DNA of 32,617 nucleotides from a virus, in the IMG/VR virus record IMGVR_UViG_3300009636_000022, positions 1-32,617 of that record; one strand, written 5' to 3'. The notes under the pieces were generated by a model. The model was not told the origin of the DNA and did no database searches. It saw only the letters and a program-made list of their open reading frames with translations. The position numbers and the translations under genes are program-made. Shown here one piece after another: positions 1-32,617 of the stretch. The first letter of the stretch is position 1; each line of letters begins with the position of its first letter.

Positions 1-267
1 TATATCAAATGAATTTTTACATAAAGGACAATATGAATTGCCTGAAAGAAATGCATCGGCAACAAGTTTGTGGACATTATAAGTTTTACTTTGACCATCT
101 TTACATAAAGTGATAAGAGCGTAATTACCTTTTGAAGATTGTTTTAACATTTTAGGTTTTTTGTTGGCCACGAGTCTGTGAATATAAGAAATTCTTTTTA
201 TGTTTCCTATAGAGGAAACTTGATACAGACCCTCATATCCCTTTACATCTTTCCAAATCTCATTCAT
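1..267 (-). CDS. NUMOD4/HNH homing endonuclease, N-terminal part (cut by window edge)
   Basis: The 89 visible residues start at an ATG at 267 and run off the left edge with no stop. Residues 4-25 match the NUMOD4 pattern of phage homing endonucleases: IWKDV, then GYEGLYQVS, then G-x-IKR. Residues 65-74 (VHKLVADAFL) match the usual segment just before the HNH core, and C80-P-L-C83 starts a zinc-binding pair. The catalytic HNH residues lie outside the window. Family knowledge: such genes are free-standing or intron-borne selfish endonucleases that cut intron-less or gene-less alleles. It is the last gene of a minus-strand run but has its own promoter-like sequence (277-304). Very likely NUMOD4; whether it is intact cannot be judged. 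Confidence 0.85.
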   Translation of the reverse strand, partial: MNEIWKDVKGYEGLYQVSSIGNIKRISYIHRLVANKKPKMLKQSSKGNYALITLCKDGQSKTYNVHKLVADAFLSGNSYCPLCKNSFDI

Positions 268-276
268 AATACTAAC

Positions 277-304
277 ATTACAGCATTATTTATTCGATTG
301 TCAA
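277..304 (-). promoter_or_regulatory. Promoter of the HNH gene, leaderless geometry
   Basis: On the minus strand: TTGACA (304-299), 16-nt spacer, TGTAAT (282-277), then 9 nt to the ATG at 267. The -35 is a perfect sigma70 match and the -10 matches 5 of 6. Transcription would start within a base or two of the start codon, and no Shine-Dalgarno site is present. The geometry is the same as the promoter at 4761-4788. Confidence 0.55.
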
Positions 305-332
305 TTTTATATTCGTCAAATTGAAAAATTGC

Positions 333-878
333 TTATTTTATTCTTTTCGGATAAAGCTTTGGTGGCAACTTATTTCTGAGAGCTTTTATATTACCACGAA
401 GAATATAAGCGTATTTATGAAATCCTGTTTTGGATTTACCAAGATATATTGCGTTGGTGGCTTGATAAACTGTTCCAATATGACCAGCTTTTTCATTGGC
501 ATTTGTTATCACCACTTTTACGTTGGGTTCGTCTTGTTTTAGGAGTTTTAGTGTTTGTGCGATAACATAAGATTCCAGATTAGGAATACCAACGTCAGCA
601 AGATATAATCTTTTCAAATCCAACACTTCTCCCGACATAGCTTCTGGGCTTAGAAATTTTGAAGCAGAATACATTGGAAGTCCATATATAGCCATCCCAA
701 TTGCCATCTTTTGTTGGCCATGAGGATATTTGTATCTCACGACATATATTCTTTTGACGCGAGCTGGTATAGTATGAAGATAATGTTTCTTAGCTAGTTG
801 TATTATTGCTTCCCTTGTAGCAGGAACAACCTCTACTTCATCTTGTAATCCTTCAATAATAAGCTTTTTAAGATTCAT
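333..878 (-). CDS. Mom-like DNA-modification acyltransferase (paralogue 1)
   Basis: 181 aa. The middle and C-terminal parts match the phage Mom family, a GNAT-like fold: LDLKRLYL (86-93), N100-L-E102-S103, and the signature G132-H-I-G135-x-x-Y138-Q-A. Mu Mom converts adenine to N6-carbamoylmethyladenine, which shields phage DNA from many restriction enzymes. The exact chemistry here is inferred from family only. The ATG at 878 overlaps the stop of the upstream 452-aa gene by 11 nt, so the two are probably translated together. The first residues, MNLKKLIIEGL, resemble the short N-terminal helix seen on several other proteins here (see findings). A second member of the family lies at 11666-12463. 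Family is fairly sure; activity untested. Confidence 0.72.
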   Translation of the reverse strand: MNLKKLIIEGLQDEVEVVPATREAIIQLAKKHYLHTIPARVKRIYVVRYKYPHGQQKMAIGMAIYGLPMYSASKFLSPEAMSGEVLDLKRLYLADVGIPNLESYVIAQTLKLLKQDEPNVKVVITNANEKAGHIGTVYQATNAIYLGKSKTGFHKYAYILRGNIKALRNKLPPKLYPKRIK

Positions 879-2226
879 ACCCTTTCATCTGTTGTTCAGA
901 AGTTTGAATAAGTTTTTTGATAATATCTTCTGCTTTACCACCACCCAATAAAACCTCTTTTATATGTGGTATGGATAATCTGTAAAAAAGTTTTTTAACA
1001 ATAGGGAGATATTCTATTTTATCTGCTGGTATCAATTGTCGGAGTCTATTATCCAAACCCGGACCTGCTAGAAATTGTTTTAATTCATCACTCAATGGTT
1101 CCACATCCAATTCTTTTTGAGAAGCAATATCCATAGAAAGATACTCACCTATACCTTTAACTAATTCATGAATCAATAATACAAAATTTCTTCCTCTAAC
1201 TTTAATAGTATATTTGTCACCTGTAGGAATTATTTCTTCACTTCCAACCGCAGCAGTATCTACAAACATTCTAGTAAATCGTATTTTGGGTAATCTATAA
1301 TTGAGAACCAGAGATACAGCCGATACAAGTCCATATTTTTGTGGTAAGGTTCGGTCTATTTTTTGTAATTCCTCATTTACTTCATTAAAAAGGAAAAATT
1401 TGTTAAGAGCATCTCCTTGAGTGATATAATTTGCCAAAGTTCTTCTTAATTTACTTTCAATGTCTCCCGATAATGCTGAATAAATTTGAGCATTAAGATT
1501 TTCAGCAACAGTCAGTTCATTACCCATCATTTGGTTCATTTCATCTTCAGCAATAGCATTTGTCAAATCAGCAGAAGCTAGTTTAACGTCTATAATGATT
1601 TCTCCCGACTGAACAAGTTGTTTTATGAATTTATACTCTCGAAGATTTAGAACCAAATTGACGGCAAGTTTTTCAAGTTGTGATTTTCTATTTCTTTCTA
1701 TATCTTCAATTTGGATTGCTGTTGTCATAAGTAATTCCAACATAGATGGTAGAGTTGGAAACAATCTTTGAAGATTTGCTACAGGTTGTTCGACATAATG
1801 AGCAAGTCTATCTACTGCTTTACGATAACCTTCACTTGTAATAATTTCAAGGTATTTATCTGCATTACTTCCAAGATTTGGAAATATTGCTTCAACATAA
1901 TCAGTTTCATTTTCTATTGCTGCTCTTTTTTCAGGATGAATGAAATCTGGGTAGTCTCCAATATTTATGGTTTCTTTTATACCTTTTCTTGCGTTTATGA
2001 ATAATTGAACATCGTGTGATAAAGCTTTTGGTTTAGGACGAATGCCCGGTCTTGTTGGTTGAAGTGGATGGGGTGTTTTTGGAGTAGGCGGCTGAATAGG
2101 AGTAGGTTGTCTAACTGGAGATGGAGCAGGTTTAGTTGGTGGTGGTGGTGCAGTTGTTTGTTCGTTGGGTGATAAAGTCTCTTCAACTACTAACTTGATT
2201 ATATTCCTCAACTGACTTCTTTTCAT
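868..2226 (-). CDS. 452-aa phage protein with N-terminal capsid-targeting-like helix and proline-rich linker
   Basis: I do not recognise a catalytic family. The start is placed at the ATG at 2226 (MKRSQLRNIIKLVVEE); an upstream in-frame ATG at 2280 would add 18 residues lying inside the divergent gene and is less likely. Layout: residues 1-18 a basic amphipathic helix ending in VVEE; about 25-70 a proline-rich, low-complexity linker with a PPPP run; then a roughly 380-residue mostly helical domain with a basic beta segment (KYTIKVRGRNF) followed by VLLIHELVKGIGEYLS. The architecture, short helix plus flexible linker plus large domain, would suit a protein packaged in or attached to the virion. 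Its start codon is 16 nt from that of the divergent 505-aa gene, whose N-terminus is similar. It overlaps the downstream Mom-like gene. Confidence 0.75.
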   Translation of the reverse strand: MKRSQLRNIIKLVVEETLSPNEQTTAPPPPTKPAPSPVRQPTPIQPPTPKTPHPLQPTRPGIRPKPKALSHDVQLFINARKGIKETINIGDYPDFIHPEKRAAIENETDYVEAIFPNLGSNADKYLEIITSEGYRKAVDRLAHYVEQPVANLQRLFPTLPSMLELLMTTAIQIEDIERNRKSQLEKLAVNLVLNLREYKFIKQLVQSGEIIIDVKLASADLTNAIAEDEMNQMMGNELTVAENLNAQIYSALSGDIESKLRRTLANYITQGDALNKFFLFNEVNEELQKIDRTLPQKYGLVSAVSLVLNYRLPKIRFTRMFVDTAAVGSEEIIPTGDKYTIKVRGRNFVLLIHELVKGIGEYLSMDIASQKELDVEPLSDELKQFLAGPGLDNRLRQLIPADKIEYLPIVKKLFYRLSIPHIKEVLLGGGKAEDIIKKLIQTSEQQMKGYES

Positions 2227-2227
2227 A

Positions 2228-2239
2228 ATATGTACATAT
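2228..2239. repeat. Perfect 12-bp palindrome between two divergent start codons
   Basis: ATATGTACATAT sits in the 16-nt gap between the ATG at 2226 (minus) and the ATG at 2243 (plus). Promoters for either gene must overlap the other gene's coding sequence. A palindrome centred between the two starts could be a shared operator or simply AT-rich symmetry. Confidence 0.4.
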
Positions 2240-2242
2240 AAC

Positions 2243-3760
2243 ATGAAATTGTTTGAGTTAAAGTCATTGATAGAAAGCATCGTTTCTGAGGAAATAAATA
2301 AAGAACAGTTAAACTCTGTAGCTAAAACTTTACATATTCCTGTTGGTAAATTGAACGCATGGGTAAAAGGTGTTGACCCTACTTCAAGGCAATCTTTTTC
2401 TGTATGGATACTTCGGATGCTAAAAAATCAACAAATAAGATTTGAAGACAGTCTTAGAGTAGGAAGTGCTATAAACCGATTTATTCAACTTAGAAATGCT
2501 AATAGGATAGAAGACATAATGAGATTTCCAACAATTCATGAATTGGAAACAAGAATGGACCAACTAGAAGGTCAGGGTTCAAAAAGACAGGGATTTGCTG
2601 GGGTAAATCCATTAACTCTTCCGGGAGTTGAAATATTGGAAAAGAGACCTGATATAACATTCTATAAGGTAACTAATCCAAGTTCATTGGCAAAAATGGG
2701 AGAGGGAACAAAATGGTGTACTAGATTTTCTTTTAATAAAAGTATAAGTACTGCAAAAGGATATATAGATAGATACGGATATTTGGTAATTGGATATAAA
2801 GATGGAAAACCTTATGTTCAATACAACCCCGATTACAGTCAAGTAATGGATGTTAATGATGTAAGTTTTCATCATGTTAGTAGAGAAATAGCAAAACAAT
2901 TAAATCTTCCACCACCAGAAATTATTAAAAGACCTCTGCCTAAAATAGACCCAAGTAAATATCCACCACTTCGTACTACAAAAAAAAGAGAATTTAAACC
3001 TGAAACTCCTGCTCAAACTAAATTAAGAAGTTGGTTAAAATTTACGACTCAACGAAAACCAGAATGGGAAAAATTTATTAAATCTAAATCTGACCGCAAG
3101 AGTACAAAAGGAAAAGATATAGATTATGAACAAAGGGTTGCTAGAGCAATTACAAGAAGTACTCATCCATTTCATATTGACCGAGTAATGTATTATTTTG
3201 TAGATTATGCTAAAAAGGAAATTCCCGGAGAACGTTCTCCTGTAATAGAAAAAGCAATATTGGAAAAAGACTTTAAACCAACTATGGTGGCAGGAAAAGG
3301 AGGACGTGGTTCTGGTTCAAGAACTCGAATACCCGGTATTGATGGCATAATATTTTATGTTAAAAATAATATTAAATCAAATTGGCCTGAATTTGAACAA
3401 AAAATACAAAATGATGCAGCCAATTCTGTAAAATATTATACGAATACTGGATTAAATCCAGATAATATACCTGATGGAATAGTAAAAGATATGGTATTAT
3501 TTGTAAAATTTATCAAGGATAAACACATTACACCATCAAAAGAAAAATTTGAAGCATCTATAGTAGATTTCATTTCAAGAGCAAGAAATCAGTTTAAATA
3601 TGGTCAATTTTCTCCTATTTTATATAATGTTATTATTCCATACATGGAATTGGTTAAAAAACCATTAATAAGAATTGTTGGTTCTAAATTATACAACATT
3701 CTTACACGTAGTAATGCAACATTTAGGGGTGTTGTAAAAAGAACGGAAAATGGATTTTAG
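2243..3760 (+). CDS. 505-aa phage protein with PcfJ-like GTKWCT motif
   Basis: Residues 1-18 (MKLFELKSLIESIVSEE) form a short amphipathic helix resembling that of the divergent neighbour. Around residues 140-215 is a segment with GTKWCT (155-160), then YGYLVIGYKDGKPYVQ and a D-V-N-D-V turn. This arrangement, WC-T followed by a two-stranded G-K-P-Y-x-Q hairpin, is one I associate with PcfJ-like proteins common in large phages and conjugative elements; their biochemical role is unknown to me. Residues 230-250 are proline- and lysine-rich, and the C-terminal half is basic with a GKGGRGSGSRTR patch near 350. It ends in TAG, 2 nt from the convergent nuclease gene. Real gene; function unknown. Confidence 0.72.
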   Translation: MKLFELKSLIESIVSEEINKEQLNSVAKTLHIPVGKLNAWVKGVDPTSRQSFSVWILRMLKNQQIRFEDSLRVGSAINRFIQLRNANRIEDIMRFPTIHELETRMDQLEGQGSKRQGFAGVNPLTLPGVEILEKRPDITFYKVTNPSSLAKMGEGTKWCTRFSFNKSISTAKGYIDRYGYLVIGYKDGKPYVQYNPDYSQVMDVNDVSFHHVSREIAKQLNLPPPEIIKRPLPKIDPSKYPPLRTTKKREFKPETPAQTKLRSWLKFTTQRKPEWEKFIKSKSDRKSTKGKDIDYEQRVARAITRSTHPFHIDRVMYYFVDYAKKEIPGERSPVIEKAILEKDFKPTMVAGKGGRGSGSRTRIPGIDGIIFYVKNNIKSNWPEFEQKIQNDAANSVKYYTNTGLNPDNIPDGIVKDMVLFVKFIKDKHITPSKEKFEASIVDFISRARNQFKYGQFSPILYNVIIPYMELVKKPLIRIVGSKLYNILTRSNATFRGVVKRTENGF

Positions 3761-3762
3761 AG

Positions 3763-4674
3763 TTAATCACGTTCTTCTTTTGGAATATCTGAAATTGCGT
3801 TACAATTTATACCCTTATGGGGACAATAACGGCAATTCTTTTTTCCTTTTCCGGGATTTTTTAAGTAAATTTTGGAATCCTCTATAAAATTACCCTCGGG
3901 TGTAAAACATTCCGCAACAAATTCAGCAAATCTATTCAATGCTTTAGCTACAGATTGTTGATTATTTTTTGGAATGAATGTTTGAATACGACTTTGAGGA
4001 AATGCATAATTTTCCCAAAGTTTTCTTCTGAGGATGAAAAATTCAACGTCAATCATATTAATATCAACATTATATTTCCTACTGAAAAATGCTTTGTATA
4101 AAAGAATTTGAGAAATTTTAGCTTCATCATCTCTTTGATAATGATTCCATCCACTTGTGGAAGTTTTAATATCAATAATTTTGTATCTACCTGTTGCTTT
4201 TTCTTTTAGAACAACATCAATGTAACAAATAAATTCCACATTGTTTTTAATTGGCATTATAATTTCATCTTCAATGGCAATAAATTCATATTTACCTGAC
4301 GGGAAATGTTTAATACGGTTAGTAATATTAGTAAATGCAATAATGATATTATCACCGTCTTCATAATATTCTTTCTTGATTGCCGGTTCGACCACAACTT
4401 TTGTTTTTTCTAATTCTCTATCAAAAGCAATTTTGAATATTTCATAAAGGTTATGTGCATCAGCATCTTTTGCAGATTTTTTATATAAAGTTTTAATGTA
4501 TAATTGAGTAGCTTCGTGCATCGCTGTGCCGAAACAAGTATTTACATTATCTTCAAATTCACGCAATCCTTTTACGTGGTCGAGATACCATCTGTGTCGG
4601 CAATTAAACCAGTTAGAAAATTGAGAGAAACTGACGCGCTTTTTTCCATTGGTTGGTGTAGAATTTCTTTCCAT
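3763..4674 (-). CDS. RecB/Cas4-like PD-(D/E)XK exonuclease with iron-staple cysteines
   Basis: 303 aa from the ATG at 4674. Motifs in order: C25 in NWFNCRHRWY; GTAMH with H53; D153 in CYIDVVL; D168-I-K170 in IIDIKTS (the D-x-K core); QILLY (QxxxY); and a C-terminal C-x2-C-x6-C (NCRYCPHKGINC). One N-terminal Cys plus three C-terminal Cys around a RecB-type core is the [4Fe-4S] iron-staple layout of Cas4, AddB and Dna2-type nucleases. Family knowledge: single-strand DNA exonucleases used in end processing and recombination. An in-frame TTG at 4710 could extend the frame, but it falls inside the -35 box of the gene's own promoter. It is transcribed away from the polymerase operon. Confidence 0.85.
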   Translation of the reverse strand: MERNSTPTNGKKRVSFSQFSNWFNCRHRWYLDHVKGLREFEDNVNTCFGTAMHEATQLYIKTLYKKSAKDADAHNLYEIFKIAFDRELEKTKVVVEPAIKKEYYEDGDNIIIAFTNITNRIKHFPSGKYEFIAIEDEIIMPIKNNVEFICYIDVVLKEKATGRYKIIDIKTSTSGWNHYQRDDEAKISQILLYKAFFSRKYNVDINMIDVEFFILRRKLWENYAFPQSRIQTFIPKNNQQSVAKALNRFAEFVAECFTPEGNFIEDSKIYLKNPGKGKKNCRYCPHKGINCNAISDIPKEERD

Positions 4675-4681
4675 TGATGTT

Positions 4682-4710
4682 ACTTTATCAATATTAGAGA
4701 TACTTGTCAA
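4682..4710 (-). promoter_or_regulatory. Promoter of the RecB-like nuclease gene, leaderless geometry
   Basis: Minus strand: TTGACA (4710-4705), 17-nt spacer, TAAAGT (4687-4682), then 7 nt to the ATG at 4674. The -35 is perfect; the -10 is weak (4 of 6). It explains why the in-frame TTG at 4710 is probably not a start codon. No Shine-Dalgarno site fits in the 7 nt. Confidence 0.45.
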
Positions 4711-4760
4711 ATATTTATACTATATGAAAACCATGTTATTTTATATGGTATTATAATACA

Positions 4761-4788
4761 TTGACTTTTCCTTAAAACGTGATATAAT
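4761..4788 (+). promoter_or_regulatory. Promoter of the polymerase operon, leaderless geometry
   Basis: TTGACT (4761-4766), 16-nt spacer, TATAAT (4783-4788), then 9 nt to the ATG at 4798. The -10 is a perfect consensus. Expected transcription start is at or just before the ATG, so the first gene of the polymerase operon would be read from a leaderless mRNA. Confidence 0.65.
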
Positions 4789-4797
4789 TTATCTATA

Positions 4798-5100
4798 ATG
4801 AGAATTAGTCAACTCCAATCACTGACACAAGAAGAACTTCAACTTCTTTTTTACATAATAAACGTAATAGAACCATTGACTTCTCCTAAAATAGAAATAG
4901 GTTCTAAAGAAATTTTATGGTTTAAACATGATACGTTAGTTTGGAAACTTTCTAAACAAGAATCAAAATTAACTCCCGAAGGAAAAACTATATTTCAGGG
5001 GTTAATGACTAAACTAAACAAAATAGCAACACAAGAAGCGAAAGAATATTATGAATGTGCCTCAAATTCAACATCTACACAGCCAGAATTTCAATTCTGA
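4798..5100 (+). CDS. 100-aa hypothetical protein, first gene of the polymerase operon
   Basis: No family recognised. The protein (MRISQLQSLTQEEL at its start) is mostly helical by eye, with polar content and a serine/threonine-rich tail. It follows a consensus promoter by 9 nt. Its last 50 nt overlap the next gene in another frame. Given its place ahead of the polymerase it could be a small regulator or replication accessory, but nothing in the sequence shows this. Confidence 0.65.
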   Translation: MRISQLQSLTQEELQLLFYIINVIEPLTSPKIEIGSKEILWFKHDTLVWKLSKQESKLTPEGKTIFQGLMTKLNKIATQEAKEYYECASNSTSTQPEFQF

Positions 5101-5389
5101 ATTCGTAGAATTTGTTTGGCAGTTTCCTGCCAGAGAAGATTTACAAGAACAAGTAATCTTACAAGTTTATAAAAATGGTACCCTATATATCGAAGGCGGT
5201 ATTATCAATGCTGATGGAAATTATACATCAGAACATGCGGAGAGTGATTATGCCGTTTCTGAAATTACTGTAGATTGGCTTAAAAGTACTCAATTTAATT
5301 CACTCATCAACTATATCAAGAAATTTTTCTCTCTTGAAAAAGAACTTGCCGAATTGGTTGAAGAAACTGTAAAATATTTAAAAGAATAA
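5051..5389 (+). CDS. 112-aa hypothetical protein upstream of DNA polymerase
   Basis: No family recognised. The first part has alternating hydrophobic residues suggestive of beta strands (VILQVYKNGTLYIEGGII), and the last 40 residues form a Lys/Glu-rich helix. The ATG at 5051 is the only usable ATG; it lies 50 nt inside the previous gene. Its TAA overlaps the polymerase ATG in TAATG, so the two are probably translationally coupled. The long overlap with the upstream gene is unusual; a frameshifted fusion of the two is possible but not supported by an obvious slippery site. Confidence 0.6.
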   Translation: MNVPQIQHLHSQNFNSEFVEFVWQFPAREDLQEQVILQVYKNGTLYIEGGIINADGNYTSEHAESDYAVSEITVDWLKSTQFNSLINYIKKFFSLEKELAELVEETVKYLKE

Positions 5390-7986
5390 TGTATCAAAAT
5401 ATATACATCAACAGGAAAGATTGGATTGTTCATCTTTGGGATGATATTAAAGGTTATTCATCATTCCCGTATCCAAAATACGCTTATAAAAGACAAGTAG
5501 GTGGACCTGAAAAGTCAATATATGGTGATGAATTAGTAAAAGTATTTGATTATAAAGACAATGACACAGAGTTATTTGAGTCAGATGTTCCAGCAGAAAC
5601 AAGAGTTCTTATGGATACTTACTCCGATTCAGATGAACCATCAATAGGTCATAGGGTGGGTGTAATTGATATTGAAGTATCAACAGAGGGTGGATTTCCA
5701 AATATAGAAACTGCTGATAAAAAGATTACTGCTATTTCATTGTTTGATTATTTAACTAAAACTTGTTGTATATTTGTTCTTGATAAAGACCATAAAATTG
5801 ACAATAAAGAAGAGGAAGTTGACCCGTGGTTGCCAAAAGATTGGAAAATTACAACAGAAGAAATACAAAAAATAAAAATTGTTGTACGGTCATATGACGA
5901 TGAAGACAATCTTTTAATAGATTTCGTGGATAAATGGCAAGAATGTGCATTTACCATTGTTACAGGTTGGAATGTAGATTATTTTGACCTCCCTTATTTG
6001 TATCTCCGATTAAAAAATTGTCTTGGTATAAAAGCAGCTAAATGTTTATCGCCCACTGGTGCAGCATATGTAAATGGTTTTACCAAAAAACTAACGCTTG
6101 GTGGTATATCGGTTCTTGATTATATCCTACTATATAAGAAGTTTTCTGGAAAGATGGAACCAACTTATGCTTTAGGTCCTATTGGTTTAAAAACTGTTGG
6201 TATCGGTAAAATTCAATATCACGGTAATTTAGACGATTTATACAAATCAGATATAAACAAATTTTTAGAATATAACATGACCGATGTTAAAATTATTGTT
6301 GCATTGGATAAAAAACTTAAATTTATTGATTTAGCTAGAAATATTTGTCATGTAGGCCACGTTCCATATGATAATTTTCATATGTCATCACGATATCTTG
6401 ATGGAGCTACATTGATTTATTTGAAACGAAATGGCGGTCTTATTTCTCCAAATAAACCAGCAGAGGGAAAAGAAGAATATACTGAAAGGTTGGAAGAAGG
6501 AGAAGAAGGATTTTCTGGTGCATTTGTCAAGGAGCCCGTGCCGGGAAGATATAATTGGGTTTTTGACCTTGATTTAACTTCAATGTATCCCAATATTATT
6601 ATTTCCCTGAATATATCTCCAGAAACGAAAGTAGGTAAAATAGAAAATTATTCACTCGAAAAGCGTATAAAAGGAGAGACTACAATGTATGAAATTGGTC
6701 AAACAAATTATACACCTGATGAGTTTGAAGAGTTGGTTGAAAAATCAAATTATTCTATTAGTTCTAACGGTATATTATATCGTACAGATAAAGCCGGTGT
6801 AATTCCTACTCTTTTGTCGTTATGGTTTCAACAGCGCAAGAATATGAGGAAAAAAGCTGCTGAATTCAAAAAAGCTGGTGATATGGAACAATATAATTTC
6901 TACAACCAACGTCAAGCGGTTTGGAAAATTTTACTCAATTCATTTTACGGAGTATTAGGGTTGCCTTTATTCCGATTTTATGATGTGGATAATGCTGAAG
7001 CAGTAACTACTACAGGTGTAGATATTATTCAAACTACTGCCAAGGCAATTAACATCTATTACAAACAAGCATTGGAAACTGATGAAGATGGTGATTGGGT
7101 TATTTATAGTGATACCGATTCGTGTTTTGTTGATTCAATTCCCATTATTAAAAAGAGATTTCCAGATATAGATTTGAATAATGAAGATGAAATGACTAAA
7201 GCCATTATGAGCGTGACTACGGAAGTTCAGAGTTATGTGAATCAATTTTATCATGTGATGGCTAAAAAATTCTTCAATTTAAATAAACACACATTTGATG
7301 CTAAGCAGGAAGTAATTAGTAAATCATCGTTTTGGCTTGCTAAGAAACGATATGCGCAATGGATTATTCATGAAGAAGGTGCCTTATTAAAACAACCAAG
7401 ATTGGAAGTAAAAGGTATCGACGTTGTCCGAACATCATTTCCAGCTTCATTTCGGACATTTATGGATTCTTTCTTGAGAAAATTATTGACTGCAGCTCCA
7501 AAAAAGGAACTTGATGATATGATTCTCAAATTCAGAGAAGATATAAAAACACTTGATGTTCTTGATATTGCAAAAAATACTTCTGTAAAATTTGTAAGTC
7601 AGGACGGTGTTCATAACTATAATCCAGATAATAGAAGGCCTCTTCAATTTGTCAAAGGAACGCCGGCACAAGTAAAAGCATGCTTAGCTTACAATGATTT
7701 GTTAATTAAAATGAAGTTAGAAAAACAATTTGAACCAATTCATCATGGTCAGAAAATCAAATGGGTATATTTACAAGATAATCAATATAACTTAGATGCT
7801 TTAGCTTTAAAAGGTGATGGAAATGACCCCGATGAAATATTGGAAATAGTTAATCGGTTAGTTGATAGGAAGAAAATGTTCGAACAGGAATTAAAGAGTA
7901 AACTAATAGATTTTTACAATGTATTTAAGTGGACATTTCCAAATTCGTCAATGGAAACTGCAAGCCAATTTTTTGATTTTTCTTAA
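5389..7986 (+). CDS. Family B DNA polymerase with 3'-5' exonuclease (T4 gp43-like)
   Basis: 865 aa, close to T4 gp43 in length. Exonuclease motifs: ExoI D94-I-E96 (VIDIEVST), ExoII N195-V-D197 (TGWNVDYFD), ExoIII Y295-N-M-T-D299. Polymerase motifs: A with D395 in DLTSMYPNII, B K513-I-L-L-N-S-F-Y-G521, C Y573-S-D575-T-D577-S. An AKKRY segment follows motif C, as in the family. All catalytic acids are present, so the enzyme should polymerise and proofread. It is the replicative polymerase of the phage, working with the clamp (13827) and loader (14773). It overlaps the preceding gene by 1 nt and ends the operon. Confidence 0.97.
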   Translation: MYQNIYINRKDWIVHLWDDIKGYSSFPYPKYAYKRQVGGPEKSIYGDELVKVFDYKDNDTELFESDVPAETRVLMDTYSDSDEPSIGHRVGVIDIEVSTEGGFPNIETADKKITAISLFDYLTKTCCIFVLDKDHKIDNKEEEVDPWLPKDWKITTEEIQKIKIVVRSYDDEDNLLIDFVDKWQECAFTIVTGWNVDYFDLPYLYLRLKNCLGIKAAKCLSPTGAAYVNGFTKKLTLGGISVLDYILLYKKFSGKMEPTYALGPIGLKTVGIGKIQYHGNLDDLYKSDINKFLEYNMTDVKIIVALDKKLKFIDLARNICHVGHVPYDNFHMSSRYLDGATLIYLKRNGGLISPNKPAEGKEEYTERLEEGEEGFSGAFVKEPVPGRYNWVFDLDLTSMYPNIIISLNISPETKVGKIENYSLEKRIKGETTMYEIGQTNYTPDEFEELVEKSNYSISSNGILYRTDKAGVIPTLLSLWFQQRKNMRKKAAEFKKAGDMEQYNFYNQRQAVWKILLNSFYGVLGLPLFRFYDVDNAEAVTTTGVDIIQTTAKAINIYYKQALETDEDGDWVIYSDTDSCFVDSIPIIKKRFPDIDLNNEDEMTKAIMSVTTEVQSYVNQFYHVMAKKFFNLNKHTFDAKQEVISKSSFWLAKKRYAQWIIHEEGALLKQPRLEVKGIDVVRTSFPASFRTFMDSFLRKLLTAAPKKELDDMILKFREDIKTLDVLDIAKNTSVKFVSQDGVHNYNPDNRRPLQFVKGTPAQVKACLAYNDLLIKMKLEKQFEPIHHGQKIKWVYLQDNQYNLDALALKGDGNDPDEILEIVNRLVDRKKMFEQELKSKLIDFYNVFKWTFPNSSMETASQFFDFS

Positions 7987-8025
7987 CATTCTATATTATG
8001 ATGGAATGAATAATCTATTATAATA

Positions 8026-8054
8026 TTGACGTAACTTTGAAAAGAAGTTACAAT
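8026..8054 (+). promoter_or_regulatory. Promoter of the methyltransferase unit
   Basis: TTGACG (8026-8031), 17-nt spacer, TACAAT (8049-8054). It lies in the 104-nt gap after the polymerase gene. The first ATG after the -10 is at 8061 (6 nt) and opens an 8-codon reading frame; the real gene begins at 8091. Confidence 0.5.
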
Positions 8055-8060
8055 AATACG

Positions 8061-8087
8061 ATGTTGAAAATAAAACAAAGTATATAA
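8061..8087 (+). CDS. Possible 8-codon leader ORF
   Basis: ATG at 8061 to TAA at 8085-8087 encodes MLKIKQSI. It starts 6 nt after a -10 box and stops 3 nt before the ATG of the next gene at 8091. It could be a leader peptide that lets ribosomes load on a leaderless message and restart at 8091, or it could be chance. No Shine-Dalgarno site is visible before either ATG. Confidence 0.25.
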   Translation: MLKIKQSI

Positions 8088-8090
8088 ATT

Positions 8091-8813
8091 ATGAATTATC
8101 CAACTGAAAAAGAACTCAAAGACTTACTAGAATCAGACCTAGAACTTAATGCTATTGCTCAATCAGGCCCTTCTCTTGAAAAGGGACATCATGTTGCTCC
8201 AGAGGTTGAAAGAATTGTCCGTGAAAAATTGTATAATGCTTATGGGGGCAAATATGAAGAATTTATTGACATATATAAAATAGGTCCCAATAAAGGCCAA
8301 CCAAAACCTAAGAAGCAAGGAAAGGGAGTTAGAAAGGAACCAGATTACAAACTAAAAGATTTTCCTGACCAACCGGGTAATGTAAAAGCAGCATGTGTGT
8401 CTGAAAAAGATGGTGGACCTAATCTTTCATCTCTCTCTAAATACGCTACCCAATATATCGATGGTCAAATAAAAGCTTATTGGTTTCTTATTGTCAATTT
8501 AATAGATGGTAAAGTTTCTGTCAACTTTCATGAATTGTTTAGTGAACTTCTTCCAGTTTGCCGATTTGATTTTGGTCATGGACAATTAATGCTTGATAAA
8601 AGTAGATATTACAAATGGTTAAAAGAACCAAATCATACAAAACTTTCGCCAACAGAATCTATTGATTATTTATTGGAACTTATATCCAAACCAAAAAGAG
8701 AAAAATTTTACGAAAAAAGAGAAAAGAAATATTCCAAACTTGAAGAGAATTTACTTAAGAAAAAATTGGCGTTGAAACCTTCTTATGAGAACACGGAAGC
8801 ACCAAAGGAATAA
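8091..8813 (+). CDS. 240-aa protein paired with a DNA methyltransferase; possible restriction endonuclease
   Basis: No firm family match. Features: a charged helical N-terminus; P84-D85 followed by KLKD; an E105-K106-D-G-G segment after a hydrophobic stretch; then a hydrophobic strand (YWFLIVNLI) and FDFGHGQLMLDKSRYYKW. The order acid, E/K, hydrophobic strand loosely recalls a PD-(D/E)XK core, but no clean E-x-K is present. The last 29 nt overlap the N6-adenine methyltransferase gene, and both share one promoter. By context it could be the cognate restriction enzyme, a specificity partner, or an unrelated protein. The C-terminal 45 residues are a Lys/Glu-rich helix. Confidence 0.6.
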   Translation: MNYPTEKELKDLLESDLELNAIAQSGPSLEKGHHVAPEVERIVREKLYNAYGGKYEEFIDIYKIGPNKGQPKPKKQGKGVRKEPDYKLKDFPDQPGNVKAACVSEKDGGPNLSSLSKYATQYIDGQIKAYWFLIVNLIDGKVSVNFHELFSELLPVCRFDFGHGQLMLDKSRYYKWLKEPNHTKLSPTESIDYLLELISKPKREKFYEKREKKYSKLEENLLKKKLALKPSYENTEAPKE

Positions 8814-10395
8814 TAAACGTCAAATGGGTCAATTTATGACCCCCAGATTATTGGCACAGAAAGTAATAGGAAATGACATTAAGAAAGAAGAGAATATTTT
8901 AGAGCCATCTTTCGGTGATGGCTCTTTTATTATAGAGATAGCAAAAAAATTGATGCCCATATATGACTATAATCTGGATAATGTATTTGACCACATATAC
9001 GGCATAGAATTAGACCCAATTCTTTATAACAAGTGTTTACTGAATATAAAAAAAGAATTTGGTAAAATACCTGAAAAACACCATCTTATTAATGAGGATT
9101 TTTTACTGCATAATTTTGATGGAATATTTTTCAAACATATTTTGGGAAATCCACCGTTTGGGGGAACTATACCAATTAAATATCAAAATAAATTAGAAGA
9201 ATTATATGGTAAAAGATATGGAAAAACTATAAAAAGAGAAAGTTATTCATATTTTTTAGTAAAAAGTGTAGGAATGTTGGAAGTAGAAGGAAAATTATCA
9301 TTTATATGTAGTGATACTTTTCTTACAATAAAAACCATGTGCGGATTACGGAATTTTTTAATGCAAGAAGGACTTGTGTCAATCAAAGAATTGCCTGAAT
9401 TTTCAGAGGAAACCAATTATGGCATGGTAATTATTGATTTCATAAAATCAAATAAAAAAGAATCTAACTATATTGAAGTCTTTGGACAAAAAATCTTCAA
9501 AAAGGATATGGAAAAAATAGGGAATTTGTCTTGGGGAAATGTTAATGAATACATGAAATATTTTATAGGCCCTCATTTATCAACTTATATTATTTGTAGT
9601 AGTGGGATGACTATAGGAAAAAATGAATATTTTGTCAGAGAAATAGTTGATGATAAAATAATAGAGCCATACAACTTTACATTTTATAATAAACCGATTA
9701 CATTAAAAGATGAATTGAATAGAGCACATTTTAATAAGTTATCAGAATCACAAAAAGTAAAAATCACACACAAAGAACAAATGGGAGAAACAAAAAAAGA
9801 TGTCAAAATTGAACCTTTAACAGTACCTGAATCAATAATGATTCCAAATGATTACTATAAATATTATAATAAAATGGTCCCCGGTGATGTATATGTAGAA
9901 CCAAAATATGTAATTTATTGGAGAAATGATGGTGAAGCGGTTAAAATGTTTAAAAAAAATGGAAATTGGTATCTTCATGGTATAGGGGGATTGCCCTTCT
10001 TTGGAAGAGAAGGAATTACATGGAATCTAATAGGTTCTAAAATCAACCCAAGATATTTGCCAAAAGGTTATATTTTGGATAGTGGGTGCCCATGTGGATT
10101 TCTGAAAAATGGTGTTGAAAAAGACGAATTATTCTTTATTATGGGGTGGCTTTTAACTTCCATGGCAAATGATATTCTCAAAAATGTTATAAATCATACC
10201 AGAAATATTCAGGGAAAAGATGTTGAAAAACTTCCATATCCTATATGGGTTTCAGATTCTACAAAACATAAAATAATAGATTATGTTAAGTCGATTATTG
10301 ATTTAAAGAAAAATGGAACTCCGTTGGAAAATAGTTATGTTGAAGTTCTAACAGAGTTATTTGATTTTCAGATTGAAAAAAGTGGTGTTGACTAA
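8785..10395 (+). CDS. N6-adenine DNA methyltransferase (gamma class, type II-like)
   Basis: 536 aa. Motif X GQFMTP (15-20), motif I ILEPSFGDGSF (38-48, SAM binding), an acidic GIELDP, and motif IV N122-PPF, in the order X-I-IV of gamma-class m6A methyltransferases. The region beyond about residue 250 would be the target recognition domain. Expected role: methylation of phage DNA at a fixed site, for self-protection or as part of a restriction-modification pair with the 8091 gene. An alternative start at ATG 8824, just before GQFMTP, would remove 13 basic residues. The stop overlaps the -35 box of the next operon. Confidence 0.88.
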   Translation: MRTRKHQRNNKRQMGQFMTPRLLAQKVIGNDIKKEENILEPSFGDGSFIIEIAKKLMPIYDYNLDNVFDHIYGIELDPILYNKCLLNIKKEFGKIPEKHHLINEDFLLHNFDGIFFKHILGNPPFGGTIPIKYQNKLEELYGKRYGKTIKRESYSYFLVKSVGMLEVEGKLSFICSDTFLTIKTMCGLRNFLMQEGLVSIKELPEFSEETNYGMVIIDFIKSNKKESNYIEVFGQKIFKKDMEKIGNLSWGNVNEYMKYFIGPHLSTYIICSSGMTIGKNEYFVREIVDDKIIEPYNFTFYNKPITLKDELNRAHFNKLSESQKVKITHKEQMGETKKDVKIEPLTVPESIMIPNDYYKYYNKMVPGDVYVEPKYVIYWRNDGEAVKMFKKNGNWYLHGIGGLPFFGREGITWNLIGSKINPRYLPKGYILDSGCPCGFLKNGVEKDELFFIMGWLLTSMANDILKNVINHTRNIQGKDVEKLPYPIWVSDSTKHKIIDYVKSIIDLKKNGTPLENSYVEVLTELFDFQIEKSGVD

Positions 10396-10416
10396 ATACA
10401 TTATTTGTGATATAAT
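10388..10416 (+). promoter_or_regulatory. Promoter of the 10425 operon, leaderless geometry
   Basis: TTGACT (10388-10393), 17-nt spacer, TATAAT (10411-10416), then 8 nt to the ATG at 10425. The -35 overlaps the stop codon of the methyltransferase gene. This is the best-spaced promoter in the window, and it leaves no room for a ribosome-binding site. Confidence 0.68.
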
Positions 10417-10424
10417 GTACTATT

Positions 10425-10613
10425 ATGAATATGACACCTTTAATCAATCGACAAGCGATTAAACGAATGGCTCTTAAATTGAGTAAATCAATCAGAGCAG
10501 GTAGATTTACTAGAGTTGGTAGTGAATTTTTTATTCGCGTGAATTCACGGTTGGATGCAATTATTCGTGAAGAAGTTCACAAACATCCAAGCATTGGAAA
10601 GACATTGAAATGA
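10425..10613 (+). CDS. 62-aa basic protein
   Basis: A small, strongly basic, helical protein (NRQAIKRMALKLSKSIRAG, then RFTRVGSEF, then HPSIGKTLK). It looks like a member of a small family I have the impression of seeing in other phages. The two-helix pattern could fit a small DNA-binding protein, possibly histone-like, but this is a guess. It is first in an operon behind a strong leaderless promoter, so it may be made early and in quantity. The TGA overlaps the next ATG (ATGA). Confidence 0.65.
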   Translation: MNMTPLINRQAIKRMALKLSKSIRAGRFTRVGSEFFIRVNSRLDAIIREEVHKHPSIGKTLK

Positions 10614-10951
10614 AAAAACATGGGAAAACATATAAGCCTGTAGGTAGGTTAAAAATTCCTACAACGATTCCTATCTTGATTTCAGGAGTAGGTATGATTA
10701 ATACAAATAAAAATATGAAAATAACAATTGAATGTGAAATGAAAGATAAGTGGGTTCCTCATTTTTTGGGAATGCTTTATCATATGGAAAAATTGGGTAA
10801 ACTGGGAAGTTCAAGAAGAATATCAATATATGCAGATGGTGATGGCGATTTTAGACCAAGATTTAAGTGTATTCAATCAAGTGAACCACTTCCTTTGCCT
10901 GCTAAACCTGTTGAGGAAATTGATGGCAATACGATATTTGATGCTGGTTAA
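10610..10951 (+). CDS. 113-aa phage hypothetical protein
   Basis: No known function. The central part alternates strands and helices (ITIECEMKDKWVPHFLGML, then GSSRRISIYADGDGDFRPRF) and has an acidic DGDGD turn that could bind a metal. The C-terminus is proline-rich. I have the impression that similar short proteins occur in other large phages. Starts in the ATGA overlap with the basic protein and ends 2 nt before the next gene. Confidence 0.65.
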   Translation: MKKHGKTYKPVGRLKIPTTIPILISGVGMINTNKNMKITIECEMKDKWVPHFLGMLYHMEKLGKLGSSRRISIYADGDGDFRPRFKCIQSSEPLPLPAKPVEEIDGNTIFDAG

Positions 10952-10953
10952 TT

Positions 10954-11439
10954 ATGTCAGATAAAATTTTCAATTTTGATGACCAATTAAAAATCGGTAA
11001 CAATGGAGAAACCGATTTTATGAGGATTTATGAAAAGCTTGAACCTAAAAAAAGTTTAGATAATTTTCGTATTGACTTTCTTCTTAATAATGGTAAGACT
11101 ATAGAATTAAAGACTGATAATTATGACATGAATAAAACCCCAAATTTTTTCATGGAACAATATACAGTTTCAGGAAATAAAAGTGATTTGGGTGGTCCTT
11201 GGCGTTCAAAAGAACATAACGTTGATTATTTTGTTTATTATTTTATTAAAAATAAAGTATTCTTTTGGTTTGACCCTGTTTCATTGTGTGAATGTTTGGA
11301 TAAGTTCATAAGAGAAAATGAACTCAAACAAATTTCAATACCAAATGTAGATAAGAATGGTGGATGTTATAAAGCGTTGGGATTTAAGATTCCAAGAGAT
11401 AGTTTAAAATCTGTTCTTCTTAAAGAACATAAAATATGA
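10954..11439 (+). CDS. Probable PD-(D/E)XK nuclease, 161 aa
   Basis: Likely active-site residues in order: E19 in GNNGETDF, D41 in FRIDFLL, and E51-L-K53 in KTIELKTD. An early Glu, a strand ending in Asp, then E-x-K is the pattern of Holliday-junction resolvase and restriction-type nucleases. The rest (W-R-S-K-E-H-N-V-D-Y-F-V-Y-Y) gives a hydrophobic strand common in this fold. It could act in recombination, DNA repair or host DNA breakdown; the substrate cannot be read from the sequence. Third gene of the 10425 operon, overlapping the next by 4 nt. Confidence 0.68.
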   Translation: MSDKIFNFDDQLKIGNNGETDFMRIYEKLEPKKSLDNFRIDFLLNNGKTIELKTDNYDMNKTPNFFMEQYTVSGNKSDLGGPWRSKEHNVDYFVYYFIKNKVFFWFDPVSLCECLDKFIRENELKQISIPNVDKNGGCYKALGFKIPRDSLKSVLLKEHKI

Positions 11440-11669
11440 AAATAAAAAGTAAAAAATTAAGTAAAATTGAAAAAGAAATTGGTAAATGTATGGAAAAGTA
11501 TATAGGAGAGCCTATAGATGATATCACTTTGTCAAAAATTGAAAAATCAGTCCAAAAATTAATAAATAATTGTTTTCCAAATCAATATAAAGTTATAATG
11601 GACAGGTCAAATAATTCTCCAAAAAATATAGACAATCAAATTTTAAATATTGACCTAATTTTAAAATGA
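11436..11669 (+). CDS. 77-aa hypothetical protein
   Basis: Short, lysine- and isoleucine-rich, helical N-terminal two-thirds; no recognisable motif. It overlaps both neighbours by 4 nt (ATGA), which supports it as a translated member of the operon. Confidence 0.55.
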   Translation: MKIKSKKLSKIEKEIGKCMEKYIGEPIDDITLSKIEKSVQKLINNCFPNQYKVIMDRSNNSPKNIDNQILNIDLILK

Positions 11670-12463
11670 AGTTTGATTACACAATCAAAGAAGTAAATAA
11701 ATTTACCGCAGCTAAATTAGTTCAACAACATCACTATTCCAAGGTAATGCCTAAACTTACCAAGCATTATCTTGGTGTATTTATTGGTGATAAGATGGTT
11801 GGTGTACTAACTCTTGGATGGGGAACGCAACCCCGCCAAACTATCAATAAACTTTTTCCCGGTCTTACAACCAAGGACTATTATGAAATTGGTAAGATGT
11901 GTATGCTTCCTGAAATGCCCAAAAATTCTGAATCACAAATGTTATCTGCAATTATCAAATGGATAAAAATACATTTGCCAGAAAAGCTATTTCTATATAC
12001 ATGGGCTGATGGTATTGTTGGTAAAGTTGGTTATGTGTATCAATCAGCAAATTTCTATTATGGTGGTTTCATTTGGACGGATATTTATATTAGCCCTGAT
12101 GGGGAGAAAATTCATCCAAGAACCTCACATAATCTTTGTATAGAGAATGCTAAGTTTTGTAATAAAGAAAAGATATTCTGGTTGACCCGAGATTTTATGA
12201 AATTGAAAGGAATCACTAGAATAAGAGGAAAACAATTCAGATATATTATGCCTTTATCTAAAATGGCTAGAAAAATGCTTGACAAATCTACTGTTAGATG
12301 GACAATAGATTATCCTAAAGAAGAAGATTTAGAATGGAAAAAACAAATTGATGGTGGTTATGAACTAATTAAAGAATTGCCAAAAATTGATTTGGGAATG
12401 GTCAATATAAATAAAAAGAATGTCAATTCTTATAAAAGGGAAGAAAATCAATTTTTTGGATAA
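11666..12463 (+). CDS. Mom-like DNA-modification acyltransferase (paralogue 2)
   Basis: 265 aa. N-terminal H22-H-Y-S25 segment, GVFIGDKMVGVLTLG strands, E74-I-G-K-M, N87-S-E89-S90, W113-A-D115, and G119-x-x-G122-x-x-Y125-Q-S-A-N. The N-x-E-S and G-x-x-G-x-x-Y-Q motifs align with the protein at 333-878, so the phage has two members of the family. This one keeps the HHYS segment and has an extra 110-residue C-terminal part, suggesting a different substrate or target. Family role: acyl modification of adenine in DNA to block restriction; the exact product is unknown here. Lies between a nuclease and the macro-domain gene. Confidence 0.78.
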   Translation: MKFDYTIKEVNKFTAAKLVQQHHYSKVMPKLTKHYLGVFIGDKMVGVLTLGWGTQPRQTINKLFPGLTTKDYYEIGKMCMLPEMPKNSESQMLSAIIKWIKIHLPEKLFLYTWADGIVGKVGYVYQSANFYYGGFIWTDIYISPDGEKIHPRTSHNLCIENAKFCNKEKIFWLTRDFMKLKGITRIRGKQFRYIMPLSKMARKMLDKSTVRWTIDYPKEEDLEWKKQIDGGYELIKELPKIDLGMVNINKKNVNSYKREENQFFG

Positions 12464-12474
12464 TAAAAGGAAAT

Positions 12475-12792
12475 ATGCATTATAAAGATGGAACAGAAGC
12501 AATGGTTGGAGATATAGCTCGTGGTAAAGGATTTAATATTCCTTATGAAATTGTAGCTCCAGTGACAAAATTAAAACCTGAAGGTGGTAAATGCAATCTT
12601 GAACTTAAAGTTGTTAAAGCTACACTGATACCGGGATACAATGATGGTGATGGTGGAATCGGATGGATTCCCGAACAATGGACTTTTGATATGATTGACG
12701 AATATGGTGACGTTTCTGAATTTGAATTGATTTACCGAAAAGGTTGGAAGAGAGTTCAATCCCGTAATCTTGTTTGGGAAAAAAGCTGTTAA
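12475..12792 (+). CDS. 105-aa small beta-barrel-like phage protein
   Basis: Starts MHYKDGTEAMVGDIARG, a pattern seen in many short phage proteins that fold as an SH3/KOW-like barrel; the rest is mostly beta strands with a G-D-G-G-I-G-W loop. AGGA 5 nt before the ATG is a clear ribosome-binding site, unlike the leaderless first gene of the operon. Function unknown. Followed by the macro-domain gene 11 nt downstream. Confidence 0.65.
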   Translation: MHYKDGTEAMVGDIARGKGFNIPYEIVAPVTKLKPEGGKCNLELKVVKATLIPGYNDGDGGIGWIPEQWTFDMIDEYGDVSEFELIYRKGWKRVQSRNLVWEKSC

Positions 12793-12803
12793 TTATAGTT
12801 TTA

Positions 12804-13349
12804 ATGAGTGAAAAATTTACAATAGGTTATAAATCCATTTTTGATACACCTGCTGATGCTTATGTCAATACCATTAACTGTGTGGGTATAATGGGCGCTG
12901 GTATTGCTTTGGAGTTTAAGAAACGTTATCCTTTGATGTTTGAACATTATAAAGAACTATGCTCTAAACATGCAATTCGTCCCGGTGATTGTTACACTTA
13001 TTTTGACCACGAACATCAGATTTATCTTCTTGGATTAGCAGTAAAAAATGATTGGCATTATTGGAGTACTCTTGAATGGATTGAATCATCAATTAAATCG
13101 TTAAAACTTGCTATATTGGAGAATGACATTAAATCAGTAAATATGCCTTTACTCGGAGGAAAGAATGGAAGAAGAGGCCCATATGGAAAAGTGGAGGGAT
13201 TTACACCGCCGCCAGACAGAATTGAATTGAAAAAATTGATTGAAGAAGAACTTAAACCATTCGCTGAAAAATTTCAGATAATTATCAATTTGTGTTTACC
13301 TGATGAACAACCAAAAAAACAAGAAGTTACATTGGATTCATTTATATGA
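12804..13349 (+). CDS. DarG-like macro-domain protein (ADP-ribosyl glycohydrolase), no toxin partner
   Basis: 181 aa from ATG 12804; an upstream TTG extension overlaps the previous gene and is not needed. VNTINCVGIMGAGIALEFK (21-39) is the ADP-ribose binding loop in its DarG form. K81 in VKNDWHYWS aligns by eye with the catalytic Lys of DarG, and PLLGGKNGRRG matches the second loop. DarG removes ADP-ribose from DNA placed by the toxin DarT. No DarT gene lies nearby, and the protein ends soon after the macro domain. In a phage this fits an antidote against the host DarTG abortive-infection system, by inference. It could also act on other ADP-ribosylated targets. The stop overlaps the next gene (ATGA). 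Confidence 0.85.
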   Translation: MSEKFTIGYKSIFDTPADAYVNTINCVGIMGAGIALEFKKRYPLMFEHYKELCSKHAIRPGDCYTYFDHEHQIYLLGLAVKNDWHYWSTLEWIESSIKSLKLAILENDIKSVNMPLLGGKNGRRGPYGKVEGFTPPPDRIELKKLIEEELKPFAEKFQIIINLCLPDEQPKKQEVTLDSFI

Positions 13350-13768
13350 ACAGAGAAATAAAATTTAGAGTTTGGGATGATGTTGAAAAGAAAATGCTTT
13401 ATCCAAAGGATATTTTTAATGAACAGAGTATTTTTTATGAAGATGATGAAAATGGTAATCTTTTGATAAATAGAGTTATTGATAGTTATGGTGTAAGGCG
13501 AAGTCTGGCCATCCAACAATATACCGGTCTTAAAGATAAACATAGCAAAGAAATTTATGAAGGAGATATCATAGAAACTATATACCAATCCAAAGGTTCA
13601 ATAATTTACTTAAACGAATTTGGTGGATTTAGAATTATAGTCAATGAAATATGTCTTCCTATTGTGACGGTTAGATTTATTGATGAAAAACCAAATGGAT
13701 TATTATTAGTTGTTGATAAAATAATAGGTAACATTTTTGAAACACCAGAATTACTAAATAAAATATAA
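13346..13768 (+). CDS. YopX-family phage protein
   Basis: 140 aa. REIKFRVWD near the start, QYTGLKD-K-x-x-K-E-I-Y-E-G-D-I-I in the middle, and IIGNIFETPELL at the end are the three marks of the YopX family, found in many phages of Gram-positive and Gram-negative hosts. Function of the family is unknown. Last gene of the 10425 operon; 58 nt before the sliding-clamp gene and its own promoter. Confidence 0.88.
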   Translation: MNREIKFRVWDDVEKKMLYPKDIFNEQSIFYEDDENGNLLINRVIDSYGVRRSLAIQQYTGLKDKHSKEIYEGDIIETIYQSKGSIIYLNEFGGFRIIVNEICLPIVTVRFIDEKPNGLLLVVDKIIGNIFETPELLNKI

Positions 13769-13772
13769 AAAA

Positions 13773-13801
13773 TAGACAAAGAATAAAACGTATGGTAATA
13801 T
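13773..13801 (+). promoter_or_regulatory. Promoter of the sliding-clamp operon
   Basis: TAGACA (13773-13778), 17-nt spacer, TAATAT (13796-13801), then a 25-nt leader with GGAG before the ATG at 13827. Unlike other promoters here it makes a leadered message. The 12-mer AAATAGACAAAG covering the -35 recurs at the promoter before 17356. The -10 lies inside a 16-bp palindrome. Confidence 0.5.
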
Positions 13802-13808
13802 ATTACCA
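13793..13808. promoter_or_regulatory. 16-bp perfect palindrome over the clamp -10 box (candidate operator)
   Basis: TGGTAATATATTACCA is a perfect inverted repeat that contains the TAATAT -10 hexamer. A dimeric repressor bound here would block the clamp promoter. No regulator is identified in the window. Confidence 0.4.
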
Positions 13809-13826
13809 AAATTGGAGAATATAAAT

Positions 13827-14579
13827 ATGGAAAAGAAACACATTGAAACATTTATTAAAAAATATAATTTGGGCGGTACCATCGAGGGCGTTCTTTGGTC
13901 TAATAATAACAACGATTTGTCAGTAACCGCGATGACTTCTGATAGGAAGTTGTTCACTTCTGTTCAGTTGGAAAAAGCGGCTACATTCTTTAGCGGTATA
14001 GAAATAGGTATATCAGACACCAACAAACTTAAAAAAATGTTGTCGCCTCTCGCAGATAATATTGCCTTATCGTTGGATATTGATGAAAACGATGTGACAA
14101 GAGTTCGTCAACTAATTGCCGAAGATGGAAAAATCGGAATCAACTATGTAACAGCTGGCGTTGATGTTATTGACCCTGTTCCAACTATGAAGAATGTTCC
14201 ACCATTTACGGTAGAAATTGTTTTTACACCTGAATTTATTGATGCTTTTAATAAATCATTTGGTGCTATTGATGATAAGGATGCCTTATTTACCCTTATT
14301 ATGAGTAAAAAGAAACAGAAATTGGAAATGGTATTAGGTTATAAACAAAAAAATTTGTCAGATAGAATTGCTATGGAAGTCACTGCTACTGCTGGTAAAG
14401 ATATAGTGAAAAATCCAATAAGTTTTAGTGCCAAGCATCTTAAAGAAATTTTATCTGCTAATGGTGAAGTGAATAATCCAGTTCTAAACGTGTCAGAAGC
14501 TGGATTGGCTAGTATAGCTTTTAATGATAGTGGATTTAAGAGTCAATATTATTTAGTTAAAATTGATGTAGAAGATTAA
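13827..14579 (+). CDS. Sliding clamp (T4 gp45/PCNA-like)
   Basis: 250 aa from ATG 13827, with GGAG 9 nt upstream; a TTG at 13812 would extend the frame but lies on the ribosome-binding site. Length, the beta-rich pattern and an end rich in alternating hydrophobics (YYLVKIDVED) fit a gp45-like clamp. The neighbouring RFC-like loader supports this strongly. No short motif is decisive, so the call rests on pattern and context. Role: trimeric ring that tethers the polymerase to DNA and, in T4, activates late transcription. Confidence 0.75.
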   Translation: MEKKHIETFIKKYNLGGTIEGVLWSNNNNDLSVTAMTSDRKLFTSVQLEKAATFFSGIEIGISDTNKLKKMLSPLADNIALSLDIDENDVTRVRQLIAEDGKIGINYVTAGVDVIDPVPTMKNVPPFTVEIVFTPEFIDAFNKSFGAIDDKDALFTLIMSKKKQKLEMVLGYKQKNLSDRIAMEVTATAGKDIVKNPISFSAKHLKEILSANGEVNNPVLNVSEAGLASIAFNDSGFKSQYYLVKIDVED

Positions 14580-14593
14580 AAAATGGAATAAAT

Positions 14594-14770
14594 ATGAAAA
14601 TAAATAAAAATACACAAAAATACTATGGTTTGTTTTACAAGAGTCACGGTGAGTGGATTGGCCCGTGGTTTCAAGAAATTCTTACAAAGAAACAAATAAG
14701 AGAAGAACTACCCGGACTCAGACGTGTTCTGAAATCCAAAGTCATTGCTAAAAAAGTTAAGTTCGTGTAA
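14594..14770 (+). CDS. 58-aa basic hypothetical protein
   Basis: ATG 14594 to TAA 14770, between clamp and loader. The product (KYYGLFYKSHGEWIGPW near the start, then KKQIREELPGLRRVLKSK) is basic, with a strand-rich first half and a helix, and ends KKVKFV. It fills the gap exactly: 14 nt after the clamp stop and 2 nt before the loader ATG. No family recognised. Confidence 0.65.
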   Translation: MKINKNTQKYYGLFYKSHGEWIGPWFQEILTKKQIREELPGLRRVLKSKVIAKKVKFV

Positions 14771-14772
14771 TT

Positions 14773-15756
14773 ATGGATTTCTTGGTTGAATATAGTAAAC
14801 CCCTCAAAAAAGACCATTCATTGTGGGTGGAAAAATATAGACCATCCACAATGGATGAATATATTGGGAATGAAAGTGTTAAAGAGAAAATCAATCAATA
14901 TATTCAGAAGAATGACATTCCGCATATTCTTTTATTTGGCCCTGCTGGAACAGGTAAAACTTCACTGGCTAAGCTTCTAACAAAAAATATTAATTGTGAT
15001 TATCTTTATATTAATGCTTCAGACCAAAATGGAGTTGAAGATGTAAGAATCCAAATGAAGAATTATGCTTCTTCAGCAGGGTTTAAGCCTCTTAAAGTTA
15101 TTATTCTTGATGAAGCTGATAGATTAACTGCTGATGCTCAAGGTGTTCTTAGAAATATGCTGGAGGCTTATTCAGCTCATACAAGATTTATTCTCACATG
15201 TAATTTTGTGGAAAAAATGATTGCTCCAATTTCTTCTAGGGTTCAATCATTTGAAATTAAACCAATATCAAAAAAAGATGTAGCTTTAAGGTTGGTGGAA
15301 ATTTTACAAAGTGAAAATATATCGTTTACACAAGAAGATATTATTTTTATAATAAATACTTATTATCCTGATATTAGAAAAATAATTAACTTTGCTCAAC
15401 AATCAACAGTAGAAACAAAAGATGAAAATGGAAATGTTTCTCTCAAAATTAAGATTTCTAAAGAAAATGCTGTAGAGATGGATATGTTGAATAAATTAGT
15501 AGATTTATTGAAAAACCCCAATAAAGCTGGGGTATTTAATGAAATTCGTCAAATGACTACGGAATTTGATGCAGGTTCGTTAGAAACAGTATATAGATAT
15601 TTATTTGATAAAGTAGAAGAATATGCTAAAGGAAAAGAAGCATTGATTATATATGAGTTAGCTGATTCTATATATCAAGCAGAGTTAGTTATACCAAAAG
15701 CTAGAGATATAACATTTTTAGCATGTATATATAAAATACTTAAACATTTAAAATAA
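14773..15756 (+). CDS. Clamp loader ATPase (T4 gp44 / RFC small subunit-like)
   Basis: 327 aa. W18-V-E-K-Y-R-P at the start, Walker A GPAGTGKT (56-63), Walker B ILDEAD (111-116), sensor-1 region LTCNF, and an S-S-R156-V arginine finger equivalent to the RFC SRC motif. All ATPase residues are present. Role: opens the sliding clamp and loads it at primer ends. In T4 gp44 works with a gp62 subunit; no clear gp62 is next to it here. Confidence 0.95.
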   Translation: MDFLVEYSKPLKKDHSLWVEKYRPSTMDEYIGNESVKEKINQYIQKNDIPHILLFGPAGTGKTSLAKLLTKNINCDYLYINASDQNGVEDVRIQMKNYASSAGFKPLKVIILDEADRLTADAQGVLRNMLEAYSAHTRFILTCNFVEKMIAPISSRVQSFEIKPISKKDVALRLVEILQSENISFTQEDIIFIINTYYPDIRKIINFAQQSTVETKDENGNVSLKIKISKENAVEMDMLNKLVDLLKNPNKAGVFNEIRQMTTEFDAGSLETVYRYLFDKVEEYAKGKEALIIYELADSIYQAELVIPKARDITFLACIYKILKHLK

Positions 15757-15764
15757 AGGAAAAT

Positions 15765-16013
15765 ATGGAATTACCACGCACATTACCAAAAGGTAGAGAA
15801 CAAAAAAGAATTCTTGGTGAATTTTATGACCTCTATAAAGATAGAAAATGGTTATCTAGAGCTGAATTAATTGAAATGCATCCTGTACATTTGAAACCGA
15901 CACTCCAAATTTATTGTGAATATGAACCCGCATTAGAAAGAAGAGAATTAGTTCAATTTTCTGCTCTCTATAATTTAGCATTGGAAATTTTTATTCGTTC
16001 AAATCAAGCATAA
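15765..16013 (+). CDS. 82-aa protein, tandem paralogue A
   Basis: Core LGEFYD..., K-W, RAE-x-IE, HP-x-H-x-KPTL, IYC, LALEI, RS-x-Q shared with the next gene. AAAGGA sits 5 nt before the ATG. Follows the clamp loader by 8 nt. Function unknown; conserved Trp, His-Pro and Tyr-Cys suggest a compact helical domain. Confidence 0.65.
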   Translation: MELPRTLPKGREQKRILGEFYDLYKDRKWLSRAELIEMHPVHLKPTLQIYCEYEPALERRELVQFSALYNLALEIFIRSNQA

Positions 16014-16040
16014 CATTGTCAATTTAAAATAAGAAAAATT

Positions 16041-16322
16041 ATGGATAATCAACCAGAACAAACAACCCAAATAGAATTACCACACTATTACAAACAGTTA
16101 CCAGATAGATTTAGATTAGCCTTAGGCGAATTTTACGATAATTCCAAAACTAAACAGTGGTTTCGCAGGGCAGAAATTATTGAAAATCATCCTACACATA
16201 TGAAACCTACTCTTGAAATTTACTGTGATTATAATCCGGTATTGGAAATGAAGGACATACTTCAATTTATTGACAAGTATGGTTTAGCGTTGGAAATTAT
16301 TGCTCGTTCACACCAAGGGTAA
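16041..16322 (+). CDS. 93-aa protein, tandem paralogue B
   Basis: 38 of 68 core residues are identical to the 15765 protein in an ungapped hand alignment, with the same order of motifs. It has a longer polar N-terminus (NQPEQTTQIELP). Tandem duplication with divergence; function unknown. No obvious ribosome-binding site. Confidence 0.65.
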   Translation: MDNQPEQTTQIELPHYYKQLPDRFRLALGEFYDNSKTKQWFRRAEIIENHPTHMKPTLEIYCDYNPVLEMKDILQFIDKYGLALEIIARSHQG

Positions 16323-16353
16323 AAATAAGTTTTAGTAAATATTTAGCATAATT

Positions 16354-16893
16354 GTGAAAAATCTATTATACAGAACAAAAACGTACTTAGTAGGTCCAAT
16401 GCAATATAAGAACGGGGAAGATTGGAGAAATAAAATTACGGTTATATTGAAAAAAATGGGGGTTGTAGTTTTCAATCCTTATCACAAACCATTCTTAAAA
16501 GACATAAAAGAAGACGATAATACAAGAAAACATATTAGTGAATTGATGGAAGAAGAAAAATACGATGAAGTTCAAGAGAGAATGAGAGAAGTTCGTGCGT
16601 ATGATTTAAACTTGGTTGATAGGTCAGATTTTATTATAGCATATATTGACCCAAAAACTCCCACTTTTGGTGCAGTAGAAGAATTGGTCACTGCTGTAAG
16701 AATGAAGCGGCCAACTTTCATTGCTGTTGAAGGGGGTAAAAAACTTTGCCCTTATTGGTTACTTGGGATGTTTCCACACAAATACATCTATGATAGCGTA
16801 GATAATATATCAAAGATGTTGATTAAAATTGATAATGGTAAAAAAGAAATTGACTCTGATAGATGGCGTTTATTAAAAAAAGAATATAGATAA
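16354..16893 (+). CDS. Nucleoside 2-deoxyribosyltransferase-like protein
   Basis: 179 aa, GTG start at 16354. Y11-L-V-G-P-M, then E22-D-W-R, VFNPY (39-43), RSDFIIAYID (90-99), and P103-T-F-G-A-V-E-E-L, where the Glu is the likely catalytic nucleophile. Family knowledge: these enzymes swap or hydrolyse the base of deoxynucleosides. In a phage replication operon it could serve nucleotide salvage or make room for a modified base; both are inference. Two inserted charged helices lie between residues 50 and 85. Confidence 0.72.
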   Translation: MKNLLYRTKTYLVGPMQYKNGEDWRNKITVILKKMGVVVFNPYHKPFLKDIKEDDNTRKHISELMEEEKYDEVQERMREVRAYDLNLVDRSDFIIAYIDPKTPTFGAVEELVTAVRMKRPTFIAVEGGKKLCPYWLLGMFPHKYIYDSVDNISKMLIKIDNGKKEIDSDRWRLLKKEYR

Positions 16894-16895
16894 TT

Positions 16896-16988
16896 ATGAT
16901 AATAAAAATTTTATTAGCGTGTGGAATATTGCTTTTTCTTACTTGGTTGTTAAATAGAAAACCAAATTCTCCATCAGAAGGAATATGA
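16896..16988 (+). CDS. 30-aa single-span membrane peptide
   Basis: ATG 16896 to TGA 16988. The product begins MIIKILLACGILLFLTWLL and ends in a short polar tail (NRKPNSPSEGI). One membrane helix with N-in polarity is likely. It fits the gap, 2 nt after the previous stop and 3 nt before the next ATG. Could be a small membrane-acting or lysis-related peptide; no direct evidence for a role. Confidence 0.5.
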   Translation: MIIKILLACGILLFLTWLLNRKPNSPSEGI

Positions 16989-16991
16989 GGA

Positions 16992-17300
16992 ATGAAAACC
17001 GGAGTCCAGATAATAGAAGAAGAACGCCAACGACAAATTTTAGTTGAGGGTTGGACTCCAGAACATGATGATACACATACATTAGCAAGCATGACAATGG
17101 CTGCTATTTCTTATGCTGTTATTGCTGCCTCCAAATCTGGTCGTTCAATTACTGGAGATTGGAATGGACTTTCTGAAATAATGTGGCCAGTAGAATGGGA
17201 TAAAAAATGGTGGAAACCAACTGATAACCCAATCCGAAATCTTGCTAAAGCTGGCGCTCTCATTGCTGCAGAAATTGATAGACTTCAAAGATTACATTAA
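16992..17300 (+). CDS. 102-aa conserved phage protein
   Basis: Begins MKTGVQIIEEERQRQI, then EGWTPEHDDTHT, then W-P-V-E-W-D-K-K-W-W-K-P, and IRNLAKAGALIAAEIDRLQR. I recognise this as a phage family seen in many genomes. The acidic EHDD segment and helical end suggest a MazG-like nucleotide hydrolase relation, but this is uncertain. GAGGA just before the ATG is a good ribosome-binding site. Last gene of the clamp operon. Confidence 0.7.
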   Translation: MKTGVQIIEEERQRQILVEGWTPEHDDTHTLASMTMAAISYAVIAASKSGRSITGDWNGLSEIMWPVEWDKKWWKPTDNPIRNLAKAGALIAAEIDRLQRLH

Positions 17301-17317
17301 GTAATTCTTACCTTAAA

Positions 17318-17347
17318 TAGACAAAGTTTTAGACAATGCCATACTAT
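17318..17347 (+). promoter_or_regulatory. Promoter before the 249-aa gene, leaderless geometry
   Basis: TAGACA (17318-17323), 18-nt spacer, TACTAT (17342-17347), then 8 nt to the ATG at 17356. The 12-mer AAATAGACAAAG also covers the -35 of the clamp promoter, so the two may be co-regulated. Confidence 0.45.
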
Positions 17348-17355
17348 TTATATGC

Positions 17356-18105
17356 ATGGCAAAAAAAGTCATTAAAAGAGTTATTAAGGAAAATACCTTT
17401 GAAGCAGGACCATCAGGGGGAACGGGCGCAACAAACTACCAAACTCCCTACGGTACTCCAAGCGGTGGAAATACCACACAAGGTCCATCTCATTTTTCTT
17501 CTTCCGATAAAGCAGACCATTTTTATCCTAATACTCCTTCTGGTTCTGCTATGCCTTCTTCATCTGATGAAACAGGTAATAGAAGCAAAATAAAAACAGG
17601 ATATCCAGATGGTAAAATAGTTGATATGGACAAAAGTGAAACTGATGATGGTGAAGGAATAGCTGGGAAAAATATGGGAACTCAGATTATGAGTCCTGCT
17701 GGAGCAGCTGGCAATAAACAAGCAGACAGACCTTTAAATCCAGACCAACGTTTTGACCCACAGGTTGACAAACTATTTCAAGGAAAAAGACATACTCCAT
17801 CTCCCGATGAAATAATGTCAGCACTTCAATACGAATTAAGTCAGATGGTTAAGAAAGATAAATCTATAGCTAAACAAACAGTATTGAAAAATCTTAAAAC
17901 CGACCCACATTACTACAGTAGGCTACTTATGTTAAATATTGATGATAAAAAAATGAAAGTTGATGAAACCACTTTTTCTAAAACTAAAGCAGTTCTTGAT
18001 GAAATGATTGCTGCTAAAAAGAAAAATAGAGCAGTAGAAAATTCTCCTGAAATAACCGAAATCTTTAAGGATTTATACGATAAAAGAAATGCCTTAAGAA
18101 AATAA
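17356..18105 (+). CDS. 249-aa low-complexity phage protein, possible structural or assembly role
   Basis: Residues 1-12 (MAKKVIKRVIKE) form a short basic helix ending in I-K-E. Residues 13-130 are Gly/Ser/Thr/Pro-rich and probably disordered, and from about 140 a helical domain follows (SPDEIMSALQYELSQMVKKD, then a Lys-rich helix near 215-225). The layout recalls scaffold or internal head proteins, which is inference. A hairpin overlaps its stop codon. Confidence 0.68.
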   Translation: MAKKVIKRVIKENTFEAGPSGGTGATNYQTPYGTPSGGNTTQGPSHFSSSDKADHFYPNTPSGSAMPSSSDETGNRSKIKTGYPDGKIVDMDKSETDDGEGIAGKNMGTQIMSPAGAAGNKQADRPLNPDQRFDPQVDKLFQGKRHTPSPDEIMSALQYELSQMVKKDKSIAKQTVLKNLKTDPHYYSRLLMLNIDDKKMKVDETTFSKTKAVLDEMIAAKKKNRAVENSPEITEIFKDLYDKRNALRK

Positions 18106-18130
18106 ACCAACCTTAATATTTTGTTGGTTT
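18104..18130 (+). terminator. Hairpin at the end of the 249-aa gene
   Basis: Stem AAACCAAC / GTTGGTTT (8 bp), 11-nt loop, followed by a short T run (18128-18131). It starts inside the stop codon. The T tract is short, so termination may be partial, allowing read-through into the 615-aa gene. Confidence 0.45.
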
Positions 18131-18160
18131 TAACAAAACAAATGAATATTTATATACATT

Positions 18161-20008
18161 ATGGAATATCGAGATTTCTTCAAAAATAAAAAGGCAACTG
18201 TGAAAGACATTGAACAACTTCTACCAGAAGGTGTTGACCCAAAAGAATTTCAAAAAGGCATCATTGCTGAATTTAAGCATACCGAAGATGAATTTACCGC
18301 TGCAAAAATTGCAAGTAAAAATCTACAAGAGGATGCAAATTACTATTCTAAAATTCAAGAATCAATCGAAGATGAAGAAGAATGCGTAGGAGAAGGTTGT
18401 GAAGAAGAAGAAGAATGCGCAGAATGTATAGATGATAATGGTGGACTTCCTCTTATGGGTGGTGCTCTAAATATTCCCCATCATGGCCAACCTATTCGCC
18501 TTGGTAAAATTATTCAAGTGGGTAAAGAATTTGGTGGTCCAGCTAGTGGTGAATTATCAGGTATGACTAAAACAGGAGTAACTAAAGACAGGGGTGGTGT
18601 TCCAGCCATTGAACCCGGTGATAAAGAACCTATAACAGCTGCAGGTAAAGGAACTAATAAGAGTTCTATTGCTTCTAAATCTGTTGGTGGTACTGTAGTA
18701 CCGGGAGAAGGTCAGAAACAAGGCGGTCTAAATACTAAAGGAACTATTGCTAGCACACCTAGATTAGATGAAAATAAAAAACAAGTTCGTGAAATTGTCA
18801 AGGAAGTTTTAAAAGAAGTTAGATTTGATGAAAATTCAGGTAAATGGGTAAAAATTGATGAAGGCAAACACAAACCCGGATGTAAATGTGCATTTTGTAT
18901 GAATAAAGGAAAATTTGGTAAGAAATCTAAAACGGATAATGAAAAAGAAGATGTTGATGAAAGTACAGTTGATATGAAAATGGGACCATCTTACAAAGTT
19001 GTTCAACCTACATTAGCAAAAACTTCTGAACCAGACTTCTTTGCAAGAACTAATCAGTATGACCCAGAAATAAGTGAAATGTATGATGAAGAAGAAGAAT
19101 GCAAGATGAATAATCGTTATGTTGAATTGGCAAATGCACAACGTAATCTTAATGAAAATGAATTATCCGAATTAAAGTCTCTTCGTGAAAAAATTGATAG
19201 ACTGGAAGAAAAGAAAAGAAAAAAAAGATTTCTCAAACAAGCAATCAAAAAATCCCATAAGGGATATTGCACGCCTATGACCAAGCCAACTTGTACCCCA
19301 CATAGAAAAGCGCTAGCAAAACGATTGAAACCGGGCGGGGACCTTTATCAAAAAGCTCATGGTAAAGAAGAACAGCAAGAAACTTTTAAAAAAACAATGG
19401 AACCACATTTTGGTTCTGATTGGGCAGAAGAAGAAGAAGAAGAAGGATATGAAGAAGATGAAGGACTTTCTCTTGAAGAAATAGTCAATATGAAGATGGG
19501 TCCAGCCTATAAAGTGGTTCAACCTACATTAGCAAAAACATCTGAACCGGATTTCTTTGCTAGAACAAATGAATACGACCCAGAAGTAAGTGAAGCTATA
19601 GGGGAAGAAGGTGGTGTTGAAAAAGGTCATAAAGGACAAGCTGGATTTAATTTATGGCTATGTCGTGACCCTAAATGTCGCCAAGAAGTAACAGCAAAAG
19701 AAAAACCAGAAGATATTAAATGGAATGATGGTCATGTATGCCGTTTTGAAAAAATAGAAGAAGAATCGGTAGAAGAAGTTGGTGGACAAGCTGTTCAACA
19801 TAGTTCTTATAGAACCGTTGGTCATGGTAATCTTCCACAAAGCGGAAAACAAAGATGGGCTGATGATTTAGATGAAGCAAAAAAAAGAAGTAAAGTAGTT
19901 AAGACCATCCAAAAAGGTATGAAATCAAAAACAGCTACATTTGCTCAAAAATTAAAACACCAACCACCTAAAAAAACAACCAGTGGTGTTCATAAAAGAA
20001 AGCCGTAA
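18161..20008 (+). CDS. 615-aa acidic multi-zinc-knuckle protein with duplicated 37-residue motif
   Basis: No known family. In order: helical N-terminus (1-70); Glu/Cys-rich cluster with C75, C80, C87, C90; glycine-rich stretch (100-190); a charged helix QVREIVKEVLKEV near 208-220; C241-x-C243-x2-C246 after PG (zinc knuckle); copy 1 of the 37-residue motif (271-307); a Lys/Arg-rich helix and GYCTPMTKPTCTPHRK with C370 and C378; an acidic EEEEEEGYEEDE stretch; copy 2 (443-479); C501, C506 and C527 (possible third zinc site); basic C-terminus. The many acidic and basic blocks suit a scaffold or nucleic-acid-packing protein, which is inference. The gene reads on towards the metallopeptidase 8 nt downstream. 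Confidence 0.72.
   Translation: MEYRDFFKNKKATVKDIEQLLPEGVDPKEFQKGIIAEFKHTEDEFTAAKIASKNLQEDANYYSKIQESIEDEEECVGEGCEEEEECAECIDDNGGLPLMGGALNIPHHGQPIRLGKIIQVGKEFGGPASGELSGMTKTGVTKDRGGVPAIEPGDKEPITAAGKGTNKSSIASKSVGGTVVPGEGQKQGGLNTKGTIASTPRLDENKKQVREIVKEVLKEVRFDENSGKWVKIDEGKHKPGCKCAFCMNKGKFGKKSKTDNEKEDVDESTVDMKMGPSYKVVQPTLAKTSEPDFFARTNQYDPEISEMYDEEEECKMNNRYVELANAQRNLNENELSELKSLREKIDRLEEKKRKKRFLKQAIKKSHKGYCTPMTKPTCTPHRKALAKRLKPGGDLYQKAHGKEEQQETFKKTMEPHFGSDWAEEEEEEGYEEDEGLSLEEIVNMKMGPAYKVVQPTLAKTSEPDFFARTNEYDPEVSEAIGEEGGVEKGHKGQAGFNLWLCRDPKCRQEVTAKEKPEDIKWNDGHVCRFEKIEEESVEEVGGQAVQHSSYRTVGHGNLPQSGKQRWADDLDEAKKRSKVVKTIQKGMKSKTATFAQKLKHQPPKKTTSGVHKRKP
18971..19081 (+). repeat. 37-residue motif, copy 1
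   Basis: Encodes DMKMGPSYKVVQPTLAKTSE and the following 17 residues through DPEISEM. It matches copy 2 at 31 of 37 or more residues by eye and is nearly identical in DNA over a central 26-nt part. Confidence 0.85.
19487..19597 (+). repeat. 37-residue motif, copy 2
   Basis: Encodes NMKMGPAYKVVQPTLAKTSE and the next 17 residues through DPEVSEA. It lies 516 nt after copy 1, in frame, with a different sequence between. Each copy is followed or preceded by acidic stretches. Confidence 0.85.
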
Positions 20009-20016
20009 TTTTCAAT

Positions 20017-21645
20017 GTGGGTCTTAAAAAATCACAAAAAAATGTAAGTGCTTATCGCTCTCATATGGAGATGCGAGAAGGTCTTAGTTTTAGTGATTAT
20101 TTTGATGATTCTGTTCCTTACGAAGTAAAACCTCTTCCTCCGGTTACTCCAACTATGGAAGAAGATGATAATAAGTTTGTTGGACATTCTGATTTTCCTA
20201 CTCAAGCCAAAGATTTATTTAAAGGTCTTTGGGAAACCGAAAATTTATTAAACAGTAAATATGACTCTTTTTGGTTAGATAAAATAGGGAAATTTTATTC
20301 TGCTGGTAGTTCACATTTCCACTGGGCCCAAATGTATTTAAGACAAAATAATGTTGTGCATGGCGAATATACAGTGTCAGAAAAAATGTTTGAGTTGGGA
20401 TTTATTAAAGTTTCATTGTTTAGATTATACAAAAAGCTTAATTTTGAATATGATAGAAAAATAGGTCCTCCAAATTATCGTCAAATGGCAAAATTAAAAA
20501 ATGCAGCAATAGAGTTAGGATATACTTTACATGATACTATAACAAATAAATCAATAGAACTTACAGAGTCACTTTTACTTAAAAATATCTTAAATTGTCC
20601 AAAAACCAATAAATTGATTTTGAAAGAAGCAGCAAGAATTCTATCTCCAAATACACACTACTTTTTGGATCCCCAAGGAGAATTTCACAACGTTGACATA
20701 GAAGGCAGTCATATGAACTGGACTAAAAAATATATGGCTTCTAAAGGACTTACGTATCATAGTGAAGGAAATCCATACGCAGCAGCATTCAAATTAGGAT
20801 TAATTAGAATAGTAACTGATGAAAATATGATGGTTATTGACCATTCAAAAGAAGTATTGCCCACCGAACTTCAATTAAAGATATTAAAAGATACGGCTAA
20901 AAAATCTGGGTTAATTCTGTTTGATAATACTCTTAATAAGACTATAAACCTTACAGAATCATCAAATTTACTTGATAATAGAAGGATTAAAGACCTATTT
21001 ATAGAAGGTATGATGCCCGATGACATAGATACATTTAAATCGCACTTGGTACAGTTATTTGCTCATTTACAAAAAGAGTTAAAATTCAAAATTGTTCCAA
21101 AAGTAAAACTGTTGTCAAATGACAAGAATGCTGCAAAAGTTTTAGGCAAAACAGCTTATTATGACCCTGATACTAGAACAATTAATTTATATGTAACCGA
21201 TAGACATCAAAAGGATATTCTTCGTTCTTTTTCCCATGAAACAGTTCATCATTGGCAACATGAGAATGAAAAATTTCAAACGAGTAGAACCGGAGGTAAG
21301 GCTGGTGAAGACCCCCAATATGCTCAACACAATCCTTGGTTGCGACAGATGGAAAAACAAGCATACTTACTTGGTAATATAATCTTTCGTGATTGGGAAG
21401 ACCAGAAAAAAGCTAAAGACCGAAAAAGTGGTAAAAAAATGGTTGAACTGCATGGGAAGAATAATGTATCCAAAGATTCTCATACTCCTATAATGAAAAA
21501 ATATTATCGTCCATCTCACCCCTGTAGAAAGCATACAGAAGGTCCGTATCCTAATCCTGAAGGAGATGATGGCGAATGTATTAGTGAAAAAACATATTTA
21601 CTTGGTAAGGAATATCCACGGAAAAAAATGGATTATAGTGGATAA
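20017..21645 (+). CDS. Zinc metallopeptidase (HExxH) with duplicated phage domain
   Basis: 542 aa, GTG start at 20017. Residues about 85-187 and 215-312 are two copies of one domain: W/F-L-D-x-x-G-x-F, then H-x-x-W, then a G(F/L)I-(K/R)-(V/I) strand, ending in an N-K-x-I-x-L-T-E-S motif. I associate this domain with phage proteins of unknown role. The C-terminal part holds H407-E-T-V-H411 followed by HWQH and a probable third ligand E446 (MEKQAYLLG), the layout of a mini-gluzincin. The peptidase may be a maturation or packaged enzyme; substrate unknown. It overlaps no neighbour but the next start lies 14 nt on. Confidence 0.78.
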   Translation: MGLKKSQKNVSAYRSHMEMREGLSFSDYFDDSVPYEVKPLPPVTPTMEEDDNKFVGHSDFPTQAKDLFKGLWETENLLNSKYDSFWLDKIGKFYSAGSSHFHWAQMYLRQNNVVHGEYTVSEKMFELGFIKVSLFRLYKKLNFEYDRKIGPPNYRQMAKLKNAAIELGYTLHDTITNKSIELTESLLLKNILNCPKTNKLILKEAARILSPNTHYFLDPQGEFHNVDIEGSHMNWTKKYMASKGLTYHSEGNPYAAAFKLGLIRIVTDENMMVIDHSKEVLPTELQLKILKDTAKKSGLILFDNTLNKTINLTESSNLLDNRRIKDLFIEGMMPDDIDTFKSHLVQLFAHLQKELKFKIVPKVKLLSNDKNAAKVLGKTAYYDPDTRTINLYVTDRHQKDILRSFSHETVHHWQHENEKFQTSRTGGKAGEDPQYAQHNPWLRQMEKQAYLLGNIIFRDWEDQKKAKDRKSGKKMVELHGKNNVSKDSHTPIMKKYYRPSHPCRKHTEGPYPNPEGDDGECISEKTYLLGKEYPRKKMDYSG

Positions 21646-21658
21646 AAAAATTGATAAT

Positions 21659-22123
21659 ATGCTTCTTAATGAAATAGTAAAAGGAGTGATATTGGAAAGA
21701 AAAGCAAGTTCCTTCCTTAAATTTTATCACGAATTGGAAAAAGGATATGACCCTGATGATGCTATTTTGTTTGACTGTTTGATGACTTTAAAAGAATACT
21801 ATGAAGATTATATTGATTGGTATGATAAATATCCAGACAAAAGAAAAACAGATATGGAAGTATATCCACATTTTAAAAAACGACTGGAAGAAATAAATGT
21901 GGCTTTGGAATCAGATGATATAAAGAAAAAAATAATAGCTATTGATAATGGAATTAACCAATGGCATTTAGATTTTCCCGTAGTTTGGCATTTATGGATG
22001 GATGCTGGTGGTGAGAATGAAGAAGGAAACGAATGGGAACAAGTTAGGGATTTATTAATAAATCTGGATAAATTGCCAAGTGAAAGTCCATATGAAAGAA
22101 TTTATGAACCAACGGCTGTTTAG
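21659..22123 (+). CDS. 154-aa acidic hypothetical protein with CTS-like N-terminus
   Basis: Starts MLLNEIVKGVILERKASSF; an upstream GTG at 21638 is also possible but would overlap the previous gene. The rest is helical and rich in Asp, Glu, Trp and Tyr (FPVVWHLWMDAGGENEEGNEW near 110). The N-terminus ends in I-L-E like several other proteins here. No family recognised. Confidence 0.62.
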   Translation: MLLNEIVKGVILERKASSFLKFYHELEKGYDPDDAILFDCLMTLKEYYEDYIDWYDKYPDKRKTDMEVYPHFKKRLEEINVALESDDIKKKIIAIDNGINQWHLDFPVVWHLWMDAGGENEEGNEWEQVRDLLINLDKLPSESPYERIYEPTAV

Positions 22124-22134
22124 GAAATTATTTT

Positions 22135-22557
22135 ATGACCGACTTCAATCAAAGTGAAAATCAGTTGAGTTTGGGATTTGAAGAATATCCAGATTTAAAG
22201 ACTAGCATTATTCCCGACTTTAATCAAGTAATCACCAAGAAAATAGAGACAATCAAAAGTAAGTTTGACCCTTACCAAATAATGATTCAGAAAAAGAAAA
22301 TAAATGATGGTGAAACTGAATATACCACCCCGAAGCAAACTTGGCTTGAAAAAGATATAAAAGTATTAGAAGACTTTTGCGAGCAACATGGGATTATTGG
22401 ATTCAATTGTGGTAGAATGTCACCTATTGCTGCTTTAGCATTTCTTAAGCAAGAACTTGGTATTGTTGATACTCCGTTGAAAGAAAAAATAAACGGTAAT
22501 AATCCAAATTATCCATATACAAATGCAATAAAGAAAAAGATGATTTTGAATAGTTAA
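22135..22557 (+). CDS. 140-aa hypothetical protein
   Basis: Polar N-terminal half, then a helix with GFNCGRMSPIAALAFLKQELGI. GGA is 9 nt before the ATG. Its TAA shares 3 of 4 bases with the stop of the convergent patatin gene, so there is no space for a conventional terminator between the two. Function unknown. Confidence 0.6.
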   Translation: MTDFNQSENQLSLGFEEYPDLKTSIIPDFNQVITKKIETIKSKFDPYQIMIQKKKINDGETEYTTPKQTWLEKDIKVLEDFCEQHGIIGFNCGRMSPIAALAFLKQELGIVDTPLKEKINGNNPNYPYTNAIKKKMILNS

Positions 22558-23450
22558 TCGGATAACACAAATTTTTCCATATCACTGTAGTAATTTTTAA
22601 CCCACTCTTCTCCAACTTTTATTTGCTTATCAGAAAATTTTGCTAAAGAAAAATTTTCTTTTACAGTTGGATTTATACTCAAATAATTTTTTCCAAAAAT
22701 TTGTTTCAATTGATAATCGGTTTCTTGTGAACCACTTTCAAACATTACCGAAACAGTTCTAATAATATTCATCAATGCTCCACAATGTATAAAACGAAGA
22801 GGATTCCACCGTTGAGGATATTGGCCGCAATGAAGTGTTAAAATCCTCATATTTTTTACTTTATATTTTAACTTAATAGCATCAGCGTATGTACACATAC
22901 CCGGATTATTTGAGTTGGTGTCTCCGCCATCCCAAAATACATTATTACCATCCCTGAATGCTGGAAAATAAAATTGAGCAGAAGATGAAGCTCTAACTGC
23001 TTTCCATAATAAAGTATTATCTCCCTCATACGATTTAAAGAAGAATGGTTCATCGGTTGTCAGATTAAACGCTGGAATTAATATTTCAGTTTTACAATCT
23101 TTGAGAGTTTTATTATCAAATTTTTCTTTCAATAGTTTTTCTATCACTTTATCTGAATACATTGGATAGAAGAATCCAAAAGGATTCCACCATTTTTGAT
23201 TATACCATTTTCTTTTAAAGATTATGGGAGCATCTTCTATAAAAAAATTCATACATTCTTGAGCTGTTTTATCACTTGCTAATAATGCAGCTACTATAGC
23301 TCCAATAGATGTGCCTCCTATCAAATCGAAAATTTCATGGCATTTTTTCCCTGTTTTCTTTTCTAATTTGGCTAATAAACAGCAATACATGTATCCTTTG
23401 CATCCGCCGCCTTCCAAATTCAAAATCCTTAATATTTTTTTATCTTTCAT
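22554..23450 (-). CDS. Patatin-like phospholipase
   Basis: 298 aa. Oxyanion-hole loop G14-G-G-C-K-G19, nucleophile S48 in G-T-S-I-G, and D174-G-G closing the Ser-Asp dyad. All catalytic parts of a patatin are present. No signal peptide, so it is cytoplasmic or peripheral. Family knowledge: patatins hydrolyse acyl lipids; in bacteria and phages they serve as toxins, virulence enzymes or membrane-attacking effectors such as CBASS CapV. No cyclase or second defence gene is beside it. It could help lysis or alter membrane lipids, by inference. It follows a strong terminator, so it has its own promoter or is weakly read. Confidence 0.9.
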   Translation of the reverse strand: MKDKKILRILNLEGGGCKGYMYCCLLAKLEKKTGKKCHEIFDLIGGTSIGAIVAALLASDKTAQECMNFFIEDAPIIFKRKWYNQKWWNPFGFFYPMYSDKVIEKLLKEKFDNKTLKDCKTEILIPAFNLTTDEPFFFKSYEGDNTLLWKAVRASSSAQFYFPAFRDGNNVFWDGGDTNSNNPGMCTYADAIKLKYKVKNMRILTLHCGQYPQRWNPLRFIHCGALMNIIRTVSVMFESGSQETDYQLKQIFGKNYLSINPTVKENFSLAKFSDKQIKVGEEWVKNYYSDMEKFVLSD

Positions 23451-23481
23451 TTTAGAAATTTTTGTAATTAAATAACCAAAA

Positions 23482-23509
23482 AACGGATAGAATAATTATT
23501 CTATCCGTT
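23482..23509 (-). terminator. Rho-independent terminator of the lipoprotein gene
   Basis: A perfect 28-nt inverted repeat (14 bp per arm; core ATAGAATAATTATTCTAT) followed on the minus strand by six T. It lies between the lipoprotein stop (23535) and the patatin start (23450). Strongest terminator signal in the window. Confidence 0.85.
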
Positions 23510-23534
23510 ATTGATTGTTCATTTATTGTTATTA

Positions 23535-24044
23535 TTAGTGTTTTATAATAGATGGTCTTCCTACATATGGTTTTGCAATTCTTAACATAGAAACCGTATT
23601 TGTATTATTACTTGTTCCCAAAGCTTCATCAAAACCAGTTGTAATAGCATCTAAAAATGTTACCGCAACAGCATTACTATTGACCTGACTGATTACATAT
23701 TGACTGTAAAATCCATCATAAACTACAATCGTTGAATCTATAGCCAATTGTATCCATTGATTTTTTAAGTTAGGACTAATCGCATTTAAGTCTGATTCAA
23801 ATGTTGAGGGACTTAAATCTTTACCTGTAGCAAAAGTTTTGATAGCCGAATCAGCTAAAGAAAACCACACAACATTATTTGTATTTTGTTGAATAGCATA
23901 TTCAGCCCCCATATAGGCTGCTTGTTGAATTACTACGGCTGCAGCATTGATTTGAGATTGATTGTCCGTGGTTACGCAACCAGTGAAGGTAAATAATCCT
24001 AGAACCATTGCTACTAAACTTATATAAGTTGACATTTTTTTCAT
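23535..24044 (-). CDS. Putative lipoprotein
   Basis: 169 aa. Signal: KKM, hydrophobic ISLVAMVLGLF, then T-F-T-G-C23, a lipobox, predicting attachment of lipid to C23 and localisation to the membrane. The mature part is Asn- and Ala-rich with helical and beta segments and no known domain. A Shine-Dalgarno site (AGGA, 6 nt before ATG) is present. It belongs to the minus-strand exported cassette with the peptidase and the outer-membrane-like protein, and ends at the strong terminator. Phage lipoproteins can block superinfection, but that is inference here. Confidence 0.75.
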   Translation of the reverse strand: MKKMSTYISLVAMVLGLFTFTGCVTTDNQSQINAAAVVIQQAAYMGAEYAIQQNTNNVVWFSLADSAIKTFATGKDLSPSTFESDLNAISPNLKNQWIQLAIDSTIVVYDGFYSQYVISQVNSNAVAVTFLDAITTGFDEALGTSNNTNTVSMLRIAKPYVGRPSIIKH

Positions 24045-24086
24045 TTATTTTCCTTTTATTTGTTTGTTTGTTTTTCCTCACCGTTG

Positions 24087-24875
24087 TTATATATCTTTCA
24101 CAACAGTCCAAAAATCAGATGCTAAGTTTTGATTTGTAATATAACTATAAGGCATCATAAAATATCCATTATCATTTAATCCCCAACCAGTTCCCCACGA
24201 ATTTCTAATAAGAAATGTTTGTTGAGTATCATCATATCCGACAGCCATTACAGCATGACCACCAATTGCTTGTTCATTAGGTTGAGGCATCTTTAATATT
24301 CCCGTTGATGCCATTTCCGAAGATTCAAAATAGTCATAAACGTTGAATCCGAACACAAAACATTGACCATTGGCCAAACACGTTTTCATATCAGTTATGG
24401 TATTTAGAGAATAATAACTGTGAATAACATTTGGTAAAGCATCGGTATAACATTGACTTGAAGGCATCTGAGTAAAATTGGCTTCTATATAAGGCCATTC
24501 ACTTTCAATACAAACGCCTTGGTCGGCTAAAGCTTTTGCTCCATCTCTTAATTCAGCACCAGAATCTTGACTAACAGTTCCTTCAATTACCCTTTCATTG
24601 TAATAAATAAATAGGCGACTTAAATCATTGTATGACCCACTACCATTTTGGTTGTTTTTATTCTCATTATATTGAAGTAATCCTGCCCAAGCATTAGATG
24701 TACAAGACCCTAATTGTCCTTGGTCTTCAACTGGAGAACACCATTGTATATTACTGACAACAGGCGGTAAATCACGAAACAAAAGTTTTTTTAAACTAAC
24801 CATTCTTCCGAAATGATAATCCCTAACATCATCTTTGGATTTCTTCCAACCATATTTTCTTTGTGTTGTTTTCAT
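24087..24875 (-). CDS. Papain-like cysteine peptidase (C1A)
   Basis: 262 aa. Q52-G-Q-L-G-S-C58-T-S-N holds the oxyanion Gln and nucleophile Cys; G-G-H207-A-V the catalytic His; R-N225-S-W-G-T-G-W-G the Asn. All catalytic residues present. No signal peptide and almost no propeptide, so it is unlike secreted zymogens. The N-terminus K-Y-G-W-K-K-S-K-D-D-V-R-D-Y resembles bacterial C1A proteins. Phage proteins of this type are rare in my experience. It may process a virion or host protein, or act as an effector. Confidence 0.93.
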   Translation of the reverse strand: MKTTQRKYGWKKSKDDVRDYHFGRMVSLKKLLFRDLPPVVSNIQWCSPVEDQGQLGSCTSNAWAGLLQYNENKNNQNGSGSYNDLSRLFIYYNERVIEGTVSQDSGAELRDGAKALADQGVCIESEWPYIEANFTQMPSSQCYTDALPNVIHSYYSLNTITDMKTCLANGQCFVFGFNVYDYFESSEMASTGILKMPQPNEQAIGGHAVMAVGYDDTQQTFLIRNSWGTGWGLNDNGYFMMPYSYITNQNLASDFWTVVKDI

Positions 24876-24911
24876 TTTTATTTTTAACTGATAGTTGTTA
24901 TCATAACTTTA

Positions 24912-25577
24912 TTAGTCTAAATCTAATCTTGTAGCATATGTTTTATATCTGTTTTGACTGCCAAACATGCCAAGGAATCCAGAACCATTACCATATTTGA
25001 GTCCAATATGCGCACCACCTAAGATATCAATTCCAGCTCGGTCAGATGTATTGCATATAGCATATCCAACCCCAGCTTCAAATCTTGACCCTATCACCCA
25101 ATTTTTTTCTTGTCCAGTAAAAGAAAAATTGGCTACTTCACTTCTAGTAAAATTCCATGCTGCACCATCTCCTACAAACGTTCTTACAATTCCTATAAAT
25201 GGAATATGATTAGTTATTCCAAATTGCAAGTTTGCATTTGCATCAGCCCAATCTGAACCAATATGATATCCGCCAAAACCAACTGCGGTATGAGTACTGG
25301 TTGGAATGGATAGTAATACTGCTTCAATAGGCTCTTTTGTTTGTGTATTAATACCTCCACCGAATTGAAGATGAGCTTCTCCATTAGTTGTAAATGGTTG
25401 AATAGTTAAAAATGATTCAACCAAATCAGTACCAAATTTTGACAAATCTGACCCTAACATTTTACTTTTCATCACAACTTTTACTGGTGGAGTATTTGTT
25501 TGCTGTTGAGCATAACCTGAAAATCCTAACGTCAACAATATTGTCGTTACTATAACTAATTTTAGAATCATATACAT
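24912..25577 (-). CDS. Exported outer-membrane-like protein
   Basis: 221 aa from ATG 25577 (ATG 25571 is possible). Signal peptide LKLVIVTTILLTLGFSGYA then cleavage before QQQTN. The mature part alternates short beta stretches with Gly and aromatic residues (AVGFGGYHIGSDWADANANL, IGSRFEAGVGYAICN), typical of beta-barrel or outer-membrane surface proteins. No named family. First gene of the minus-strand exported cassette. Host-derived or surface-altering function is possible. Confidence 0.68.
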   Translation of the reverse strand: MYMILKLVIVTTILLTLGFSGYAQQQTNTPPVKVVMKSKMLGSDLSKFGTDLVESFLTIQPFTTNGEAHLQFGGGINTQTKEPIEAVLLSIPTSTHTAVGFGGYHIGSDWADANANLQFGITNHIPFIGIVRTFVGDGAAWNFTRSEVANFSFTGQEKNWVIGSRFEAGVGYAICNTSDRAGIDILGGAHIGLKYGNGSGFLGMFGSQNRYKTYATRLDLD

Positions 25578-25716
25578 GAAATAAATATCAGCACCATAAA
25601 AGAAAACAATTTATTTGTTGATTATATAATATAAATGATGCTTTTCCAATATAAAAACTTGTAATATACACAATCTTAATACATAATGCCAATATTGACA
25701 CTACATATAGTGTGAT
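25578..25716. promoter_or_regulatory. Divergent 139-nt control region
   Basis: AT-rich gap between the minus-strand exported cassette and the plus-strand 25717 operon. On the plus strand TTGTAA (25659-25664), 17 nt, CATAAT (25682-25687) could be a promoter with a 29-nt leader. The leader holds TTGACA (25695-25700) and the inverted repeat ACACTA-CATA-TAGTGT (25698-25713). Minus-strand signals are weak. Confidence 0.4.
25698..25713. repeat. Inverted repeat just before the 25717 start
   Basis: ACACTA, 4-nt loop, TAGTGT: a perfect 6-bp stem, 3 nt before the ATG at 25717. Could be an operator or a hairpin near the start codon. Confidence 0.4.
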
Positions 25717-26013
25717 ATGAATAGATTCTATATACAGGATTCAACGATAGGTAAGTTTGTCACCTTCCCAACGGTGCCTGAACTTGTTAAATATTTGAGT
25801 GATATGATTCCTCGAGCATTTCATATACCAAGGGAGCAATATGTTCAAAATCTTATAGATTTAGGATATGGTTATGATGACCCTGATGGTGCTATGCTTA
25901 CTCGTGCAATATCTGAAGAATTTAATATTGGAGTTATTAGTAAAGACAACATCTACGTAAAAACTGACGTTCACACAGCCGCTGCCTTCCAAAAAGAAGA
26001 ATACGGTGATTAA
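25717..26013 (+). CDS. 98-aa hypothetical protein upstream of the helicase
   Basis: Starts MNRFYIQDSTIGKFVTFPTVPELVKYL; mostly helical with an acidic YDDPDGAMLTRA segment. No family recognised. First gene of the plus-strand operon leading to the SNF2-like helicase 24 nt on. Confidence 0.6.
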   Translation: MNRFYIQDSTIGKFVTFPTVPELVKYLSDMIPRAFHIPREQYVQNLIDLGYGYDDPDGAMLTRAISEEFNIGVISKDNIYVKTDVHTAAAFQKEEYGD

Positions 26014-26037
26014 CAAGTGTAGGTCATTTGTTAAAGA

Positions 26038-27693
26038 ATGATAAACTTGGATATTCAGTGGAGCGATCCTTATCAATGGGAAAATAAAGACGGTGAACTT
26101 GTGTGGCGCCGTGTTTGGAAAATTCCTGTAGAATACCGTCCACCGTTTTTTGCTTTTTGGAACAAAGCTAAATATAAATTGTGGGGTGAAGGTTTCTCTG
26201 TTGCCAAAGTTGATGACGATTGGTGTCTTTATGAAACCAAAGTTTGTATAGAAAATTTTAGTGAGCTTGATGGCCAGAAGCCACCCTCCCCCCCTTTAGA
26301 GGCTGAAGATTTCTGGCTACCCCCCTACAAGGTTGAAAATGAGAAAGGTCTTAGGTCTTGGCAGATAGAATCTGTGAGTAAGCTAGTTACTGCTATTAAT
26401 AAAACCGGTTGTGCAATAGATGGTTCTGATACAGGTGTTGGTAAGACTTATGTAGCTTGTGCTGTTGCCAGAGAACTTAAAATGAAAATGCTTGTAGTAT
26501 GTCCAAAAGCTGTAATGGAACCTTGGAAACGAGTAATAGTTAATCATTTTAAGATGAAGGATTTATTGATTGGTATTATTAATTATGAACAAATACGAAT
26601 AGGTAAAATAGATTCTCCATTTGCTTCATATATTGAAAGCAAAAAAACTCATAAACGAAAATTTATATGGAAAATTCCAAAAGATACGTTGATTATTTGG
26701 GATGAATCACAAAAACTTAAAAATTGGAAAACTAAAAATTCGAAGACGTGCATTGAAGCACTCAAGCAAAACTATAAGATGTTATTCTGTTCAGCTACTA
26801 ATGCAACCAATCCCCTCGAACTTAGAACAGTGGGCACTTGTTTAAAATTATTTAAGGGCGCAACAGCCTATTATCAGTGGTGTTATGAACATGGAGTTTA
26901 TAAAGGTCGTTTTGGTTTAGAGTTTACTTCTGATATGAAACTTAGGCAAAAAGTTTTAAAAAAATTACATACAGATATTTTCATTAATAGGGGAGTTCGG
27001 TTGACCCGTGATACAATTCCTAATTTTCCTGAATCTGAAATTATTGCTGAATGTTATAACATGGATGACGAAGATGTTAAGAAAATTAACAAGTGTCATG
27101 AGGAAATGCAGAAAGAATTAAAAGAATTAGCCAAGTTGACCAAGGCTGATAAGGCTAGTGAATTGACTGCAATCCTGCGCGCGCGTCAAGGTATAGAATT
27201 AGTGAAAGTTCCTCTATTTATGGACATGATTGAAGAGGGGTTAGAAGATGGAATGTCTGTAGTGGTCTTTGTCAATTTTACTGAAACTCTTCGAGCTATA
27301 GCGAAAAGATTAAATACTCTATGTATTTTTGATGGTAAAACCAAGGATGAAGTTCGTCAACAAAGTGTAGATGATTTTCAATCTGGCAAAGAAAAGGTGA
27401 TTTTGGTGAATATAGCTAGTGGGGGTGCGGGCTTGTCTCTTCATGATATAAATGGTATGAATCCACGTTTAACCTTGATATCACCAAGTTATTCTGCTGT
27501 ATTGATGAGGCAAGCTACTGGTAGAGTGTGGAGAGAAAATGCAAAAAGTAAAAGTGTTCAAAAAATAGTATTTGTAGCTGGAACAGTTGAAGAGCAAGTT
27601 TGTGACAATGTTAGAGAAAAACTTAAAAATCTTGACCTTCTAAATGATGGAGATTTAAAATATGAAAAAAGATATGAAAGCGTCAGCGCTTAA
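26038..27693 (+). CDS. SNF2-like superfamily 2 helicase/translocase
   Basis: 551 aa. An N-terminal domain of about 95 residues, then W-Q-I-E-S-V-S region, Walker A SDTGVGKT (K136), Walker B D222-E-S-Q (a DEAH-type box), S-A-T motif III in LFCSATN, G-G-A-G-L-S (462-467) motif V, and Q492-A-T-G-R-V-W-R motif VI. All ATPase motifs are present. Likely DNA branch-migration or remodelling helicase in phage recombination and repair, comparable in role to T4 UvsW, though the exact relation is not established. The N-terminal region has a proline linker encoded by two poly-C runs. Confidence 0.9.
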   Translation: MINLDIQWSDPYQWENKDGELVWRRVWKIPVEYRPPFFAFWNKAKYKLWGEGFSVAKVDDDWCLYETKVCIENFSELDGQKPPSPPLEAEDFWLPPYKVENEKGLRSWQIESVSKLVTAINKTGCAIDGSDTGVGKTYVACAVARELKMKMLVVCPKAVMEPWKRVIVNHFKMKDLLIGIINYEQIRIGKIDSPFASYIESKKTHKRKFIWKIPKDTLIIWDESQKLKNWKTKNSKTCIEALKQNYKMLFCSATNATNPLELRTVGTCLKLFKGATAYYQWCYEHGVYKGRFGLEFTSDMKLRQKVLKKLHTDIFINRGVRLTRDTIPNFPESEIIAECYNMDDEDVKKINKCHEEMQKELKELAKLTKADKASELTAILRARQGIELVKVPLFMDMIEEGLEDGMSVVVFVNFTETLRAIAKRLNTLCIFDGKTKDEVRQQSVDDFQSGKEKVILVNIASGGAGLSLHDINGMNPRLTLISPSYSAVLMRQATGRVWRENAKSKSVQKIVFVAGTVEEQVCDNVREKLKNLDLLNDGDLKYEKRYESVSA

Positions 27694-28051
27694 AAAAATA
27701 GTAGTAAAATGTGCAGATTTCTGGGTGGATGAATTTGAAATCGATTCAGAAATCTTTGATGACGTTTACGTTGAAGCTGCTACTCGTGCTATTGAAAAAA
27801 GGAAAGATTTGCCGGGATTCAGAGTGACTGTTGTTATTGAATGTTGGGAAAAAAAAGATTTTAAAAAACCCGAAAAACATTTTTGTTATAATACCTATCG
27901 TGTTTTAATCAATGCTGGATTACATGGAAAAGCTGAAATGCTTCGTCTTAACTTTATGAGATTACATAATATTGACCTTCAAAAAGAAAGTTTGAGAGGA
28001 GAAAATGGAAACACAACAAACCAATCAAGTACCGGTGACAATGGAAAATAA
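27662..28051 (+). CDS. 129-aa hypothetical protein
   Basis: Overlaps the helicase by 32 nt; GGAG lies 9 nt before the ATG. Features: a Lys-rich N-terminus, a predicted strand FRVTVVIECW, and a tail rich in Asn, Ser and Gly. No known family. Confidence 0.6.
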   Translation: MKKDMKASALKKIVVKCADFWVDEFEIDSEIFDDVYVEAATRAIEKRKDLPGFRVTVVIECWEKKDFKKPEKHFCYNTYRVLINAGLHGKAEMLRLNFMRLHNIDLQKESLRGENGNTTNQSSTGDNGK

Positions 28052-28730
28052 AGTTCTGGATATTGTAGTGAAGGAATTACAAGAAGTTAAAAAAAAGGTT
28101 GCTAACATTGAAAATAAAACTGTTTTAGAAGAATTACAACTTCCAGAAGAAGATTTAAAAGCTCTTGGTGTTATTAAAGATAATCCTAGAAGACTTAGAA
28201 GAGGTAGAGGCGCTAGACCACTTCTTGAATCAGAAATAAAAGAAGCTCAAGAACATTGTGATAATGCTATGGCTTGTGCTAGATATCTTAATGTAGGATA
28301 TAATTGTTATAAAAAGTGGGCAAAAACTTATAACTTGTTTAAAACAAATCCTTGGGGTAAAAATGCTAAAAAAAGATATTGGGCTCCCAATAAAGGCAAA
28401 TATCCACTTAATCAAATACTTGAGGGCAAATTTCCAAATTATCCCATTTATAGGCTTAAAGACCTTCTTATAAGAAGTGGAATAAAAAAAGCAGAATGTG
28501 AAAACTGTGGATTTGATGAACACCGATTAACCGATAATAAAATGCCACTTCTGATAAGTTTTAAAGATGGTAATGAAAAAAATCATCTGTTAGAAAATAT
28601 AGAAATATTGTGCTATAATTGTATGTTTCTTACTGGACGGGGATACATACGAAAAGGTAAAGTAGAATTTAATTTTTTAGATCCCGATAGAATTCAAGGT
28701 TCTTCCCGAAAAATCGAAGCTCGATTCTAA
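28005..28730 (+). CDS. Degenerate HNH-type zinc protein with coiled-coil and helix-turn-helix-like region
   Basis: 241 aa; GAGGAGA before the ATG is a strong ribosome-binding site. Residues 13-45 form a Lys/Glu helix (coiled coil). Near 85-105, ARYLNVGYNCYKKWAKTY looks like a helix-turn-helix of phage HNH-associated proteins. C165-x2-C168 and C203-x2-C206 form a zinc site around ISFKDGN...NHLLENIEILC, the frame of an HNH nuclease. The usual HH before D-G is replaced by F-K, and the His after the second Cys pair by Met. It is therefore probably not a nuclease but a DNA-binding protein or regulator. It overlaps the upstream gene by 47 nt. Confidence 0.78.
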   Translation: METQQTNQVPVTMENKVLDIVVKELQEVKKKVANIENKTVLEELQLPEEDLKALGVIKDNPRRLRRGRGARPLLESEIKEAQEHCDNAMACARYLNVGYNCYKKWAKTYNLFKTNPWGKNAKKRYWAPNKGKYPLNQILEGKFPNYPIYRLKDLLIRSGIKKAECENCGFDEHRLTDNKMPLLISFKDGNEKNHLLENIEILCYNCMFLTGRGYIRKGKVEFNFLDPDRIQGSSRKIEARF

Positions 28731-28732
28731 AT

Positions 28733-28757
28733 GCGTTCTATTTATAGTATAGAATGC
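28733..28757 (+). repeat. Inverted repeat covering the start codon of the next gene
   Basis: Arms GCGTTCTAT (28733-28741) and ATAGAATGC (28749-28757), 9 bp with one G-T pair, loop 7 nt containing part of a TATAGT -10-like box. The ATG at 28754 lies in the second arm. In RNA this could hide the start codon; in DNA it could be an operator. Confidence 0.4.
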
Positions 28758-29194
28758 AAACAGCAAATCACATATTAGCAAAAGAAGGTATCTTAACCAC
28801 ATTCTCCATAGCTAAGAAAGTTACCGCGAAGGATGTAAAAAAACTTCGTGAAAAACTGAAAACTGCTAATTTGGATTCTGATAAATTAAAAGAACTATTG
28901 AGAAACACTGTCATCAAGGAAACACAAGCTGACATTGAAGCTCATAAGATTCCGGGATTAATAATCTCTGGTTTTGAAGAAAACGAAGAGAAAAAAAGGA
29001 TAATGGAATTGACCTACTTTGCTTCTGTTATAGCTAAAAAACTATCAGAAAAGAATATAGGAAAATATCATTCCTGTTATATCATTAATGCAATTGTAAA
29101 TGTGTTAGGATTAACGGAGGAAGATTTTGATGAGTTTCACAGGAAGTTTTCAAAATTCAGAGACGGCATCAATGGCAACGATGAATTGGATTAA
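28754..29194 (+). CDS. 146-aa hypothetical protein
   Basis: Helical and Lys/Glu-rich (KKVTAKDVKKLREKLK). No family recognised. It starts inside the inverted repeat and overlaps the next gene by 65 nt. Confidence 0.62.
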   Translation: MQTANHILAKEGILTTFSIAKKVTAKDVKKLREKLKTANLDSDKLKELLRNTVIKETQADIEAHKIPGLIISGFEENEEKKRIMELTYFASVIAKKLSEKNIGKYHSCYIINAIVNVLGLTEEDFDEFHRKFSKFRDGINGNDELD

Positions 29195-29312
29195 CTCTGA
29201 TTGGATGAAAGAGTGGTTGCGATTAACGTTTCAGGACAAAATCAATAGGAAACGTGATGGTTACTGGTATTACGATAGCGCCGATAAAACATACAAATAT
29301 GTTAGAATATGA
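29130..29312 (+). CDS. 60-aa hypothetical protein
   Basis: ATG 29130 is preceded by GGAGGAAG (29116-29123), the best Shine-Dalgarno site in the window. The second half (KRDGYWYYDSADKTYKYVRI) looks coding; the first 18 residues lie in the overlap and are less certain. A later ATG at 29181 would give a 43-aa product. No family recognised. Confidence 0.5.
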   Translation: MSFTGSFQNSETASMATMNWINSDWMKEWLRLTFQDKINRKRDGYWYYDSADKTYKYVRI

Positions 29313-30432
29313 TAAAAAAGAACGAATCAAAACTATTTTTCTTTCTCTGTTCCAATTACTTAACTATATTTATCCAAACCCAAATATGTCTAGAAAAAAT
29401 AACAAAAATTTAGATGATGTAAGTCTGGCTATCTTTTTTAAAGATTTTGCTCACTGGATAAGGTCTAGCTGTGTAGGATTAAATGTAGCTGGATTTACCA
29501 CTGCTAAATATCTTAATAAATGCGGTATAAATGCTTCTGCATTTCCCGTTCGTCATAATGTGGATATAGTTTATACTATAGACCATTACAATGAAACACA
29601 TAAAAAACGATTGACTCATGTAGTTATTTCAGCTCCTTGGTTAAGTGTTTATGATATGAAACACTTAATAAAAAACTTTTCTGATATTCAATTTGTCATA
29701 TTATCCCATTCTAACGTTGGGTTTTTACAAGCAGACCCACATGGAGTGGAACTTTTTAGAAAATATGCTGAATTATCTAAAATACATAAAAATTTGAAAG
29801 TGGGTGGTAACTCTCCACAGTTTGTTAATTGGTTTAGAACATCATATAATGAAGAATGTGTTTGTCTTCCAAATTTATATCCTGTCTCACATATTAGTAG
29901 CAAAGTTTGGAATGGATCCTATCCAATAAAAATAGGAATATTTGGAGCTATACGGCCAGAAAAAAATTTTATGACTGCCGCTGCGGCTGCGCTGGCCATG
30001 CATTCAATATTAAGTATTCCAGTTGAAATACACATGTCAACTGGTGGAGAAGAATGTAAATCCACTACATTGTCATCTATCATAGAGATGACAGAACATA
30101 TTAAAGGCATAACTTTAATAAAAGAAAATTGGGAAACATGGGACAAATTTATTGAACTTGTAAAACAAATGGATTTACTGATACAAGTGTCATACACAGA
30201 ATCATTCAATATGATAACCGCTGATGGAATTTCTGTTGGAGTCCCATCTGTTGTATCACCGGTCATTCGTTGGGCACCCAATTCTTGGAAAGCTGATGCA
30301 GATGATGCTCTAGATGTTTCTAAAGTGGGTATCAAATTACTTACCACTAATCAACATCATATTGGTAGTGATACTTTGCATAAAAGTAATGAACGCAATT
30401 TAAAATATTGGTTGAACTTCTTAAGAAATTAA
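29299..30432 (+). CDS. Glycosyltransferase (GT-B fold, group 1-like)
   Basis: 377 aa from ATG 29299; ATG 29257 has AGGA 6 nt upstream and is an alternative, as is ATG 29386. F-G-A-I-R-P-E-K-N (near 215) is the nucleotide-sugar loop of group 1 glycosyltransferases, and Y-T-E-S-F-N-M-I-T-A-D-G-I-S-V-G-V-P-S-V-V follows as the E-x7-E-like donor motif. Likely adds a sugar to a glycan. It precedes GDP-mannose dehydratase, suggesting a shared pathway. Confidence 0.8.
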   Translation: MLEYDKKERIKTIFLSLFQLLNYIYPNPNMSRKNNKNLDDVSLAIFFKDFAHWIRSSCVGLNVAGFTTAKYLNKCGINASAFPVRHNVDIVYTIDHYNETHKKRLTHVVISAPWLSVYDMKHLIKNFSDIQFVILSHSNVGFLQADPHGVELFRKYAELSKIHKNLKVGGNSPQFVNWFRTSYNEECVCLPNLYPVSHISSKVWNGSYPIKIGIFGAIRPEKNFMTAAAAALAMHSILSIPVEIHMSTGGEECKSTTLSSIIEMTEHIKGITLIKENWETWDKFIELVKQMDLLIQVSYTESFNMITADGISVGVPSVVSPVIRWAPNSWKADADDALDVSKVGIKLLTTNQHHIGSDTLHKSNERNLKYWLNFLRN

Positions 30433-30492
30433 AAAAAGACAAATAAAATTTTACTAAGCATGTTATAAAATTAATAATACAATTAAAAAATC

Positions 30493-30521
30493 TTTACATA
30501 TAATTTGATTCATGGTAATAT
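30493..30521 (+). promoter_or_regulatory. Promoter of the GDP-mannose dehydratase gene, leaderless geometry
   Basis: TTTACA (30493-30498), 17-nt spacer, TAATAT (30516-30521), then 9 nt to the ATG at 30531. The gap 30433-30530 holds nothing else I can name. Confidence 0.4.
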
Positions 30522-30530
30522 TTTTTATAA

Positions 30531-31679
30531 ATGAAAATAAATAAAATTCAAGATATTAAACATTCCGAAGGAACAGTAATATTTGTTACAGGTGTTACAG
30601 GTCAAGATGGTTCTTATATGGTTGATTATCTTCTTAGGGAAACAAGTGCTTTAATTGTTGGTGGTGCTCGTCGTTTAAGTGTAGAAAATCATGACAATAT
30701 TAAACATCTTGAGAACGAACCAAGATTTCAATTGGTTAATTTTGATTTAACCGATTCACATTCTATATACAAAATTATAGAATATGTTAAACCAGACTAT
30801 TTTATAAATTTTGCTGCTCAAAGTTTTGTGGCTTCTTCATGGGATTTTGCTCGTCAAACATGGGAATGTAATTCTACAGCAGTATTAGATTGTTTGGAGG
30901 CTATCAGGCAACTTCGACCTTCTTGTAGATTCTATAATGCTGGTTCATCCGAAGAATTTGGTAATGTAGTATATGAACCACAAGACGAAAATCATCCATT
31001 AAGACCAAGAAGCCCTTATGGCGCATCAAAAGCGGCTGCCAGAACGTTAGTGAAGGTTTATAGAGAGTCTTATGGACTTTATGCTGTCCAAGGATGGTTA
31101 TTTAATCATGAAGGACCAAGGCGTGGTGAGGAATTTGTTACAAGAAAGATTACAAAGGGTGTTGCCAATATATTTGATGCAATAATCAATAATAAGCCAA
31201 TAATTCCAATAGAATTAGGAAATCTTGATACTAAACGGGACTGGTCTGATGCAGAAGATATGATGGATGCAGTTTGGAAAATGTTAAATCAAGATAAATA
31301 TAATATGGCTTTTTTCTGTAGGTCTGATTGTTCTATGTTTCCATCACAAATAGGAAAGCACATTAAAGATTATGTTGTTGGTAGTGGAGAAAATCATACT
31401 ATTCGTGAATTTATTGAAAAGGGATTTGACTTGGTGGGAATAAAAGGATATTGGAATTATATTCCTGACAAACCAGAAAGTGAACATTTTTCACAGATAG
31501 ACTACCCTGATAGAATACTTGTTAAGATAAATCCAAAATTCTACCGTCCTGCTGAAGTAGATATATTGAGAGCTAATTCTGATAAAATTAAAAAAGAATT
31601 AGGATGGCAACCGAAAATTACATTTGACGGTATGATTGAAAAAATGATAACCAATGACCTTAAAAAATTTGATACGTGA
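30531..31679 (+). CDS. gmd: GDP-mannose 4,6-dehydratase
   Basis: 382 aa, normal for the family. NADP-binding T20-G-V-T-G-Q-D-G27, S139-S-E-E-F-G catalytic segment, Y163-G-A-S-K167 catalytic Tyr and Lys, NHEGPRRGEEFVTRKI substrate motif. Converts GDP-D-mannose to GDP-4-keto-6-deoxymannose, the first step to fucose, rhamnose, colitose or perosamine type sugars. No epimerase/reductase or aminotransferase is in the window. With the glycosyltransferase before it, the gene points to glycan synthesis by the phage. Its TGA overlaps the next GTG (GTGA). Confidence 0.93.
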   Translation: MKINKIQDIKHSEGTVIFVTGVTGQDGSYMVDYLLRETSALIVGGARRLSVENHDNIKHLENEPRFQLVNFDLTDSHSIYKIIEYVKPDYFINFAAQSFVASSWDFARQTWECNSTAVLDCLEAIRQLRPSCRFYNAGSSEEFGNVVYEPQDENHPLRPRSPYGASKAAARTLVKVYRESYGLYAVQGWLFNHEGPRRGEEFVTRKITKGVANIFDAIINNKPIIPIELGNLDTKRDWSDAEDMMDAVWKMLNQDKYNMAFFCRSDCSMFPSQIGKHIKDYVVGSGENHTIREFIEKGFDLVGIKGYWNYIPDKPESEHFSQIDYPDRILVKINPKFYRPAEVDILRANSDKIKKELGWQPKITFDGMIEKMITNDLKKFDT

Positions 31680-32617
31680 AATATAAAAAATTACTTTCTA
31701 CAATAGTTTGTTTTCTATGTTGCCTTTTCTTTGGAGAAATTTCTTTACAAGCAACACAAAATGTGACTCTTGCGTGGAATCCAAGTACTGACTCAACTGT
31801 TGCGGGATATAAAATTTATTACGGGTCAGCTAGTGGTAATTACACTAATGTAGTTGATGTTGGTAATGTAACAAATGCTACTATTAGTGGATTAGTTGAA
31901 GGTGTCACTTATTATTTTGCAGCTACCTGCTATAATAGTTCTGGTATTCAAAGTCCATTTTCAAATGAAGTCTCTTATACCGTACCAAATTTGTGTCCTA
32001 CAATAAATTCTGTAAGTAATATTTTTATTAATGAGAATGCTGGTCAACAAGTAGTTAATCTGTCCGGTATTACTGGAGGATTTGGTACATATTCAACTAT
32101 TACTATCACTGCATCTTCAGGTAATACCAATTTAATACCTAATATTACAGTAATTTATACAAGTCCAAATACAAATGGGACTTTGGTTTTTACACCGCTA
32201 ACATATGCTTATGGTGTAATTACTAATACAGTGACCGTTAAGACTGATAAAACTAATACTAATTATAATACTACTGCAACAAGTTTTATAATTACAATAA
32301 GTGCTGTTAACCAATGGCCAACATTGACTCTTCCAATTACTAATTTAACTATCAATGAGAACAACGGGTCAACAAATGTAAGCTTTTCCAATGTTACTTC
32401 TGGTGCTCCGAATGAAAGTCAAATACTTACTGTTACTAATTCATCCAGTAATACTAATTTAATTCCAAATCCAATTGTTAATTATACTAACCCATTCACA
32501 ATAGGATCCTTGACTCTTACACCAAAAACTAATATCAGTGGTTTATCTACTATTTTTGTGACTGTAAATGATGGTGGTATTACTAATAATGCTACAACAA
32601 ATAAATTTACAACAACA
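31676..32617 (+). CDS. Secreted FN3 and tandem beta-sandwich protein, 5' part (cut by window edge)
   Basis: GTG start at 31676; 314 codons open to the right edge. Signal peptide with hydrophobic LLSTIVCFLCCLFFG and cleavage near S-L-Q-A/T (about 26/27). Residues 29-105 form a fibronectin type III domain (VTLAWNPSTDSTVAGYKIYY). From about 110, repeats of about 108 residues begin with an I-N-E-N (118 and 226), with N-T-N-L-I-P-N and T-L-T-P-K signatures. It is Asn/Thr-rich and likely a surface, adhesin-like or tail-associated protein. The domain types are ones I associate with Verrucomicrobiota. Confidence 0.85.
   Translation, partial: MKYKKLLSTIVCFLCCLFFGEISLQATQNVTLAWNPSTDSTVAGYKIYYGSASGNYTNVVDVGNVTNATISGLVEGVTYYFAATCYNSSGIQSPFSNEVSYTVPNLCPTINSVSNIFINENAGQQVVNLSGITGGFGTYSTITITASSGNTNLIPNITVIYTSPNTNGTLVFTPLTYAYGVITNTVTVKTDKTNTNYNTTATSFIITISAVNQWPTLTLPITNLTINENNGSTNVSFSNVTSGAPNESQILTVTNSSSNTNLIPNPIVNYTNPFTIGSLTLTPKTNISGLSTIFVTVNDGGITNNATTNKFTTT

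Follow-up and report, generated by a model that had tools for sequence, protein, structure and literature searches.

Leaderless translation has so far mostly been described for host genes or for single phage genes. The bacterial leaderless genes of the TA-led type lack a Shine-Dalgarno site and carry a Pribnow-like box some 12 bp ahead of the start codon; in Actinobacteria and Deinococcus-Thermus they make up more than 20% of all genes (Zheng et al. 2011, PMC3160421). In the part of the Lactococcus cremoris study drawn on here, leader lengths are bimodal, with the leaderless group separate, and no leaders of 4-14 nt were found (PMC10986495). In phage lambda, the cI mRNA is leaderless, with the AUG of a phage gene at its 5' end, and 70S particles bind leaderless mRNAs according to the same review (PMC9031893). 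Kasugamycin leaves leaderless transcripts unaffected (PMC5230787). For the jumbo phage AR9, leaders of 26-491 nt are reported and phage transcripts are there termed 'often leaderless' (PMC5312081). Among the matches listed in the literature, which covered few subscription papers, no case of widespread leaderless mRNA in a T4-like or jumbo phage was found.

The window, i.e. the whole stretch of DNA analysed, comes from a virus record, is 32,617 bases long and shows 99.997% identity across its full length to part of IMGVR_UViG_3300038424_000251 (365,299 bases, the 365-kb record, G001), of which it forms part. The phage is giant, T4-related and known from metagenomes only. It has T4-type replication genes and a major capsid protein: the T4-type DNA polymerase in the window matched phrog_262, the clamp loader matched phrog_168, a helicase was also matched, and Gp23, the major capsid protein, was matched in one (G001) of the five records searched. 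Relatives of the window polymerase are encoded at 13 viral loci, and the best annotated phage was Mel-JY01, a Microcystis phage (43.7%).

Like the TA-led bacterial genes, the genes described below have a -10-type box near the start codon and no Shine-Dalgarno site, but they belong to a phage and also have a strong -35 box; the only phage mentioned in the part of that study drawn on here is lambda (PMC3160421). Lambda cI is a single classic case (PMC9031893), whereas 79 candidate ORFs share a promoter design in one record here. The L. cremoris leaders belong to host genes with mapped ends, whereas the leaders here are predicted, at 0, 3 and 5 nt, and the predicted 5-nt leader falls inside the 4-14 nt leader gap of that species (PMC10986495).

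Sigma70-type sites in front of start codons

The original prediction placed sigma70-like boxes 7-9 nt before the ATG of six units in the window and read them as leaderless promoters. Sites were scored with a matrix built, blind to ATG, from 42 TTGACW/TAWAAT seeds; 11 seeds were counted in the relatives. In the 42 seeds, which were picked for sigma70 hexamers, the spacer was 16 nt in 33, 17 in 6, 15 in 2 and 18 in 1. The mark of the sigma70 type, a TTGACA-like and a TATAAT-like hexamer separated by 16-18 nt, is present.

The leaderless-type promoter at 4761-4800 (+), in front of a gene located two genes upstream of the DNA polymerase gene, consists of -35 TTGACT (4761-4766) and -10 TATAAT (4783-4788), scored 24.8 bits and lies with its -10 9 nt from ATG 4798. 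The leaderless-type promoter at 10388-10427 (+), with TTGACT (10388-10393) and TATAAT (10411-10416) 8 nt before ATG 10425, scored 20.9 bits. A probable promoter of this type at 265-304 (-) has TTGACA (304-299) and TGTAAT (282-277), scored 15.1 bits with TGTAAT taken as the -10, and leaves a gap of 9 nt to ATG 267; an ortholog of its gene was sought among the relatives tested and none was found. The promoter at 4672-4710 (-), with TTGACA (4710-4705) and TAAAGT (4687-4682) 7 nt before ATG 4674 of an exonuclease-like gene (exonuclease PHROG match), scored just 7.3 bits, and its boxes are nevertheless conserved. The sixth predicted site, at 30493-30533 (+), has TTTACA (30493-30498) and TAATAT (30516-30521) 9 nt before ATG 30531 and scored 9.4 bits; its boxes are not conserved, since the upstream sequence differs in the orthologs of three relatives. 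Before ATG 17356 the matrix finds no sigma70-like site, and TATTTATA is present 3 nt before the ATG instead. The sigma70-like assignment was thus retained for 4798, 10425 and 267 by score and for 4674 by conservation. A leaderless start is the best reading at 4674, 4798 and 10425 and a probable one at 267, whereas 17356 belongs to another box class and 30531 is unsupported.

Of the eight window sites of at least 10 bits, five were followed at 3-12 nt by an ATG-ORF, whereas 200 shuffles averaged 0.04 such sites and never gave more than 1. Two of the five were judged spurious, 27661 (+), where the gene begins directly after the box, and 1538 (-), which lies inside a gene; with these removed, 4798, 10425 and 267 (-) remain. 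In a loose scan for 9-of-12 consensus matches in positions 1-20000 of the window, promoters were not in excess (102 vs 102.1 expected). What carries the signal is the strong sites, together with how far they lie from the ATG, and not loose consensus matches. A palindromic promoter-like element at 25695-25719 (+), TTGACACTACATATAGTGTGATATG, with the palindrome CACTACATATAGTG ending 4 nt before ATG 25717, is nearly identical in the relatives G3, G5 and G6 and gives no match to the matrix; it may be an operator or a promoter that depends on an activator.

When rows with identical upstream sequence (G3/L007, G5/L015, G6/L019, L008/L009) were counted once, the boxes of 4674 (-) and 4798 were kept in five distinct relatives (G5, G3, L008, G6, L010) with gaps of 6-8 nt, and boxes similar to those of 10425 were found in four (G5, G6, G3, L008) with gaps of 7-11 nt. 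The spacers have diverged between the conserved orthologous promoters. The most distant relative, L013, has degenerate boxes only (TCGACA/TATGGT, 9 nt, and TTGACC/TAGTTT, 6 nt). The 4798 protein aligns from residue 1 in six relatives. Window positions 4705-4719, TATAAATATTTGACA, upstream of the 4674 (-) gene, are conserved in five relatives and contain a conserved TATTTATA at 4712-4719 (+) which abuts the -35 of that gene. Matrix sites with an ATG-ORF numbered 10 of 14 in G3, 3 of 6 in G5 and 14 of 22 in G6.

The position-weight scan against shuffles that had been proposed for the full genome gave 139 sites of at least 13 bits in G001, the 42 training seeds being themselves among the sites scored, against a mean of 12.25 in four shuffles. 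At 79 of the 139, an ATG lies at 3-12 nt and begins an ORF of 40 aa or more, where about 7 are expected by chance at the 4.9% found for random intergenic positions; for random positions in general the rate was 3.9%. Among the control matrices, the six with permuted columns gave 4 of 90 sites with an ATG-ORF and the reversed one 0 of 9. The ATGs 3-12 nt after sites (n = 93) open ORFs with a median of 93 aa, compared with 13 for all ATGs of G001. The gene caller places some starts too far downstream and overlooks small genes, and against the 79 ORFs behind sites there are 34 called genes. The ORFs cluster at 200-260 kb (49 of 79). The exact pattern TTGACW, 14-20 nt, TAWAAT, 3-10 nt, ATG had 26 matches in G001, representing 25 promoters (one counted twice), and no match when read backwards.

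Sixty of the 139 sites have no ATG-ORF (at least 40 aa) at 3-12 nt, and several of these fall inside called genes. In 29 of them an ORF starts at 13-120 nt, and 3 of these 29 have a Shine-Dalgarno-like word; another 6 have a tRNA or tmRNA gene no more than 150 nt away, 3 precede a short ORF, 2 a GTG/TTG start and 20 nothing, although one of the 20 (159084) is upstream of a tRNA at 159102 (Rfam). Strong promoters without an adjacent ATG-ORF were observed at G001 240460 (-), 251246 (-), 249632 (+) and 246787 (-), the first three alike downstream, and these are candidate promoters of small non-coding RNAs. Since 140 called first genes in G001 carry neither box, the proposed leaderless route is one common mode in this phage and not the rule for first genes.

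Leaderless expression had been regarded as unusual for T4-like phages, and the exact pattern TTKACW, 15-18 nt, TAWAAT was compared between phages by the share with an ATG at 4-11 nt. In G001, 28 matches, corresponding to 27 of 54 promoters, had such an ATG, against 2 of 13 in T4, 0 of 4 in KVP40, 3 of 25 in P-SSM2, 4 of 138 in phage G, 1 of 8 in phiKZ, 1 of 15 in Atu_ph07, 0 of 5 in Mel-JY01, 0 of 2 in LR756508 and 2 of 6 in G004. When the pattern with its ATG was read backwards, it matched once in G001 and between 0 and 3 times in each other phage. Start-codon-adjacent promoters are thus commoner here than in T4 and in the majority of the phages compared, whereas HTVC008M (4 of 13) and phiM12 (2 of 5) were not clearly different. 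The four such promoters of HTVC008M, a Pelagibacter phage (KC465899), may also be leaderless starts.

Predicted transcription starts and ribosome-binding sites

The distance from the -10 to the ATG in the 79 ORFs was 6 nt in 34, 9 nt in 19, 11 nt in 12, 7, 8 or 10 nt in 13, and another value in 1. With the commonest gap, 6 nt, the A of the ATG is base seven downstream of the -10, where +1 usually falls. Among promoters with a 9-nt gap, base seven is A in 16 of 19, while the equivalent position upstream of other genes has A in 188 of 363 (p = 0.004); among those with an 11-nt gap it is A in 9 of 12 compared with 194 of 363, which is not significant (p = 0.12). By box placement, the +1 is thus predicted at the start codon or within about 5 nt of it, as in leaderless genes. 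For the six promoters that neighbour a tRNA or tmRNA gene, the distance to the mature end is 11-16 nt in five cases and 91 nt in one, the shorter distances being consistent with a start near the box. A pyrimidine before the ATG is general in this phage and so gives no indication of the start point.

Shine-Dalgarno words (AGGA, GGAG or GAGG, 3-10 nt before the ATG) were counted before called genes of G001 and in a control stretch. None preceded the 34 genes of the sigma70-type class (control 3) or the 20 genes of the TATTTATA class (control 0), an absence in all 54 that is partly by construction, since the boxes occupy part of the Shine-Dalgarno stretch. Of 19 called genes of the two classes in the relatives G3, G5 and G6, a single one, in G5, had such a word. 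The words preceded 20 of 140 other first genes (control 7), 20 of 167 internal genes (control 9) and 6 of 47 mid genes (control 4). The claim that AGGA-type sites are often present inside operons is thus weak, as is the contrast drawn from it, and the words are rare outside both classes too (12-14%, background 5-9%).

A second class of boxes

The box found in place of sigma70-type boxes at 17356 recurs in the window. It occurs at 17345-17358 (+) as TATTTATA (17345-17352) before ATG 17356, at 18147-18163 (+) as TATTTATA (18147-18154) before ATG 18161, and at 28739-28756 (+) as TATTTATA (28739-28746) before ATG 28754. In the relatives G3, G5, L008 and G6, the first is CTATTTATA with the ATG at 3-7 nt, and the 17356 protein aligns from residue 1 in G3 and G5. 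The second is TATTTATA in G5, G3, L008 and G6 with the ATG at 4-7 nt, while the L010 box is 26 nt upstream. The third is the same in G5 and G3, and TATTTATT in G6. In G001, 25 of 117 occurrences of TATTTATA (baseline 2.3%) and 13 of 113 of TATTTATT are followed at 2-9 nt by an ATG whose ORF spans 60 aa or more; in the relatives, TATTTATA has an ATG-ORF in 8 of 16 cases (G3), 8 of 23 (G5) and 5 of 19 (G6).

The T4 late promoter consensus is TATAAATA, used with gp55. Like it, TATTTATA is an 8-bp A/T box directly upstream of genes of a T4-like phage; unlike it, TATTTATA is the reverse complement of the T4 consensus. At 2-12 nt before an ATG, TATTTATA was counted 46 times vs 18.6 in shuffles and TATAAATA 28 times vs 17.8, and the class was not assigned to the T4-type late promoters, which have a TATAAATA box upstream of genes. 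A gp55 homolog (phrog_234) was found in T4, but in none of six related records nor in Mel-JY01; phrog_12791, also used in the gp55 search, matched in no record at all and is hence uninformative. Five of ten genes behind TATTTATA had a PHROG match, including a tail-lysozyme-like and a head-tail adaptor-like protein, and a Pfam search with ten proteins behind TATTTATA (five shared with the PHROG set) gave no match. The capsid gene has no TATTTATA box at its start. The label 'late' and a link to T4 late transcription are used by analogy only.

Explanations and consequences

The boxes, their distance from the ATG, their enrichment relative to chance and to most control phages, their conservation and the lack of Shine-Dalgarno words are, with high probability, best explained by leaderless or near-leaderless mRNAs from sigma70-type promoters set on start codons, as far as sequence can tell. 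A sigma70-type RNA polymerase, most likely that of the host, would recognise the strong promoters, which combine TTGACW with a TAWAAT-like -10, mostly across a spacer of 16 nt and often with TG preceding the -10. Transcription would start on the A of the ATG or 3-5 nt upstream, the mRNAs would be leaderless or nearly so, and ribosomes would bind the 5'-terminal AUG. The TATTTATA class, with its similar distance to the ATG, would probably give leaderless mRNA too, perhaps later in infection. Sigma70 region 2 and IF3 were not found in G001, G003, G005 and G006, and the RNA polymerase beta subunit and ribosomal protein S21, looked for in G001 only, were not found.

AT-rich DNA often has a -10-like hexamer near some ATG, and the loose window scan and the low scores at 4674 (-) and 30531 would agree with chance, which is still the likely origin of the 30531 site. 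For the promoter class as a whole chance is refuted, by the 79 of 139 G001 sites compared with 4.9% at random intergenic positions, by the conservation in relatives, and by phage G, where the same exact pattern gives 138 promoters yet few near an ATG; the view that the repetition makes chance improbable was thereby borne out. The boxes could instead be real promoters while the main mRNAs begin at other promoters further upstream and have ordinary leaders, as the conserved TATTTATA at 4712-4719, 78 nt upstream of ATG 4798, might indicate. This is unlikely: a longer leader would supply no classical site to the 54 called genes, none of which has a Shine-Dalgarno word, and the 49 of 79 ORFs in 200-260 kb repeat the design gene after gene. 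It is very improbable that the RNA begins at the ATG while ribosomes initiate at a later codon served by a ribosome-binding site of its own. The start codons were called from sequence alone, which leaves room for such a shift, but a check for Met found no second one in the first 40 residues of 4674 (-), 4798, 17356, 18161 and 28754, and the alignments of relatives begin at residue 1 in most shown.

With leaderless or near-leaderless mRNAs as the preferred explanation, the phage would have about 80 candidate leaderless ORFs, with a signature fixing the start codon to the base, and genome-wide leaderless expression in the T4 lineage becomes testable. The signature would help gene calling in such phages. 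A further-reaching and less probable reading is that a giant T4-like lineage has moved two promoter classes onto start codons and expresses a large part of the genome via leaderless mRNA, which would give phage genes a separate initiation route (70S on the 5' AUG) and with it a possible advantage over host mRNAs in infected cells.

The candidate leaderless ORFs point to a host with ribosomes accepting such mRNAs, and the little use of Shine-Dalgarno words anywhere in the phage suggests a host with the same habit. Phyla with species poor in Shine-Dalgarno sites include Planctomycetes, Chlorobi, Bacteroidetes and Cyanobacteria (PMC5397173). The polymerase had no relative in genome contigs, and an epimerase matched six loci (52-60% identical) in scattered bins (Woesebacteria, Flavobacteriaceae three times, Lokiarchaeota, Proteobacteria), which settles nothing. 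G001 encodes 53 tRNAs (ARAGORN), including one with a CTA anticodon, which would read TAG, at L036 6814-6888. A GOLLD RNA is located amid tRNA genes at L036 7988-8453 (G001 267988-268453), and a tmRNA at L036 388-791 (Rfam). Two Mom-like DNA modification proteins are encoded in the window, at 333-878 (-) and 11666-12463 (+).
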